Shown one piece after another: positions 1 through 64,000 of a DNA stretch of 64,000 nucleotides. A program made the position numbers and the translations under genes. Under the pieces are notes generated by a model that did not search any database, was not told where the DNA came from, and saw only the letters and a list, made by a program, of their open reading frames with translations. Location: positions 744,001-808,000 of the forward strand of contig NZ_CP049868.1 in NCBI RefSeq assembly GCF_011303555.1, given 5' to 3'. Position 1 is the stretch's first letter. Each line of letters opens with the position of its first letter. The DNA is from Pedobacter sp. HDW13 (GTDB taxonomy: Bacteria > Bacteroidota > Bacteroidia > Sphingobacteriales > Sphingobacteriaceae).

Positions 1-131
1 GCATCTTCCAGGATAGGACCAAAAGTCCAGCTGCCTAAACAATCAATATTCGCCTTAGATGAGTCTAAAAATGGTATAGGTTTAAGGGGGCTTCCCAGGA
101 AAGAATTCGCGATTTGGACTTTAGTAACCAT
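1..131 (-). CDS. Partial ORF running off the left edge, function unknown
   Basis: An ATG at 131-129 opens a reading frame that stays open to the window edge (43 complete codons). It begins 18 nt after the stop codon of the GH3 gene and lies in the same frame. The N-terminus has no signal peptide. A short LGSWTFGP stretch is reminiscent of the middle region of GH3 glycosidases, but this is too little to assign a family. It could be the next gene of the same operon or a fragment of a duplicated GH3 gene. Confidence 0.35.
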   Translation of the reverse strand, partial: MVTKVQIANSFLGSPLKPIPFLDSSKANIDCLGSWTFGPILED

Positions 132-149
132 ATCAATAAGGGAATTAAA

Positions 150-2741
150 TTACCCTCCCGGCACTAGCGTTACATTAACATTTTTTTCACCATTAACCAG
201 TACCTCCTTTGTTTTGAAATTTCGGGCGGAAAAAATCAAAGTATCCCCGATTTTCGCTTCGATGACATATTTTCCGTCCTTATCGGATAATACAGAAGTT
301 AATTGGTTTTTTACTTTAATAATGGCTTCTGCAACAACCGTTGACTGAACATCCCTAATGACCCCAGATACGGAAATTTTTCGTCCTTCTGGGTTGATCT
401 CTCCATTTCTTTGGCCACCCGAATGGGTAATATTTTCTTGTCGAACCATGTTTGCAGGGTTCACGAAAACCGATTGCTGTAATTTTATGTCCTGTGAGGA
501 TGAACCAACCATTAATTTAAATTCCCCTGGCTCAACAACCTTGATGTAGTCTGTATTGTACAAGGCCAGGTCAATAACCGGAACTTTAAAATTAACAGTT
601 CTTTGTTCTCCAGCTTTAAGATGAATTTTTTCAAACGCTTTTAGTTGTTTCACGGGTGTGGATACTGAACTTACCACATCTCTGATATATAACTGAGGTA
701 CTTCCTGACCATCGCATTTACCAACATTAATTACATCCGCCGATACTACAATAGTATCAGCGTCCTTAAAATTTAACTTGTTTACTTTGAGATTTTCATA
801 TTTAAAGTTCGTGTAACTTAATCCAAATCCAAATGGATACAATGCATCGGGAGAAGAAAATACATAATCTCTTCCCGGTTTATCCACAGTGCCACTCCTT
901 TTATAGTAGCCTTTGTCCGAGGGCAGGTAATTGTAATATGCGGGAAGATGTCCCGCGCTTTGGGGAAAAGACACTGCCAGTTTACCAGAGGGATTAACCT
1001 TGCCGAAAAGTATGTCAGCGATTGCATTCCCCTGTTGTTCGCCCGCATACCACTGCATAATTATCCCCTCGACGTACTCTTTAAACCAGCCAATCGCAAA
1101 CGGCCTTCCGGATACAATGACTGTAACGACTGGTTTACCAGTTGCCTTTACAGCCTTTACAAGGTCCTCCTGCACTCCCGGAATGTTGAGGTCAGAAAGG
1201 TCAAACCCTTCTCCACTGGTAGAGTTAAGGTATTCCCGGGAAAGTGATGCACTTTGCGAACCAACAAACACTATAGCCAGATCGCTCTTACTGGCAGCCA
1301 AAACGGCTTCATTAAAACCACCTTTATCTCTTGAAGTGAGATCACAGCCTTTGGCATAATTTATTTCGACGCTATTTTTTACAAACGCTCTAATACCTTG
1401 CAGGGGTGTGATACCATCCTTATTGTTCCTCGTCCAGGAATAGTCGCCAAACTGAACCTGATCCGCATTGGGACCAATGACCGCAATAGATTTTAGCTTG
1501 CTGGCATCCAAGGGAAGGATTCCGTTGGCATTCTTTAACAGAACGGCACTCTCATTGGCAATCTGCCTGGATAACTGTACCGATTGGGGCGTGTGGATTG
1601 ATTTTTTGTAGTTCAATGTATCCACAGGTTGATCTTCGAAAAGGCCTGAGGCAAATTTAGTATAAAGCACATGAGCCGCTGCAGCGTCGATATATTTGGC
1701 AGCAAACTGCTTATTTTTGACCAAACTTTCCAATTTGGCGTAGTCTTCCCCTGAAGCTTCCAGATCGAGACCGGCTTTGATAGCTTGCATAGCTGCATCT
1801 GTCTGGTTTACTGCGGTTTTATGAAAACTGGAAAGCATTTCTATGGATCCCCAGTCAGAGTAGACATAGCCTTGAAATTTTAGTCGCTTCCTGAGCAGAT
1901 CGGTTAGGAAATAGGCTGATCCGGTAACCGGTTCACCATCATAGGCACTATAGCAGTTCATAATAGATAAAGGACTAAGTGCTTTGATTACCGCCTCGAA
2001 AGGCTGCATATAGAGACTAAAAAGTTGTCTTTTCCCTCCTTCAACAGATGCCAGGTTAAGCCCTCCAAGCGGGCTCCCGTGCCCTATAAAATGTTTTGGG
2101 GTACTTATGATTTTGTGCAGATTTAAGCCCTGAATGTATGCGATTCCCATTTGTGAGACTAAAAATGGGTCCTCTCCGTAAGTCTCTTCAACCCTTCCCC
2201 AGCGAAGTTCTCTGGCAAGATCCAGGTCAGGAGCTAAAACCTGTTTTACCCCCATTGCCTTGGCCTCAGCACCTATAAATCCTGCCATCTGGTAGGTTAG
2301 TTGTGTATTAAACGTACTGGCTATAGCAATGGATTGCGGGTAAATAGTACTTCCATCCTGAACTGCTCCATGAAGTCCTTCCATCACCGGAATAACCGGG
2401 ATACCAAACCTGCTCTCTTCCCTCATATATTTTTGGGTATGATAAATGAGTTTGGTATATTGATCTGAGGAATATGGGAAGCCCTCCAAACAACCATAAC
2501 TGATCCCCTTACTAAAGTTAAATAGCTTTTGTAAATTTGGCCTCTGGTCCACCTCATACTGGCCGGATTGTATGTGTTGCATCTGCGATAATTTCTCTTT
2601 CAGCGATAGTCTGGGAAGCAAGTCTTTTACCCGCTCTCGGGGAGACAACTCTGGCCTCTTGTATAGAGGGATAGCTGGCTTCTGGGAAAACGCATTAAGC
2701 GAACAAACAATAGCAAAGAAGGCTATACAATAACTTTTCAT
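150..2741 (-). CDS. bglX: GH3 beta-glucosidase-type glycoside hydrolase with C-terminal regulatory-like domain
   Basis: Secreted 863-residue GH3 enzyme expected to remove beta-linked glucosyl or xylosyl units from the non-reducing ends of oligosaccharides in the periplasm. Residues 1-20 are a signal peptide ending AFSQ. The N-terminal barrel has KHFIGHG near 216 and the nucleophile motif YSDWGS with Asp about 296. The second domain carries the conserved SGEGFD...IPG segment, and a fibronectin-III-like domain follows (about 660-770). Residues 786-863 form an extra module that looks like the carboxypeptidase-regulatory-like domain normally found at the N-terminus of SusC proteins. Most BglX proteins end before this point. 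Next upstream are the metallophosphoesterase and an HTCS, so it probably belongs to a small glycan locus. The exact substrate cannot be read from the sequence. Confidence 0.9.
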   Translation of the reverse strand: MKSYCIAFFAIVCSLNAFSQKPAIPLYKRPELSPRERVKDLLPRLSLKEKLSQMQHIQSGQYEVDQRPNLQKLFNFSKGISYGCLEGFPYSSDQYTKLIYHTQKYMREESRFGIPVIPVMEGLHGAVQDGSTIYPQSIAIASTFNTQLTYQMAGFIGAEAKAMGVKQVLAPDLDLARELRWGRVEETYGEDPFLVSQMGIAYIQGLNLHKIISTPKHFIGHGSPLGGLNLASVEGGKRQLFSLYMQPFEAVIKALSPLSIMNCYSAYDGEPVTGSAYFLTDLLRKRLKFQGYVYSDWGSIEMLSSFHKTAVNQTDAAMQAIKAGLDLEASGEDYAKLESLVKNKQFAAKYIDAAAAHVLYTKFASGLFEDQPVDTLNYKKSIHTPQSVQLSRQIANESAVLLKNANGILPLDASKLKSIAVIGPNADQVQFGDYSWTRNNKDGITPLQGIRAFVKNSVEINYAKGCDLTSRDKGGFNEAVLAASKSDLAIVFVGSQSASLSREYLNSTSGEGFDLSDLNIPGVQEDLVKAVKATGKPVVTVIVSGRPFAIGWFKEYVEGIIMQWYAGEQQGNAIADILFGKVNPSGKLAVSFPQSAGHLPAYYNYLPSDKGYYKRSGTVDKPGRDYVFSSPDALYPFGFGLSYTNFKYENLKVNKLNFKDADTIVVSADVINVGKCDGQEVPQLYIRDVVSSVSTPVKQLKAFEKIHLKAGEQRTVNFKVPVIDLALYNTDYIKVVEPGEFKLMVGSSSQDIKLQQSVFVNPANMVRQENITHSGGQRNGEINPEGRKISVSGVIRDVQSTVVAEAIIKVKNQLTSVLSDKDGKYVIEAKIGDTLIFSARNFKTKEVLVNGEKNVNVTLVPGG

Positions 2742-3054
2742 TTAAATTTGCATTTTTTGGTAATGATTGATTTGAAGAATTTATTGGACTTGAATTTTAA
2801 GTTCTACCATTGTCGCAATTCGATCAAATGATATTCTAAAATCGCCCAAAGCGGCACTAACTGATCTGGAGGCATTGGTAAATTAAAATGCGTACCGCCA
2901 TAAATCCACTTTCAACTGTCGCCAAAAATAGTTGCCGGATAAAATTCCGGTGGGCAAAATCATACAAAAAAAAACCAAAAAAATTCATTTTTGGTCTCTT
3001 TGAAATATTATGTATTTATCAGCAGCATTTTAACTAAGAAATCTGCGTAACCGT
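2742..3054. other. Intergenic region between GH3 and metallophosphoesterase genes
   Basis: This 313-base AT-rich gap holds the terminator of the metallophosphoesterase transcript (about 2965-2995) and must hold the GH3 promoter. I see no clean TAnnTTTG box, no RNA gene and no convincing small ORF. Confidence 0.5.
2965..2995 (-). terminator. Intrinsic terminator after the metallophosphoesterase gene
   Basis: On the minus strand ACCAAAAA pairs with TTTTTGGT (arms 2988-2995 and 2974-2981, loop 2982-2987), followed directly by a run of nine T (2965-2973). It lies 60 bases downstream of the metallophosphoesterase stop. Confidence 0.65.
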
Positions 3055-4256
3055 TTATTTCCGGGACGCTTTGTAGCTACCGACCTCTCTTCCAGCATCA
3101 TCCAACATCGTGACTGCTAATTCCTGTTTAGTCACCTTGATAGCAGTTATTGTTCTTTTTCCATTAGCCGGCCCACCTCCGATAATTAACGGATAGTGAT
3201 TTGCATTTAGGTCTGGCTGATGCACTTTGTATCTATGGGTGTGACCACTTAATACCAGATCAACCCGGCCACGGTTCAACAATGGATCAAAAAGCATTGT
3301 GCAATGTTTTGGACCATGCGCTTCGCCAGAAAAGCGCGGAGGGATATGCATCAGAACTATTCTAAATGATGCTTTCTTAAAAGCCTTGGACTCAATTTCA
3401 TTTTTTAACCAGGCGGCCTGATGAAGCCTATATTCGTCAAAATTAACGATACCCGCATAAACAGGGTGAGTATCTTCTTTATCTTCGCCCGTGTCCAGAA
3501 TAACAAATCGAACAGGTCCTAGTGAAAATGCTGAATAATTTACCTGCATAAAATATTCCGGAAACTCACGCGCGAACTTTCCGCGGGTTTCGTGATTGCC
3601 ACGAACATAAACAAATGGTGTATTTTTCGCAAAGCAGTTAACACATGGCAGTAACATATTGTCGATAAGTTGTTTTTCATCAGCCTGGTGATCGAAAATA
3701 TCGCCATTAAAAAAAACGAAATGTTTTTTTTGTTCAGGTACCAGGTTGAGCAGGTGCGGAATAGATTCCGGTCTATCGTGCAAATCATTCAACATTACAA
3801 AGGATAGCTCTGGAGTATTCGGATCTACATTCACAAATGTTTCCATACCACCCGTTATTAAACTCCCATATTCAAGATTATATGGTTGAAAATTTCGAAT
3901 TTCTTTTGAAATAATCCTGTAATAGTATTTACTTCCAGGTTTCAAGTTATTAATAGTAACCGCATTTCGCGTTCTGTAAGCCCCCGAAGCCCCATTTCAG
4001 CGTTTGAGTAAGCTTTATAATTTAAGTTTGTTGGTTCCTCGCCATACTCCACCCAACCGGTGCCAAGCTTGTTTGTTAGCCATAGTACGGTAATGGAATT
4101 ATTAAAATTTGTCTGGAGGTAAGGTCCGGCTGTAAATTTGAAGTCCTCTTCGGTTTCTAAAATATGTGCATTTGCATATTTAGGTGCTATCAGTGAAGAT
4201 GCTCCCAGGGTCAAGCCCAATTTAAGGAAGCTTCGCCTTTGAAAATTATTTTTCAT
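3055..4256 (-). pseudogene. Tat-exported metallophosphoesterase, frameshifted
   Basis: Two overlapping reading frames together encode one calcineurin-type metallophosphoesterase of about 400 residues. The first (4256 to about 3986) starts with a Tat signal (RRSFLK) and the beginning of a purple-acid-phosphatase-like N-terminal domain. The second supplies the end of that domain (LKPGSKYYYR) and all the metal-binding motifs: NDLHDR, GDIFD, GNHE, the MHIPP histidine and SGHTH. The break falls at a run of five G on the coding strand (3981-3985). A sixth G would join the frames as LRG-AYRTRN-AVTINN. The second frame has only a TTG start in mid-domain, so it is not an independent gene. This is either a sequencing deletion or a genuine single-base lesion. 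If intact, it would hydrolyse phosphate esters in the periplasm. Confidence 0.85.
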
Positions 4257-4327
4257 ATATATTATTTATTGGCTAGCGAAAATTTGAACATTTCCATTTG
4301 AGATTATCTGGTCGGAAAATTCAGAGC

Positions 4328-7300
4328 TCAATCATTATCCATTGTGTTAGAAAAAAATTGCTTTCGATAATGCAATGGTGTAATCTGATAACAATCCTTA
4401 AAACATTTACTGAAATACTTTGCTGAGGTAAACCCTAGATTTTCAGAAATTTCAGAAACAGATATTTTAGGATCTGTCTTCAACATTAGTGCTGCTTGTT
4501 TTAGCCGTATGGTTAGCGTGAACTCGTTGGGGGTTTGACCTGTAATCCCTTTTAGTTTTGAAAAAAGGTTGGTACGGGCTATCCCCATTTCTCGCGAGAA
4601 TATGTTAACATTAAAATCAGGGTCATCTATATTGCGTTCTATAATCGAAGTCGCCCGTTCCAGAAACTCTTTATCAATCTGTGTGGTCGCTAAGATCTGC
4701 ACCGATGCAGCAGGCTGTTTACTGAATTTCTCCTGAAGAAGAATACGATTATTAACCAGGTTGTTACAGCGTGTTAGCAAAACCCTGGCATTAAAGGGTT
4801 TTGGGATGTAGTCGTCAGCCCCGACCAATAAGCCCTCAAGATTATACTCGATAGATGCACGGGCTGTTAGTAGCACAAGGGGGATATGAGAGGTGGCGTA
4901 ATCACTTTTCAACTTTTTGCACAGGTCAATCCCGGAAAGATTCGGCATCACTACATCACTAACGATTATATCAGGCATAATATCCTGAGCAATAACCCAT
5001 CCTGCTTGTCCGTCATCGGCAGTTTCCACCTCATAAAATTCTGCGAATACATCGACCAACACTTCCCTAATAGCCGGATTATCTTCCACTATTAGAATTT
5101 TTTTTCGCTGATCTGATTCCAGGACTATTTCAGGCGATGCAATCTCAATATCCTGTTCCTGCAACTGCTTGATCTCACTTTGGCTACTATCCTTAAATTG
5201 ATTGCTAACTGCTAAGCGGATTGTACCTTCCGGGTATACGACCTTTAATGGAAGTTGCACTATAAAGGTAGTCCCTATGCTTAACTCGCTTTTGACCAAT
5301 AACTTCCCTTGATGAAGTTCTACTACTCCTCTTGCGAGAGACAAACCGATTCCAGTTCCCAACACGCTTTCGCTAGTCTGGTAGAAAGGCTCAAAGATTC
5401 TGTTAATTTCGTCAGGAGGTATTCCGGGACCTGAATCTTCCACAGCCAAAGCAACATGTTCTCCTTGCTGGGTTAGTGATAACACGATTTTCCCTCCCAC
5501 AGGTGTATTTTTAAAGGCATTTGACAATAGATTGTTCATCACCTTTCGCATTTGCCGGATATCGATAAAGGCCTTTAGCGCTTTGACGTTTATTAACAAA
5601 TCATAATCGATCTCCTTTATTGTAGCCAAAGGGCGAAAAAGCTGAAAGCAGTTGGATATAAATCCTGTCAAATCCACTTCTGAAGGATAAATTCTATTAA
5701 GGCCTTCTTCCTGTTTCCTAAAATCCATCAGCTCAGTAACGAGTTCATCCAGTTGCTTGCTGCAATTATATATAGCTGAAATTTTCTTTGAAAACTCAGC
5801 AGGCATTGAGCCCTTTCTGGAGAGTATTTGCTCAATCTGGACGGATATTAAAGTCAACGGAGTCCTGAACTCATGGGAAACATTGGTAAAAAAATTGATT
5901 TTGGAATCATTGAGGATTTCCAGCTCCCTCGCATGCAGCTTTTCGTAACGCAGCGATTCCTGCAACCTGATCCTCGACCTGTAAAATCTAAAGATATAAT
6001 ACATCAAGCCTGCAAAGAGTAATATGTAGCAGATGTAAGCCAGCGTCGTTCGATAAAACGGTGGTGATATTTTTATAGCAAGCCGTGTTTCAGGACCACC
6101 TGAGCGGGTAGATTTAACAATTAGAACATAACTGCCCGGTGAAAGGTTGGTATAACTTATCGGGGTATTTTCTCTTGCATCGTTCCACTTGTCGGAAAAA
6201 CCATGCAACTGATATATAATGTTATCTTTATTTTCCAGGATATAGTTATCCGTGACCCATTCAATATCAAAAGTTGTCTGGTCACTATTAAGCACAACCT
6301 CCTTTTCATAATAAAGCCCCTGGATCAAAACCTTGTTTCCAACTCCTGATTTTGTGTTACTGTTATTGACCGTAATTTGTTGAAGCCTTAATGAATAAGG
6401 TTTATTTGCCACAATTAACTCCTGTTCATTAAAAGAAACCATTCCACTCACTCCACCTAAAAATATTCTTCCCGAACGGGAAAGATAAAGTCCGTTTTCA
6501 TTCATCGCTCCCAAAGGAAAGCCATGGTCATAACGGTAGTCATTGAAGGAATTTTCTTTTGGATTATAGACCACAAAACTTTTATTTGTAGCAATCAGCA
6601 AATTCCCGGTTGAAGATTCCACTAGATCATATACATAATTACTACTGACACCGTACATTTCAAGGTTTATCCTTTTAAAATCGTCTGTGGAGGGTTGAAA
6701 CAAACAGAGTCCTGCTGAAGATGTAGCAAACCACAATTTCCCCTGATGATCCTGGATAATACGGGTTATAAAATTATCAGACAAGGTATTTTTTTTATTT
6801 ACTTCGCTACTATAATGCTGAAACTCGCCTGTGTTAAAATGATAAGCAAATGCGCCCGAGCCAAGTCCTCCCACCCATAAAACTCCTTCGCGATCAATCA
6901 GTAAACTGAATGCATCCGTATCCAGTAACCTTTTGTATTGACCGGTATGGGGATCAAACTCACCAACCCCAAGCGGAGTTGCCAGGATTAGTTTATCACC
7001 ATGTGGAACTATATCCTGGATTACGTTAGATGGCAATCCATCCGTTCTTTGGGGGGCTGCAAGGTAGCATGTAAACTTCCCCGTGGTGAGGTTCATCCTG
7101 TTTAGCCCTCCCAAATGCGTTCCAATCCATAATGCATTCTGTTTGGGATCAAAATAAATTGCCTTTAAATTATCCTGAGAGATACTATTTGCATGTTTAT
7201 CACTTTTGAACCATTTAAATTTACCCGTCTTCAGGTTATATCTATTTAAACCACCCCCTTCCGTACATATCCAGAGGTTTCCCTGGTTGTCCTCGGTCAT

Positions 7301-8329
7301 TTTAGCTACAACCGAAGAGCTGAGCCCCGCATCCCTGATAATGCTTTTTTTGAAATAGTCGTAAATTTCATATTTGGGATTAAAATAATTTACGCCGCCA
7401 AAATAAGTGCCAACCCAGATCGTGCCTTGCCGGTCCTTGATAATACTCCATATGGAAGAATTTTTTAAACCACCATTTTCTTCCCCATCATCATAACTTA
7501 ATATTCGCCCAGTACTGCGTTCGAGTTTGTCAAGGCCACGAAAAGATCCTATCCACATATTTCCGGCTTCATCTTCCATAAAACACCGAACGAAATCGGA
7601 TGAAATAGAATTCTTATCAGTTTCACTATGCCTATATCTTATTGTTTTGCCATTCACAATCCTAAATAGTCCATCGTTCCAGCTACCTATCCAGACTTCT
7701 CCCCTGGAATCCTGATATACCTGAGTCACATTGATATTATCAATTACCTTACGAACTGTTTTATTGCTACTATCTTTTACCAATAAGCCACCTTTTTCGG
7801 TACCGATCCATAATTGGCCGGATCTATCAATAAGAAAACACTTTAAAGACAGTGATATCTCAGGAAGTGAGAAATATAAGCGTTTCTCGTTTTTGGCTTC
7901 ATCGTAGATGAATATCTGCTTTTTATCCATGATGTATAGTATTCCTCTGATACATGCCATCTGATAGTAAGCTCCCTTAACCAGAACTTTGAATTGGCCG
8001 GTTTTGTCATCAAATACTGAAATACCTTCATTCGTTAGTACATAAACTTTATCTATACCATTTCCGGTAACTGCCTTTATATAGCCACGGACGAACTGTA
8101 CATTTTTGTAATTATCTTCCCTAAACTGTTGAACCCGGTTTCCGTTATAGCGGTTTAAGCCCTCCCTGGTACCGATCCAGATGGCACCTTTACCGTCCTG
8201 GAAAATGGCTGTTACCGAGTTGTGGGACAATCCTGTTTCTGTAGTCAGGGAATGAAATGCTATCCCCTGCCCCAAACAGACTGTTACCAGGCTAATCAAT
8301 AAAAATAAAAGTGTAATAATTTTCCTCAT
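4328..8329 (-). CDS. Hybrid two-component system sensor/regulator (HTCS)
   Basis: One-protein signalling system of 1333 residues that senses a glycan fragment in the periplasm and activates a neighbouring locus. After a signal peptide come two seven-bladed propellers of Reg_prop repeats (IWIGT, LWIGT, LWFAT) to about residue 640, a Y_Y_Y domain (about 690-765) and one membrane helix (about 773-795). The histidine kinase has H-box NVSHEFRTP (His about 817), N-box NNLLSNAFKN, DSGPGIP and GTGIGLSLA. A receiver domain (about 1075-1190) carries phospho-acceptor Asp in VSDVVMP, and the AraC-type HTH lies at the C-terminus. All catalytic motifs are present. Its likely targets are the adjacent GH3 and phosphoesterase genes and genes beyond the left edge. 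It differs from the second HTCS in this window and is not a recent duplicate. Confidence 0.93.
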   Translation of the reverse strand: MRKIITLLFLLISLVTVCLGQGIAFHSLTTETGLSHNSVTAIFQDGKGAIWIGTREGLNRYNGNRVQQFREDNYKNVQFVRGYIKAVTGNGIDKVYVLTNEGISVFDDKTGQFKVLVKGAYYQMACIRGILYIMDKKQIFIYDEAKNEKRLYFSLPEISLSLKCFLIDRSGQLWIGTEKGGLLVKDSSNKTVRKVIDNINVTQVYQDSRGEVWIGSWNDGLFRIVNGKTIRYRHSETDKNSISSDFVRCFMEDEAGNMWIGSFRGLDKLERSTGRILSYDDGEENGGLKNSSIWSIIKDRQGTIWVGTYFGGVNYFNPKYEIYDYFKKSIIRDAGLSSSVVAKMTEDNQGNLWICTEGGGLNRYNLKTGKFKWFKSDKHANSISQDNLKAIYFDPKQNALWIGTHLGGLNRMNLTTGKFTCYLAAPQRTDGLPSNVIQDIVPHGDKLILATPLGVGEFDPHTGQYKRLLDTDAFSLLIDREGVLWVGGLGSGAFAYHFNTGEFQHYSSEVNKKNTLSDNFITRIIQDHQGKLWFATSSAGLCLFQPSTDDFKRINLEMYGVSSNYVYDLVESSTGNLLIATNKSFVVYNPKENSFNDYRYDHGFPLGAMNENGLYLSRSGRIFLGGVSGMVSFNEQELIVANKPYSLRLQQITVNNSNTKSGVGNKVLIQGLYYEKEVVLNSDQTTFDIEWVTDNYILENKDNIIYQLHGFSDKWNDARENTPISYTNLSPGSYVLIVKSTRSGGPETRLAIKISPPFYRTTLAYICYILLFAGLMYYIFRFYRSRIRLQESLRYEKLHARELEILNDSKINFFTNVSHEFRTPLTLISVQIEQILSRKGSMPAEFSKKISAIYNCSKQLDELVTELMDFRKQEEGLNRIYPSEVDLTGFISNCFQLFRPLATIKEIDYDLLINVKALKAFIDIRQMRKVMNNLLSNAFKNTPVGGKIVLSLTQQGEHVALAVEDSGPGIPPDEINRIFEPFYQTSESVLGTGIGLSLARGVVELHQGKLLVKSELSIGTTFIVQLPLKVVYPEGTIRLAVSNQFKDSSQSEIKQLQEQDIEIASPEIVLESDQRKKILIVEDNPAIREVLVDVFAEFYEVETADDGQAGWVIAQDIMPDIIVSDVVMPNLSGIDLCKKLKSDYATSHIPLVLLTARASIEYNLEGLLVGADDYIPKPFNARVLLTRCNNLVNNRILLQEKFSKQPAASVQILATTQIDKEFLERATSIIERNIDDPDFNVNIFSREMGIARTNLFSKLKGITGQTPNEFTLTIRLKQAALMLKTDPKISVSEISENLGFTSAKYFSKCFKDCYQITPLHYRKQFFSNTMDND

Positions 8330-8871
8330 ATACTTTATTAAGAGGGAGAGATCCTTATCAGCGAATATTTGGTTTAAACTTAAGATAAAGATAATAATAC
8401 TATAAAGCTAAAAGAGCTAAAATTGTACAAAGAAAACCCGAAATCATCCATATTCTGAGTCCAATTGCATTAGCACATTGACGCAGCTGAATTGACTTTC
8501 GCATTGATTACTAGGTCTTATACGCCTATGGCGTTACTGTAGGTAAGGCTAGGTGTATAAGACCATAGAGAGGTTAATCCAACACGGAACACTCATTACA
8601 AATTGGCCTAGTTTCCTCTATCAAAGGAAACTCATAAAGAATAACATGAGATCATTAGCTTATCCAATCGGAAAATTTGCCTTATAACCGTTTGTTAAAT
8701 TCGTCACTTTAATAACTATTGTATAATTCGCCGCTATGTCCAGAACCAACTGCATAATATTTCGTCCAGAAACTACAGGCAGCACTATTGCAGAAATTTC
8801 CTCAAATTGGCTTCCCTGAGTCCTTTACAACCTTTATTGTGATTTAATCCATAAAACAAACCGATTTCTGC
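8330..8871. other. 542-base intergenic region with inverted repeats
   Basis: No convincing gene is visible on either strand. It contains a large imperfect inverted repeat (8514-8564) and a perfect 7-bp stem, GTTTCCT/AGGAAAC (8611-8631). It separates the fucosidase end from the HTCS start. It also lies where codon style changes by eye, so it may be an island boundary. Confidence 0.5.
8514..8564. repeat. Imperfect 15-bp inverted repeat
   Basis: GGTCTTATACGCCTA (8514-8528) is repeated in inverse orientation as TAGGTGTATAAGACC (8550-8564) with one mismatch and a 21-base loop. There is no T-run on either side, so it is not a typical intrinsic terminator. It could be a protein-binding site, the scar of a mobile element, or a structured RNA end of the fucosidase operon. 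Confidence 0.6.
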
Positions 8872-10392
8872 TTACTTCAGTTCCAGCTCAATAACATTGG
8901 GCAGTGCGGTTCTTAATGCTGCCGGTACCTGTACAGTAAGTTGCCCGTTTGCTACGCTGTATTTAAGGGTAGCTTTATTGCCTGATAGACTTACATTTTT
9001 AATACTTCCCTTTGTGCTAAAAGTCACCTGCTCATCGATCGGTTTTTCACCCTTTTTATGAGCCAGTAAAAACAGGTAGCGGCGCTTGGCTGCTGCTGTG
9101 GCCGGTACCGATGCCGATTCGCTGGCATCGAGTGCCTGTGCACCTTTTATGGCACTGCCATTTACTTTCATCCAACCGGCAATTTCAGCCAGACTGGTGT
9201 ACATTTCAGGAGTAAGAACCCCTTCTTTAGTTGGCCCGTAATTTAACAGCATATTGGCGTTATTGGCCCTGCACTTGATCAGATTGTTGAGCACCAGCGC
9301 AACGGGTTTTAAAGGCTTTCCTGTATAGCCCCAGCCTCCATCGGTAATGGTGGTACAAAGTTCGGCCCAGCCATCTTGCTTGGTTTTGGGCAATGCTTTA
9401 TCCTGCTCAAAGGTTTTGTAATCGCCATAACCGAAAAACCTTGGACTTACCACAATGCCAGGTTGCAATCTATGGATTTCGGCCATGGTTATGCATTTAT
9501 CCCAGGCTTTATTTCCACGCGGAATATCGGCTGCTCCATCGAACCAGATCATATCAATCTGCCCGTAATTGCTTAATAGCTCAGTAACCTGCCCTTTTAC
9601 ATAAGCAGCCATTTCATTGTAATGGGCCTGCTTTTCAGCTTCGGTTTTTACGGTAATCCGAGGCCTTAAATTTTCATCCAGCACCGGGATATTTGGGTAA
9701 TCCCTACCTACCCCATAGTACATAAAATTTTGGAAATCGCCATTTTGGTGCCAGTCTGGTCCTGAGTAATAAATCCCAACCTTTAACCCATATTTTCTGC
9801 AGGCGGCCACATAATCTTTTATCAGATCGCGGCCACCCATGTAGTTTTTGGTATTGAAATTACCATAAGCGCTTGGCCACAGGGCAAAACCATCATGATG
9901 TCTTGCTGTAAGCACCGCATAAGTCATACCGGCTGCTTTGGCTGCTTTAATCCATTTTTCGGGGTCGTAGTTTTGAGGATTAAAGTTTTTGGCCAGTGCC
10001 CAATACTCAAGCGGAGTAATACAGCTGTTTGTTTTTTCGCAGCCATTTCCGGCAAAATAATTGCCCGAATCCATAATCTTTTTAACCGATGCCGAATCCA
10101 TCTTGGGCGAACGCCAGCCAATCTGGGTGCCGGCCATCATGGGCCACGAGAGATCTATTTGTTTAATCGATGAAATGCTCCAATGGATAAACATACCTAA
10201 ACCAGCCTCCGGAAACCACTGTGCTCCGGGGTGGGTGGTATGCTTGTAGCCCGATTTTGCATCTTCAACAATGCCAATCTGGGCGTGCTCCATTTTTACT
10301 TTATCGGCTTCTTTATTTTGTGCAACCGCAAGGTTAACAGTGCCAAGCAATGGCAAACATGCCAGGCACTTATATATTAAATTTCTTTTCAT
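8872..10392 (-). CDS. GH29 alpha-L-fucosidase
   Basis: Secreted 506-residue fucosidase, expected to release terminal alpha-L-fucose from oligosaccharides by a retaining mechanism. It has a signal peptide (1-25, ending VAQ). The catalytic barrel has FIHWS, the HHDGFALWPS segment and the nucleophile motif MIWFDG (Asp about 284), then a small C-terminal beta domain. Length and order match the GH29 family. It is the last gene of the susC-led operon, 21 bases downstream of the sulfatase gene. Together with the sulfatase it suggests a sulfated fucosylated substrate, although which fucose linkage it cuts cannot be seen. Confidence 0.93.
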   Translation of the reverse strand: MKRNLIYKCLACLPLLGTVNLAVAQNKEADKVKMEHAQIGIVEDAKSGYKHTTHPGAQWFPEAGLGMFIHWSISSIKQIDLSWPMMAGTQIGWRSPKMDSASVKKIMDSGNYFAGNGCEKTNSCITPLEYWALAKNFNPQNYDPEKWIKAAKAAGMTYAVLTARHHDGFALWPSAYGNFNTKNYMGGRDLIKDYVAACRKYGLKVGIYYSGPDWHQNGDFQNFMYYGVGRDYPNIPVLDENLRPRITVKTEAEKQAHYNEMAAYVKGQVTELLSNYGQIDMIWFDGAADIPRGNKAWDKCITMAEIHRLQPGIVVSPRFFGYGDYKTFEQDKALPKTKQDGWAELCTTITDGGWGYTGKPLKPVALVLNNLIKCRANNANMLLNYGPTKEGVLTPEMYTSLAEIAGWMKVNGSAIKGAQALDASESASVPATAAAKRRYLFLLAHKKGEKPIDEQVTFSTKGSIKNVSLSGNKATLKYSVANGQLTVQVPAALRTALPNVIELELK

Positions 10393-10413
10393 TGCTTAAA
10401 TCATGAATTAAGG

Positions 10414-11916
10414 TTATTTCCCGATAACAAAGGCATCTTTTGTTTTTTCCAGCCACTGCAGCAAAACTGACTGCAGCTTTGTTACAACGGGTAAACCCGG
10501 CTGGTAGATGTTATTAAGTTCGAAAGGATCTACTTTTAAATCGTAAAGCTCATATACGCCTTTGCCCTTTTTCTTCACAAAAGCCAGCTTATAGTCTTTG
10601 GTACGAATGCCCCTGAAACCGGTGTTGATGTTTACATTACTGCTGCCAATGGCTCCTAAAATGTACTGTTCGGCTGGTTTTTCACCTTTACCATTCAGGT
10701 AATACTGGGCGTAACTCTTACCATCTACATCTTTTGGTGTTTTATTTTTTAATCCCATCAAATCTAAAAGGGTTGGATAAATATCAGGCACACTGCCTAA
10801 AAAGGTATCATCTTTACGGGGCTGGATATGACCTTTCCAGTTTACAATGAAAGGAATCCGCAGCGACTCTTCAAAGATGTTGTTTTTGGATTCTTCGTCA
10901 TGTTTACCTAAACAGTTACCATGATCGGCCATAATGACCACAATGGTATTCTCCTCCAAGTGCTCATCTTTTAAGCCTTGTAAAATACGGCCAATCTGCT
11001 CATCTACGCCAGTAATATTGGCATAATAATAACGCACATCTTTACGGTACTGATCGCCAAATGCCGTACCTGCTGCCGGGATATTGGGATCTTTTACCAA
11101 ATCGGTCAAAGGAACATCTTTGTACAGGTTATAGTATTTTTCGGGTACGGTGCGGTAATTAGAGTGTGGCGGGTTCATGGAAACCACCAATGAGAAAGGC
11201 GCACCATTTTTACGGATTTTTCCGCTTTCGTTTCTAAAGTAAGCCAATGCTTTATCGGCTTCGTGCTCTGGTCCCCATTGGTTTACGTACTTAAAATCAT
11301 CGCGTTTATCGCCCGTATCCCAGTACATGGGTTTGTTGTGTTCATCGTAAGTACCATAAGCATACCAATAATCGAAACCATGCCTGCGCTCTGGTGCAGT
11401 CCACTCGTTCCAGGCTACTTTACCTGTGTTGTTTGAAGTAGGAATGTAAGGTGGGTAAGGCGAATCGAGGTGCCATTTACCGATGTAACCGTTCGAATAG
11501 CCGTTCTGTTTCAATACATCCGACCAGCATACGGCATCTTTTTGAAGCTCGATGCCGAAAGGGGCCGAACTGGAGTTTACATTGCTGTAAACATGGTTTT
11601 TGAGTGGGTATTGTCCGGTCATGAGCATGGCCCTGGCTGGCGAACAAACGGGGTAATTACTCACCATCTGGCTCAGCACCAAACTCTCTTTGGCATACTG
11701 ATCTAAATAGGGCGTCATTACCGGCTCGCGGCCTTCGAAACCCAGTGCCTGCCCTCTCCACTGATCGGCCATGATAATTAACAAATTTGGGCTAGTTTTA
11801 GCTTTCGTACCCTTTTGTGCCATGGCCGGGAACGCAACTAACAGGGATAGAAAAAACAGAATATACGGAGGATATTTTTTATTGCTCATTCGTCTTGGGT
11901 TTTTATCAGTTTTCAT
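10414..11916 (-). CDS. Formylglycine-dependent sulfatase (S1 family)
   Basis: Secreted arylsulfatase-type enzyme that would remove sulfate from a polysaccharide or oligosaccharide. The maturation motif CSPARAMLMTGQ (Cys about 91) is the site where cysteine is converted to formylglycine. Metal ligands are visible in IIMADQWRG near the N-terminus and in MADHGNCLGKH in the second half, and the C-terminal FELNN segment is typical of the family. The first Met (11916) gives a basic stretch before the signal peptide. A second Met at 11889 directly precedes the hydrophobic segment and is an equally good start. It lies between the beta-helix protein and GH29 genes in one operon. The Cys-type site needs a formylglycine-generating enzyme, and the only FGE-like gene here (32017-32697) lacks one key Cys. 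Confidence 0.92.
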   Translation of the reverse strand: MKTDKNPRRMSNKKYPPYILFFLSLLVAFPAMAQKGTKAKTSPNLLIIMADQWRGQALGFEGREPVMTPYLDQYAKESLVLSQMVSNYPVCSPARAMLMTGQYPLKNHVYSNVNSSSAPFGIELQKDAVCWSDVLKQNGYSNGYIGKWHLDSPYPPYIPTSNNTGKVAWNEWTAPERRHGFDYWYAYGTYDEHNKPMYWDTGDKRDDFKYVNQWGPEHEADKALAYFRNESGKIRKNGAPFSLVVSMNPPHSNYRTVPEKYYNLYKDVPLTDLVKDPNIPAAGTAFGDQYRKDVRYYYANITGVDEQIGRILQGLKDEHLEENTIVVIMADHGNCLGKHDEESKNNIFEESLRIPFIVNWKGHIQPRKDDTFLGSVPDIYPTLLDLMGLKNKTPKDVDGKSYAQYYLNGKGEKPAEQYILGAIGSSNVNINTGFRGIRTKDYKLAFVKKKGKGVYELYDLKVDPFELNNIYQPGLPVVTKLQSVLLQWLEKTKDAFVIGK

Positions 11917-11964
11917 TATGGGCAGCTGCGCCGGGTATGTGCTTATTTCTTTCTGTTGCTCTTC

Positions 11965-13554
11965 TTATTTTTCAGCCAGAATATCCTGTGCCTTAATTTT
12001 CTTTTTCTCTTCGGCTATCCACTGGGGTAATTTACCTAATCTTAATTCCAATTGGGCTTCAAATAACGATTCGGGTTGTACGGCCTTGCCCAGGCTTTCC
12101 AATACCTGTACCTGATCTTTATTGAAGGTGGTTTCGGCACCATGATAACCCACAATAATGGGCGGCACTATTTTCCACCAGATTGATTTGGCTGGCCAGA
12201 ATTCGAAATTCTTTCTGGCAGCACCTAACTGCTTGTAGTTCCACAGCACCAGATTACGGCCGTGGTTGGGCATATTAAATATGGCCCCTCCCGCCCTTCC
12301 GTCAGACAGGCCTCCTGTTACCTCATCAAGCAGGGTACATCGGGGTTGCGAGGAATGCGATTCGAAACAGGTATTTTCGGGGTACCTCGAACGCCAGATT
12401 ACGGTAGCTGTAGTGCTGCCGCCACCTACGCCCACAGCATGGTGCATACCGGTTAAATCGGTAATATTAGCCAATAAAATACCAGTCGAACCACCAGCGG
12501 CATCTACAGAGTTATGCCCCATGTTGCCGTCAAAAACCAAATCAATAGCTGTACAGGCTGCTGATGCGCCGATGGTTAAACCGTTACTTACATTGCGGAA
12601 CGAGCAGTTTCTAACCCACGAGTTTACCGATTTGTTTAAACTCAGGATACTCCATCCGCTATCATCCTGTGCTGAGCGGTGGTGCACAAATTTCTTTAGC
12701 CAGTTGCCTTCGAAAGCAATATTTTCGACCCCTACCTCGCTTAAATGGGCAAAGCCAGAAACGGTCCAGTGGTGTTTGGCCTGCACATCATAATGAATGG
12801 GTTCTACCAGTATAAGCTTGTTGCCCTCTACTTTAGCCACCTGATGGCGTTCATTAACCTGCACCCCTTTTTTAATCAGCGAAGCCCAGCTGGTATCGGG
12901 TTTTATGCCTTTTAAATCGTAATCAATTAGTTCGGGGCTGTTATTGGTTACCTCGAGGATAATCCAGTCGCCGGCCTTAATTTTAGAAGCATTACTTACC
13001 TCAATGATGTGGCTTTCGCGCGGGGCGTTGGCTGTTACATCAGCCAGTTTTTTATTGGCACCCTTTGCACCAATGTTTATGGCCATCGGTACCGACCACA
13101 TTTGCTTTGGATTGGCGGGAGGCAAATCTTTATCAAAAAACAAAACAGTGCCCCCTTCTCCGTTACCCGCGCCCCTGAGTACAATTTTCGACCCCGAAAT
13201 GCGGATCACCTGCTGGTCGTCGTTAGCGGTATTAAACAGGTACCTGCCCCTAGGGAAATAAATAATCCCTTCTCCGTTTTTTTCTGCCGCAGCAATCGCG
13301 CTTATAAATGCTTTTTTATCCGAAAGGTTATCGTTTGGAATAGCACCAAAGCTGGTTACATCGAAAACCTTATAGTTTACCGTGGGGATGGCTTCTTCGC
13401 TGTAGCGGTAGCCGGCATAAGAGAAATCGGGCAAAACAGGTGTGACACCTGTACTTTTTGCAGTTTTAAAATCTTGCCATATCGCGCTTTCCTGAGCCTG
13501 GAGCGATAAACTGCTGATGGTGATTAAACCAAAAATGATTCTTTTTAAAGCCAT
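11965..13554 (-). CDS. Secreted right-handed beta-helix protein, candidate polysaccharide lyase
   Basis: A 529-residue secreted protein (signal peptide ending LQAQ). Residues about 62-110 have the pectate-lyase-superfamily entry signature: VFDVTSFGA, then a DKKAFISAI helix and GIIYFPRGRYLF. Helix coils follow (IVLRGAG, VENIAFEG, WVRNCSFRNVSNGLTIG). The C-terminal part resembles the DUF4955-type region seen in Bacteroidota beta-helix proteins. I cannot identify catalytic residues. It sits between susD and the sulfatase gene. The locus also encodes a GH88 hydrolase, which requires unsaturated uronic ends, and no classical lyase is present. I therefore infer that this protein makes those ends. 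It could instead be a hydrolase or a binding protein. Confidence 0.75.
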   Translation of the reverse strand: MALKRIIFGLITISSLSLQAQESAIWQDFKTAKSTGVTPVLPDFSYAGYRYSEEAIPTVNYKVFDVTSFGAIPNDNLSDKKAFISAIAAAEKNGEGIIYFPRGRYLFNTANDDQQVIRISGSKIVLRGAGNGEGGTVLFFDKDLPPANPKQMWSVPMAINIGAKGANKKLADVTANAPRESHIIEVSNASKIKAGDWIILEVTNNSPELIDYDLKGIKPDTSWASLIKKGVQVNERHQVAKVEGNKLILVEPIHYDVQAKHHWTVSGFAHLSEVGVENIAFEGNWLKKFVHHRSAQDDSGWSILSLNKSVNSWVRNCSFRNVSNGLTIGASAACTAIDLVFDGNMGHNSVDAAGGSTGILLANITDLTGMHHAVGVGGGSTTATVIWRSRYPENTCFESHSSQPRCTLLDEVTGGLSDGRAGGAIFNMPNHGRNLVLWNYKQLGAARKNFEFWPAKSIWWKIVPPIIVGYHGAETTFNKDQVQVLESLGKAVQPESLFEAQLELRLGKLPQWIAEEKKKIKAQDILAEK

Positions 13555-13624
13555 ACATGGATTGTTATAGTTCGCTAAAATCTGCCGGACTAAAACCGGC
13601 AGATTTCATTTGATGTGCAGCTTG

Positions 13625-15316
13625 TTACCAGCCCGGGTTATTTTCTGTTATTAATTTGTTCGACGACATTTCTAAAGAAGGAATGGGGAACAATAAATTT
13701 CTTGCCGTAACATTTTTGCCGCCTAAACCACCATATTGCTGGTTACCCGAAGTTAGTGCGCCAGTGGTAGGTGCAGCACCCATTTCGGCGCCAACCGAAT
13801 TCATGGTGCTTACAAATTTATTCCAGCGGATTAAATCCATACGGCGTAAACCTTCAAAACACAACTCGCGCATGCGCTCGTCTTCTATAGCTTGCTGAAA
13901 GGTAGCTTTGTTAAGTCCGGTCAAATCTGCCACAACACTTGCTGCCGCAACCGGCAACCCGTAACCTCTTCGGCGTACCTGGTTAATGGCATTGTAAGCG
14001 TCGGCTGTTGGACCATTTACCTGATTTTCAGCTTCAGCAAACATCAACAGGATATCGGCATACCGCAGCACCGGGAAGTTAATTCCGGTCTGGTTTTTAT
14101 CTTTAGGTGTAAGCAGTTCGTACTCCCTTCTCCATTTGGCCATATCCCTGCCGTATTGAACGGTTTTGGCAATAGCCGTTTTGGTAGCGGTATTGGTGGT
14201 ATTGTTAACGGTCCAGGTATAGGTTGTGAGTACCCAATCGCGGCGTAAATCTTTTCCGGTTGCATCGTATTTATTGTATAAACGCGCTGTTCCTTTTATA
14301 AAACCATAGCAATAACCCGGATAGGAATACAAGGGCGAATTGGCTGCCGATGGTGTCATGGTAATTCCCACCTGGCTCCCCAAAGGGCCCAGATCTAAGT
14401 AACCATCGGCACGGTTACCTTTAAATTCAATTTCCCACATGCTCTCTTTGGTGTTGTAAATCTCTTGCGCAGCATTGATGAATATCTGGCGGTAGGCATT
14501 ATTGGAATTGGCCGGTACTGATGGTAAAGTTTCGTTGAAACCATTAAAGGTAGCATCGGTACTAAAAGTTGTATTTAAGGCATGTTCGCCCGAGCTGATT
14601 ACTTTTTTAGTCCAGGCCAGTGCCTCGGCATATTTACCTGTATCGTTTAAAGGGTAGCCTGCCATTTGTAAACAAACCCTGGCTAAAATGCCTTGTACTA
14701 CCGTTTTTGAAACGCGGCTGGGGTAGCCAATTGCGGTAGAGGTTGCCACTTTTGTTTCGGCTGTGGTCATATCTTTCAATATCTGGGCATAAACATCAGC
14801 CGTTTTGGTGCGGGCTAACTGCACATCGTTAGGGCTTGTGGTTGGCACTAACCTTAAAGGCACATCGCCAAAACGGGTAACCAGCATAAAGTAGTAGTAA
14901 CCTCTTAAAAATAAAGCCTCGCCCAATATAATCTGCCGCTTGCCTTCATCCATTTGCGGTACATCAATGTGTGCAATTAAATCGTTGGCACGGTTAACTC
15001 CGGTATAAAGGTCGGTCCATAAATTGGTTACGTTGGTATTGGAAGGATCGAAATTAAATACCTGTATGCCGGTTACTGTACCCGAACGGGCATAATAGCC
15101 CTCATCGGTACAAGCTTCGAAACCATTTGGCAAATTGCCGTACACATTACCCGAACCCAGCGGATCGTACACCCCTGCCAATGCCTGGGTTAAGCCTGTT
15201 TCATCGGTATAATATTGTTCAAGAGCAATTTTATCGGTTGGCTGGGTATCTAAGAATTTCTTACAAGAGCTGCTGGCAATGGCCACCAAAACTAATAATA
15301 CATATATCTTTTTCAT
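13625..15316 (-). CDS. susD: SusD/RagB-like glycan-binding lipoprotein
   Basis: Outer-membrane surface lipoprotein that captures oligosaccharide and closes over the SusC channel. The first reasonable start is ATG at 15316, giving a lipoprotein signal that ends SSSC followed by KKFLDTQPTD, the classic SusD N-terminus. The longer frame from 15358 would overlap susC and spoil the signal. TPR-like helices follow (GEALFLRGYYYF, ARVCLQMAGYPL). The C-terminal RYADILLMFAEAENQ, a DERMRELCFEGLRR motif and LFPIPSLEMSSN complete the fold. About 563 residues, normal for the family. It starts 19 bases after the susC stop and is followed by the beta-helix gene in the same operon. Confidence 0.95.
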   Translation of the reverse strand: MKKIYVLLVLVAIASSSCKKFLDTQPTDKIALEQYYTDETGLTQALAGVYDPLGSGNVYGNLPNGFEACTDEGYYARSGTVTGIQVFNFDPSNTNVTNLWTDLYTGVNRANDLIAHIDVPQMDEGKRQIILGEALFLRGYYYFMLVTRFGDVPLRLVPTTSPNDVQLARTKTADVYAQILKDMTTAETKVATSTAIGYPSRVSKTVVQGILARVCLQMAGYPLNDTGKYAEALAWTKKVISSGEHALNTTFSTDATFNGFNETLPSVPANSNNAYRQIFINAAQEIYNTKESMWEIEFKGNRADGYLDLGPLGSQVGITMTPSAANSPLYSYPGYCYGFIKGTARLYNKYDATGKDLRRDWVLTTYTWTVNNTTNTATKTAIAKTVQYGRDMAKWRREYELLTPKDKNQTGINFPVLRYADILLMFAEAENQVNGPTADAYNAINQVRRRGYGLPVAAASVVADLTGLNKATFQQAIEDERMRELCFEGLRRMDLIRWNKFVSTMNSVGAEMGAAPTTGALTSGNQQYGGLGGKNVTARNLLFPIPSLEMSSNKLITENNPGW

Positions 15317-15335
15317 CTTGAAATAATTTATTTGA

Positions 15336-18300
15336 TTAAAATGTAAGGTTTGTACCAAAAACTATAGTACGGGCACGCGGATAGGCAGAGAAATCAAATC
15401 CTGGTGTTAAAACCGAACGGTAGGTATTTACCTCAGGGTCTCCTCCCGAATATTTGGTCCAAGTGGCCAGGTTTTGTGCCGATACAAAGAATCTTAGCGA
15501 TTTAAGGTAAATTTTCTTAATCACCTTCGGATCGAGATTATAGCCCAGCGATACTGTTTTTAGCCTCAGGTAAGAACCATCTTCTACATAGTTTGATGAA
15601 TATCCGCCTCCAAAAAAGCCCCTGGTACGGAACATCTCCGATTCGGCATTTTGTGGTGTCCATCGGTTTTCATAGCTCGCATATTGATTAAAATTACCCA
15701 GGCCATTTGTATTTCCTTCGAACAGCATTTTATTGGCATTTAAAAGATCGTTACCGTACGACCATTGGAAGAAAACATTTAAATCAAAACCCTTATAGGT
15801 AAAATTATTAGAAAAACCACCGGTGTGGGCTGGTAAACCATTTCCTATTTTAACGTAATCCTGGGCATTTACCACACCATCGCCATTTTGGTCTTTATAT
15901 TTAATATCGCCCGGCTGAATGGTTGCCCTGGTATTTCCGTTGGTAGCAACCTCTGGTTTTAAGGTATAAACGGTAACACCGCTGCCATTAACGGAGGTAT
16001 TAAAATCGGCATATTTATAAGTACCCAACCACTCGTAACCATACATAGAACCTAAAGGCTGGCCTACTTCGGCCACATAAGCGCTTACGTTACGCCAGGC
16101 GGCATCCCAGTTAATGGTACTCTCGAGGGTGTTTTGCCCTTCAGCTAGCGAAATTAGTTTATTGCGGTTAAAGGCAATATTGGCATTGGTAGTCCAGGTA
16201 AAATTTTTAGTAACAATGTTTTGAGTAGTTAAGGTTAACTCCAAACCCCTGTTTTCTACACTACCAATGTTTTTTAATGCGGTACCAAAGCCTGCCGATG
16301 GTGGCAATTGGGTGTTTAACAATAAATCTTTGGTTACTTTTCTATATACATCGGCACTGAAGGTAATTCTTTGCTTAAAAAAGCCTAAATCAATACCGGC
16401 ATCTACCTGTTCGGTAGTTTCCCATTTCAAATCGGAGTTACCCAGTTTGGTTGGGATTACACCCGGTACGTATTCGTTGTTGAAAGTGTAGGTATTTACA
16501 ATCGGATTGAAATAATTGGTCAGGTAATCGAAATCGCCTACGCGGTTGTTACCGGTTTGTCCGTAACTCACACGCAATTTACCTTCTGATAGTATTTTAG
16601 ATTTTTTGAGGAAATTTTCCTGATCAAACCGCCAGGCAATAGCTGCCGAAGGGAAGTAACCCCAATGGTTTTGGCTTGGAAATTTAGAAGATCCATCGGC
16701 CCGGTAAGAGGCAGTAAATAAGTATTTAGAATCGTAGTTGTAATTAATACGGCCTAAAAAAGAAGCCATGGTCCAGTCGGATGCAGAAGGATCGACCCTT
16801 TGTTGTACGCCCTGATCAAAACCATCAAACATCAGGTCTTCGTTAGGCAATTGGGTTACTGAGCGGCCATTGCTCCAAGTGTGTCTTTTTTGAAGTGTAA
16901 ATCCTCCTAACAGGTTTAACTTCGACTTTTTGCTTATTTTTTTATCCCAGGTAAGCGTGTTTTCGTTTAACCAGTTACTGTAATTGTTATTGCTGATTCT
17001 TCCATTTACGCCGTTTACTCCTCCCGGGCGACCTGCAGAGGTTTTGGTGTTGTTGAATACATCATTTTCGGATTTATTTTCGATAATACCGAAAGATGAT
17101 CTCAGTTTTAAATCTTTAAGAATTGCATATTCGGCATAACCATTGGCGGTAATGTTGTGTGTAGTGGTTACATTGTACGAATTCTGCAAGCTGATAACCG
17201 GATTGATACGATAATCGTTCGCGGCGTTCATATCCGGATCCTGGAAAGAATCTTCGAGATCAAACACTTCGGAAGGAACTGGCCTCATGCCCAGAATAGA
17301 AGTCATTACGTTGGTAGTAGCACCATTTTCGCCCCTGGTGGGGTCGATTCCTTTTTGTTTAAGGAAGCTGTAATTGGCGTTGATACCTACTTTTAACTTA
17401 TCGGTAATGGCATAATCGATCACCGCACGGCCGGTGTATCTCTGATAATTTGAATTTAATAAAATACCGTTTTGGTTAACTGTTGAAGTAGAAACTGCGT
17501 ATTTCAGTTTTTTGGTTCCGCCTCTTACGGCAAAATCGTTGTTATTGTACACAGCTGTGCGCGAAACCAAATCCTGCCAGTCAATCGGGCTAACACCATT
17601 GTAATAATCAACGGTTTTTCCATCGGTAAGATAAATTTGCGTAGGTGTAGCTGGTGTTCCGGTTAAAGCAGGCGTAAGTTCTAGCTGGTATTTTACATAC
17701 TCGTAAGGACTCATCATTTCCATTTTTTTGGCCATGCGCTGCACGCCCAATGTACTCGAGAAACTAAATACCGGTTTACCCTGTTTACCTTTTTTGGTTG
17801 TAATTACCACTACCCCATTGGCGCCACGGGCACCGTAAATAGCGGTTGCCGATGCATCCTTTAAAATGTCTATCGATTCGATATCGGCCGGATTAACCAC
17901 ATTGTTATTGGGATCTTCGATCAGGAAACCATCTACCACATACAAAGGGCTGTTGGCCTGCGTAACCGAGTTATTACCACGGATCACAATATCAACACCT
18001 GAACCCGGGCGGCCATCGGCCGAGGTTACCTGCACCCCGGCTACACGACCTGCTAAAGCCTCATCGAAAGAACGTACCGGTGCTTTGTTTAACTCGGCCA
18101 TTTTAACCGAGCTTACCGAACCTGTAAGGTCTTTTTTGGCTACCGTACCATAGCCCACTACCACCACCTGATCCAGGTCGTTGTTTTGTTCGGCTAAGGT
18201 TACATTTATCGTTTTTTGTTGATTTACAGTTACCTCTTTGGCGTGGTAACCTACGTATCTGAATACCAAAACCGCTGTCTGATCGGTAGGTACACTAATG

Positions 18301-18485
18301 CTGTATTCGCCCTGTGCCCTGGTGGTAACGCCACCTTTGGTTGTACCTTTAATACTTATACTAACACCGGCTAAGGTTTCGCCGGTTTTTTGATCGGTAA
18401 CAGTTCCGGTTATTATCTTACTCTGCTGGGCAGAACTCGAAAAGACGGTCAGTAGGAAGACTGAAAATAGCAGAATTCTTCTCAT
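15336..18485 (-). CDS. susC: SusC/RagA-type TonB-dependent outer membrane transporter
   Basis: Outer-membrane beta-barrel of 1049 residues that imports oligosaccharides with SusD, using TonB energy. It has a signal peptide (1-19), a carboxypeptidase-regulatory-like domain (about 23-100, ITGTVTDQKTGETLAGVSI), then the SusC plug with VVVGYGTVAKKDLTGSVSSV and the plug motifs PLYVVDGF and DASATAIYGARGANGVV. The barrel ends in aromatic FGTNLTF. No N-terminal STN domain is present, so control is likely through the HTCS rather than an anti-sigma factor. It is the first gene of the operon. A TAAATTTG box (18534-18527) and a 21-bp-phased direct repeat (18566-18591) lie upstream. Confidence 0.96.
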   Translation of the reverse strand: MRRILLFSVFLLTVFSSSAQQSKIITGTVTDQKTGETLAGVSISIKGTTKGGVTTRAQGEYSISVPTDQTAVLVFRYVGYHAKEVTVNQQKTINVTLAEQNNDLDQVVVVGYGTVAKKDLTGSVSSVKMAELNKAPVRSFDEALAGRVAGVQVTSADGRPGSGVDIVIRGNNSVTQANSPLYVVDGFLIEDPNNNVVNPADIESIDILKDASATAIYGARGANGVVVITTKKGKQGKPVFSFSSTLGVQRMAKKMEMMSPYEYVKYQLELTPALTGTPATPTQIYLTDGKTVDYYNGVSPIDWQDLVSRTAVYNNNDFAVRGGTKKLKYAVSTSTVNQNGILLNSNYQRYTGRAVIDYAITDKLKVGINANYSFLKQKGIDPTRGENGATTNVMTSILGMRPVPSEVFDLEDSFQDPDMNAANDYRINPVISLQNSYNVTTTHNITANGYAEYAILKDLKLRSSFGIIENKSENDVFNNTKTSAGRPGGVNGVNGRISNNNYSNWLNENTLTWDKKISKKSKLNLLGGFTLQKRHTWSNGRSVTQLPNEDLMFDGFDQGVQQRVDPSASDWTMASFLGRINYNYDSKYLFTASYRADGSSKFPSQNHWGYFPSAAIAWRFDQENFLKKSKILSEGKLRVSYGQTGNNRVGDFDYLTNYFNPIVNTYTFNNEYVPGVIPTKLGNSDLKWETTEQVDAGIDLGFFKQRITFSADVYRKVTKDLLLNTQLPPSAGFGTALKNIGSVENRGLELTLTTQNIVTKNFTWTTNANIAFNRNKLISLAEGQNTLESTINWDAAWRNVSAYVAEVGQPLGSMYGYEWLGTYKYADFNTSVNGSGVTVYTLKPEVATNGNTRATIQPGDIKYKDQNGDGVVNAQDYVKIGNGLPAHTGGFSNNFTYKGFDLNVFFQWSYGNDLLNANKMLFEGNTNGLGNFNQYASYENRWTPQNAESEMFRTRGFFGGGYSSNYVEDGSYLRLKTVSLGYNLDPKVIKKIYLKSLRFFVSAQNLATWTKYSGGDPEVNTYRSVLTPGFDFSAYPRARTIVFGTNLTF

Positions 18486-18526
18486 AACACTAATTCAATA
18501 AAAGTTTATAGTTGGTTGTTTGGTAT

Positions 18527-18534
18527 CAAATTTA
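18527..18534 (-). promoter_or_regulatory. Candidate susC -7 promoter element
   Basis: Minus-strand TAAATTTG matches the Bacteroidota -7 consensus TAnnTTTG and lies 42 bases upstream of the susC ATG. No clear -33 TTG is present at the usual distance. This fits a promoter that needs an activator bound at the adjacent direct repeat. Confidence 0.5.
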
Positions 18535-18559
18535 CCCCCAGTTGTAAATTTAGGGGGTA
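18533..18559. promoter_or_regulatory. TACCCCC inverted repeat in the susC promoter
   Basis: TACCCCC (18533-18539) and GGGGGTA (18553-18559) form a perfect 7-bp inverted repeat with a 20-bp centre spacing. It sits between the -7 box and the AAGGA direct repeat. A T-run follows on the plus strand, but no plus-strand gene reads towards it. A protein-binding site is therefore more likely than a terminator. Confidence 0.4.
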
Positions 18560-18565
18560 TTTTTT

Positions 18566-18591
18566 TCCTTTTAAAGGTGAAATTTATCCTT
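18566..18591 (-). promoter_or_regulatory. Direct-repeat operator upstream of susC (candidate HTCS site)
   Basis: On the minus strand two AAGGA half-sites are exactly 21 bp apart (plus-strand TCCTT at 18566-18570 and 18587-18591), embedded in A-rich flanks. The same layout recurs upstream of the GH88 gene (20046-20071) with extended similarity. AraC-type output domains commonly bind direct repeats spaced by two helical turns, so this is a plausible target of the HTCS at 20205-24269. Confidence 0.55.
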
Positions 18592-18616
18592 TTCTCACCT
18601 GCGCTTAAAAGTTTTA

Positions 18617-19885
18617 CTAATATAATTTTAGTCCGGCATTTAGCTTCTTGTACCTGAGTAATGCCTCCATAAAATAGTAATCGGCATATACCAAAGGTAC
18701 ATCGATCTGGCTGTTGTGCGGAATCGATCCTATATTGTGTTTCAGAATAAAATCGGCATTGGTACCTGTTGCCGCAAAGTATGCTGGTGTGGCTAGCGAA
18801 TGAAGCATTTTTACGGCTGCATCTTTATACTTTTTGGCAGTTTTACCTGTAGTATAGGTACTCAGTTCTAACAAGGCCGATGCGGTAACCGCTGCTGCCG
18901 AAGCATCGCGGTATTTTACGTTAATGTTATTGGCATTGGAGTTTACACCAGGCTTATAGCCGATCTGATTGGCATTAAAGTCCCAGTAAGGAACGAAATC
19001 GGTAGGCAGATTTTTACTGTCGATAAAATAGTTGGCTAAACCCTGGGCCATTTTTAAAAAGCGAACATCTTTGGTTTCGCGGTAGGTCATGGTATAACCA
19101 TATATAGACCAGGCCTGGCCACGTGCCCATGTTGAGTTATCTGAATAGCCCTGTGCAGTTTCGCGTGCCAGCACCTTCCCTGTTTTATCATCATAGCAAA
19201 CTACGTGGTAAGAACTGTAATCGGGTCTGAACTGGTTTTTCATTGTAGTAAGTGCATGTGTAATGGCAATGTGCCTGAAACTGGTATCGCCCGATATTTT
19301 TGAGGCAGCAAACAGCAACTCCAGGTTAATCATGTTATCGATAATTACGGGAAAATTATAGCTCTCTTTGCCATGCCACGATTTAAATACATTCCACGAT
19401 TTAATGCAACCTGTAACGGGGTTAAAGCGGGTGCTTAATGCTTTGGCCGAATTAATTAAAACCTGCTTATAGTTTTCGTTTTGGGTAAGCCTGTAAGCAT
19501 TGCCGTAGCTGCAGTACATCATAAAACCCAAATCGTGATGCTCGGTAAAGTTTTGCAGGGGCGCTAACTTTTCTGTCCACTGGATGGCCTGTGCTTTTAG
19601 TGCGGCATCTTTATTGGCCTCGTAAGCATACCAGAGGTTGCCCGGGAAAAAGCCGGTAGTCCACTCGTACAGGCCACCACTGCGCAGCTTCCCTTCTTTA
19701 TCGGTTGTTTGCGGAAAAGCTGTAGCCGTAAGGCTTTTGCTGCCCAACATTTCTTTTACCTGTTTTTGGCACAGGGCCAGGTTATGCGTAATAAACTTTT
19801 CTTCGGTTTGGGCTTTGGTTGTACTCGTTATAGTGGTTAACGAAGCAAAAGTAAAAGCGGCGATCAGTAAATTTCTCTTTATCAT
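18617..19885 (-). CDS. GH88 unsaturated uronyl hydrolase
   Basis: Secreted enzyme of 422 residues that hydrolyses the 4,5-unsaturated uronic acid left at the non-reducing end by a polysaccharide lyase. The signal peptide ends TKAQ. The alpha/alpha barrel has HHDLGFMMYCSYG and VIIDNMINLELLF, which carry the two Asp residues expected for catalysis, and SDNSTWARGQAW. I place the start at ATG 19885 because it directly precedes the signal peptide. The open frame continues 76 codons upstream, but that extension covers the putative operator at 20046-20071 and has no protein-like character. The gene lies upstream of susC on the same strand with its own control region. Its presence implies lyase activity in the pathway. 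Confidence 0.92.
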   Translation of the reverse strand: MIKRNLLIAAFTFASLTTITSTTKAQTEEKFITHNLALCQKQVKEMLGSKSLTATAFPQTTDKEGKLRSGGLYEWTTGFFPGNLWYAYEANKDAALKAQAIQWTEKLAPLQNFTEHHDLGFMMYCSYGNAYRLTQNENYKQVLINSAKALSTRFNPVTGCIKSWNVFKSWHGKESYNFPVIIDNMINLELLFAASKISGDTSFRHIAITHALTTMKNQFRPDYSSYHVVCYDDKTGKVLARETAQGYSDNSTWARGQAWSIYGYTMTYRETKDVRFLKMAQGLANYFIDSKNLPTDFVPYWDFNANQIGYKPGVNSNANNINVKYRDASAAAVTASALLELSTYTTGKTAKKYKDAAVKMLHSLATPAYFAATGTNADFILKHNIGSIPHNSQIDVPLVYADYYFMEALLRYKKLNAGLKLY

Positions 19886-20204
19886 TTTTAATTTGGTTAG
19901 TGCATGCCTGTTTCCAGGTGTATCCGGTTCTTTTCGTTCTGTAAAAGGTGGTGTAAATGTTGTAAGCCTCCATGTGGCACTGTTTACCCGGCCTTTTGTC
20001 TTATTCGAAATTGCTGTAGTTCTGCCAGTTGAAGGGTAATTTTTTTCCTTAAAAAGGGTAAATATTTCCTTTTCATTCCTAAATTTGATTATTGCTAATG
20101 CAAATCGCTTCATCCCGGTTAGATATTAGGAACGATTGCCAGTAATAATAGCGCTACCCAATAGCATTTAAACCAAATAACAAGCAGAACTTAACGACAA
20201 AAAT
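19886..20204. other. Control region between GH88 and the HTCS gene
   Basis: This 319-base divergent region holds the second copy of the AAGGA direct repeat (20046-20071) and must contain promoters for the GH88 gene (minus) and the HTCS gene (plus). No RNA gene is visible. Confidence 0.55.
20046..20071 (-). promoter_or_regulatory. Direct-repeat operator upstream of GH88 (candidate HTCS site)
   Basis: Plus-strand TCCTT occurs at 20046-20050 and 20067-20071, giving the same 21-bp phase as upstream of susC. Flanks are also alike: a T7 run precedes the first half-site and TCCTTTTC covers the second. It lies about 160 bases upstream of the GH88 start, and on the other side about 134 bases before the HTCS start. 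It could therefore also mediate autoregulation. Confidence 0.5.
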
Positions 20205-23200
20205 TTGAAGGCTCTTCGATTTTCATTGGTATTGATATGGCTTTACTGCATTTTTTTTAATGCCACTAAAAGCCACGCCCAAAGTAGCCAACTAATTTTC
20301 AACCATTTAAACATCAGCAATGGCTTGTCTAACAACTCGGTGTTATCTATCAATCAGGATACTACAGGCTATATCTGGCTGGGTACAAAATACGGTTTAA
20401 ACCGCTTTGACGGTCGCACATTCAGGATTTTCAAAAACGACCCGCAAAATACTGGTTCAATCTCTTCAAACGATTTTATTAAATGCCTAGAAATAAGGAA
20501 CGACCAGCGCATGTGGGTAATAAACAGTGGTTTAGACCTATACAACCCCGTTAACGAATCTTTCGAGCATATTATGCCAATTGGCTCAGGGATTACCAAA
20601 ATTGTAGAGGATAAACAAAAGCAACTTTGGATAGCCTCCTTAACCGGATTAAAATTTATTGCGGCAAACAGTAAAAAAATTATTCCCATTCAGCTGGGTA
20701 AAGGCAGTAACGAGGTTAGCGAAATTTTTGAAGATAGGGATCAGCATATCTGGGTAGGTACTTCGGTTGGCTTATACGAACTTTTTTTCAGCAACAAAAA
20801 GCTAAAGGTCCTGTTGCATCAGGAGGCTGCGTTTGATGTATTTTATGGCAACCAGATTAAAGCCATTGCACAGGATAAAAACGGCAATTTGTGGTTTGGC
20901 ACCAAAACCAATGGCATACAAATCCTGAATATGGCTACCAAAAAGATTAGCCACTTTGCCAAAAACGGTGCCGATAAAAGAAACCTGGTTAACAATAACA
21001 TCCGGAAAATCATTTCGGTTAAAAATGGCAAGATGTGGATTGGCACACAGGATGGCCTCTCTATCGGCGATCCGGATTCGTTTACTTTTCAGCATTACCA
21101 GCACGATGTTACCGATGCAAACAGTTTAAGCCAAAACTCCATTCATGATATTTTTCAGGATAAAGACGGCTCGGTTTGGATAGGTACTTTTTTTGGTGGC
21201 GTAAACGTGGTGTATGCGGTTAATACCCCTTTTAAAAGCTATCAGAATAACCTCTCGCCCAATAGCATCAGCAGCAGTATAGTAAGCGCTATAGTCGAAG
21301 ATAAACAGCATAACCTGTGGGTAGGTACCGAAGCTGGTGGTTTAAATTATTTTAACAGGCAGAGCAATCAATTTATCAGCTATAAGAATTCGCCAGCCGA
21401 TACAAACAGCCTTAGCTCCAATCTGGTTAAATCGATAGCGATTGATCAGTATCAGCATGTACTAATCGGCACATCAGTTGGAGGCTTAAGTTATTTTGAT
21501 CCTCAAACCGGAAAATTTACAGTGTACAAGCGCAAGGGGATTGGAAATAACAGCAACAATATCGCATCCGACAATGTGAACTGCCTGCTGGTGAGCCGCG
21601 GGCAGCAGGTACTGGTTGGTACCGACGAAGGGTTAAACCTTTTTGATCCTTTAACCAAACATTTTCAGCTGTTAAATTTAGCCGGTAGCAACAGCAGATT
21701 TAATAAAAAAATTACTGCACTCTTTCAGGATCGCCAGAACAAGATCTGGATTGGTACACCAGCCGGCTTATACAGCCTCTCGCCTAACCTGACCATACAG
21801 CCTGAAAATTACAAAGGTGAACCAGACCATGCATTTAAGTTGAATATTAACTGCATTCAGCAGGATAGTGAAGGAAATATCTGGCTGGGTACTTACCACA
21901 AAGGTTTAGCCCTGCTCAATCAGCGCAATAAAACCTTCGAGCTGTTTAACTATAAAAACAACCTGCCCAGCGATAACATTTTAAGCTTGGTTGAAGACAA
22001 TCAAAACAATTTATGGATTGGTACCGATAATGGTTTGGTAAAATACGATCGCAAAGCCCGCTTTTTCAGGAGTTTTAACATGCTGGATGGCTTGCCCGAC
22101 AATCAGTTTAACACCAGCTCTTTTTACAAAGCTGCCAACGGAGCATTGTTTTTCGGCACCTTTAACGGCCTTGTTACCTTCGATCCGCAGAAAATAGAAA
22201 AAAACAATACTGCCCCTCAAGTGGTGCTTTCGAACTTAAAGCTTTTTAATAACCCGGTTAAAATTAATGATGAAACCAGGCTGCTTACCGAAGATATTAA
22301 CTTGAGTAAAAACATCACTTTTAACCACCTGCAGAACAATTTTACCTTAGAGTTTTCGGCACTAAACTTTATAAAACCGAGTAAAAACAAATATGCCTAT
22401 AAGCTGGAAGGTTTTGAAAGCAACTGGAACAATGTCGAAGTACCCACTGCCACCTACACCAATTTATCAGCAGGAACTTATACCTTTCTGGTTAAGGCAA
22501 CCAATAACGATGGCATTTGGAGCAGGGAAATCAAATCGGTTACCATTACCGTTTTACCGCCAATATGGAAAACCATCTGGGCTTATTTGCTTTATGCCAT
22601 AGCCATTTACTTTATTGTGGCCTACATCATTAAATTTTTCAAGGCGAAGGCTAAGCTAAAGCAAGAGCTTTATCTGGAACATATTGAAGCGGAACACCAG
22701 AAGAAAAATTACCAGATGAAGCTGGATTTCTTTACCAACATATCGCATGAAATACGAACACCACTTACGCTTATTTTAGGGCCACTGGAGAAGCTTGAAG
22801 AGATTACCACCAATAATACCGTTGTACACCAATACGCTTTAACCATTAAGAACAATACCGAGCGGTTGTACCGCCTGGTAAACGAGCTGCTCGACTTTAG
22901 AAAAGCCGATTCTGAAAATCTGCGCTTGTACTTTGCCGAAACTGATATTGTGGCTTTTTTACGCGGCGTGTTTGAAAATTTTGCGCACCTTGCTGAAGCC
23001 AAAAACATAACTTATACTTTTAAAACAACTGATGAAGCCATACCCGTTTATTTTGATAAAAACCAAATGGAAAAGGTATTCTTCAATTTATTATCAAATG
23101 CCTTTAAATTTACACCTGCCGATGGCGAAATTAGCTTGGTGATTGAACAAAACTGCCTTGAGCAAGTTTCTGTTACGGTTAACGACAATGGGAAAGGCAT

Positions 23201-24269
23201 TGCACTTTATAACATCGACGATATTTTCAAGAATTTTTATCAGGAAGACCAAAGTATGGGTACCGGTATTGGCCTGGCACTATCTAAAAAACTGGTAGAA
23301 CTACACCAGGGAGAGGTCATGGTAAACAGCAGGTTAGCTACAGCAAATGAACGGGGTTTCACTGCTTTTAAAGTATTGTTACAACTGGGCAATAGCCATT
23401 TAACAGGGGCTTATACCGGCGAAGCAGCCGTATCTGAAGCCTACCAACTGCAACACGAGCCCGATTATGCTACCGAAAGCCCGCTTACCGAAACAACAGC
23501 CGCCGCTAACAATAATAAGCCCTCTGTTCTGATTGTAGAAGATAATAAGGAGTTGAGAGATTTCATTAAGCAATCGTTAGCCAATGATTATGATGTACAG
23601 GTGAGTGAGAACGGTTTGCAGGGCTGGGAAATTGCAAGCACTACCCTACCTGATCTGATTATCAGCGACATTATGATGCCGGTTATGGACGGGCTAACCT
23701 TTTGCAAAAAAATCAAAACCGATGTCCGCACCTCACACATCCCGGTAATTCTGCTCACGGCAAAATCGGCACAGGTACATGAAATACAAGGTTTAGAACA
23801 CGGCGCTGATGTGTATATTACCAAACCTTTCAGCAACAAAATTCTTCAGCTTAATATCCATAACATGCTGGCTTTAAAAACGGCCATGCAAAAGAAATAC
23901 AGCGATCAGCTGCAACTGCCTCCAATTATCCAGCAGCCAAATGCTTCGGCTGATGAAAAGCTGTTATCGAAACTACAGCTTGTTATTGAAGAGAATTTAG
24001 CCAATGCCGATTTCGATATTGTAGCCTTAACTTTAGAAATAGGGATGAGTAAATCGGTACTTTATAAAAAATTTAGTGCGCTTACTAATCTTTCGTTAAA
24101 TGAGTTTATTAAAACCCAGCGTTTAAAACATGCCGTTACGCTACTCCAGCAGGGAGAAACATCTATTCTTTCGGTAGCTGTGCAGGTAGGCTTTAACGAT
24201 GTAAAGTACTTTAGCCGCGAGTTTAAAAAGGTTTACGGCATTACACCAAGCCACTACATTAAAAATTAA
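20205..24269 (+). CDS. Hybrid two-component system sensor/regulator (HTCS) of the PUL
   Basis: Membrane-bound 1354-residue sensor and transcription activator, probably controlling the adjacent susCD operon. A signal peptide ending SHAQ is followed by two Reg_prop propellers (IWLGT, IWVGT, LWIGT repeats) to about residue 690, then a Y_Y_Y domain (715-785) and one membrane helix (about 795-815). The kinase core has H-box NISHEIRTP (His about 848), FFNLLSNAFKF, DNGKGI and GTGIGLAL. The receiver has VEDNKE and the phospho-acceptor Asp in ISDIMMP (about 1155). A C-terminal AraC HTH ends GITPSHYIKN. The only sensible start is TTG at 20205, since no ATG precedes the signal peptide nearby. Divergent from GH88. 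Confidence 0.94.
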   Translation: MKALRFSLVLIWLYCIFFNATKSHAQSSQLIFNHLNISNGLSNNSVLSINQDTTGYIWLGTKYGLNRFDGRTFRIFKNDPQNTGSISSNDFIKCLEIRNDQRMWVINSGLDLYNPVNESFEHIMPIGSGITKIVEDKQKQLWIASLTGLKFIAANSKKIIPIQLGKGSNEVSEIFEDRDQHIWVGTSVGLYELFFSNKKLKVLLHQEAAFDVFYGNQIKAIAQDKNGNLWFGTKTNGIQILNMATKKISHFAKNGADKRNLVNNNIRKIISVKNGKMWIGTQDGLSIGDPDSFTFQHYQHDVTDANSLSQNSIHDIFQDKDGSVWIGTFFGGVNVVYAVNTPFKSYQNNLSPNSISSSIVSAIVEDKQHNLWVGTEAGGLNYFNRQSNQFISYKNSPADTNSLSSNLVKSIAIDQYQHVLIGTSVGGLSYFDPQTGKFTVYKRKGIGNNSNNIASDNVNCLLVSRGQQVLVGTDEGLNLFDPLTKHFQLLNLAGSNSRFNKKITALFQDRQNKIWIGTPAGLYSLSPNLTIQPENYKGEPDHAFKLNINCIQQDSEGNIWLGTYHKGLALLNQRNKTFELFNYKNNLPSDNILSLVEDNQNNLWIGTDNGLVKYDRKARFFRSFNMLDGLPDNQFNTSSFYKAANGALFFGTFNGLVTFDPQKIEKNNTAPQVVLSNLKLFNNPVKINDETRLLTEDINLSKNITFNHLQNNFTLEFSALNFIKPSKNKYAYKLEGFESNWNNVEVPTATYTNLSAGTYTFLVKATNNDGIWSREIKSVTITVLPPIWKTIWAYLLYAIAIYFIVAYIIKFFKAKAKLKQELYLEHIEAEHQKKNYQMKLDFFTNISHEIRTPLTLILGPLEKLEEITTNNTVVHQYALTIKNNTERLYRLVNELLDFRKADSENLRLYFAETDIVAFLRGVFENFAHLAEAKNITYTFKTTDEAIPVYFDKNQMEKVFFNLLSNAFKFTPADGEISLVIEQNCLEQVSVTVNDNGKGIALYNIDDIFKNFYQEDQSMGTGIGLALSKKLVELHQGEVMVNSRLATANERGFTAFKVLLQLGNSHLTGAYTGEAAVSEAYQLQHEPDYATESPLTETTAAANNNKPSVLIVEDNKELRDFIKQSLANDYDVQVSENGLQGWEIASTTLPDLIISDIMMPVMDGLTFCKKIKTDVRTSHIPVILLTAKSAQVHEIQGLEHGADVYITKPFSNKILQLNIHNMLALKTAMQKKYSDQLQLPPIIQQPNASADEKLLSKLQLVIEENLANADFDIVALTLEIGMSKSVLYKKFSALTNLSLNEFIKTQRLKHAVTLLQQGETSILSVAVQVGFNDVKYFSREFKKVYGITPSHYIKN

Positions 24270-24277
24270 AGCATAAA

Positions 24278-24320
24278 AAAAGCAGATTAAGTGTTTGATA
24301 GCTACACTCAATCTGCTTTT
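24278..24320. terminator. Bidirectional terminator between HTCS and cupredoxin-fusion genes
   Basis: AAAAGCAGATTAAGTGT (24278-24294) pairs with ACACTCAATCTGCTTTT (24304-24320), 17 bp with one G-T wobble and a 9-base loop. A-rich and T-rich ends allow it to work on both strands. It lies between two convergent genes. Confidence 0.85.
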
Positions 24321-24346
24321 AATAATTTGGCTGTTAAGCCCGAATG

Positions 24347-26368
24347 TTATTTAACCACTTTAATCTGGCCTTTCATAACCATATAATGGCCCGGGTAGGT
24401 ACAAATAAACGGATATACGCCAGGTGTTTTAGGCACCGTAAAATAAATGGTATCTGCTTTACCGGGCTGCAGTAAAATCGTATGTGCCAGCACCTTTGGG
24501 CTACCGGGAACAAAATCGTACTTTTCGCCATCGAGCCCCATTTTTAAAGCCATTTCGCCTACCGCATTACCCGAGCCTGGTGTGGTAAGCACAAAGTTGT
24601 GCAGCATATCGTCGGCATTGGCAAAGGTTAACTTCACTTTTGTGCCCGCCTTTAAAGTAATATTGGTTATATCGAATTTCAGGCCTGGTTTGGTTCCCAG
24701 TAAAATAGTTTTGTCTGGTCCATTGGCCCAACTTTCGGGCTGCCTGATTACATGCTTACTGGCATCGGTATTGCCTTTAACAGCACCGCCGCTTGCAGGC
24801 ATATTGCCCATTTGGTGATGCTCCATTCCTGCCATACTATGCTCCCCCTCCATCTTACCTGTGGGTTTATTTTCGGCAGTTAAGGCTATCTTTTCTCCAT
24901 CCGGAATCCTGTTTAAGGTATAATACCCATAATTGTGCAGCAAAGGTGTATTGCCATTTTCGGCACGCAATCCTTCCATTCTGATTTCGTGGATATAACC
25001 CTCTTTTAAACTATCAAGTACCAAACGCACACGTTTTCGGTCGGAAGAAACAACAACTGCTTTAATGTTACGGGCCGACTGGTTAATTACCGGACTTCCG
25101 TAAATATGGTGGTATTTATAGGTAAAAGTTGATAGTTTATACGCGCCGGCATCGCGGGCTGTTTTTTCGTCAACCGGCAAAGTAAACTCCAGCTCAAAAC
25201 CATCGGGCTGCGCCTTTACGGTCTGTACCTCGAATGGCATAATGCCCGACCAGGTTAAGCGCTGCAACCCGTACTCGGCTTTTCCGGTTGATGACCAGCC
25301 CCTTGAGGTCATGCCCACCAGCATACTGCCATCCGACCCCCAGTTCATTCTGAGTATTCCGGAAGAAAATCCCCGGCGAAATGGAAATACTGCACCTTGA
25401 TACACGCCTTTAATTTTTTCTAAAAATACCCTGTTAATATTACTCTGCGATTGATCACCTACAAAAAGTTGTCCTTTAAAAGGCCCCATATTGCCATTAT
25501 CCGAATAATTTAAGATCCCTGATGTAGAATTACCCATAATAGAGTGCGGAATCCATACAGAAGGGCTTTTTAGCCCGGGTACCCTTTTGGCCACTTCAAA
25601 CTTGGGCTCACCTGTATCCGGAATATCACTTTTGTGCAGCTTTACCGGAGAGCCGGGCTCATCTGCCCATACCAAACCAGCAGGATTGCCAACAAAATCG
25701 CCTTCTTCTACATGGGTAATGCTGCCCGAGCCTACCCAGTCGCCCTGGTTCTCAGCGTAAAATATTTCGCCATCGCCATTCAGTGCCAGCGCCGCAGGCG
25801 AACGGAAACCTGTTGCAAAAGGTTTTAACTTAAAATCGGGTGTAAATTTAAGCATCCAGCCATGCCATTTAGATAAACTTGCGCCATAACCAATCCAGCC
25901 CACATTTAGGGTAACCACCATGTTACCATCTTTATCCAATATAGGGCCATAGGCATATTCATGATAATTGCCCGATAGGGGCCACGAATACATGGTGCTG
26001 TATTCGTCGGCTTCGCCATCGCCATCCAAATCGCGCAGGCGTGTAATTTCAGCACGTTGGGTAAGGTAAATATCGCCCTTAATATAATTTAAGCCCAGTA
26101 TTTCGTGCATGCCATGTGCAAATAACCTGTATTTGGGTTGTTGCCCATCTTTCATGTATGGGTTGGTAATAATCCACACTTCTCCTTTACGGGTGGCCAC
26201 AGCCAGCTCATCGTTTGGTAAAAAGGTCATTCCACCCACTTCGAGTGCTATTTCTTTTGGAATGGGTATAGTTACAATGGGATAAATCTGGCTTTCTGTT
26301 TGTGCTTTTACCCTTACCAAACCAGCACCCAGTAACAAAAGCGGCAATAAGTATGTTAATTTTTTCAT
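24347..26368 (-). CDS. Secreted beta-propeller protein fused to a cupredoxin (azurin-like) domain
   Basis: A 673-residue exported protein (signal peptide ending VKAQ). Residues about 28-400 form a sorbosone-dehydrogenase-like beta-propeller (MTFLPNDELAVATRKGEVW, RLRDLDGDGEADEY, FRSPAALALNGDGEIFYAENQGDW, of which only parts are quoted here as separate motifs). A Met/His-rich linker follows (about 505-525, HSMAGMEHHQMGNM). The last 130 residues are a type 1 copper domain with ligand His in MLHNFVL and the Cys-His-Met loop ICTYPGHYMVM. Related PVC-type proteins carry a CxxCH haem domain, and none is present here. I infer that a sugar- or alcohol-oxidising propeller hands electrons to copper. Seven bases upstream is a small partner gene. 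Confidence 0.85.
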   Translation of the reverse strand: MKKLTYLLPLLLLGAGLVRVKAQTESQIYPIVTIPIPKEIALEVGGMTFLPNDELAVATRKGEVWIITNPYMKDGQQPKYRLFAHGMHEILGLNYIKGDIYLTQRAEITRLRDLDGDGEADEYSTMYSWPLSGNYHEYAYGPILDKDGNMVVTLNVGWIGYGASLSKWHGWMLKFTPDFKLKPFATGFRSPAALALNGDGEIFYAENQGDWVGSGSITHVEEGDFVGNPAGLVWADEPGSPVKLHKSDIPDTGEPKFEVAKRVPGLKSPSVWIPHSIMGNSTSGILNYSDNGNMGPFKGQLFVGDQSQSNINRVFLEKIKGVYQGAVFPFRRGFSSGILRMNWGSDGSMLVGMTSRGWSSTGKAEYGLQRLTWSGIMPFEVQTVKAQPDGFELEFTLPVDEKTARDAGAYKLSTFTYKYHHIYGSPVINQSARNIKAVVVSSDRKRVRLVLDSLKEGYIHEIRMEGLRAENGNTPLLHNYGYYTLNRIPDGEKIALTAENKPTGKMEGEHSMAGMEHHQMGNMPASGGAVKGNTDASKHVIRQPESWANGPDKTILLGTKPGLKFDITNITLKAGTKVKLTFANADDMLHNFVLTTPGSGNAVGEMALKMGLDGEKYDFVPGSPKVLAHTILLQPGKADTIYFTVPKTPGVYPFICTYPGHYMVMKGQIKVVK

Positions 26369-26375
26369 GTTTTGA

Positions 26376-27110
26376 TTACCAGATTAGCGAATAGGTTAAC
26401 GAATCGGTTCCATTGGCCAATAGTACAAGCAGTTCTTTGCCATTTTGGGTCTTTCTGATGAACGCTTTTGTACCATCTGCAACCTTTATGGTATAAGTTT
26501 TATCGCCAACACTATAGGTATTGTTTTTATGGGCTTCGATAGTGGGCCCCGCAGCAATACGGCAATAAAGTGGCTGCTTGCTGTTGCTAATGCTAATGGT
26601 GCGGCTTAATGCAGTACCGCCATTTTGAACGGCTATTTTATCGGTCACATCGGCACCATTGGCGGCGTATAAAAATGTAGGCATTTTGCTTTTATCTAAT
26701 GCGTACCCCTTGTTCAGGAGGTCGTCAAAAGCTATAGAATCGGGCCAGACAGCATCTTTATCTGTCAGCACAGCAAGGGCTGGTGCCGCAGAAAGCGGTA
26801 AAACCGTACCCAAAGGTTTGGCCAGCTGGGGTTCTCCCCTGTCTTTCCACATTTCTGTTACATCCATAAAATCTCCACGCCATACCTGCAGCAAAGCACC
26901 TTGTTTCAAATCGTAAGCATAGTTTACCTTTTCGGGGGTACCTACCGAAATTACGTGGGTACGTTTCTTGCCTTCAAACATCAGGAAACTTCGCAATAAA
27001 TAGGGTTTGCTTGCGGCATTGATGAGGTAAGGGCTTGCATTTTGAGCCATAGCGTAAGTGGCACAGCAGATAAACAGCGCCAGGCAGCACATCAATCGTT
27101 TATAATTCAT
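26376..27110 (-). CDS. Secreted protein paired with the cupredoxin fusion, function unknown
   Basis: A 244-residue protein with a signal peptide ending AMAQ. It has no catalytic motif I recognise. The segments NYAYDLKQGALLQVWRGDF and GYALDKSKMPTFLY resemble stretches found in large PVC-type sorbosone-dehydrogenase-related proteins, where they lie in the same polypeptide as the propeller. Here the part appears as a separate gene, ending 7 bases before the propeller-cupredoxin gene. The two are almost certainly co-transcribed and may form one periplasmic complex. Confidence 0.7.
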   Translation of the reverse strand: MNYKRLMCCLALFICCATYAMAQNASPYLINAASKPYLLRSFLMFEGKKRTHVISVGTPEKVNYAYDLKQGALLQVWRGDFMDVTEMWKDRGEPQLAKPLGTVLPLSAAPALAVLTDKDAVWPDSIAFDDLLNKGYALDKSKMPTFLYAANGADVTDKIAVQNGGTALSRTISISNSKQPLYCRIAAGPTIEAHKNNTYSVGDKTYTIKVADGTKAFIRKTQNGKELLVLLANGTDSLTYSLIW

Positions 27111-27356
27111 TTTTTATTTGGTTAAGGCAGCCATAACAATCGGTTGCATAACAAATATATCATAAGCAAATCAGTTTACAAAAACTCTGGCAACACAATT
27201 ATTAAAAATAAACACAAACAATTAACAATCAATAAATTAAACTATACAATACAGTATGCAAACGATAGCACAAAAAGGAAAGCAGACCCTAAAACCTTTG
27301 ACATTGCTTACACAATAACCTGCAATAATTAGCTGTTTGTTTTTTAACTTTAAAGC

Positions 27357-28169
27357 ATGAACAAGTTCTCCCTTTCAGAGATATACGTGTACCCGATTAA
27401 ATCGTTGGGTGGCTTTCGCCTTAAAGAAGCACACTTAGAAGATAAAGGCCTTAAATACGATAGAAGGTGGATGCTTGTTGATGAAGATGGCACTTTTATT
27501 ACCCAACGAAAACATTTTGAGCTGGCACTTTTACAGGTAAGTATTGCTGATGGAAAACTAACTGTAGCGCATAAACTTACACCAGAACTGCATATTTCTT
27601 TTGGGTTGGATGAAGATGCTGGCACCGCCATTCCGGTAAGTATCTGGAACGATGCCTCTACAGGACTGGAGGTAAATGCTGAGGTGAGTGAGTGGTTTTC
27701 GGCTTATTTGAAATTTAAGGTAAAGCTGGTAAAAATGCCCTTGGCAGAGAAGCGTTTCGTTGACCGTGACTATGCCTCGAATGACGAGATTGTAAGCTTC
27801 GCTGATGGTTATCCCTGCCTGATGATTGGCCAGGCTGCCTTAAACGGACTTAACGAAAAATTACAGGAACCGGTATTGATGGATAGGTTTCGCCCTAACT
27901 TTGTGTTTACGGGTGGTGAGCCACATCAGGAAGATCAATTTAAAACTTTTTACATCGGCGATATCCTCTTCTCGGCTGTAAAGCCCTGCGCCCGCTGTGT
28001 ATTAATTACCATCGACCAGCAAACCGGCGAAAAAGGACAGGAACCTTTGCGCACCTTAGCGGGCTACCGCACTTTGAATAAAAAAATAATGTTCGGCCAG
28101 AACCTTATTCCCCAGGCACTGGGTATTATCCGTACCGGAGATGAGATTAGGGTTGTGGATTGGAAGTAA
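27357..28169 (+). CDS. MOSC domain protein (YcbX-like)
   Basis: Cytosolic 270-residue protein with an N-terminal MOSC beta-barrel domain (LSEIYVYPIKSLGG, RRWMLVD) and a C-terminal MOSC domain with FRPNFVFTGG and the conserved KPCARCVLITID. The family binds molybdenum cofactor and includes enzymes that reduce N-hydroxylated compounds or carry sulfur for the cofactor. The Cys in the PCARC motif is the expected molybdenum ligand region. The gene stands alone, divergent from the secreted pair, with an ATG at 27357. A TAACTTTA box lies only a few bases before the ATG, so the transcript leader may be very short. Confidence 0.88.
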   Translation: MNKFSLSEIYVYPIKSLGGFRLKEAHLEDKGLKYDRRWMLVDEDGTFITQRKHFELALLQVSIADGKLTVAHKLTPELHISFGLDEDAGTAIPVSIWNDASTGLEVNAEVSEWFSAYLKFKVKLVKMPLAEKRFVDRDYASNDEIVSFADGYPCLMIGQAALNGLNEKLQEPVLMDRFRPNFVFTGGEPHQEDQFKTFYIGDILFSAVKPCARCVLITIDQQTGEKGQEPLRTLAGYRTLNKKIMFGQNLIPQALGIIRTGDEIRVVDWK

Positions 28170-28488
28170 AGAATAGAATAATGGTTCGTGCGGACACGAA
28201 CCACGGGATTAGGATAAGTAGATTTCTCCACTGCGGTCGAAATGACGGTGACCTATGGAGATCCTCCTTAAGGTTTGTCACGTTGAGCCTGTCGAAACGC
28301 CTCGCAATATTTTACGTAGGTCCTTCGACAAGCTCAGGATGACAAATCTAATAGAAAATCGTCATCTCGACTGAAGCGCAGCGAAATGCCTGCCCGTACA
28401 GGCGGGGAGAGATCTTTAATCAGCTTTCTCGGCTCGTTGCACTCCGCTCGAAATGACGATTATCTGTAGCGGCACTCCTAATTAAAAA
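28170..28488. repeat. Cluster of long hairpin repeats between convergent genes
   Basis: This 319-base gap contains no gene but several hairpins. A perfect 8-bp stem, GGTTCGTG/CACGAACC, lies at 28183-28202. TTTGTCACGTTGAGC near 28276 pairs with GCTCAGGATGACAAA near 28332. AATCGTCATCTCGA near 28360 pairs with TCGAAATGACGATT near 28448. Related sequence recurs at 33630-33690 and 55240-55328, always between convergent genes. Confidence 0.75.
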
Positions 28489-30746
28489 CTACTCATAACC
28501 ATTCTCAAAGGTCACAGTTTGCTTTGGTTTAAGCTTTATCTCAGCAATTCCATCATCACCCATTTTTACACTTCCTGCAGGTACATCTTTAGCTACATAA
28601 GTTTTAAAAGGGAGCTTAACCCGTAGCAAACCGCCTTTCTCAGCATAGATTTTTACTTTTGCAGGCACACCATTTTCTTTGGCAGCACTTACCAAAAAGG
28701 CACCTTCGGTACGTAAATCTTTAAATGAAACATTAGCCCAGCTTTGCGGCACTGCCGGGAAAACCTGTATATAACCGTTACGGCTTTGCACCAGCAACTC
28801 CTGCAGGCCTTGTGCAAAGGCAAAGTTACCTTCGAGCGTGAACGGCCGATAGGTGAAACCTGAATATTGGCCACCTTTCTGATCGCCGTTTAAATGGAAA
28901 CTGTTTGCAGAACAGAAATTACTGGCAAAGATTTCGAGTTGTTTTACCGCTTTATCTGCCTGGTAAGCCCTGGCGTACAAAGAAGCCATCCAGCTAAAAG
29001 AGTAACCGCACCAGGCTCTGGTACCCATTTCTTCAATGCGTTTTAAAGAGTTATCGATTACTGTTTTATCTTTTTCTTTATTGGCATCAAGCAAATCGAG
29101 CGGGTAAATGGCCATATATTGCGACATATGGCGGTGCGAGCTGGTTAAATTTGATCCCGGTGCAATGGTAAATCCGGTTTCGTTAATTTCGTATTCAGGC
29201 AATTGACTCAAAACAGTTAACCAGTGTTTGCGCTCGGCTTCTTTACCGTTGGCCTGGCTTACTTCGGCGGCGGCCTTAAATAAAAACTTAGCCAGCGATA
29301 AATCGAAATTGGTCCATTCTAAAAACCAGGCTTTAATGCTATTATCGTTAAACTCTGGACTGGAGCTTAACGGTAATTTACGCACACCGTCCTTTAACCG
29401 GGTAATGTTTTCTAAGAAAGTTGCGGCATCATGAATGTATGGATAGGCTCTTGTTTTCAGAAAAGCATCGTCCATACTGTATTTCCACTGCCAGTAAAAG
29501 TGCTGCGAAGCCCAGGCCCCAACGGTTGGCGAAAGCGAATACTGGATCCAGCCGCCCATAGGGTCGCCGTTTAGCGTAACCACCCCCGGCACATTCAAGC
29601 CTGCAACACCAAAATACTGTTTAGTATAGCTCAGGTTGCGGTTTCTGATTTTCCAAAGCCAATCGGTAAAGGTTGCCCTTCGGCCAGGCGGTTACCGGTG
29701 TAAGTTGGCCAGTAGCTTAACTGGGTATTGAGGTCGTTATGAAAATCGCCTTTCCACGGTGGTAAACTACCGTTATCGGCTGTCCAAACGGCCTGTAAAG
29801 TAATGGCTGGTGCGCCTTTACGGGCTACGCTACCCAATTTATACATTTCGAGGTAATATTGCTTCTGAATAACCGGATCGGGTACCGAAATGCTGGATTT
29901 ACTCCAGAAATTTTTCCACCAGGCGGTGTGTTGAGGCCAGCCTGTAGGCTCTTTAGCAGTTGCAGAAATAGCAGGCAAGCTTGCGGTTTTATCGCTGGTA
30001 ATGGTCCAAGAGCCAATAACTTTGTTCTTGCCTGTTTTTTGCCATTGCACCAGTACTTCAAAATAATGGCCATCGTAGGTAGGTTGATGATAACGTACGC
30101 TATTGGCGGTGTTTACAACCGTGCCCTTTCCGTAACCCAGTTTTTGCAAACCTACACCAGCATGGCTGTTATCGCCTTTCTCGGTTTGGTTATTGCTGTA
30201 ATTGTGTACAATCAGGGCTGGCAACAAATCGGTAGCTTTTAAGTCGCTGAAACTGAAATAGCCACGTTGTTCGGTAGCATGAATGTAACAGTTAAATACG
30301 GTTCCGTTATCGAATTTAATGGTATTTAAAGCGGTTTCGATATCGAGATCGTTGGCTACCACTTTACCCAGTTTAGCCAGATCAAACTCCATAGCGGCAG
30401 CAGGCAGTTTAGTTGGGAACGGGCTCCTATCGTAAGGTTCATCGCCCAGTTTTTGTACGGCAGCATAATTGTTTTTATGTACCTGCTCTTCAACCCATTT
30501 GAAGTTGAATTTAGAAATGTCCATCGCTTTGCGCTCGTCCCATAAATCGGCACGATCTAAAGAAAGGCGAAGTTTATTGTTCTTCTCCCATATTAATACA
30601 CCAAGCATACCGTTACCGAGTGGCATGGCTTCATCCCACTTATCGGCAAGTTTAGGAAAGGAAAGATTGTAAGGTTTTAACCTTTGTGCGTAACCTGCAA
30701 AAGAAAAGCAGATAAGCAGTAAGAGGATAGTGACTTTAGTTTTCAT
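28489..30746 (-). pseudogene. GH95-type alpha-L-fucosidase/galactosidase, frameshifted
   Basis: Two consecutive frames encode one GH95 protein of about 752 residues. The first half (from 30746) has a signal peptide ending GYAQ, the family start AMPLGNGMLGVLIW and the catalytic-domain entry WKGDFHNDLNTQLSYWP. It then leaves frame after EGQP. The second half resumes with DWLWKIRNRNLSYTKQYFG and GLNVPGV, which is read in the other frame before any start codon, and contains the family segment LSSSPEFND. One extra T in the short T-run at 29668-29670 (coding strand TTT) would join them as GQPFTDWLWK. It is either a sequencing deletion or a recent inactivation. If intact it would remove alpha-1,2-linked fucose or galactose, and could cooperate with the GH29 of the PUL. 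Confidence 0.9.
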
Positions 30747-30839
30747 TTGGTTCTTTTAGAAATGATTAGCATTTGTGTTTACTGTATCAATTTCTAAAAT
30801 ACCGATATTTAATTATAATAGAATAGCCTAAAAATTACG

Positions 30840-30849
30840 CAAACGTTTG
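30840..30849. promoter_or_regulatory. Palindrome CAAACGTTTG upstream of GH95
   Basis: A perfect 10-bp palindrome with a central CG, about 95 bases upstream of the GH95 start. LacI-family repressors bind sites of this type. The octamer AAACGTTT recurs upstream of the Gfo/Idh gene at 38035-38042. Regulator unknown. Confidence 0.35.
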
Positions 30850-30885
30850 ACGGCTAATATAAAATAGATTTTTGCGAAAAAAAGA

Positions 30886-31908
30886 TCAATGTACAATCTT
30901 AAAAACGAGTTCTTTTAACAATTCGCCATCATCAACATTACCGGTACTGTCTAATCCTTTGCTTTTTAAATCGTACTCGCGCAGCAGGCTTATCACCTGA
31001 AAAACCTTACCGGTATTATAGTTTCGGGCAGCTACCTCATAATCTTTGATAAAAAAGGGAGGTACACCCAATGCTGATGCCGCATCGGCCTTATTGGGTA
31101 CGTAATGATATTTTAATAGCTTGGTAAAATAACCACCTAAATTGGCCAGTACCATAACCGTAGGATTTGCTTTGGGGTTGCTGCCGAAATAATTGATGAT
31201 CTTATTGCACTTCAGCACATCGCGCATAGCCAGCGCTTTCTGTAACTCGAAAACGTTATACTCTTTACTGATACCGATATTTTTTTGTACCAGATCGGTA
31301 TTGATGGTTTGATCTTTAGGCACATTGAGCATCAGTTTTTCGATCTCATTGGCGATTTTAGATAAATCTGTACCCAAATACTCAGCCATTAAGGCCGATG
31401 CCTGCTGATCGATTTTATACCCTTTTTCTTTAATGAAATCTTCAATCCAGGGTACCAGTTTATAATCGCGTACGGGGTCTGACTGAAAGATCAGGCCGCT
31501 TTTGCTAATGGCTTTATAAATCTTTTTACGCTTATCGAAATTGGCGTATTTGAAAGCCAGCACTAAAATGGTACTGGGTAAAGGCTTTTCGAAATAATTG
31601 AGCACAAATTCGCCCTCTTTGCTGCCACCATCTTCTTTGCCCCATTTTAAATCCTGCGCTTCTTTTACAATGACCACCTGATAGTCTGACATCATGGGGT
31701 AACGCTTCGCTGCACCTAAAACCGTAGCCATATCGGTATCTTTTCCGTACAGCACCGTTTGGTTAAAACCCTTTTCGGCATCGTTTAACAGCTTATCTTC
31801 GATATAATCGGTTACCTGATCGATATAGTATGATTCTTCACCATGCAGTAAATACACGGGTTTAAATTTTCGGGCTTTAATATCTTTGATAATTTCGGCA
31901 GCTGTCAT
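30886..31908 (-). CDS. holA: DNA polymerase III subunit delta
   Basis: Clamp-loader subunit of 340 residues that opens the sliding clamp during replication. The N-terminal domain shows the family start KPVYLLHGEESYYIDQ, then VLVLAFKYANFDKRKKIYK in the AAA-like region. The middle shows YLGTDLSKIANEIEKLML, and the C-terminal helical domain KSKGLDSTGNVDDGELLKELVF. Length and order fit HolA of Bacteroidota. It is transcribed alone on the minus strand, divergent from the FGE-like gene, and the start at 31908 gives the standard N-terminus. Confidence 0.93.
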   Translation of the reverse strand: MTAAEIIKDIKARKFKPVYLLHGEESYYIDQVTDYIEDKLLNDAEKGFNQTVLYGKDTDMATVLGAAKRYPMMSDYQVVIVKEAQDLKWGKEDGGSKEGEFVLNYFEKPLPSTILVLAFKYANFDKRKKIYKAISKSGLIFQSDPVRDYKLVPWIEDFIKEKGYKIDQQASALMAEYLGTDLSKIANEIEKLMLNVPKDQTINTDLVQKNIGISKEYNVFELQKALAMRDVLKCNKIINYFGSNPKANPTVMVLANLGGYFTKLLKYHYVPNKADAASALGVPPFFIKDYEVAARNYNTGKVFQVISLLREYDLKSKGLDSTGNVDDGELLKELVFKIVH

Positions 31909-31957
31909 GGCCTGTAAAATTACGATTTAGGTTGAACGATTAAAGAAATTAACTGAT

Positions 31958-31984
31958 TTGTTTATGCACATAATATTAACTTTG
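31958..31984 (+). promoter_or_regulatory. Bacteroidota-type promoter for the FGE-like gene
   Basis: TTG (31958-31960) and TAACTTTG (31977-31984) match the -33 and -7 elements with a 16-base spacer. The -7 box lies 32 bases before the ATG at 32017. Confidence 0.5.
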
Positions 31985-32016
31985 GGATTTATAAACAGAT
32001 CAGCTACAGAAAAACA

Positions 32017-32697
32017 ATGGTGCACGATACAAACCTTTTACCTATTGCCATGGTAGAAATACCTGCAGGCGAAATTGTGCTGAGAGACGACAGGATTAAG
32101 CAAAGCTGGACTGTTGAGATGAAACCTTTTTACTTAGCGAAATACGCGGTAACACAAGCGCTTTATTTTGAAATAACCGGCAACAGGCCGGCTACATTTA
32201 CCGGAGATAACCATCCGGTAGAAACCATAAGCTGGCGCGATGCAGTATTATTTTGCAATGTCTTATCTGAAAAAAATGATTTAAACCCTTGTTATATTTT
32301 TGACCGGGAAGCCGACGAAGTGCTGTTTAAACCAACCGCCAATGGCTTTAGATTGCCCACAGAAGCCGAATGGGAATACGCCTGTAAAGCAGGTACCAAC
32401 GGCATCAGGTATGGCGAACTTGACCACATTGCCTGGTATAAACAAAACTCCGGAAAAACTACCCAACAGGTGGGCCTCAAAACGCCCAATGCCTGGGGCT
32501 TGTATGATATGCTAGGCAATGTTTGGGAATGGTGCACTGATATTTACGATGAAAGCGTGTACGGCTCTTACCGCATTATCCGTGGTGGTGGCTGGAGCGA
32601 TGAGGAAAGGGGTTGTATGGCCACTAACCGCCGGCGCAGCCATCCCAAATCATTTAAAATAGAAGATTTGGGTTTCAGGCTGGCGAGGAATATGTAA
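32017..32697 (+). CDS. FGE-sulfatase domain protein (SUMF1/PvdO family)
   Basis: A 226-residue protein made of one formylglycine-generating-enzyme-like domain: AVTQALYFEITG, RLPTEAEWEYACKAG, NAWGLYDMLGNVWEWC and IIRGGGW...DLGFRLAR. True FGE enzymes carry two Cys in the segment after RGG. Here the first is replaced by an acidic residue and only the second remains (GCMATNRRR). It has no signal peptide. It may therefore not be the sulfatase-maturing enzyme and could be a related protein-modifying or non-catalytic member. It is separated from the PUL sulfatase by more than 20 kb. Confidence 0.85.
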   Translation: MVHDTNLLPIAMVEIPAGEIVLRDDRIKQSWTVEMKPFYLAKYAVTQALYFEITGNRPATFTGDNHPVETISWRDAVLFCNVLSEKNDLNPCYIFDREADEVLFKPTANGFRLPTEAEWEYACKAGTNGIRYGELDHIAWYKQNSGKTTQQVGLKTPNAWGLYDMLGNVWEWCTDIYDESVYGSYRIIRGGGWSDEERGCMATNRRRSHPKSFKIEDLGFRLARNM

Positions 32698-32733
32698 ATC
32701 GTAAATGACTTAAAAGCCATAACTTTGAAGTAA

Positions 32734-33081
32734 ATGGATCAGGATACGGCAAAATACATTGTGACTTATTTTTCCAAGTGCTTAACTGCAGAGGAGAGGT
32801 TGGCGATTCGACACACCCATTCTCTGATTAAACTTGGATTAGATACTGACCCTGCCATAACACCCAGTGCACTAAATATTTATAAAAAAGCTGGCTGGCT
32901 TACTGAGAATAAAAGCATATTAAACTTACTAAAAGATGGCTACGATTCTTTTGAGATAAGGGTAGCTAAAAGAATTTTAAACCAGGAAAAGATATTTTTA
33001 AACAATTGTCCCGATTGTGGTAAACTAGCGAGAACACCCTCAGCTAAGCAATGTAGATTTTGTGCACACCGTTGGTCTTAA
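32734..33081 (+). CDS. Small zinc-ribbon protein, function unknown
   Basis: A 115-residue protein. The N-terminal two thirds are predicted helical with no recognisable domain. The C-terminus is a zinc ribbon, CPDCGKLARTPSAKQCRFC, with four Cys in two CxxC pairs. It starts 36 bases after the FGE-like gene and ends directly before the HsdR-N-like gene, so the three may form an operon. I do not recognise a named family. Confidence 0.75.
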   Translation: MDQDTAKYIVTYFSKCLTAEERLAIRHTHSLIKLGLDTDPAITPSALNIYKKAGWLTENKSILNLLKDGYDSFEIRVAKRILNQEKIFLNNCPDCGKLARTPSAKQCRFCAHRWS

Positions 33082-33098
33082 ATGCAAAAAAACTGAAA

Positions 33099-33569
33099 TT
33101 GAAAACTGAAATTTTTACCCCTACCCCACTAAACCTTCCGCCTTATCCTTTTAAGATTACGAGAAAGGATAATGTGGTTTTTATTTTCGATGAGCTGAGG
33201 AAAAAGCACCTGGTGCTAACGCCCGAAGAATGGGTGCGCCAGCATTTTATACAAAACCTTATTTCATCAAAGAAATTTCCGCGTACACTGATCCAGATTG
33301 AGGGTGGTTTGGTACTTAACCAGTTGCAAAAACGGAGCGATATTTTAGTATACAACACGGCAGGCGAAAAACTGATGCTGATTGAATGCAAAGCACCGAA
33401 AGTAAAAATTACACAATCGGTTTTTGATCAGGCTGCGCGGTATAATTCGATTCACCAGGCCAGGTGGATTGTACTAACCAACGGCTTGCAGCATGTTTAT
33501 GCAAAGATGGATCTGGAGAAAGGCAGCTTTAACTTTGCGGAGGAAATGCCGGAATATTTGGGTTTATAA
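33099..33569 (+). CDS. HsdR N-terminal-like (restriction endonuclease-fold) protein
   Basis: A stand-alone protein of about 157 residues resembling the N-terminal nuclease-like domain of type I restriction R subunits: LTPEEWVRQHFIQNL, then SDILVYN with the acidic residue, IECKAPKVKIT (ExK) and VLTNG. The Asp and E-x-K positions fit the PD-(D/E)xK nuclease fold. No methylase, specificity or helicase gene is nearby, so it is not a restriction system. The start is unclear: the frame has only TTG starts (33060 or 33099). An ATG at 33082, immediately after the upstream stop, would be in frame if the A7 run at 33086-33092 had one more A, giving MQKKLKLKTEIF. Confidence 0.75.
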   Translation: MKTEIFTPTPLNLPPYPFKITRKDNVVFIFDELRKKHLVLTPEEWVRQHFIQNLISSKKFPRTLIQIEGGLVLNQLQKRSDILVYNTAGEKLMLIECKAPKVKITQSVFDQAARYNSIHQARWIVLTNGLQHVYAKMDLEKGSFNFAEEMPEYLGL

Positions 33570-33573
33570 TTTT

Positions 33574-33688
33574 AGCCACGGAAGGCACGGATAACACGGA
33601 AGGCGCAGAAAGCACAATACTGCAATCGTCATTTCGAGCGGACCCGATAGCTATCAGATCCGGCGTAGTGGATCATCTAAACGGAGCG
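33574..33688. repeat. Dispersed repeat between convergent genes
   Basis: The gap begins with short degenerate CACGGAAGGC/CACGGATAAC units (33577-33617) and continues with AATCGTCATTTCGAGCGG (from about 33627). The latter matches the arm of the hairpin repeats at 28360-28460 and 55240-55328. It also contains the small palindrome GATAGCTATC (33648-33657). Confidence 0.6.
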
Positions 33689-34882
33689 CTAAACACTATA
33701 CGTTGATTTCCAAACCTGTTTTTCGCCAGTATAAATAGCCTCATTACACATCCCCACACATATGGCAGCCTGTGTACCGGTATTGATATTAGAAGCGGGT
33801 TCTTTGCCAGTGGTTATCGATTTGTAGAATTCATCGAGTGCATAATTGGTCCCATCGATGGTTGGCTTATCTAAAATCGGGATGCCCCCATCTTTATTTA
33901 TCACAATTTTAGTTGCACCCGTTACCCCATCTACAATACCCAGTTCTTTTTTGGCAATTTCTTCGGGATAGAATAAACCAGTATTGGTAAGTAGTGAAAC
34001 TGAACCTTTTGTACCTTTTATTTTAAACAGGTAACCATCGTGTGCATTGCCGCAGGTGGCGCCAAAGTTACCAATCATGCCTTTTTCGTTATAACGGAGA
34101 ATGGCTTGAATATTATCGTAAGTTTCTCGGCCATCTTTAAAAACATCAATACCACCCGAGCCCATAATCTCGTCGGGCTGTGTTTCGAAAGCCCAGTTAA
34201 TAAAATCAATCTGGTGCGAAAGTAATTCGGCAGCTAATCCACCCGAATACTCTTTGTACATGCGCCAGTTAATTTTTCTTTCTAAAGCCGGATCGGGCAC
34301 TGCCCTGCGCCAGTTACCATTGCGGTCCCAACGACAATCGATTTGAGTAACCTTACCCAAATAGCCGCTCTGAATCATATCTTTCACCTTAAAGTACAGA
34401 GGCGAATAACGGTATTGGTAACCTACCTGAAAAACCTGCTTGGGATGTTGCTTAACCAGCTTCTTGAGCGCCAGGGCCTGCTCAATATTGTAAGTCATGG
34501 TTTTTTCTACGTACACATGTTTTCCGGCAAGCACAGCATCTTTTGCAATTTTGAAATGCTCGCTTAGTGGTGTTGCAATAAAAACGGCATCTATACTTTT
34601 ATCATCTAAAACCTTGTGGTAATCTTTTATAGCCTTTGCATTAGCCGGAACGTACTTTTCGGTTTCTTTAAGCCTAAAATCGAGCAGATCGCAATAGGCT
34701 ACAATTTTATATTTTGCAGGCATCGATTTAATTACCGATAACACACCTTTGCCCCTGTCGCCGCAGCCAATCATGGCCACATTGATAACCTGATCAGCAT
34801 ATAAATCAGCAAAAACCTGATTACCAACCAATAAACCAGAGCCCAATAACGTGGTATGTTTAACAAAAGATCGACGATGCAT
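33689..34882 (-). CDS. Tat-exported Gfo/Idh/MocA family oxidoreductase
   Basis: A 397-residue NAD(P)-dependent oxidoreductase of sugars or inositols, probably periplasmic. The N-terminal twin-arginine signal is HRRSFVK followed by a hydrophobic stretch. The Rossmann domain has MIGCGDRGKGVL and the family motif YVEKTMTYN with the conserved Lys. The second domain has SGGLAAELLSHQIDFINWA, with the active-site His, and ends FYKSITTGKEP. It is transcribed toward the repeat region at 33574-33688. It resembles the second Gfo/Idh gene at 36474-37829 in plan but not closely in sequence. Substrate unknown, and its neighbours point to keto-sugar chemistry. Confidence 0.88.
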   Translation of the reverse strand: MHRRSFVKHTTLLGSGLLVGNQVFADLYADQVINVAMIGCGDRGKGVLSVIKSMPAKYKIVAYCDLLDFRLKETEKYVPANAKAIKDYHKVLDDKSIDAVFIATPLSEHFKIAKDAVLAGKHVYVEKTMTYNIEQALALKKLVKQHPKQVFQVGYQYRYSPLYFKVKDMIQSGYLGKVTQIDCRWDRNGNWRRAVPDPALERKINWRMYKEYSGGLAAELLSHQIDFINWAFETQPDEIMGSGGIDVFKDGRETYDNIQAILRYNEKGMIGNFGATCGNAHDGYLFKIKGTKGSVSLLTNTGLFYPEEIAKKELGIVDGVTGATKIVINKDGGIPILDKPTIDGTNYALDEFYKSITTGKEPASNINTGTQAAICVGMCNEAIYTGEKQVWKSTYSV

Positions 34883-35022
34883 GATATAAATTGTATTTTA
34901 TTTTAAAAATTATGTTTTAAAGGTAGTAAAAAGTGAATAGGCAATGCCCGAGCTCTCTAATTTTTTACATGCAAACCAAAGGCTTTAAGAGGTTTTAAAC
35001 CAAAATGCCATGATGCATAAAT

Positions 35023-35057
35023 GCGAAGTACAAAGTAATTGATACCCTGTACTTCGC
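35023..35057. terminator. Perfect inverted repeat after the DUF1080 gene
   Basis: GCGAAGTACA (35023-35032) and TGTACTTCGC (35048-35057) are perfectly complementary with a 15-base loop, 33 bases past the DUF1080 stop. No T-run follows on the minus strand, so termination is likely but not certain. Confidence 0.5.
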
Positions 35058-35089
35058 AGTAGTTTTTTAGATTGATTTGAGTTAAGACC

Positions 35090-36457
35090 TTATTTTAAGG
35101 TTTTTATTTTGATGGTCCTGAAATCTACTTTATTGCCATGATCTTGTAGCAGGATGTGGCCTTTTGGCGCTTCACCAAAGTTTTTCCAGTCTTTATATTT
35201 GCTAATGGCTACCAGTTTTTTAAACTCTTCTGAGCCACGTGTATATTCTAAAACTTTAACTCCGTTTAAATAGTGTTCTACTTTGTTATTAGGGTACACC
35301 ACCAAACGGCCGTTGTTCCAGCTACCTATAGGACGTAAATATCTTGATTCTTTTTTAGCGGTCATTAAATCGTATAACGAGGCTAAAGTGCGGTTTCCAT
35401 CGCGACCTAATTTAGCATCCGGGTGCAGTACATCATCCAGCACCTGGTATTCTAAACCAATTGCCGAACCTGTATTTTTCTCGCTTAAGGTAACAAAGTA
35501 TTTAACACCGCTGTTGGCACCGGGAGTAAGTTTAAACTCAAACGACATATCAAAAGCAGCATATTCTTCTTTGGTTACAATATCGCCACCATTGGTAGAT
35601 TCGGCACCGCCTGAAGGTTCAACACTGATTGTACCATTGGCAATTTTCCATCCTTTTTCAGGAAATGCAGTTTTATAAGCGCCAATCCAGCCAGCATTGG
35701 TTTTGCCATCAAAAAGCAATTTGTAACCATTAGCTTTCTCGAAAGGTGATAAAGTATTTGGTGTTAAGTTTACCACGTAAAATCCTTTTGGAAAAGCTTT
35801 GGCTTTAAGGCCTTCTGTTTGGATATTGATGTTTTTGAAATAAACTTTCTTACCATCGTTTTCGGTGTTGTTGCCAATACCGTGTACCTGCAAACCAATA
35901 AAGCCCGACTGATCTAAAGTATCGATTACATAGGCTACCGGCTGTCCGTTTAGCCAGGTTTTGGTTTCGTTACCAATACATTCTATCCTGTAGTGGTTAA
36001 ACTCGTTCTTTTTATACAAAGATCTTGCTGATGGGTTTAATTCTAAAGGGTATAACCAGCTTCTTCTGGCTTCATCGTAAATACCACCACTCCAGGCCCT
36101 TGCAGATGGATCTATTTCTACCTGACGGCCAAAAACCATCCCTCTGCCGTTATTGGCTTCCTGTTTAATGTGGCTACGGGTTTGAATACCAGAGTTGGTG
36201 CTTTCGCCCTCGAGTTTTACATCCAGTTCTAAAATAAAATTGCCGTATTCTTTTTCGGTAATCAGAAATGAGTTAGGTGTTCCTTTGGTCATGGCACCTA
36301 CAATCATTCCGTCTTCAACTTTGTATGGGGCTACACCTGCCACCGATTTCCAGCCGGTTAGGGTTTTGCCATCAAACAGGGGTTTGGCTTTTTGGGCTGC
36401 CGCCGATAAACTAATTAGAGAAAAAGCAAGAATGCTATACTTTTTAATTTTTGACAT
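35090..36457 (-). CDS. Secreted protein with two DUF1080 (3-keto-glycoside hydrolase-type) domains
   Basis: A 455-residue exported protein (signal peptide ending AAAQ) with a tandem duplication of the DUF1080 concanavalin-like fold. Domain 1 begins KPLFDGKTLTGWKSV and domain 2 KLLFDGKTNAGWIGA. Both carry the expected body motifs (NSGIQTRSH in the first, NSGVKYFV in the second, and NGRLVVYPNNKVEHYLNG). Members of this family cleave 3-keto-glycosides. It starts 16 bases after the Gfo/Idh gene upstream, so the pair is co-transcribed. I infer that the oxidoreductase makes the 3-keto sugar that this protein cleaves. The duplication is unusual, and one copy may only bind sugar. Confidence 0.88.
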   Translation of the reverse strand: MSKIKKYSILAFSLISLSAAAQKAKPLFDGKTLTGWKSVAGVAPYKVEDGMIVGAMTKGTPNSFLITEKEYGNFILELDVKLEGESTNSGIQTRSHIKQEANNGRGMVFGRQVEIDPSARAWSGGIYDEARRSWLYPLELNPSARSLYKKNEFNHYRIECIGNETKTWLNGQPVAYVIDTLDQSGFIGLQVHGIGNNTENDGKKVYFKNINIQTEGLKAKAFPKGFYVVNLTPNTLSPFEKANGYKLLFDGKTNAGWIGAYKTAFPEKGWKIANGTISVEPSGGAESTNGGDIVTKEEYAAFDMSFEFKLTPGANSGVKYFVTLSEKNTGSAIGLEYQVLDDVLHPDAKLGRDGNRTLASLYDLMTAKKESRYLRPIGSWNNGRLVVYPNNKVEHYLNGVKVLEYTRGSEEFKKLVAISKYKDWKNFGEAPKGHILLQDHGNKVDFRTIKIKTLK

Positions 36458-36473
36458 GATTGGTTTTGGATAA

Positions 36474-37829
36474 TTAATATTTAAATACTTTTCCGTTTGC
36501 GATTACTTCTTGTCTGCCTTCATCAAAGGTGGCTTTTGCGCCAGTTCTTACCGCAGCGTTAGTCATGATATTGGCAATTGAATGCGAATAACCGGCCTCT
36601 ACAGGCGCATTAGGCGTTTTACGGCTGCGCACACATTCCATCCAGTTGCGCATGTGGCCCGAGGTTAACGGATCGCCGCCCATATTTGCTCCGGTTGCTG
36701 CTTTGATTTCGGTTTTACTTAAATCAAACTCCGGTAAAAGGTTAGCTTTTAAGCCCATTGCAGCGGCTTCTTTTTCTCTCAATCCGCCCTTTGGCGAAAC
36801 TTTATTGGTAATGAGGTTAAGCTCACCACCGTTCGAATAATATACTTCGCCTACATCACCTACGCTATTCTGCATTCGCGAGGTAAAGGTTACCTGAAAG
36901 CCATCGGTAGTATCGGGCTGGCCATAGTCGAATACAGCCACCATCGAATCCCAGTTTCTCCGGCCATCTTTCCAGGTGTAAATGCCTCCGTTGGCTACCA
37001 CACTGCGCGGATGCTTTAGATTGGTAAACCAATGTACAGTATCAATCTGGTGACTCATCCATTGCCCGGGCATCCCTGATGAATAGGGCCAGAACAACCT
37101 GTACTCTAAATATTTTCTCGGATCGAAAGCCTCAACCGGGCGGTTAAGCAGGAAACGCTTCCAATCGATGTCTTCTTCTTTTAACTTAGCCACTAAATCG
37201 GGTCGGCGCCATCTGCCGGGCTGGTTTACATTCCAAACCAGGTCTACAGCGGTTATGGGGCCAAACTTACCATCCTGAATAAATTTTGCTGCATTGGTAT
37301 AATTCTCACCACTTCTTCGCTGCGAACCAATTTGCACAATCTGTTTACTTGCTTTAACCGCTTTAAAAGCTGCTTTAGCATCATCCATGGTTTCGGCAAA
37401 AGGTTTTTCTACATAGGCATCGCAATTGGCTTTAACAGCCTCAATGGTATGTAAAGCATGCTGAAAATCGGCTGTACTGATAATTACCGCATCAAGATCT
37501 TTAGTTGCATAAAGCTCATCGTTGTTGCGGCAGGCTTTAATATCGTGACCAAATTTTGCTTTTAGATGGGCAATGCCCAAATCCCTGCGGTAATTCCATA
37601 AATCAGAAAGGCCAACAATATCGAAGTTCAGTTCTTTATTATGGTTCATAAAACAAGGCAGGAGCGTTTCTTTAAAACGGTCGGAAAACCCAACAACGCC
37701 TACCCGTACCCTATCATTTGCGCCAATTATGCGCCCATAACTTTTAGCACTCATTCCCATAGTACCGGCATAGGTTGCCGCAGCAAATATTGCAGATTGC
37801 TTAATAAATTTCCTTCTGGAATTTTCCAT
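36474..37829 (-). CDS. Tat-exported Gfo/Idh/MocA family oxidoreductase
   Basis: A 451-residue secreted oxidoreductase with a twin-arginine signal (SRRKFIKQ). The nucleotide-binding domain shows VRVGVVGFSDR and the catalytic Lys motif YVEKPFAET. The substrate domain shows WPYSSGMPGQWMSHQIDTVHWF, with the active-site His. It ends with a helix and DEGRQEVIANG. It is the first gene of the pair with the DUF1080 protein. An AAACGTTT site lies about 205 bases upstream. The expected role is oxidation of a sugar hydroxyl to a keto group in the periplasm. The cofactor must travel with the folded enzyme through Tat, which fits the signal seen. Confidence 0.9.
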   Translation of the reverse strand: MENSRRKFIKQSAIFAAATYAGTMGMSAKSYGRIIGANDRVRVGVVGFSDRFKETLLPCFMNHNKELNFDIVGLSDLWNYRRDLGIAHLKAKFGHDIKACRNNDELYATKDLDAVIISTADFQHALHTIEAVKANCDAYVEKPFAETMDDAKAAFKAVKASKQIVQIGSQRRSGENYTNAAKFIQDGKFGPITAVDLVWNVNQPGRWRRPDLVAKLKEEDIDWKRFLLNRPVEAFDPRKYLEYRLFWPYSSGMPGQWMSHQIDTVHWFTNLKHPRSVVANGGIYTWKDGRRNWDSMVAVFDYGQPDTTDGFQVTFTSRMQNSVGDVGEVYYSNGGELNLITNKVSPKGGLREKEAAAMGLKANLLPEFDLSKTEIKAATGANMGGDPLTSGHMRNWMECVRSRKTPNAPVEAGYSHSIANIMTNAAVRTGAKATFDEGRQEVIANGKVFKY

Positions 37830-38206
37830 ATTTGGCTATATTAACAAATACGGTTTCTCATCAAACCATATCGAATGAGCTAAAATAGTATTTTAAATAA
37901 GATGCACTAAAACTCAGCGGGTATTATTCTTGAAACGATTATTTCAGTGAATAAAGCTTAATCTGCTCTGAGCTTATCCAGTAAGCGATTTGAAGCCTTT
38001 TTTAATTAAATTGTAACAAGCTTATTATTTAGGAAAACGTTTGAAATAATAATTTAGGTTTTGAATATAAAAGGGGAAACTGTTTCAGCCTGTTTAATAT
38101 ACGCCTACCGAAACTATCGTAGAACAAATCAGTTGGTTGGATTACAAAAGCCTATGAAAGAGTACTTCTTAAGCCTTGGAAATAGTTCTTTTTGGCAGTA
38201 CAAAAA
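37830..38206. other. 377-base intergenic region upstream of the Gfo/Idh-DUF1080 pair
   Basis: AT-rich, with no credible ORF. It holds the control region of the Gfo/Idh gene, including AAACGTTT at 38035-38042, and the 3' end of the DUF2157 operon. No clear terminator hairpin was found. Confidence 0.45.
38035..38042. promoter_or_regulatory. AAACGTTT site upstream of Gfo/Idh gene
   Basis: Octamer palindrome with central CG, the same core as the site upstream of GH95 (30841-30848). It may be a LacI-family operator. The flanks match on one side only. Confidence 0.25.
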
Positions 38207-38704
38207 TTATAGAATCAGCTTCAAATCTTTATTATAAAGGCCAACAAGGATGCTATTGCCATTTCCATCTATTTTAAGGCCGCCGTATTTAGCCGCTTCA
38301 TATTTTTTCCCCTTTCCTTCCTGAAAAAAATAGGACTCGGCACCGATATGGATAGAGGGCCAATATTCGTTTCCATCAAAAAAATATTTAACCACTACTT
38401 CATCATTACCTAACGGTCTCATATCTTTTATTAAAGCGATTCGATGTCCTATTCCATTCGAATCTATTTTTAATAGGCAGAAACCTCTTTTAGGTATTTT
38501 TACTTTTTCTAAGAAAGTATTCTCTTTATAATTTAAGTGCATATAATCACCTTGCATCAATGATCGCGGATCGACTGGGGCAAGTTCAATGAGAACAAGC
38601 TTGCCCTCACTCAATATTCTTTCCTTAGCATAGATAGACCAATTAAAATAACCAATCAGAAGTAGCAAATTGATTACAATGAATACAGATTTAATCTTTG
38701 TCAT
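38207..38704 (-). CDS. GDYXXLXY-motif membrane-anchored protein
   Basis: A 165-residue protein with one N-terminal membrane helix (VFIVINLLLLIGYFNW) and the family signature GDYMHLNY, the rest being extracytoplasmic. I start it at ATG 38704, which directly precedes the helix. The frame from 38743 adds 13 residues that fit poorly. The start overlaps the end of the DUF4401 gene by 14 bases. The family always travels with DUF2157 and DUF4401 proteins, as here. Its biochemical role is unknown. Confidence 0.88.
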   Translation of the reverse strand: MTKIKSVFIVINLLLLIGYFNWSIYAKERILSEGKLVLIELAPVDPRSLMQGDYMHLNYKENTFLEKVKIPKRGFCLLKIDSNGIGHRIALIKDMRPLGNDEVVVKYFFDGNEYWPSIHIGAESYFFQEGKGKKYEAAKYGGLKIDGNGNSILVGLYNKDLKLIL

Positions 38705-39755
38705 ATGATCTAATTTGTCTGTTAAAAATATAAGCAACAACAAGCAACAAGGCTCCGGTGCAAATCATTATGATTGATTTAGTGAGCAAGGTATATTGGA
38801 GATCATAATAAAACTGTCCAACAAAATAGAACAATGCAACTATCCCGAAAACGATCGTTAACCTGTGACCTACATGAATACCAACAATCAAAATTAAAAT
38901 CGCTCCACAAATTGAAGGTGCAAAAATTACCGAAGCCAAAATCGTTATAGCAAATATGTAAATGATGAATTGGCCAGTTTTAAGTTTTAAAAAATCTATA
39001 ATGGAACTTATGTTGTAAATGGTAGCAGCCATAATAATAAGTGAAGAAACCCAACGGTATGGGAAAGATGGCTTAGCAAAATATATTGCGAAATAAATTA
39101 ACAGCACACTAAGCGAAACTAAAAAGCCAATCCGAAAGGGCGGGTATCGCTTGTTTACAGAAATAGATCTCACAAGTGCTTTATGCTCCACCAAATTAAT
39201 TATAACAAATCCAATGCACAGAAAAGCGGTTAAGAAATGAATAAGAATATTAACATTATTAGTTTCAATAAATGCAAATAAGCAAGAATTAAACATTAAA
39301 AGTCCAAATAAGTTGAGCATATAGTTTTCTGTACTGGCAACTGTAGCTACAGCAATTACAAGCAAAGAGAAAATAGTGAGGTTAGCCGAATCGGTCATTT
39401 GGTTTATTGAGTAGCCCAGGAGTGTACATCCAGATAGAAATGCGCCAATACAAACAGCATCCAATACAGTGCTGTTTGATATTTTATCCAACAATACGGC
39501 CCCGCCTAATACTATCAAGCCAAAAATAAATGTTGCTGTCGGAGATTCCGAAATACTCAAGGTAACGAAACCTAAAAAAAGCAAGGAGCCCAGTAAGCCT
39601 CCACAAACAGAGAGAATTTTAATTCCTAAACCACTATATGTCTGGCTATCTTTCGATATTTCTTTTTCAAACTTTTCGTTATCAATTGTAAAATCAGGCT
39701 TCGATTTTCTTTCAATACTGGCAATAAAATGATCTACAATTTGTAAGTTATTCAT
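38691..39755 (-). CDS. DUF4401 multi-pass membrane protein
   Basis: A 354-residue inner-membrane protein. A short cytoplasmic N-terminus (about 1-45) is followed by at least nine hydrophobic helices, for example LLGSLLFLGFVTLSI, IFGLIVLGGAVLL, LTIFSLLVIAVATVA and ICGAILILIVGIHVGHRL. It overlaps the DUF2157 gene by 8 bases and the GDYXXLXY gene by 14, so translation of the three is coupled. Function of the trio is not established, though an envelope-associated complex is likely. Confidence 0.85.
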   Translation of the reverse strand: MNNLQIVDHFIASIERKSKPDFTIDNEKFEKEISKDSQTYSGLGIKILSVCGGLLGSLLFLGFVTLSISESPTATFIFGLIVLGGAVLLDKISNSTVLDAVCIGAFLSGCTLLGYSINQMTDSANLTIFSLLVIAVATVASTENYMLNLFGLLMFNSCLFAFIETNNVNILIHFLTAFLCIGFVIINLVEHKALVRSISVNKRYPPFRIGFLVSLSVLLIYFAIYFAKPSFPYRWVSSLIIMAATIYNISSIIDFLKLKTGQFIIYIFAITILASVIFAPSICGAILILIVGIHVGHRLTIVFGIVALFYFVGQFYYDLQYTLLTKSIIMICTGALLLVVAYIFNRQIRSYDKD

Positions 39756-40710
39756 TCCAGGATTTATTTAAGTTAACCAATAATTTCGTCAATAGAGTAA
39801 TGCTGGCGACTACGAAAACACTCATAAAGAAAAATAACGTACCGTATTCCTGATGGTGGCTTTCAGTAATCCAGCAGCAAATGATAATAAGTAAACTCAA
39901 TGGTACAATACACAAATGGAACAATGATTTATGCTTAAAACTGTGATAAACCGCAAGCGTATAAACCATAAAGGCAAGTAAAAAAAAGACAAACCAATAT
40001 CGATGGTCTTTATCAAAAATATTTAGAGCTGCCCCTATTGTTATGTACGTTGCGATGCTCAAAGAAATAACCTTTATTAACCAATTCGGAACTGATGCTT
40101 TTAAAGCAGAAGGAAGCAACTGTATTACTATTAAAACCACACTATTTAAAACAAAAAGCAATAAATATTTGAGATCTGATGGCCAATATGGAGCAATTTG
40201 ATCTACATAAAGCGAAATGGTAATGTTAATCAATGCCATAGCCAATAGCCATAGTGGAGGGAAATCTGCAACCAGAGCCCATATTATTATAAACACCGTC
40301 CACCCTAAAAAGAAATCGTAAGCATCTGCTCCAGTCTGATAAACCTGACCAAATACAGAGAACATTGCACCAACCAAAACTGAAGCGCTCATTAATAATA
40401 CACTCCGTACTAATTGATTTCTTTTAAAAACGAATGATGTCAGTACGGTTGCAATAACCAGAAGCTGTACTAAACCCAGTTTTAGAAACCTTTGTAGCAA
40501 ATGCCAATTATAAGCTAAGAAAAAAATAATACCTGATATAACAAAAGCAGCACCGATACCAATTAATGCAATTTCAATATACTTTGCCCATCCTTTTTTA
40601 TCTGCATAAATGCCTTGTTCTTTAAATTGTGTCTCAAGCTCCTCAGCCGACAAATTACTATTCCGGGCAATGATTTGCAGTGTGCGACGGGTAACTCCCG
40701 GTTCTGTCAT
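39748..40710 (-). CDS. DUF2157 multi-pass membrane protein
   Basis: A 320-residue inner-membrane protein. The cytoplasmic N-terminus (LQIIARNSNLSAEELETQF) looks like a small helical domain and is followed by about ten hydrophobic helices (IEIALIGIGAAFVISGIIFFLAYNW as the first region, only summarised here). It is the first gene of the three-gene operon with the DUF4401 and GDYXXLXY proteins. The start at 40710 lies 59 bases from the valS terminator region. Function unknown. Confidence 0.85.
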   Translation of the reverse strand: MTEPGVTRRTLQIIARNSNLSAEELETQFKEQGIYADKKGWAKYIEIALIGIGAAFVISGIIFFLAYNWHLLQRFLKLGLVQLLVIATVLTSFVFKRNQLVRSVLLMSASVLVGAMFSVFGQVYQTGADAYDFFLGWTVFIIIWALVADFPPLWLLAMALINITISLYVDQIAPYWPSDLKYLLLFVLNSVVLIVIQLLPSALKASVPNWLIKVISLSIATYITIGAALNIFDKDHRYWFVFFLLAFMVYTLAVYHSFKHKSLFHLCIVPLSLLIIICCWITESHHQEYGTLFFFMSVFVVASITLLTKLLVNLNKSWNE

Positions 40711-40768
40711 ATAATCTATTTGGTACCACCAAAATACTATTTATTCATGAATTTATTAGAAAAATGGA

Positions 40769-40802
40769 AAAGCCCCTTAGCAATTCGCTGCTAAGGGGCT
40801 TT
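40769..40802 (-). terminator. Terminator after valS
   Basis: AAAGCCCCTTAGCA (40769-40782) pairs perfectly with TGCTAAGGGGCTTT (40789-40802) around a 6-base loop, 54 bases downstream of the valS stop. The arms end in A/T, so it can work on either strand. Confidence 0.75.
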
Positions 40803-40810
40803 GGGTATTA

Positions 40811-40841
40811 TACCTGCAAGGTTTTAAAAACCTTACAGGTA
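40811..40841. repeat. Hairpin repeat next to valS
   Basis: TACCTG-C-AAGGTTTT is followed by AAAACCTT-A-CAGGTA with a one-base centre and one C-A mismatch. It looks like a small dispersed palindromic element and sits between the valS stop and the terminator. Confidence 0.55.
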
Positions 40842-40856
40842 TTGATGACTATATGA

Positions 40857-43523
40857 TTATCCTAAAATCGCTAAACTTTCTTCAATAATTTTAATTTTAG
40901 CTTCAGCATCGGCCTTTTTATTGCGTTCGTTGGCAATAATTTCGGGTTTTGCATTCTGCACAAAGCGTTCGTTGCTTAGTTTCGAATCAACCGATTTTAA
41001 GAAACCTTGTAAGTACACCAAATCAGTATTTAAGCGTGTGCGCTCCGCATCTACATCTACATTTTCGGTTAGTGGAATAAAGAACTCATCCTTACCAGCC
41101 ATAAATGCCGTTGCACCCACAATTTTATCGTTCACAATCTCGGCTTCCGAAACATTGGCCAGTTTGAAAACAATATTTAACCATTTCTCATAATCGATAT
41201 CAGAGTTTACCTTCAAACTTAATGGCAAAGCTTCTTTTGGCGAAATCTGTTTTTGGTTACGTACATTCCTGATTTCGGCAACAACAGTTTTAATTACCTC
41301 AGCATCTTTCAACAACTGCTCATCAATGCTCCCTCCTTTTGGAAATTCGGCAACAATACAGCAATCCATTTCACCGCGGGCAGCAAACAAATCATCATGC
41401 CACAACTCTTCTGTTAAGAAAGGCATATTAGGATGCAACAGTTTAATAATCTGTTCAAAGAAACCAACCGTAGCCTGGTAACTTTCGGCATCAATCGGCT
41501 GCTGGTAAGCAGGCTTAACCATTTCTAAATACCAGGCACAGAAATCGTCCCAAACCAGTTTATAGGTAGTCATTAAAGCCTCCGATAAACGATATTGTTT
41601 AAAGTTATCTTCAATTTCGACTAAAGCGGCATTAAAGCGGTTTTCGAACCACAAAATAGCCTGTTTATTTGGGTTTTCGAGGTTTGCATCTACTTCCCAA
41701 CCTTTAACCAAACGGAAGGCATTCCATATTTTTGAAGCAAAATTACGGCCCTGCTCGCAGTAGCTTTCATCGAACATTAAATCGTTACCCGCCGGCGATG
41801 ACATGAGCATACCTACACGTACCGCATCGGCACCATATTTTTCGATCAATCCAATCGGATCGGGCGAGTTACCCAGCGATTTAGACATTTTACGCCCCAG
41901 CTTATCGCGTACAATACCGGTTAAATACACATTGGTAAATGGTTTTTTGCCCATAAACTCGTGTCCGGCCATAATCATACGCGCCACCCAGAAGAATAAA
42001 ATTTCAGGAGCCGTAACCAAATCATTGGTTGGATAGTAATAGTTAATGTCTTTATTGTCAGGATCTTTAAAACCATCAAAAACAGAAATTGGCCACAACC
42101 ATGATGAGAACCAGGTATCCATTACGTCTTCATCCTGACGTAAAAATGGCTCTAACTGATGCTTAAAGCCTGCTTTCTCAGCATCTGAACAACTTTCGTC
42201 CAAATGTTTTTTCTTCCAGAATTCTTCTAAAGCTTCATCTTTGGTTTTGGCAACAACCCAGTTTCCTTTATCATCGTACCAGGCCGGGATACGCTGTCCC
42301 CACCACAGCTGACGCGAAATATTCCAGTCGCGTACATTTTCCATCCAGTGGCGGTAGGTATTTTCAAATTTATTCGGGATCAGGTTTACCTCTCCGTTTA
42401 ATACATCATCCAGCGCCGGTTGTGCCATTTCTTTCATCTTCACAAACCACTGCATAGAAAGTTTAGGCTCAATTGCAGCATCGGTACGTTCAGAAAAGCC
42501 CACCTGCGATTTATAATCTTCAACTTTATCTAAATGACCAGCCTCTTCGAGCATTTTGGCAATCTTTTTACGCGCAATAAAGCGGTCTTCGCCAACCAGA
42601 ATAACGGCCAGTTCGTTTAAGGTACCATCATCATTTAGAATATCGGTAACCGGTAAATTGTGCTTTACACCCAGCTCGTAATCGTTTAAATCGTGTGCCG
42701 GAGTAACTTTTAAGCAACCTGTACCAAATTCGATATCCACGTACTCATCTTCAATAACCGGAATTTCGTGGTTAACCAGCGGTACGAATACTTTTTTACC
42801 TTTTAAGTGACTAAAACGTTCGTCGTTAGGGTTAATACAGATCGCCGCATCAGCCATAATGGTTTCAGGACGCGTGGTTGCAATCGTTAAAAACTGATCT
42901 GTTGTACCTGAAATCAGATACTTAATATAATACAGCTTTTGGTTAACTTCTTTACGGATTACTTCTTCATCAGAAACCGCAGTTTTACCTGCAGGATCCC
43001 AGTTTACCATACGGATACCGCGATAAATCCAGCCTTTTTTGTACAGGTGGATAAACGAATCGATAACCGCTTCAGAAAGATCTTCCTCCATGGTAAAACG
43101 TGTACGGTCCCAATCGCAGCTTGCTCCTAGTTTCTTCAATTGCTCTAAAATAATACCACCGTACTTCTCTTTCCATTCCCAGGCGTATTTTAGAAATTCT
43201 TCGCGCGAAAGGTCTTTTTTATTAATCCCCTGTTCTTTTAACATGGCTACAACCTTGGCTTCAGTAGCAATAGAAGCATGGTCGGTTCCGGGTACCCAGC
43301 AGGCATTTTTGCCCTGCATACGGGCCTTACGGATTAAAACATCCTGAATGGTATTGTTAAGCATGTGCCCCATGTGCAGTACTCCTGTGACATTTGGTGG
43401 CGGAATTACGATAGTGTAAGGTTCGCGCTCATCAGGTTCTGAGTGGAAAAACTTTTTAGATAGCCAGTAGCTATACCATTTATCTTCTGTTTCTGCAGGA
43501 TTGTACTTGGTGGAAATGCTCAT
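40857..43523 (-). CDS. valS: Valine-tRNA ligase
   Basis: Cytosolic class I aminoacyl-tRNA synthetase of 888 residues that charges tRNA-Val. The HIGH-type motif is PPPNVTGVLHMGHMLN near residue 45. The KMSKS motif is GRKMSKSLGNS near 543. The editing domain shows TTRPETIMADAA, and the C-terminal coiled-coil arm (ENVDVDAERTRLNTDL) is typical of ValRS. Length is normal for bacteria. It has its own promoter (43544-43573) and terminator, with no partners in an operon. Confidence 0.97.
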   Translation of the reverse strand: MSISTKYNPAETEDKWYSYWLSKKFFHSEPDEREPYTIVIPPPNVTGVLHMGHMLNNTIQDVLIRKARMQGKNACWVPGTDHASIATEAKVVAMLKEQGINKKDLSREEFLKYAWEWKEKYGGIILEQLKKLGASCDWDRTRFTMEEDLSEAVIDSFIHLYKKGWIYRGIRMVNWDPAGKTAVSDEEVIRKEVNQKLYYIKYLISGTTDQFLTIATTRPETIMADAAICINPNDERFSHLKGKKVFVPLVNHEIPVIEDEYVDIEFGTGCLKVTPAHDLNDYELGVKHNLPVTDILNDDGTLNELAVILVGEDRFIARKKIAKMLEEAGHLDKVEDYKSQVGFSERTDAAIEPKLSMQWFVKMKEMAQPALDDVLNGEVNLIPNKFENTYRHWMENVRDWNISRQLWWGQRIPAWYDDKGNWVVAKTKDEALEEFWKKKHLDESCSDAEKAGFKHQLEPFLRQDEDVMDTWFSSWLWPISVFDGFKDPDNKDINYYYPTNDLVTAPEILFFWVARMIMAGHEFMGKKPFTNVYLTGIVRDKLGRKMSKSLGNSPDPIGLIEKYGADAVRVGMLMSSPAGNDLMFDESYCEQGRNFASKIWNAFRLVKGWEVDANLENPNKQAILWFENRFNAALVEIEDNFKQYRLSEALMTTYKLVWDDFCAWYLEMVKPAYQQPIDAESYQATVGFFEQIIKLLHPNMPFLTEELWHDDLFAARGEMDCCIVAEFPKGGSIDEQLLKDAEVIKTVVAEIRNVRNQKQISPKEALPLSLKVNSDIDYEKWLNIVFKLANVSEAEIVNDKIVGATAFMAGKDEFFIPLTENVDVDAERTRLNTDLVYLQGFLKSVDSKLSNERFVQNAKPEIIANERNKKADAEAKIKIIEESLAILG

Positions 43524-43543
43524 GAAAAATTGTTATAAAAGCC

Positions 43544-43573
43544 CAAAAATAGCTAATTAAGCTGAAAGACCAA
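43544..43573 (-). promoter_or_regulatory. valS promoter
   Basis: On the minus strand TTG (43573-43571) and TATTTTTG (43551-43544) match the Bacteroidota -33 and -7 elements with a 19-base spacer. The -7 box ends 20 bases before the valS ATG. Confidence 0.65.
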
Positions 43574-43741
43574 AGCGGAAACCGAAAGACTAAAGCAGCT
43601 AAACACCTTATCATTACATACTGAAGCCTACCTATTTTCGATTTCTTGGCAGGCTGGACTAACATTCTATTTTTGGGTTGGTGTTGCTTTTTGTATTTTA
43701 GTATTTGCCTGGAGATGTTTTTAACCCCTTGCATAAACTAT

Positions 43742-44149
43742 ATGAACGCTAAAAACTTAAGCATTGGCTATGCCATTTTACGCTATTCCGTAGCCATTAT
43801 CTTATTATCGCACAGCGTGTTTGGCATGTTTGATGGCGGTATTAACGATTTCGGAAATTTATATCTGAACAAAGTCGGCTTTGCCCCTTTTGGCGTTGCC
43901 CTTGCCTGGAGCATTAAACTCTCGCATGTACTTTGCGCAATACTGCTGGTTTTTAACAAATACATTCGTGTGGCCTGTTTTGCCAGCATATTTGTTTTAA
44001 TAATGGGCATTATTATGGTGCACTTTAAAGAAGGCTGGTTTGTGGTAGGCGGTGGAAGAAATGGTATAGAGTATAATTTTATATTAATTTGTGTATTAAC
44101 CGCAATTGTATTTTTTAACACGGCGAGCCACCCTGAATCAAAACAGTAA
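43742..44149 (+). CDS. DoxX-like small membrane protein
   Basis: A 135-residue protein with four predicted membrane helices (GYAILRYSVAIILLSHSVFG, of which the last part HSVFGMFDGG is family-like; GVALAWSIKLSHVLCAILLVF; ACFASIFVLIMGIIMV; FILICVLTAIVFF). ATG 43742 is the likely start, since the open frame upstream overlaps the valS promoter and reads unlike a protein. DoxX-family proteins are quinone- or redox-associated membrane proteins, but no specific role can be given. Convergent with the metal ATPase gene. Confidence 0.75.
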   Translation: MNAKNLSIGYAILRYSVAIILLSHSVFGMFDGGINDFGNLYLNKVGFAPFGVALAWSIKLSHVLCAILLVFNKYIRVACFASIFVLIMGIIMVHFKEGWFVVGGGRNGIEYNFILICVLTAIVFFNTASHPESKQ

Positions 44150-44296
44150 TTAATCTAAATCTTTGAGAATATATAAGTATGCTCACCTTTCTTTTTTAGC
44201 ATGTATTTCATTCAACATCAATAAGTTAATAGCATTAAAATTGGATGTCGTTTTCTTAACTACCTTAATTGCTTAAAGATCAAAAAACAGCTGACA

Positions 44297-46282
44297 TTAG
44301 AACTTCATTTTCTGAATCCGCACTGCATTTAAAATAGCCAGCAAAGCTACACCAACATCTGCAAAAACCGCTTCCCACATGGTGGCCAATCCACCGGCAC
44401 CCAGAATTAAAACAAGGGCTTTAACAGCAAAGGCGAGCGTAATATTCTGGATCACCACGTTTTTGGTAGCCTTGCCAATTTTAATCGCGATAGCAATTTT
44501 AGAAGGTTGGTCGGTTTGGATCACTACATCAGCTGTTTCTATCGCAGCATCGCTCCCCATCGCGCCCATGGCTATGCCTATATCGCTAATGGCCAATACC
44601 GGCGTATCATTAATGCCATCGCCAACAAAAGCAACTACCCTGGTTTTATCACTTTTAATTTTTTCCAGATTCACTACTTTATCTTCCGGCAATAAATCGC
44701 CATAATACTCATCGATACCCAACTGGCTGGCTACTTTTTTAACAATAGTAGTTTTATCGCCGCTGAGCATTACCACCTGCTTTACACCATTTTCGTGCAA
44801 TTGCTTAACCGCAGCTGCAGCGTCTTCCTTAATCTCGTCGGCAATTAAAACATAACCCACATATTGCCCATCAATAGCCACCACTACAATACTTTCTTCT
44901 ATCTCTTGTATTTTAAGATCGAATGGAATATTGAATTTCACTAAAAGTTTCGCGTTTCCTGCTAAAACCGTTTTGCCATTTACCGTGCCCTTTAAACCCA
45001 TTCCAGCAATTTCCTCCAAATTAGAGGCCGGATGAAGATCTGCTCCATTGGCATACTCTACAATCGCTTTGGCAATGGGGTGGGTCGATTTTGCTTCAAC
45101 AGCAGTTAGTAGTGCTAAAAACTCTGTCTCGTTAATTGTACTTTCTATTTTCTGAACTTTAAAAACACCTTTGGTAAGTGTTCCGGTTTTGTCCATCACA
45201 ACAGTATCCAGCTTGGTAATGAGCTCTAAAAAATTAGATCCTTTAAACAGAATACCGTTTGCCGACGCAGCCCCGATACCACCGAAATAACCAAGGGGAA
45301 TAGAAATAACCAAGGCACAAGGGCAAGAGATAACCAGAAAAACCAATGCCCGGTACAGCCAGGTCTGAAAATGATAATCGCTGCCTAAAATCAGGATGGG
45401 GATTGTAACCAATGCAAGCGCCAGAAAAAACACGATAGGGGTATAAACTTTGGCAAATTTGCGAATAAAGAGTTCGGTTTTCGCTTTGCGTGCGGTAGCA
45501 TTTTGCACCATCTCCAATATGCGCGATAAAGCACTATCGGCAAAAACTTTGGTTACCTTTATTTCGATAACCCTATCCAGGTTTAGCATCCCGGCCAAAA
45601 CACTTTCACCTTTATTTATGGTTCTGGGTTTGCTTTCGCCGGTTAATGCAGCGGTATTGAAACTACTTTTTTCGGATAACATTTCGCCATCCAGGGCTAT
45701 TTTCTCCCCCACTTTAATCTGTATAGTTTCGCCAATGGCTACCTTTTCAGGATTCACATTTTCATATTTTCCGTTTCTGAAAACATGTGCCACATCTGCA
45801 CGCACATCGAGCAAGGCCGAAATATTTCTTTTTGCCCGGTTTACTGCTGCCAGCTGAAAAAGCTCTCCTATGGTATAAAAAAGCATTACAGCTACGCCTT
45901 CGGGATACTCTCCAATAGCAAAGGCACCAATAGTAGCGATAGACATTAAAGAAAATTCGGTAAAGAAGGCCTTAGCTTTAAAGGTTTCCCAAACTTCGCG
46001 TAAAACCGGTAAACCTACTGGCAAATAAGCCAAAATGTACCAATATGGCCTGATGGTTTGAAAAACGGGTACCTTAAGAAAATTATCGAATGCAATCCCA
46101 ATCAGCAACATTACCAGGGTAACAATAGCGGGCAGGTAGGTTTGAAATGCAGATGGATCGCCGCCGTGATCATGATCGTGATCATCGCCTTCACCATGTG
46201 AATGGTTATGAGGTTGATTTTTGGGTTCAGAATGTGCTTTACTGCTACAGCAGTTATCGTGATTATCGTGTGAGTGGCTCAT
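44297..46282 (-). CDS. Zn/Cd/Pb-type heavy-metal P1B-ATPase
   Basis: Inner-membrane ATPase of 661 residues that exports divalent metal ions. The N-terminus is not the usual HMA domain but a His-rich tail (1-42, with HSHDNHDNCC and DDHDHDHGG), probably a metal-binding sensor. The transport motif SCPCALVISIP lies near 319-324, the phosphorylation motif DKTGTLTKG near 363, the HP motif THPIAKAIV, and the hinge GDGINDTPVLA. A CPC with a C-terminal helix lacking the Cu signature points to zinc, cadmium or lead. No metal-responsive regulator is adjacent. Confidence 0.92.
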   Translation of the reverse strand: MSHSHDNHDNCCSSKAHSEPKNQPHNHSHGEGDDHDHDHGGDPSAFQTYLPAIVTLVMLLIGIAFDNFLKVPVFQTIRPYWYILAYLPVGLPVLREVWETFKAKAFFTEFSLMSIATIGAFAIGEYPEGVAVMLFYTIGELFQLAAVNRAKRNISALLDVRADVAHVFRNGKYENVNPEKVAIGETIQIKVGEKIALDGEMLSEKSSFNTAALTGESKPRTINKGESVLAGMLNLDRVIEIKVTKVFADSALSRILEMVQNATARKAKTELFIRKFAKVYTPIVFFLALALVTIPILILGSDYHFQTWLYRALVFLVISCPCALVISIPLGYFGGIGAASANGILFKGSNFLELITKLDTVVMDKTGTLTKGVFKVQKIESTINETEFLALLTAVEAKSTHPIAKAIVEYANGADLHPASNLEEIAGMGLKGTVNGKTVLAGNAKLLVKFNIPFDLKIQEIEESIVVVAIDGQYVGYVLIADEIKEDAAAAVKQLHENGVKQVVMLSGDKTTIVKKVASQLGIDEYYGDLLPEDKVVNLEKIKSDKTRVVAFVGDGINDTPVLAISDIGIAMGAMGSDAAIETADVVIQTDQPSKIAIAIKIGKATKNVVIQNITLAFAVKALVLILGAGGLATMWEAVFADVGVALLAILNAVRIQKMKF

Positions 46283-46711
46283 TATTTTTATACTATAACT
46301 CGTTATTTAACACCAGGCGCTATAAGTCTGGCACATATTATACTGTATTAAAACGATCGGAAATCAAATTTATGGAAAATAAAATGGTTTATCCCGAATC
46401 ATTCTTAATAGCAATAATTTTTACAGTCACACAATAAAATTTGTTAAAAAATGTTAATAGTGTATAAAAGATTTAAAAAATGAATCCTCAAACGATTAAA
46501 ATAATCAGAAAAGGATCCATCTGAAGAATACAATTAAATATATAAACAGATGAAATCTATTAAAATCTCATTTTCAGCATCAGATTTGATCAGACGGCTA
46601 GGCTTGGCAAAAATTTACTACTGGTTTTACAAGTAATATTTCTAATATATTACCACAGTATTAATTAGTATTTCATAAATTTCGCATTATAAACTAACTT
46701 ATTTTAAGCGA
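46283..46711. other. 429-base divergent region between metal ATPase and M13 peptidase
   Basis: Very AT-rich with no credible ORF or RNA gene. A minus-strand TAAATTTG (46372-46365) is a possible -7 element for the ATPase, about 83 bases before its ATG, without a clear -33. No distinct promoter could be picked for the peptidase. Confidence 0.45.
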
Positions 46712-48748
46712 ATGAAATACCAAAATTTGAAAAGATATTTTGCGGCACTGGGTATAGTTGCTGCTAGCTTTTCTGCAAACGCACAAACCATCAAAAAATT
46801 TATCGACCCAGCCAATATGGATTTATCGGTTAAACCGGGCGATGATTTTTACCAATATGCAAGTGGTACCTGGGTAAAAAACAATCCTGTTCCGGCTAAA
46901 GAAACACGCTGGGGTTCCTTCAACGAGCTTCGCGATTTCAACATCAACGCTGTAAAAACACTTGTTGAAGATGCGGCAGCCGACAAATCAGCACCAGCAG
47001 GATCGGTAAAACGTAGGGTTGGCGATTTTTATACCGCTGCGATGGATAGTTTGACCATCGAGAAATTAGGTTACACTCCAATAAAAGCCGATTTAGCTAA
47101 AATTCAGCAGATTAAAGACATCCAGGGCGTTTTAGATCAGGTAGCTTATATGCGTGTAAATGGTTTAGCTGGCGCCATGTTTGGTGTAGGTGTTGGCCAG
47201 GACCGTAAAAATGTAAACAAATATATGGTTAGCGTTGGTCAGGGCGGTACTACTTTGCCCGATCGCGATTACTATTTAAAAGACGATGCCCGCAGTGTTA
47301 AAATCCGCGAGGCTTACAATACTTATATGGTTACCCTGTTTACCTTAACCGGTAGCAGCGCCGAAGAGGCTAAACAAAAAGCAGCAACTGTTTTTACCAT
47401 CGAAAAACAATTTGCAGAGGCGCAAATGAGCCGTTTGGAAATGCGCGATCCTTATGCAACTTATAACAAACTTACTGTTGCCGAGCTGAACAAAAAAACA
47501 CCAGATATCAATTGGTCAACCTACCTTCCAAAATTCAAAATTAAAGGCCAGGATACCGTTTTAGTTTCGTCGCCTAAGTTTATGGCAAGTTTAGATGGTA
47601 TGTTAAAATCGGTTTCGGTAGCCGATTGGAAAACCTATATGGAGTGGAACATTTTAAAAGGATCGGCATCAAGCTTAAGTGCTCCCTTTGTGAAAGCAAG
47701 TTTCGCCTTTACTCAGGCACAAACCGGCCAGAAAGTACAAACGCCACGCTGGCAACGCATGTCCTCGTTAACCGATGGCACCATTGGCGAATTATTGGGT
47801 CAGCTTTATGTAGCTAAATACTTTAAACCAGAGGCTAAGGAACGCATGAACCAGATGATTGTGAACCTGCGCAAGGCTTTCGAAATCAGAATTAATGGCT
47901 TAGAGTGGATGAGCCCTGAAACCAAGCAGAAAGCATTGGCTAAATTACATGCTTTTACCCCAAAAGTTGGTTACCCTGAAAAATGGAAAAACTATGATGG
48001 CTTAGCGATTAATAAAGATACTTACTTCCAAAATCTACGCAATGCTAGTGTTTGGGGCTATAACGAAATGGTAAATCAATTAGGCAAGCCTGTTGATCGT
48101 AAACGCTTCGGCATGACCCCGCCAACGGTTAATGCTTATTACAGCCCTACACTAAACGAAATTGTTTTCCCTGCAGGTATTTTGCAATTCCCTTTCTTCG
48201 ATCCTAATGCAGATGATGCAGTTAACTATGGTGGTATTGGTGCAGTAATTGGTCACGAAATGAGTCATGGTTTTGACGATAGCGGAAGCCAGTACGATGC
48301 TGCCGGTAACTTAAAAAACTGGTGGACTGCAGAAGACAAAGCTAAGTTTGACGCTAAAACCAAAGCCCTTGGCGAACAGTTTGACGCATACACCGTATTA
48401 GATACCGTACATGTAATTGGTAAATTAACCATGGGCGAAAATATTGGCGATTTAGGAGGTTTAAATGCAGCTTACACGGCTTTCAAAATGACTAAACAAG
48501 GCCAAAGCAACGAAAAAATTGATGGTTTTACGCCAGATCAACGTTTCTTCCTTGCCTGGGCACAAGTTTGGAGAGGTAACATTTTACCAGAGAGTGCTGC
48601 CCAGTTAATTAAAACCGATCCGCACTCTCCGGGTCCTTACCGTACCATTGGTGCCCCTGTAAACATGGATGCCTGGTACAACGCCTTCGATGTTAAACCT
48701 GGTGATAGATTATATAAAAAACCAGAAGACAGGATAAGAATGTGGTAG
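46712..48748 (+). CDS. pepO: M13 family zinc metallopeptidase (PepO/neprilysin-like)
   Basis: Secreted or periplasmic endopeptidase of 678 residues cleaving small peptides. The signal peptide ends ANAQ. The M13 N-terminal domain begins PGDDFYQYASGTWVKNNPVP. The zinc site is VIGHEMSHGFDD (HExxH near 514) with the third ligand in GENIGDLGGL. The conserved VNAYYSPTLNEIVFPAGILQ-type segment (quoted only in part) and the C-terminal end RMW match the family. Single gene followed by a terminator. Confidence 0.95.
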   Translation: MKYQNLKRYFAALGIVAASFSANAQTIKKFIDPANMDLSVKPGDDFYQYASGTWVKNNPVPAKETRWGSFNELRDFNINAVKTLVEDAAADKSAPAGSVKRRVGDFYTAAMDSLTIEKLGYTPIKADLAKIQQIKDIQGVLDQVAYMRVNGLAGAMFGVGVGQDRKNVNKYMVSVGQGGTTLPDRDYYLKDDARSVKIREAYNTYMVTLFTLTGSSAEEAKQKAATVFTIEKQFAEAQMSRLEMRDPYATYNKLTVAELNKKTPDINWSTYLPKFKIKGQDTVLVSSPKFMASLDGMLKSVSVADWKTYMEWNILKGSASSLSAPFVKASFAFTQAQTGQKVQTPRWQRMSSLTDGTIGELLGQLYVAKYFKPEAKERMNQMIVNLRKAFEIRINGLEWMSPETKQKALAKLHAFTPKVGYPEKWKNYDGLAINKDTYFQNLRNASVWGYNEMVNQLGKPVDRKRFGMTPPTVNAYYSPTLNEIVFPAGILQFPFFDPNADDAVNYGGIGAVIGHEMSHGFDDSGSQYDAAGNLKNWWTAEDKAKFDAKTKALGEQFDAYTVLDTVHVIGKLTMGENIGDLGGLNAAYTAFKMTKQGQSNEKIDGFTPDQRFFLAWAQVWRGNILPESAAQLIKTDPHSPGPYRTIGAPVNMDAWYNAFDVKPGDRLYKKPEDRIRMW

Positions 48749-48809
48749 TTTAAAGTGGGAGGCTTTGCCAACAGGCCAAAACCTACACAGTATTTCATCC
48801 CTATATTGT

Positions 48810-48840
48810 AAACGCCCCGATTTTAATTGGGGCGTTTGTT
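48810..48840 (+). terminator. Terminator after the M13 peptidase gene
   Basis: AAACGCCCC (48810-48818) pairs with GGGGCGTTT (48829-48837) around a 10-base loop, followed by GTTTTTA. It lies about 60 bases past the stop. Confidence 0.8.
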
Positions 48841-48909
48841 TTTATATTGATTTCGGATAAACATCCAAAAATTAATTGTCCTCCTTTCGGCTATTGTTAA
48901 ATATCATTC

Positions 48910-48917
48910 TATCTTTG
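48910..48917 (+). promoter_or_regulatory. -7 promoter element of the DUF2625 gene
   Basis: TATCTTTG matches TAnnTTTG and lies 20 bases before the ATG at 48938. A TTG at 48894-48896 is too close (13 bases) to be a standard -33 element. Confidence 0.45.
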
Positions 48918-48937
48918 AAAAAACATTCCATCATACC

Positions 48938-49720
48938 ATGAAAAGCGCAATTAAAACACTTTCCATCCTGGCTTTAACTTTTGTTTCTTTAACCGGCTTT
49001 GCACAAAACAAACTGTTTACTGCCGAAGAATTAATCAATAAAAAAGATCCGGCATGGCCCTTGGTTAAAAAATGGATTGATTCTGCCAAAAACAAAGTCG
49101 AGATTCTGTCCGTTGATTCAACAAAAGCCAAAGAAGTGTTATACAATACGCAAATTTCAACTTATTCGACCCTGGGTTCGGTAATTTACAATAGTGGAGG
49201 CATAATGGTTGACAATGGCTGGATCAGGATTTTAGGTTCGGGAAGTGAGCGTTTAAACCGTTCTGTTTCAGATTGGAATAAGGGCAAAACCGTTAAAGAA
49301 TATGGCGACAATATGCCTTATCTGCTGGTAGCGGATGATGCCGTTGGCGGTTTTTTCGCCATTAACTATGGTGGCTTAGGCCCTGATATTAAAAACGTAT
49401 ACTACCTGGAACCCAACAGCTTAACCTGGCAACCACTTGGTGCAGGCTACGGAGAGTTTTTGGTTTTCTGTTTCGACAGCGACCTATCTAAGTTTTACAA
49501 AGGCCTTCGCTGGAGTAGCTGGAACCAGTTTATTGGTAACTTAGATGGTACTAAAACTTACAGCTTTCGTCCTTATTTATGGGAAGAAGGAACTGATATT
49601 GAAAAGTGTACCCGCAAACTGGTTGGCATTGAAGAAATGTACAAATTCAATATCATGAAATCGAAAGAGCTGAAAAGCGCCGGCGAAGCGAAAAAAGAGG
49701 AACCTAAAACGGAGCAATAA
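48938..49720 (+). CDS. Secreted DUF2625 protein
   Basis: A 260-residue exported protein (signal peptide ending GFAQ). It matches the DUF2625 pattern: LINKKDPAWPLVKKWI at the start, GGIMVDNGWIRILGSGS, then GGFFAINYGGLGP and YFLEPNSLTWQPL-like segments, and LRWSSWNQFI. The extra C-terminal tail (AKKEEPKTEQ) is charged and probably disordered. The function of the family is not known. It is preceded by a TATCTTTG box and is convergent with the MmcQ/YjbR gene. Confidence 0.85.
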   Translation: MKSAIKTLSILALTFVSLTGFAQNKLFTAEELINKKDPAWPLVKKWIDSAKNKVEILSVDSTKAKEVLYNTQISTYSTLGSVIYNSGGIMVDNGWIRILGSGSERLNRSVSDWNKGKTVKEYGDNMPYLLVADDAVGGFFAINYGGLGPDIKNVYYLEPNSLTWQPLGAGYGEFLVFCFDSDLSKFYKGLRWSSWNQFIGNLDGTKTYSFRPYLWEEGTDIEKCTRKLVGIEEMYKFNIMKSKELKSAGEAKKEEPKTEQ

Positions 49721-49779
49721 ACTGATTATCTAAAGAAAATGTCAGATACACAATCGAGTTCTGTACCCCGGTACTTAAA

Positions 49780-50118
49780 CTAAGCGTATTTGGACTGAGT
49801 TTTCTTTGACAGTTTGGCCAGTACCATTGCGCGCGATGCCTCTACCCTACTTTTCAATTCTGTATCGTTAAACACCTCTAAGTTAGCTACACGAATCCAT
49901 TGGCGCTTAGCCATGTGGTGCGCCTGTTGTATGCCATCTCTGCCAGTAAGGGCATCAAATTCTTCCGGATCACATTTGATCGAGAAGCTGTTATCCTCGT
50001 CAATGGCGATAATGAAGAACATTTTTTCTTCAATCATGAAACACAAATGGCCCCATTTCATGCCTTCGGTTGTACCAGGCAAACTCAAACAATATTCTCT
50101 AAAGGTTTCGATATCCAT
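49780..50118 (-). CDS. MmcQ/YjbR family DNA-binding-fold protein
   Basis: A 112-residue cytosolic protein with the CyaY-like fold of the MmcQ/YjbR family: FREYCLSLPGTTEGMKWGH, then FSIKCDPEEFDAL and QWIRVANLE, ending in a charged KKTQSK tail. The first motif is cut here to its recognisable core. Family members are small and of uncertain function, with DNA binding having been proposed. It is expressed from the minus strand, divergent from mnmD. Confidence 0.85.
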   Translation of the reverse strand: MDIETFREYCLSLPGTTEGMKWGHLCFMIEEKMFFIIAIDEDNSFSIKCDPEEFDALTGRDGIQQAHHMAKRQWIRVANLEVFNDTELKSRVEASRAMVLAKLSKKTQSKYA

Positions 50119-50218
50119 TTTTTAAGGTTTAAAGCAAAGCTAATAACAAAAGCCGAAAGGCAGATAGAAAATGCTAATTTTGCCATGAATATAGAAATCA
50201 TTAATTCTTTTAGGCCCC

Positions 50219-50884
50219 ATGAATATTATCACCCCAACCGCCGATGGTTCCAATACCCTTTACAACGAAACCATAGGCGAACATTACCACAGCAAACATG
50301 GTGCGTTGCAGGAAAGCAAACACGTGTTTATAGCGGCGGGGTTAAAATTTGCTTCTGCCGGCAAGCCTGAAATAGCTGTTCTGGAAGTTGGTTTTGGAAC
50401 GGGTTTAAACTTTATTTTAAGCCTTGAATACTGCGAATCAAATAATATTCAACTCGATTATACCAGTATCGAAGCCTTTCCGTTATCATCAGCATTAATT
50501 GAACAAACGGGTTATTCGGCTTATGTACCGCAAGCCATTTGGAATACTTTTATGAGTAACTACGAAGCTGCTCTTCAAGCCCCTCAATCACTATCGGCAT
50601 TAAGCGCACTCGAAATTCCACATACAACATTAGCCGCATTTAATACACCTAAAAAATTCGATATCATTTATTACGATGCCTTTTCTGTGCAGCACCAGCC
50701 CGAAATGTGGAGCGATGAAATTATTGCACATGCCTGCAGTTTCTTAAAGCCCGGTGGTACTTTTGTAACCTACGCCATTACCGGAAAATTAAAACGTGCG
50801 GTAAAAGCCTGTGGTTTTAACATCGAAAAACTACCCGGTGCACCTGGAAAAAGGGAAATGCTTAGGGCAGTGAAGGGAATGTAA
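50219..50884 (+). CDS. mnmD: tRNA 5-methylaminomethyl-2-thiouridine methyltransferase
   Basis: A 221-residue SAM-dependent methyltransferase that completes the wobble modification mnm5s2U34 in tRNA, corresponding to the methylase half of MnmC. The N-terminus has TADGSNTLYNETIGEHYHSKHGA (seen here as a family feature, with HYHS its core). The SAM site is LEVGFGTGLNF, and the catalytic-region motif YYDAFSVQHQPEMW is followed by PGGTFVTYA. The FAD-dependent half of MnmC is absent, as is usual for the stand-alone MnmD type. Confidence 0.92.
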   Translation: MNIITPTADGSNTLYNETIGEHYHSKHGALQESKHVFIAAGLKFASAGKPEIAVLEVGFGTGLNFILSLEYCESNNIQLDYTSIEAFPLSSALIEQTGYSAYVPQAIWNTFMSNYEAALQAPQSLSALSALEIPHTTLAAFNTPKKFDIIYYDAFSVQHQPEMWSDEIIAHACSFLKPGGTFVTYAITGKLKRAVKACGFNIEKLPGAPGKREMLRAVKGM

Positions 50885-51030
50885 GGCGGGATAATGCAAG
50901 ATGGCAAATGGATGAGGGAAGATGGTTGTTAAACTTTAATCAATATGTTATCTAAACACTGACATTAACAAGACCTTTTCTTAAAACTGCATTTAATTCT
51001 GTTTGTTAATCCTATTATAAAATTCACATC

Positions 51031-51978
51031 ATGGAAAAAAGAATATTAGGCAAATCAGATTTAAATATAGCACCGGTTGTTTTTGGCGGCAACGTTTTTG
51101 GCTGGACCATTGATCAGGCAAAATCATTCGAAATCTTAGATCATTTTATCGAAAGTGGTTTTAATTGCATTGATACAGCCGATGTTTACTCGCGCTGGGT
51201 GCCCGACAATAAAGGCGGAGAATCGGAAACCATTATTGGTAACTGGTTAAAAAAGCACGGCAAACGGCACGATGTAATTATTGCAACCAAAGTAGGCTCT
51301 GATATGGGCCAGGGCAAATCGCTCAAAAAAGATTACATCATTAACGAAGTCGAGCATTCATTAACTCGCCTGCAAACCGATTATATCGACTTGTATTTCT
51401 CGCATTATGATGATGAAAACACACCGGTAGAAGAAACTTTAAGCGCTTACGATAGCCTGATTAAAGCCGGTAAAGTACGGTGGATCGGCGCATCGAACTT
51501 TTCGGCCAATCGCTTAAAAGAATCATTAATCTTCTCTAACGAGCATAATTTACCCCGTTACGAAGTTTACCAACCAGGTTACAACTTATACGATCGCGAA
51601 GGATTTGAGGCAGAACACGAAAAAATTTGCTTAGAGCACAATTTAGGTGTAGTTACCTATTATGCCCTGGCCAGTGGTTTTTTAAGCGGAAAGTACCGCA
51701 GCGAAGCCGATTTAAGTAAAAGTCAGCGGGGAGGTGGTGCAAAAAAATACCTGAACGACCGGGGTTTTAAAATCCTCAGGGCATTAGACCAGGTTGCAGA
51801 AACACATGGTGTAGAACAGGCATCGGTAGCATTGGCCTGGCTGCTGTATCATCCGTCGGTTACCGCACCAATTGCCAGCGTTACCGATTTAAACCAACTC
51901 AAATCTTTTACCGAAGCTGCAAATTTAAAGTTAAGCGCAGAAGATATTTCGTTGCTGGATAAAGCCAGTATTTATTAA
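51031..51978 (+). CDS. Aldo/keto reductase
   Basis: A 315-residue cytosolic NADPH-dependent reductase of the YajO/general AKR type. The catalytic set is visible: Asp and Tyr in DTADVYSRW, Lys in IIATKVGSDMG, His in DLYFSHYDD. The beta-barrel core continues with GKVRWIGASNFS and LGVVTYYALASGFLSGKY, and the NADPH-binding end with SVTDLNQL. Length is normal. It stands alone between mnmD and a small membrane protein gene. Substrate cannot be told. Confidence 0.93.
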   Translation: MEKRILGKSDLNIAPVVFGGNVFGWTIDQAKSFEILDHFIESGFNCIDTADVYSRWVPDNKGGESETIIGNWLKKHGKRHDVIIATKVGSDMGQGKSLKKDYIINEVEHSLTRLQTDYIDLYFSHYDDENTPVEETLSAYDSLIKAGKVRWIGASNFSANRLKESLIFSNEHNLPRYEVYQPGYNLYDREGFEAEHEKICLEHNLGVVTYYALASGFLSGKYRSEADLSKSQRGGGAKKYLNDRGFKILRALDQVAETHGVEQASVALAWLLYHPSVTAPIASVTDLNQLKSFTEAANLKLSAEDISLLDKASIY

Positions 51979-52055
51979 AAAGTTTTACTGGAGAATCATC
52001 CCTTAAGCGTGTTTATCTTAAAATTTGTTACGTTGGGCGTTAATTTATTGGATAA

Positions 52056-52076
52056 GCCTGCCTGCAGCAGGCAGGC
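52056..52076. repeat. Perfect hairpin GCCTGCCTGC-A-GCAGGCAGGC
   Basis: A GC-rich 10-bp inverted repeat with a single central base, 78 bases after the aldo/keto reductase stop. It resembles small REP-like palindromes and may end the transcript or be a dispersed repeat. The related CCTGCCCGTACAGGCGGG lies inside the hairpin cluster at 28388-28405. Confidence 0.6.
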
Positions 52077-52131
52077 AATCTTACAATGATCGCTAGTTAT
52101 CAACCCTATTAACTACTTTTAAGGGATTTTT

Positions 52132-52139
52132 TACATTTG
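52132..52139 (+). promoter_or_regulatory. -7 promoter element before small membrane protein gene
   Basis: TACATTTG matches TAnnTTTG and lies 16 bases before the ATG at 52156. No TTG is found at the -33 position. Confidence 0.4.
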
Positions 52140-52155
52140 TAACAAATCTAAATCT

Positions 52156-52359
52156 ATGACAATCTCCACAATTTTGGCATCCGTGCCAGGCATTATAGAA
52201 ATCCTTGTTATTCTTATTGGTATTGCTATATTATTGGCGGTGGCCAATTATGGTAAAAACACCTCATTGGGGTATTTTGGTTCGCTCCTTTTAGCAATTT
52301 TCACTACACCACTGATTGCTTTCTTTATAATTCTGATATTTTTCAAAAAAGACAGATAA
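52156..52359 (+). CDS. Small two-helix membrane protein
   Basis: A 67-residue protein with two hydrophobic helices (GIIEILVILIGIAILLAV, and LLLAIFTTPLIAFFIILIFF as its full extent) joined by a short polar loop, ending KKDR. A -7 box precedes it, which supports expression. The layout resembles small phospholipase-D-like/superinfection-immunity-type membrane proteins, but no function can be assigned. The AI-2E-like permease gene follows after 99 bases. Confidence 0.7.
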   Translation: MTISTILASVPGIIEILVILIGIAILLAVANYGKNTSLGYFGSLLLAIFTTPLIAFFIILIFFKKDR

Positions 52360-52458
52360 TATTAATAATTTGTACTGGTATTTACCAGTTAAACCTACAA
52401 TAGAATTGATTAAAACTTTTAATCCCTCAATTTGTATTAAACAGGATTTAATTTTTTT

Positions 52459-53568
52459 ATGAAAGACAAACTATCATTCCTGCCTAAACTTGCGCTGGTT
52501 CTCTTCTGCTTAATCAGCCTAACTTACATTGCCATTTTAGGGCAATCGCTTCTGGCGCCACTTCTTTTCTCCTTTTTAATGGGGATTTTATTATTACCGG
52601 TAGCCAATTTTTTGGAACAGCGGTTTAAATTTAAAAGAAGTTTATCAACACTGGTTTCGGTGATATTAATGATCGCTGTAATTGGCGGAATTGTATATTT
52701 TTTTGGCAACCAGTTGAGCGATTTATGGGCCGACTGGCCTTTGTTAAAAGAGAAAGCCGATGTTTCTTACCATGAACTGCAGCATTGGATTTCGAAAACC
52801 TTTCATGTAAATTCAGAAAAACAACTGGCTTACCTAAACGATAGTACCGAAAAAGCCCTGGCTACAAGTGCCACTATTGTAGCCACTACATTGGCTACCT
52901 TATCTTCTACCCTCTTATTCCTGGGTTTCACCTTATTGTTTACGTTTTTCATCCTAAACTACCGCAGGATATTGTATACCTTTTTAACATCTGTTTTTAA
53001 AGAAGAACACAAAGAGAAGGTAAGCGAAATCGTATCGCAAATCCAGTATATCATTAAGAAATACATCATTGGCTTGTTCTTACAAATGCTAATCGTAACC
53101 ATCTTAATGATTACCGTATTGAGCCTTTTAGGTGTAAAATATGCGGTTTTATTGGGTTTGGTAGCAGGTATTTTTAATGTGGTTCCATATCTGGGCATTT
53201 TCTTCGCTTTGCTCATTAGCTGTTTAATTACATTCGCCACTGCTGGTGCAGGTAAAGTACTGTTGGTTTTAATTGCTTTTGTTGGCGTTCATGCCATTGA
53301 TGGAAATATTTTAATGCCATTGGTGGTGGGTTCTAAAGTAAAAATAAATGCCTTATTTGCTTTTATCGGCATTGTTGTTGGCGAAATGATCTGGGGTATT
53401 TCGGGTATGTTTTTATGTATTCCTTATTTGGCTATGCTCAAAATCATTTTCGACCGGATAGATAACCTTAAACCCTGGGGCATTTTAATGGGCGAAGAAC
53501 ATAAACCTGAGAAGAAAAAACGGGTTTACCGCATCACCAAAAAAATTAAACTGGAAGAAAAAGATTAG
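52459..53568 (+). CDS. AI-2E family transporter
   Basis: A 369-residue inner-membrane permease of the AI-2E/PerM family. It has an N-terminal helix pair (SLLAPLLFSFLMGILLLPV), a soluble segment (about 90-140), and a C-terminal bundle with LGLVAGIFNVVPYLGIFFA and the family pattern HAIDGNILMPLVVGSKVKINAL. It ends in a basic tail (KPEKKKRVYRITKKI). Members export small molecules or act in Na+/H+ exchange, and the cargo here is unknown. One base separates its stop from the next gene, so the two are co-transcribed. Confidence 0.9.
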   Translation: MKDKLSFLPKLALVLFCLISLTYIAILGQSLLAPLLFSFLMGILLLPVANFLEQRFKFKRSLSTLVSVILMIAVIGGIVYFFGNQLSDLWADWPLLKEKADVSYHELQHWISKTFHVNSEKQLAYLNDSTEKALATSATIVATTLATLSSTLLFLGFTLLFTFFILNYRRILYTFLTSVFKEEHKEKVSEIVSQIQYIIKKYIIGLFLQMLIVTILMITVLSLLGVKYAVLLGLVAGIFNVVPYLGIFFALLISCLITFATAGAGKVLLVLIAFVGVHAIDGNILMPLVVGSKVKINALFAFIGIVVGEMIWGISGMFLCIPYLAMLKIIFDRIDNLKPWGILMGEEHKPEKKKRVYRITKKIKLEEKD

Positions 53569-53569
53569 C

Positions 53570-53866
53570 ATGGCAGAAAACCGTTCGCCACATATTTTAA
53601 GTACTTCGGCCAATTTACTGGGGATTTGTTTTATCGTGCTCACCTCTTTAAAGAAACTAAACCTGGCCGATAGTTCTATTATTGATGAGTTTGCCGTTGC
53701 AGCCGTTATCTTTTTTATGACCAGCTGTATTTTATCTTTTATTTCGATGAGAAAAGGCGATGCCGTGAGTCAAAGGCTGGAAAAAAGTGCAGATTTTATT
53801 TTCCTTTCAGGATTAGTGGTGCTCTTTATAGCCACCATATTAATTGCCTTTAATTTGATTTCGTAA
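53570..53866 (+). CDS. Small three-helix membrane protein
   Basis: A 98-residue protein with three predicted membrane helices (LLGICFIVLTSL, FAVAAVIFFMTSCILSFI, FIFLSGLVVLFIATILIAF) and a short basic loop (SMRKGDAVSQRLEKS). It starts 1 base after the AI-2E permease stop and is surely in the same operon. I recognise no named family. Confidence 0.75.
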   Translation: MAENRSPHILSTSANLLGICFIVLTSLKKLNLADSSIIDEFAVAAVIFFMTSCILSFISMRKGDAVSQRLEKSADFIFLSGLVVLFIATILIAFNLIS

Positions 53867-53929
53867 TTTTTACAACTCCATTACACCAGGCTTTTAGCGT
53901 ATCTGCTCGTTAATTTACATATTTGAGGC

Positions 53930-54379
53930 ATGAAACCTTTATTCGTATTACTTGTTGTTTATGTTGCCCTGCTTGCCTTTGGTGGTCATACCACATTCGA
54001 TAAAGGAAATATTTTTGCCGGTAACATCGCTATGGGTGTAATGTTGCTTTTTACAGCAATAGGCCACTTTAAGTTTAAAACCAGTATGGCCGCCATGATC
54101 CCGCTTTTCATTCCGAAGAAAGTAGAAATTATTCTATTTACGGGCGTACTAGAGATTTTATTTGCCATTGCATTACAAATTGAAGATATAAGATACTATA
54201 CCGGCATTGCATTGATCATATTTTTAATGACCATTATACCTGCCAATATTTATGCAGCAAAAAACCACATCAATTACGAAGATTTATACAAACCCGGCCC
54301 AGGCCCTAAATATTTATGGTTCAGAATTCCTTTTCAGCTTTTCTTAATCGCCTGGGTTTGGTATTTTAGCGTCCGTTAA
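53930..54379 (+). CDS. DoxX family membrane protein
   Basis: A 149-residue protein with four membrane helices and a DoxX-like pattern (LLFTAIGHFKFKTSMAAMIP, then KVEIILFTGVLEILFAIAL and LIIFLMTIIPANIYAA), ending in an aromatic helix (FRIPFQLFLIAWVWYF). The family is linked to quinone or sulfur redox, but a specific role cannot be given. It follows the AI-2E pair and precedes mazG on the same strand. Confidence 0.82.
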   Translation: MKPLFVLLVVYVALLAFGGHTTFDKGNIFAGNIAMGVMLLFTAIGHFKFKTSMAAMIPLFIPKKVEIILFTGVLEILFAIALQIEDIRYYTGIALIIFLMTIIPANIYAAKNHINYEDLYKPGPGPKYLWFRIPFQLFLIAWVWYFSVR

Positions 54380-54429
54380 TTGCTAAAGCACTAACTTTAC
54401 CTCTCTGAAGTAAATAATACTGACAAAAT

Positions 54430-55236
54430 ATGCCAAACAATCCTATTCCTGCCAGCGCCAATAACCCTGCTGATGCTTTTATGCGTCTGCTAACTGTTTT
54501 AGATACTTTGCGTACACAATGCCCATGGGATAAAAAACAAACCATGGAAACCCTGCGCCATTTAACCATTGAGGAAACTTATGAGTTGAGTGATGCAATT
54601 TTGGAAGGCGATCTGGATGAAATTAAAAAGGAACTGGGCGATGTAATGATGCATCTGGTTTTTTATTCGCGTATTGCTTCAGAAACCAACGAGTTTAACA
54701 TTACAGATGTTTTAAACGGGGTTTGCGACAAACTGGTTAACCGCCATCCACATATTTATGGCGACGTAGAAGTGCAGAATGAAGAAGATGTAAAACGTAA
54801 CTGGGAGCAGATTAAACTCAAAGAAGGCAACAAATCGGTTCTGGCTGGTGTTCCGGGTTCATTACCTGCGCTGGTTAAGGCCTCACGCATTCAGGAGAAA
54901 GCACGTGGAGTGGGTTTTGATTGGGAAAATAAAAATCAGGTTTGGGAAAAAGTGGAGGAAGAACTGCAGGAATTTAAATCGGAGTTTAACGTAGCCGATA
55001 ATACCGCTATTGATGTAGAAAAGGCCGAGTCAGAATTTGGGGATGTACTTTTCTCACTGATCAATTACGCCCGCTTCATCAACATCAATCCTGAAAACGC
55101 GCTGGAAAAAACCAATAAAAAATTTATCAAACGCTTTCAGTACCTCGAAAGTAAGGCAAAAGAAAATGGTAAAGCATTGGCTGATATGACCCTTGCCGAA
55201 ATGGATGTGTATTGGAATGAGGCAAAAAAGGTATAG
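54430..55236 (+). CDS. mazG: Nucleoside triphosphate pyrophosphohydrolase MazG
   Basis: A 268-residue cytosolic enzyme that hydrolyses non-canonical or excess NTPs to NMP and pyrophosphate. Two MazG domains are visible. The first has CPWDKKQTMETLRH and the metal-binding TIEETYELSDAI...EIKKELGDVMMHLVFY. The second has VEEELQEFKSEF and ESEFGDVLFSLINYAR, and between them lies VPGSLPALVKASRIQEKA. Length and arrangement match E. coli MazG. It ends at the hairpin repeat that separates it from the convergent SEC-C gene. Confidence 0.95.
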   Translation: MPNNPIPASANNPADAFMRLLTVLDTLRTQCPWDKKQTMETLRHLTIEETYELSDAILEGDLDEIKKELGDVMMHLVFYSRIASETNEFNITDVLNGVCDKLVNRHPHIYGDVEVQNEEDVKRNWEQIKLKEGNKSVLAGVPGSLPALVKASRIQEKARGVGFDWENKNQVWEKVEEELQEFKSEFNVADNTAIDVEKAESEFGDVLFSLINYARFININPENALEKTNKKFIKRFQYLESKAKENGKALADMTLAEMDVYWNEAKKV

Positions 55237-55239
55237 TCG

Positions 55240-55328
55240 AGTCGTCATCTCGAGCGGAGTATAGCGTAGCCGAGAGATCTATCAAAGTAGATTTCTCCAT
55301 TCCGTTGCACTCCAGTCGAAATGACGCC
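55240..55328. repeat. Long hairpin repeat between convergent genes
   Basis: GTCATCTCGAGC (about 55243) pairs imperfectly with GTCGAAATGAC (about 55314), and an inner GAGAGATCTA/TAGATTTCTC pair encloses a short loop. The whole gap folds into one long hairpin. The arms match repeats at 28360-28460 and 33627-33645. Confidence 0.7.
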
Positions 55329-55338
55329 TTTATTAAAA

Positions 55339-55722
55339 CTACTCATAAAACTTCCCGTCAACATAATACCATTTCCCGTCTTCTAACCTGAAGTTAGATT
55401 TTTCATGCAGTACTTCCGTTTGGAATTTCTTATTGAGATAATAAGCCTTAAATTCTACGGTATCAAAAGTTGCTGCAACAATTTCGAGTTTAAGCCATTT
55501 GGTATTTTTTGCGCTTTTTAAATAGGCATCTTTACTATTGCCCTTGCGTTTGCTGCTGTGTGTGGTTTCAACCAAATAATCACCATCATGCACTACAAAA
55601 GCCGAATACCGCGAACGCATTAAGGCTTCGGCTGTAGGAGCAGTTTGTTGCTTTAAATGGTATGGTTTACAGCAGTTTTGGTAAAGCAAACCGCTTCCGC
55701 AGGGACAATTGGTAATGTTCAT
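55339..55722 (-). CDS. YchJ-like SEC-C/NTF2-fold protein
   Basis: A 127-residue protein with an N-terminal SEC-C zinc-binding motif (CPCGSGLLYQNCC) followed by an NTF2-like domain: EALMRSRYSAFVVHDGDYLVETTH, and KSNFRLEDGKWYYVDGK near the end, both typical of YchJ/UPF0225. Only the SEC-C part has assigned ligands. Role not established. It is convergent with mazG and divergent from truA. Confidence 0.9.
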   Translation of the reverse strand: MNITNCPCGSGLLYQNCCKPYHLKQQTAPTAEALMRSRYSAFVVHDGDYLVETTHSSKRKGNSKDAYLKSAKNTKWLKLEIVAATFDTVEFKAYYLNKKFQTEVLHEKSNFRLEDGKWYYVDGKFYE

Positions 55723-55798
55723 CTCGATTATTTGAGCGGCAAATTAGGAATTTAATGTCCTTGATGCCAAAATTTCCGTAAAATTGCAATCCAAAATA

Positions 55799-56605
55799 AT
55801 GAGATACTTCTTCCACATTGCTTATCAGGGTCAGCATTACAATGGCTGGCAAAAACAACCAGGTGCCATTAGCGTACAGGCGGTAATTGAAAAAGCACTG
55901 GAACAAATTTTAAAACAGCCTGTTCCCATTATTGGTTGTGGCAGAACTGATGCACATGTACATGCCAGTCAGTTTTTCTTTCATGCCGATATCGAAAAAA
56001 CCTTTGATTTTGACCTCCTTTATCGCTTAAACAAGGCTTTACCGCAAAACATTGCTGTTTTCGATATTATTCCAATGGAAGGCCTGCCACATGCCCGATT
56101 CGATGCTGTTCAACGCAGGTACGATTATTTTATCCACACTTACAAAGATCCTTTCTTAAGCAACCAGAGTTCTTTTTATCAGGATCCGCATTTGGACCTT
56201 CAAAAAATGAAAGCAGCGGTTAATCTGCTACCACAATACAAAGATTACCGGGCTTTTTGTACCCAGCCCAACAAATACGAGCACACCATTTGTAACGTAA
56301 TGGAAGCCGATTTATTTGTGAATGAAAAAGGCGACCGCATTCGCTTTCACATTGCAAGCAACCGTTTTTTAAGTAAAATGATCCGTATTTTAATGGGAAA
56401 AATCCTAAAAACCGGATTAGGCGAACTGAGCCTGGATGAATTTGAAAGCCTGCTAATTAACCTGCAAACACCTAAAACTTTAGATCCGGCGCACCCTACA
56501 GGCCTATACCTTTCTAAAGTAACCTACCCCTATTTAAACCTGCCACCCAGAACCGAGTTTTTGCATAGCACGCAAGGAATTGAATGGATTTCGGTTAAAC
56601 TGTAG
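55799..56605 (+). CDS. truA: tRNA pseudouridine(38-40) synthase
   Basis: A 268-residue enzyme that makes pseudouridine at positions 38-40 of tRNA anticodon stems. The N-terminal MRYFFHIAYQGQHYNGWQ is the standard TruA start. The catalytic Asp is in GCGRTDAHVHA (Asp about 50). The second half has RFDAVQRRYDYFI and FLSKMIRILMGKIL. I choose ATG 55799 instead of the TTG five codons earlier. Single gene, then a small lipoprotein gene 30 bases on. Confidence 0.95.
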   Translation: MRYFFHIAYQGQHYNGWQKQPGAISVQAVIEKALEQILKQPVPIIGCGRTDAHVHASQFFFHADIEKTFDFDLLYRLNKALPQNIAVFDIIPMEGLPHARFDAVQRRYDYFIHTYKDPFLSNQSSFYQDPHLDLQKMKAAVNLLPQYKDYRAFCTQPNKYEHTICNVMEADLFVNEKGDRIRFHIASNRFLSKMIRILMGKILKTGLGELSLDEFESLLINLQTPKTLDPAHPTGLYLSKVTYPYLNLPPRTEFLHSTQGIEWISVKL

Positions 56606-56635
56606 CGTTTTGCTTTCAGCTTCCGTTTAAGGAGT

Positions 56636-57079
56636 ATGAAAGCTAAAATCTCCATCCTTTTATTTACCCTTGGCCTATCATTGGGCTGTAAAAAGCCTGA
56701 TAAAGTTGATGTGGTAAACAATGGCGATTATACCGGTTTACTGGTGGTAACCAATAGTGTAAAATCGGTACCGAGCACCTACCCTATTGTTGCTTCTTTA
56801 AAGAACGGACAGTTTAGTATCACATACAAAAACACCAATAAACCCACAGCAGGATCAGGTACATATACTTTTGACAAAGGGCTTGCTGTTTTTGTTAATG
56901 AAGGTATTTATACCGCCGATTTTGACTGGAACATGATTTTAAATGGAGAATACGAGGTTAAAAGCAATGCTACCGACCTCACGCTCAAAAAGAAGTTTAA
57001 GCAGGCTGCTACCGAAAATTCACCAGCTACCTCATACGCTTACCTGCAATATGAATACATTTTGAAAAAAATTAACTAG
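56636..57079 (+). CDS. Small predicted lipoprotein, function unknown
   Basis: A 147-residue protein with a lipoprotein signal (LLFTLGLSLGC, lipobox Cys about residue 18). The mature part looks beta-rich (YTGLLVVTNSVKSV, FSITYKNTN, GSGTYTFDKG). Its length is that of an extracytoplasmic beta-sandwich domain but I recognise no family. It follows truA closely and ends at a strong terminator, so it may be co-transcribed with truA. Confidence 0.7.
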   Translation: MKAKISILLFTLGLSLGCKKPDKVDVVNNGDYTGLLVVTNSVKSVPSTYPIVASLKNGQFSITYKNTNKPTAGSGTYTFDKGLAVFVNEGIYTADFDWNMILNGEYEVKSNATDLTLKKKFKQAATENSPATSYAYLQYEYILKKIN

Positions 57080-57107
57080 CAAGAGAATAAAAAGTTAGGT
57101 TTAGGTT

Positions 57108-57153
57108 GCCTGGGCATCGAAAATGATCTGATTTGATGACCCAGGCTTTTTTA
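57108..57153 (+). terminator. Terminator after the small lipoprotein gene
   Basis: GCCTGGGCATC (57108-57118) pairs with GATGACCCAGGC (57135-57146) with one bulged base, followed by TTTTTTA. It lies between convergent genes. Confidence 0.8.
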
Positions 57154-57157
57154 TGCC

Positions 57158-58378
57158 TTATTTAAAGCGGATTGCCTTTAATGGTGAAACTTTACTAATT
57201 AACAACGAAGGGATAATCAGCACAGTTAAACATACCACTACCGTAACTACATTGAGTAGCAGCACATCAATAAAATGAAATTCGATTGGTACATAGGCTA
57301 AAAAATACGAAGCCTGGTTGAGTTTGAAAATGTGCGTAGCCTCCTGAAAGAAGCCAAGGCCCAGGCCTAAAATATTACCAAGCAATAACCCAATACCAAT
57401 CAGGTAAGCAGCATTGTAAAGAAAAATCTTCATGATGCTCCAGTTTGTTGCCCCAAAAGATTTAAGCATCCCAATCATGTTAGTGCGTTCTAAAATCATA
57501 ATCAACAGGGCAGTAACCATGTTAATTACCCCTACAATCAACATTAAAATGAGTAACACATTTGTATTTACATCTAGCAACCCCAGCCAGGTAAAAATAT
57601 TAGGGAAATTTTCTTCAATAGAAAAAGAACGTAGATTACGTGGTAGTTTTTCGTAAATCTCATCCGCAACGGGCTGAAGTTTACTAAAATCTTTAATCCT
57701 GATTTCTACCCCTCCAATTTCGTTAGCTTCCCAGTTATTTAAGCGTTTAACAATATTCAGGTTGCCCAATACAAAACCTTTGTCGATATCTTCTACACCG
57801 ATATCGTAAATACCCACAATTTTAAATTTCCGCGGGCGCAACTGGTTCTGCACAAAGTACATGATAAAATCATCGCCTGTTTTTAATTTTAAGCGATTGG
57901 CCGTATAATTTGAAATCAACAGTTCTTGCATAGCCCTGGTACTATCAGCAAAATTGATGGTAGTACCGCTAATAAGGTGTTGTTTAATGTAATTCCAGTT
58001 ATAACTTTTATCTACCCCCTTAAAATTAATCCCTTCTATTTCGTTATTGGCCGAAAGAATAGCTGGCTTAGTGGCGAAGGGATAAAAATATTCGATATTG
58101 GGATTGTTTTTCAGATCGTTATTAGCGGTATCACTTAAAGCAAATGGCGAATGCTCGAAAGAATTATTCAGGTCGTAGCGCGTAATTTGTACATCGCCTA
58201 AATAACCACGCACTTTATCTTGAATTTGGGTTTTAAAACCTTTAATAATGGCTATTGAAAGGATCATAACCGCCAAACTCAGCATTACGCCAGCTATCGC
58301 AATGCGAACAATGAGCTTTGAAAAAGTACGTTCTGATTTAACGGCTATCCGCCCGGCTATAAAATATTCGAAATTCAA
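57158..58378 (-). CDS. LolC/LolE-like FtsX-family ABC transporter permease
   Basis: An inner-membrane permease of about 407 residues with the MacB/FtsX layout: one N-terminal helix (IAGVMLSLAVMILSIAI), a large periplasmic domain (about 50-270), and three C-terminal helices (VLLILMLIVGVINMVTALLIM, ILLGNILGLGLGFF, VVTVVVCLTVLIIPSLL). It would belong to a system that releases lipoproteins from the inner membrane or a similar exporter. The likely start is TTG at 58378, giving the usual NFEYFIAGRIA. A longer TTG frame begins at 58402, and no ATG is available. The partner ATPase gene is not in this window. Confidence 0.85.
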   Translation of the reverse strand: MNFEYFIAGRIAVKSERTFSKLIVRIAIAGVMLSLAVMILSIAIIKGFKTQIQDKVRGYLGDVQITRYDLNNSFEHSPFALSDTANNDLKNNPNIEYFYPFATKPAILSANNEIEGINFKGVDKSYNWNYIKQHLISGTTINFADSTRAMQELLISNYTANRLKLKTGDDFIMYFVQNQLRPRKFKIVGIYDIGVEDIDKGFVLGNLNIVKRLNNWEANEIGGVEIRIKDFSKLQPVADEIYEKLPRNLRSFSIEENFPNIFTWLGLLDVNTNVLLILMLIVGVINMVTALLIMILERTNMIGMLKSFGATNWSIMKIFLYNAAYLIGIGLLLGNILGLGLGFFQEATHIFKLNQASYFLAYVPIEFHFIDVLLLNVVTVVVCLTVLIIPSLLISKVSPLKAIRFK

Positions 58379-58546
58379 TTTTAACAGGTTTCTAAGTAAC
58401 AAAAATGCTCAATTCCTTTTTAAAAATGGCATTTTCAAAAATAAATAACCAACTTTAAAAATAATGTAGCCTTGGCATAAAACAAATACCAATAACCATA
58501 ATCAATTGTTTTATAGCAATTGCAACAGATTATAACAATACCTGAT

Positions 58547-59815
58547 ATGAAACAATACCTCAGCTTTGCTTTAACCAGTTTAATTGCCTTATCGGCCTGT
58601 GGCCAACCCAAACCGCTTGAACAAGAAGTTGCCGGTGGCAAGGGTCTTGGAAACAAAAAACTGATGATCAGGAAGATGAAACTTCCATCTGAACTTAAAA
58701 CAGGTGCAGAGCAAACAGAAAAATATCTGCCCCTTTTAAAAGGCAAACGGGTGGGCATGGTAGTTAACCCTACTTCCGTTATCGGGGCACAAACTTCGGT
58801 AGATAGCCTGTTAAAATTAGGCGTTAAAATCCAGAAAATATTTGGTCCGGAGCACGGCTTTAGGGGAAATGCCAGTGCCGGTGTTACGGTTAACGATGAT
58901 GTAGATACTAAAACGGGTATAAAGGCGATCTCACTTTATGGCAAACACAGTACGCCTACGGCAGAAGACCTTGCCGATATCGACATCATGGTTTTCGATA
59001 TACAGGATGTTGGCGTTCGGTTTTACACCTACATTAATACGCTGCAACATGTAATGGAAGCTTGTGCAGCCAACAAAAAAACTTTATTGATTTTAGACCG
59101 GCCAAACCCGAATGGTTATTTAATTGACGGACCAATTTTAGATCCTAAATATAAATCGGGTATCGGCATACAGCCTATTCCCATTGCACACGGTTTAACC
59201 GTTGGCGAATATGCACAAATGTTAAACGGCGAGGGCTGGTTAAAGGATAAGGTGAAATGTAAGATTACAGTTATCCAAAATGCAAACTATAACCACGATA
59301 TGGAGTACACTTTACCGGTTAAACCTTCTCCAAACTTAAATACACAACAAGCTATTTTGCTTTATCCATCTACCTGTTTATTTGAAGGTACTTACTTAAA
59401 CCATGGTCGGGGTACTCAATTCCCGTTTACAGTAGTTGGTGCACCCTATCTAAAAGGTAAATTCGATTTCAGCTTTACGCCTAAAAGTATTAAAGGCATG
59501 TCAGAAACGCCACTGTTTCAGGATCAGGTTTGTTATGGACTGGATTTAAGAACCTACGATACAGCCGAGCTGCGCAAAAGCAAACAAGTTAATATATCGT
59601 GGTTAATCTCATTATATCAGGCATCGCCTAAAAAAGAAGATTTCTTTAATTCTAAGCTAAGCAAAGAAATGGGTACCATTGAAAGATTGGTGGGTGTTGG
59701 TGATTTCAGGCAACAGGTTATTGATGGAAAAAGTGAAGCCGAAATCAGGGCCAGCTGGGAACCAGGCCTTAGCGCTTACAAAACCATGCGTAAGAAGTAC
59801 CTTCTTTATCCGTAA
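58547..59815 (+). CDS. DUF1343/NamZ-type exo-N-acetylmuramidase lipoprotein
   Basis: A 422-residue lipoprotein (signal with lipobox ALSAC; I start at ATG 58547, which directly precedes it). The DUF1343 domain begins GKRVGMVVNPTSVIG and carries KIFGPEHGFRG, the long VFDIQDVGVRFYTYI segment, LLILDRPNPNGYLIDGP and a C-terminal ASWEPGLSAYKTMRKKYLLYP-type end. Characterised relatives (NamZ) remove terminal N-acetylmuramic acid from peptidoglycan fragments in wall recycling, which is the expected role. Single gene on the plus strand. Confidence 0.9.
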   Translation: MKQYLSFALTSLIALSACGQPKPLEQEVAGGKGLGNKKLMIRKMKLPSELKTGAEQTEKYLPLLKGKRVGMVVNPTSVIGAQTSVDSLLKLGVKIQKIFGPEHGFRGNASAGVTVNDDVDTKTGIKAISLYGKHSTPTAEDLADIDIMVFDIQDVGVRFYTYINTLQHVMEACAANKKTLLILDRPNPNGYLIDGPILDPKYKSGIGIQPIPIAHGLTVGEYAQMLNGEGWLKDKVKCKITVIQNANYNHDMEYTLPVKPSPNLNTQQAILLYPSTCLFEGTYLNHGRGTQFPFTVVGAPYLKGKFDFSFTPKSIKGMSETPLFQDQVCYGLDLRTYDTAELRKSKQVNISWLISLYQASPKKEDFFNSKLSKEMGTIERLVGVGDFRQQVIDGKSEAEIRASWEPGLSAYKTMRKKYLLYP

Positions 59816-59820
59816 CTATT

Positions 59821-59890
59821 GGATGAGGGAATGATTGGAGGATGGAATATGAGAGAATGATTGAATGACTGATTGATTGAATGGAAGAAT
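59821..59890. repeat. Low-complexity GATTGA/GAATGA-rich stretch
   Basis: Short degenerate units (GGATGAGGGAATGATTGG, then GAATGATTGAATGACTGA) follow the muramidase stop. The 11-mer GGATGAGGGAA also occurs at 50910-50920 after mnmD. It looks like replication slippage or a degraded repeat, not an array. Confidence 0.5.
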
Positions 59891-60031
59891 GATAAAACAA
59901 TTTTTCAAACTTAACAGATTAAGCATTGTTATTAAATAGAGTACTTCGTTGGGTGTTATCAACATTAAAACTTAAAACATTCAACTTATCAGCTTAAATA
60001 TTCAAAATTTATTCATTCAATTATTACCAAA

Positions 60032-60238
60032 ATGAGCGGTCCAAAAGTTAAAAGTACTAAGCCCGGAAGTAATTACCAGGAAGAGGTACCTAAAGGCAGA
60101 GAGCCTGTTGATCACAAAACAGTAAGAAAAGCAAACGACAGTTTACCCAATAAACCTGTTAGAACGAATAATCCGGCTCAACAGCGCGAAAATGAAGAGC
60201 AGCCGGTGCACCCGATCAAGAAAGCCCCGAAAGCATAA
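60032..60238 (+). CDS. Small hydrophilic protein, function unknown
   Basis: A 68-residue, very polar, proline- and lysine-rich protein (GPKVKSTKPGSNYQEEVPKG, NPAQQRENEEQPVHPIKKAP) with no hydrophobic core, probably disordered. ATG 60032 and a clean terminator downstream support a real gene. It has no visible homology to a named family. Confidence 0.55.
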   Translation: MSGPKVKSTKPGSNYQEEVPKGREPVDHKTVRKANDSLPNKPVRTNNPAQQRENEEQPVHPIKKAPKA

Positions 60239-60240
60239 AT

Positions 60241-60279
60241 AATCGTTCAGGTCGCAGTAACTGTATCATCTGAACGATT
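60241..60279. terminator. Shared terminator overlapping the end of the PAS kinase gene
   Basis: AATCGTTCAG (60241-60250) and CTGAACGATT (60270-60279) form a perfect 10-bp stem followed by TTATTTT. The right arm lies inside the last codons of the PAS kinase (stop at 60266-60268), so it may act on both transcripts. Confidence 0.65.
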
Positions 60280-62125
60280 TTATTTTAAGCGCAAAGAAAA
60301 AAGTAGCTCCTTGCCCGGCTGTACTTTCTACCCAAATCCTGCCACCCTCGCTTTTTATAATTTCGGCCGAGATGTAAAGGCCTAAGCCTAGCCCTGGATA
60401 GGTATGCTGTAAATTTCCATCTACGCGGTAAAACTGATCGAACACAAGGTGTTGCATATCTGCCGAAATTCCGATGCCGTAATCTTTAACACTTAATATA
60501 ACTTCTCTATCCTCAATAAAAGTTGCTACAGCTATCTCACTGGCATCTGTTGAGTATTTAATCGCATTAGATAGAAAATTGGTAATTACCTGCCCAATGC
60601 GCTCTTTATCTGCAAAAACAATTGCATTACCTGCCAAGCCGCAAATAATTTTGTGCTTAGAACTGATGTGCTGCATTTCTTCTACAATTTCTTCAACCGC
60701 AGCATCAAAGTCAAATTCTACCGGATTAAAGGTCATTTTACCCGACTGGATTTTGGTTACATCCAGCAAATCGCCAATCAAGCCTGTCAACCGGTTTAAC
60801 TGCTGATCCATTTTACGCACCATATTTGCCTTTTTCTCGTCGCCTTCATTCCTGATCATGCGTTCAAGAACCTGTGCGTAGGCTTTAATACTGGTTACAG
60901 GTGTTTTTAATTCGTGGCTCGCAATACCCAAAAACTCGTCTTTTTGCTGTTGCAACTGCACTTGCTTAGTTACATCCATCGCTGCATGAATAATAGCATA
61001 CACCTCACCATCCGAATCTTTAAGAGGTTTATATGTAAAACTGAACCAGCGTTTTTCTTCCTTACCGTTAACCAACATCCTGGCTTCTTCCTGATCGGCA
61101 TGATAAGTAATTCCGGTACGGTAAACATCCTTTAAAATCCCTACAAAAGGCTGCACGTTTAATTCGGGTATCGCCTCTATAACGGTTTTACCAATTACAC
61201 TTTTATCCTTACCCCAAAAACGAAGCATTTCATCATTTGCCAGCCTGATAACAATATTTTCGGTTTCATAATAAGCGGTAGCCATCGGTATATCATAAAG
61301 AAAATTGCGAAAACGTTCTTCACTTTTGGCCGCGTCCATTTTTGAAATTACCTGGGCGGTAACTTCGTTTGCAACCACCATAATACCAGAAACCTCTCCA
61401 TCCTGCCCAAATATCGGATCGTACACAAAATTGAAATAGAAATCGCCTAAAATGCCATTACGCTCCAACCGAGCCATTGTTTCGTAGCCATAATGGGCAA
61501 CACCGCTATCGTAAACCTCTTGTAAAAGTTCAGGAAAAGGCTGACCAATAATTTCGGGCAATCCAGCTAAAAGGTTTAACCCGATTACGGCTTTACTTTT
61601 TCCCCATATTTTTAACAAATCATCGTTGGCCTCTTCAATAACGAGATCTCTTCCCCTCAAAATGCCTATGGCCACAGGCGCATCGTAAATCATCTGCCTG
61701 AACAGGGCTTCACTTTGCTCAACTTTAAACTTCGCATTTACCAGTTCGGTAACGTCGGTAGCATTATTTAAAATACCCCATACCTTACCGTCGGTATCCA
61801 TTAGCGGTTTGTATATGAAATCGAAATAGAAAGTTTGGAGTACATCATCGTTTAAAAGTAAAGCCTTATCTTCTTTGGCCTCGTAAGCAACGCCCGTAGT
61901 TCTTACCTGATTAAGTATATGCAGAAAGGGCTGGTCTTTTAATTCAGGCAATGCTACGGCCAGTTCTTTACCTATTACTGATGCATCTCTGCCCCAGGCT
62001 TTAAGCATAGCTCTGTTTGCTACCTGAATAACCATATTTTCGCCAACATAAAGCGCTATTGGCATTGGAGACTCTTCTATAAGCGTATTAAAAATATTGG
62101 CTTTATCGTCGAGATTGATTTGCAT
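60266..62125 (-). CDS. Triple-PAS sensor histidine kinase
   Basis: A 619-residue cytosolic-looking kinase without signal or membrane helices. Three PAS domains, each starting with a FNTLIEESPMPIALY- or FRQMIYDAPVAIGIL-like helix and ending FTYKPLKDSDGEVYAII (similar in all three), occupy about 1-390. The kinase has H-box LGIASHELKTPVTSI, N-box VITNFLSNAIKYS, KDYGIGIS and GLGLGLYIS. It probably senses a small ligand or redox state. No response regulator is adjacent, so its partner is elsewhere. It lies 32 bases after topoisomerase IB on the same strand, so the two may share a transcript. Confidence 0.92.
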   Translation of the reverse strand: MQINLDDKANIFNTLIEESPMPIALYVGENMVIQVANRAMLKAWGRDASVIGKELAVALPELKDQPFLHILNQVRTTGVAYEAKEDKALLLNDDVLQTFYFDFIYKPLMDTDGKVWGILNNATDVTELVNAKFKVEQSEALFRQMIYDAPVAIGILRGRDLVIEEANDDLLKIWGKSKAVIGLNLLAGLPEIIGQPFPELLQEVYDSGVAHYGYETMARLERNGILGDFYFNFVYDPIFGQDGEVSGIMVVANEVTAQVISKMDAAKSEERFRNFLYDIPMATAYYETENIVIRLANDEMLRFWGKDKSVIGKTVIEAIPELNVQPFVGILKDVYRTGITYHADQEEARMLVNGKEEKRWFSFTYKPLKDSDGEVYAIIHAAMDVTKQVQLQQQKDEFLGIASHELKTPVTSIKAYAQVLERMIRNEGDEKKANMVRKMDQQLNRLTGLIGDLLDVTKIQSGKMTFNPVEFDFDAAVEEIVEEMQHISSKHKIICGLAGNAIVFADKERIGQVITNFLSNAIKYSTDASEIAVATFIEDREVILSVKDYGIGISADMQHLVFDQFYRVDGNLQHTYPGLGLGLYISAEIIKSEGGRIWVESTAGQGATFFFALKIKSFR

Positions 62126-62157
62126 AACAAGATAAAAAACAAATATAAACGGTTTTT

Positions 62158-63201
62158 CTACTTGCTGTTAGCTTTTAAAAAAGATAATAACACTTTTTCG
62201 TTGTGCTCCAGACTAATGTTACCCTTAAGCGAATTGTTGTTCATCTTTTTAAGGTATTTTTCCAGCTCATTGTTTTCGTAAGCGGTAAGCAAAAGCGGGT
62301 AAACGTAAGAACTCTTACACACCGCCCGGGTATTGCCTAGTTTTTTAGCCACACAATCTAAAACGGCAACTATTGTTTTTTTACTGTTTAAATCGGCATT
62401 TTCATTAAGCTGGCACTGGGCAAACTGCCGCATGGCTTCGAGTGTTCCTCCCCAGGTCCTGAAATCTTTTGCGGTAAAATCATCCCCGGTAATTTCTTTA
62501 ATATAGGCATTTATTTTTCCCGAATCGATGCTTTTATGTTCGCTGCCATTGGTGTAAAACTGAAAAAGCTCCTGCCCGGGTATGTCCCTGCATTTTTTAA
62601 CCAATCGGGCTAATGTCCGGTCGTTCAGTTCTACTTTCTGCTGTACCCCTTTTTTACCTACAAAATCCATGGTAATTTTACTTCCTTGTATTTTTACGTG
62701 CTTATCGCGCAGAGTGGTAAGTCCAAAAGAACCATAAAGCTGCTTATAACTTTCGTTCCCTACCCTGATGAGTGTTTTTTGGAGTACATCAACCGAAATG
62801 GCCAATACCTTACGTTCGTCGAAATCTTTTCTGCGCAGGTCTTTTTGAAGGTTTTTCCGGGCTCTGGTCAGGGCTTTACCAAATTCGAGTAAGCGAAAAT
62901 ATTTATCTTCAGATCGCCGACTGGTCCATTTTTGGTGATATTTGTACTGTTTTCGCCCTGCCGCATCAATTCCTGTAACCTGCAAATAAGCGTTAGGTTT
63001 ATTTGCAATCCAAACGTCTTGCCATGCAGGCGGAATTACGAGGGCTTTAATCCGATCAAGATGTTTATCTTCAGTAACTTTATCCCCGTCTTTATCCACA
63101 TAATGAAATTTACCGGGTTTACCCTTCCGATATATACCAGGCATACTGTCGGTTACATACACCAGTCCACTTGCTTTTACAACATCTTTACCTTGTACCA
63201 T
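62158..63201 (-). CDS. DNA topoisomerase IB
   Basis: A 347-residue eukaryote/poxvirus-type topoisomerase that relaxes supercoils through a 3'-phosphotyrosyl intermediate. The N-terminal domain has GKFHYVDKDG and KALVIPPAWQDVWI. The catalytic domain has LIRVGNESY, KDFRTWGGT and the active Tyr in CKSSYVYP (about residue 301). Length is normal for bacterial TopIB. It is divergent from fmt across an 87-base gap with a perfect palindrome, and is not part of a classical repair operon. Confidence 0.93.
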   Translation of the reverse strand: MVQGKDVVKASGLVYVTDSMPGIYRKGKPGKFHYVDKDGDKVTEDKHLDRIKALVIPPAWQDVWIANKPNAYLQVTGIDAAGRKQYKYHQKWTSRRSEDKYFRLLEFGKALTRARKNLQKDLRRKDFDERKVLAISVDVLQKTLIRVGNESYKQLYGSFGLTTLRDKHVKIQGSKITMDFVGKKGVQQKVELNDRTLARLVKKCRDIPGQELFQFYTNGSEHKSIDSGKINAYIKEITGDDFTAKDFRTWGGTLEAMRQFAQCQLNENADLNSKKTIVAVLDCVAKKLGNTRAVCKSSYVYPLLLTAYENNELEKYLKKMNNNSLKGNISLEHNEKVLLSFLKANSK

Positions 63202-63250
63202 TTTTACCTATAAGTATGGGTTTATTTTTAGTTATTTTGCAAAACTTTAA

Positions 63251-63262
63251 GTGGCTAGCCAC
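63251..63262. promoter_or_regulatory. 12-bp palindrome between topoisomerase IB and fmt
   Basis: GTGGCTAGCCAC is perfectly self-complementary and lies in the 87-base divergent gap. It could be a regulator site for one or both genes. Confidence 0.35.
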
Positions 63263-63288
63263 GTTATTTTAAAACACAACACTTTCTT

Positions 63289-64000
63289 ATGAGAATAGTT
63301 TTTATGGGCACGCCCGATTTTGCGGTAGCTTCGTTAGATGCACTGGTACAAGCAAATTTTGATGTTGTTGCGGTAGTAACTGCACCAGACCGGCCGGCCG
63401 GCCGCGGGCAAAAGCTTAACGAAAGTGCGGTAAAAAAATATGCGGTTGAAAAGAATATTCCGGTGTTACAACCCGAAAAACTAAAGAACGCCGAATTTCT
63501 CGAAACCTTAGCCAGTTACAAAGCCGATTTACAGGTGGTAGTGGCTTTTAGAATGTTACCCGAAGTGGTATGGAACATGCCACCTAAAGGAACCATTAAC
63601 CTGCACGGATCGCTTTTACCACAGTACCGTGGGGCTGCTCCTATAAATCACGCCATTATAAACGGAGAAAAAGAAAGTGGTGTAACTACCTTTTTCCTTA
63701 CCCATGAAATTGATACAGGCAATATTATTCTTAGCGACAGTGTTGCCATTGCCGATGATGAAACCGCCGGCGACCTACACGATAAATTGATGCACATTGG
63801 CGCCAACCTGTTGGTAAAAACACTTAAAGCAATTGAAGCAGACGAGGTAAGCGAGCAGCCACAGCCACAAAGCGGCGATTTAAAGCATGCGCCTAAAATT
63901 TTTAAAGACGACTGTAAAATAGATTGGAACAATCAGGCGCAAACCATTTATAATTTAATTCGTGGGTTAAGCCCATACCCTACCGCCTTTACTTTTTTAA
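63289..64000 (+). CDS. fmt: Methionyl-tRNA formyltransferase (partial, runs off right edge)
   Basis: The first 237 codons of the enzyme that formylates initiator Met-tRNA using 10-formyl-tetrahydrofolate. ATG 63289 gives MRIVFMGTPDFAVASLDAL, the standard Fmt start. The folate-binding segment APDRPAGRGQKL and the catalytic motif NLHGSLLPQYRGAAPIN are intact, as is HEIDTGNII. No stop codon is met before the window ends, so about the last quarter of the gene is missing. Confidence 0.95.
   Translation, partial: MRIVFMGTPDFAVASLDALVQANFDVVAVVTAPDRPAGRGQKLNESAVKKYAVEKNIPVLQPEKLKNAEFLETLASYKADLQVVVAFRMLPEVVWNMPPKGTINLHGSLLPQYRGAAPINHAIINGEKESGVTTFFLTHEIDTGNIILSDSVAIADDETAGDLHDKLMHIGANLLVKTLKAIEADEVSEQPQPQSGDLKHAPKIFKDDCKIDWNNQAQTIYNLIRGLSPYPTAFTFL

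Follow-up and report, generated by a model that had tools for sequence, protein, structure and literature searches.

Hybrid two-component systems (HTCSs) control many Bacteroidota glycan loci, and few of their operators are known. A stretch of 64,000 nt from Pedobacter sp. HDW13 (NZ_CP049868.1, assembly GCF_011303555.1, positions 744,001 to 808,000 of the forward strand; hereafter the window), part of a 6.38-Mb genome, raises the question of whether a direct repeat found upstream of two PUL genes is the operator of the HTCS encoded next to them. The genes concerned are as follows:

15336 to 18485, minus strand: SusC-type TonB-dependent receptor, first gene of a presumed operon
13625 to 15358, minus strand: SusD
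8872 to 13554, minus strand: remainder of the presumed operon (DUF4955/pectate-lyase-like protein, sulfatase, alpha-L-fucosidase)
18617 to 19885, minus strand: GH88 gene, corrected start (open frame to 20113)
20205 to 24269, plus strand: HTCS, presumed regulator, with Reg_prop/Y_Y_Y sensor, HisKA, HATPase, receiver and AraC-type helix-turn-helix (HTH)

GH88 lies upstream of SusC, and the HTCS is divergent from GH88. Sensor propeller, HisKA, HATPase, receiver and AraC-type HTH are all found in the single chain encoded at 20205-24269; its HTH matches Pfam HTH_AraC and HTH_18, and the nearest solved chain by sequence, 12aw, is itself an HTCS protein. Not far from a sulfatase-carrying PUL, an FGE-sulfatase (sulfatase-modifying factor) domain protein is encoded at 32017-32697 on the plus strand. 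Adjacent minus-strand ORFs at 28489-29598 and 29631-30746 match successive parts of GH95, and that gene looks split in two.

The first-pass annotation had described a pair of plus-strand TCCTT motifs 21 bp apart, occurring once before susC and once before GH88 with similar flanks. These pairs (TCCTT-N16-TCCTT, or AAGGA-N16-AAGGA on the minus strand) are present at 18566-18591 and 20046-20071, with no third match anywhere in the window; 0.09 matches are expected there, and none of 100 shuffles contained two or more. Both sites are flanked by a T7 run, whose final T is the first base of TCCTT, and by a trailing TCCTTTTC. The repeat is real, but the unit had been drawn too short, since these flanks belong to half-sites of about 17 bp. 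An ungapped alignment of eight sites gives a full element of about 43 bp, composed of two such half-sites with a 21-bp period and, in our reading of the alignment, the consensus AAGGAARATTTTNCYCC. The two 43-bp stretches of the window share 34 of 43 positions; the runner-up match to the susC copy among non-overlapping stretches of the window reaches 27 of 43. A genome-wide search for AAGGA-N16-AAGGA without flanks returned 24 copies against 28 for the reversed pattern, so the bare 5-mer pair is not specific. The concern that many copies might turn up in unrelated coding DNA was thus partly borne out for the bare pair, which is no commoner than its control, whereas the full motif has its only two strong genomic matches at the window sites. 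The elements, which precede both presumed minus-strand transcription units, GH88 and susC, are:

18552 to 18594, minus strand: susC predicted operator, 43 bp, two half-sites of about 17 bp
18575 to 18591, minus strand: promoter-distal half-site of the susC predicted operator, AAGGATAAATTTCACCT
18554 to 18570, minus strand: promoter-proximal half-site of the susC predicted operator, AAGGAAAAAAATACCCC
20032 to 20074, minus strand: GH88 predicted operator, equivalent 43-bp element
20055 to 20071, minus strand: promoter-distal half-site of the GH88 predicted operator, AAGGAAATATTTACCCT
20034 to 20050, minus strand: promoter-proximal half-site of the GH88 predicted operator, AAGGAAAAAAATTACCC
18533 to 18559, minus strand: inverted repeat TACCCCC-N13-GGGGGTA, running from the final part of the proximal half-site into the beginning of the predicted susC -7 box

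The inverted repeat has a counterpart in the relative G197, with one additional G in the right arm; by eye, no inverted repeat stands at the equivalent place on the GH88 side.

Sites of this type have precedents. For Bacteroides thetaiotaomicron, the account in PMC3878776 reports predicted motifs for 16 of 36 HTCSs, all of them direct repeats with an average of 21 bp, and HTCS_Man is given there two 16-bp sites with a 5-bp spacer; Ravcheev et al. (2013) proposed in the same paper a dimer bound to one DNA face at a distance of two helix turns. HTCS receiver-DNA-binding domains have also been used in EMSA on promoters with predicted sites, as described in PMC11253607. The window elements resemble the operators predicted in PMC3878776 in these features of that account: each consists of two conserved sites repeated directly at a distance of about 21 bp, it lies upstream of HTCS-linked PUL genes and operons, and it is conserved upstream of orthologous genes where the orthologous regulator is present. 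They differ from the B. thetaiotaomicron operators of that account in belonging to another organism group and in another HTCS specificity (AAGGAARATTTTNCYCC). Because HTCS direct repeats averaging 21 bp have been published (PMC3878776), the type of site is already known; what is new here is that the motif is longer and sharper and keeps a constant distance to the promoter, which provides a spacing rule.

Relatives of the locus were sought in 201 family genomes; three HTCS candidates were scored per genome, and the resulting HTCS list is therefore incomplete. The best listed relatives of the regulator show 95% (G197), 61% (G040), 48% (G192), and 46 to 47% (two G150 loci) identity. As had been recommended, the upstream regions of orthologous PULs were compared, and the repeat is kept on both the susC and GH88 sides in G197 and G192 and on the GH88 side in G040. 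The GH88 box of G197 is identical at 43 of 43 positions and its susC box carries 2 changes in 43, while third codon positions of the susC, GH88, and HTCS genes are 82 to 88% identical between the window and G197. AAGGA has partly drifted to ACGGA or AGGGA in G192. G150 carries one site upstream of each of its two HTCS genes, and the gene after one of them (the C47 training site) encodes an astacin peptidase, atypical for a PUL. As a separate observation, the 319-bp gap between GH88 and the HTCS (19886-20204) is 98 to 100% identical to that of G197, with GH88 and HTCS third codon positions at 82 to 84%; this near-identity may reflect constraint beyond the operator or a recent exchange. Rfam gave no match at gathering score in 18400-20400, and the GH88 leader stretch 19886-20006 has no marked folding advantage over shuffles (z = -0.71).

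A profile built from the eight sites, window sites included (R1), ranked the susC site first and the GH88 site second in the Pedobacter genome, with E-values of 8e-9 and 5e-8 for the window sites and nothing else below 0.15, R1 having been trained on both. A leave-out profile (R2) was made from the five sites of G040, G192, and G150 only, whose HTCSs are 46 to 61% identical to that of the window. With R2, for which 150 of 2776 first-look candidates were scored, the GH88 site took rank 1 (E 0.059, model positions 2-32 only) and the susC site rank 2 (E 0.106); the next matches stood at 0.153, and the margin is thin. Across the 201 family genomes, with 31 candidates scored per genome, R1 yielded at least 150 matches at E up to 0.05, and at least 109 of the genomes contained one or more; many of the matches listed are weak. 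After removal of nine sites, namely the eight in R1 and the GH88 site of G197, a 43-mer that duplicates one of these, 141 listed untrained matches were left. For eleven of them a listed HTCS relative stands no more than 1.5 kb away, where about 0.2 would be expected if matches were evenly spread, since the listed HTCS zones sum to 1.03 Mb of a total that we estimate from genome sizes at about 0.9 Gb. Four of the eleven share their contig, in G150 or G040, with a training site and seven do not; one, in G084, falls inside an HTCS gene.

The gene following an untrained site was checked where the site was high-scoring or near an HTCS, a scan that left out G150 C47c, G175, G014, G018, and G040 C24:17524. 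SusC-type receptors follow the sites of G040 C15a, G105, G110, G085, G076, and G015, and a SusC-type fragment lies downstream of G150 C55b. Other genes in this position encode GH3 (G150 C55c), a sulfatase (G166), a polysaccharide lyase (G192 c), and GH31 (G004), and a receiver-domain ORF comes next at G150 C47b. The genes after G040 C15b and G192 2.17M had no Pfam match, and the ABC transporter after the G199 site looks unrelated to PULs.

The sites also stand at a fixed distance from a presumed promoter element. According to PMC7366714, TAnnTTTG is the Bacteroidota -7 box, which PMC9723704 places at -12 to -5 in Flavobacterium psychrophilum, and these papers give for sigma-A promoters a TTTG at -33 besides TAnnTTTG at -7. 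The two boxes of the locus fit this element to different degrees:

18527 to 18534, minus strand: predicted susC -7 box TAAATTTG, perfect TAnnTTTG, ending 25 bp past the predicted operator
20006 to 20013, minus strand: weak -7-like box of GH88, CAATTTCG, with TTTC where most other sites show TTTG

TTTG, the core of this box, ends at +25 or +26 past the 43-bp model in 6 of 9 sites (the training set plus the G197 duplicate); in the remaining three the position is taken by TTTC (two sites) or TTAG. Among 20 examined untrained sites of the 141 listed, 13 have a TTTG whose end falls at +25 to +28. The seven without it comprise G040 C15a (TTTA at +26), G040 C24:17524, and five sites with no listed HTCS nearby (G199, G175, G014, G018, and G004). 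When ten of the eleven HTCS-adjacent untrained matches were examined, nine had TTTG at +25 to +28. Over a scan from 4 to 60 in 19 untrained sites, TTTG ends 13 times at +25 to +28 and 7 times at the other 53 offsets. In a control of 20 among the best other matches, none of which lies within 1.5 kb of a listed HTCS and which are unmatched in coding and AT content, TTTG occurs at +25 to +28 in 0 of 20. This control came from 25 loci (L243-L267) minus the HTCS-adjacent L244, L249, and L251, counted in the untrained set instead, and the shorter L259 and L264; the five misses named above as having no listed HTCS nearby belong to both sets. The TA part of the -7 box is often degenerate across sites.

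As far as titles and abstract openings of the open-licence literature go, a fixed HTCS-to-minus-7 spacing is not announced. The available portions of PMC12125979 and PMC11501099 give none either, and the main text of PMC3878776 contains neither "TTTG" nor "transcription start" (0 occurrences), its account of the motifs mentioning no fixed -7 spacing. A half-site consensus combined with a fixed -7 distance provides a rule to scan for and test, instead of a vague repeat.

Taking the numbering of PMC9723704, in which TTTG ends at -5, the proximal half-site would span about -49 to -33, around the place of the -33 element. The predicted susC promoter is like the Bacteroidota sigma-A promoter in its perfect TAAATTTG and would be unlike it, by this inferred numbering, in having the proximal half-site at the -33 place (as far as PMC7366714 and PMC9723704 describe that promoter).

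Each of the two sites is, in our judgment, very probably an operator of the HTCS encoded at 20205-24269. The first-pass annotation had proposed a site for the neighbouring HTCS, bound by an AraC-type dimer over two helical turns, and this proposal gains support from conservation at orthologous loci, from the HTCS-adjacent matches, from the TTTG spacing, and from the published architecture. Binding, activation, its control by phosphorylation, and the identity of the binding regulator we infer from the DNA sequence. The sensor of the HTCS would detect an oligosaccharide, and phosphorylation would release the AraC-type DNA-binding domain. Two monomers could then occupy the two half-sites of about 17 bp in tandem on the same DNA face, and the two helix-turn-helices would recognize the upstream (AAGGA) and downstream (NCYCC) boxes of each half-site. 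Because the proximal half-site ends near -33 when the TTTG ends at -5, the activator could stand in for the -33 element and bring the housekeeping sigma factor to a -7 box of the TTTG type lying a fixed distance away. The susCD-DUF4955-sulfatase-fucosidase operon and GH88 would thereby be switched on together.

A comparable arrangement exists in Escherichia coli, where AraC binds araI1-I2, two direct half-sites of about 17 bp with a 21-bp period, of which the proximal one reaches the core promoter. AraC senses arabinose as a soluble protein and acts at a promoter with sigma70 -35 and -10 elements. The predicted tandem half-sites described here share the length of about 17 bp, the 21-bp period, the presumed contact of the proximal half-site with the core promoter, and the presumed tandem arrangement of AraC-type domains, with the kinship of the regulators gauged by the Pfam HTH_AraC and HTH_18 matches; unlike the E. 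coli case, the regulator here would be a membrane HTCS and the promoter would have the Bacteroidota -7 box.

Weighing against assigning the sites to the neighbouring HTCS are the thin R2 margin, the weak GH88 -7 box, the astacin-peptidase gene after the G150 C47 training site, the unmatched TTTG control, the flat lag-21 result for SusC promoters, the modest family-wide association and the unclean DNA-binding-domain rule described below, and the presence of another HTCS gene in the window:

4328 to 8329, minus strand: second HTCS

The PUL is thus flanked by two HTCS genes, and paralogues exist elsewhere in the genome, so the sites might be operators of a different regulator, either this second HTCS or an unlinked AraC-type protein, with the neighbouring HTCS acting elsewhere. 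We consider this unlikely. In four further genomes the motif goes together with the closest relatives of the 20205 HTCS, and untrained matches are concentrated beside such relatives, whereas identity between the second HTCS and the G197 orthologue of the 20205 HTCS is only about 31%. It also has another SusC on its far side: the second HTCS adjoins phosphoesterase and GH3 genes, and a SusC lies at genome positions 739178-742258, just left of the window. The second HTCS probably serves this neighbouring locus with the phosphoesterase, the GH3, and the SusC outside the window. The stretch upstream of that SusC, at genome 742 kb, where the gene start is uncertain, contains no 21-bp repeat above background (10/17); its top self-match is 12/17, at lag 30.

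For the copy before GH88, conservation as protein code has also to be weighed, since an open frame runs across it:

19886 to 20113, minus strand: 76-codon in-frame leader covering the GH88 predicted operator; TAG in G197; probably not coding

The warning that this copy lies inside an open frame joined to GH88 holds as far as the frame is concerned, which is open to 20113 across the predicted operator; the leader itself is probably non-coding. The GH88-side copy might owe its conservation to coding for an N-terminal extension of GH88, which would agree with this open frame and with the near-identity of the 319-bp gap to G197 (98 to 100%). In G197, however, a TAG interrupts the frame of the leader, and by eye a hydrophobic sequence resembling a signal peptide begins at 19885; we regard this reading as very improbable. 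Given the TAG and this start, the leader is most likely untranslated and GH88 most likely begins at 19885, in which case an automatic start at 20113 would be wrong. The finding thereby flags a site that ORF-based annotation may hide in an over-long GH88 gene. Chance repeats in AT-rich intergenic DNA, suggested by a bare pair no commoner than its reversed control (24 versus 28), are the least credible explanation, given the 34 of 43 identities between the two sites, the conservation in relatives, and the fixed -7 spacing, and because the leave-out ranking and the co-occurrence of untrained matches with HTCS genes speak strongly against chance for the full motif.

How far the layout extends in the HTCS family was considered in 161 upstream regions, those of HTCS relatives and the two of the window, a set that was not deduplicated and in which some regions are partly coding. 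The best 17-bp self-match averaged 10.76 for lag 21, 10.27 for lag 22, and between 9.33 and 10.06 for the remaining lags from 12 to 45, and a self-match of at least 13/17 was reached by 16 regions at lag 21, 16 at lag 22, and 0 to 7 at other lags. For the -7 spacing, 130 deduplicated regions were scored for boxes resembling the -7 element, with no more than one mismatch, at +20 to +31 beyond the repeat. Such boxes accompanied 18 of 52 bin counts with lag-21/22 repeats versus 21 of 173 at other lags (p = 0.0004; one region may enter more than one bin), and 12 of 45 versus 21 of 168 (p = 0.02) without the orthologues of the window site, a modest association. From these self-match peaks and box counts, a phase of 21 to 22 bp is general among HTCS upstream regions and a phylum-wide -7 spacing is suggestive.

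That HTCS promoters across Bacteroidota follow one rigid layout, with tandem AraC-type half-sites at 21 to 22 bp, the proximal one in place of the -33 element, and TTTG of the -7 box at a fixed 25 to 28 bp, is a generalization that we find plausible while leaning slightly against it; the rigid layout is well supported in this HTCS subfamily and only suggested phylum-wide. If it were true throughout the phylum, PUL regulons and their promoters could be read directly from sequence. Of the 56 SusC promoters of the Pedobacter genome itself, the 30 examined (among them L205, with a mis-set start) show no peak at lag 21 (mean 9.73/17), perhaps because many are controlled by sigma/anti-sigma pairs, and a small excess at lag 22 (mean 10.33, with 6 of 30 at 12 or more).

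The DNA-binding domain may vary in part along with the motif. The segment MSKSVLYKK, which we take from the layout of the AraC family to lie in the first helix-turn-helix, is identical in the HTH region of the regulators of the window, G197, G040, G192, and the two G150 loci. In some lineages the first box changes along with the HTH segment. Paralogues with MSQPVLYKK (L147, L152, and L153, the last at 3.25 Mb of the Pedobacter genome) have repeats phased at 22 bp, in which the first box is changed and the ATTTTACCCC part is similar, as would fit a first helix-turn-helix that reads the first box. The rule is not clean: in G076 (MSKSVLYKK) and in G105, G110, and G085 (MSKTVLYKK), AAGGA is kept in the proximal half-site only.
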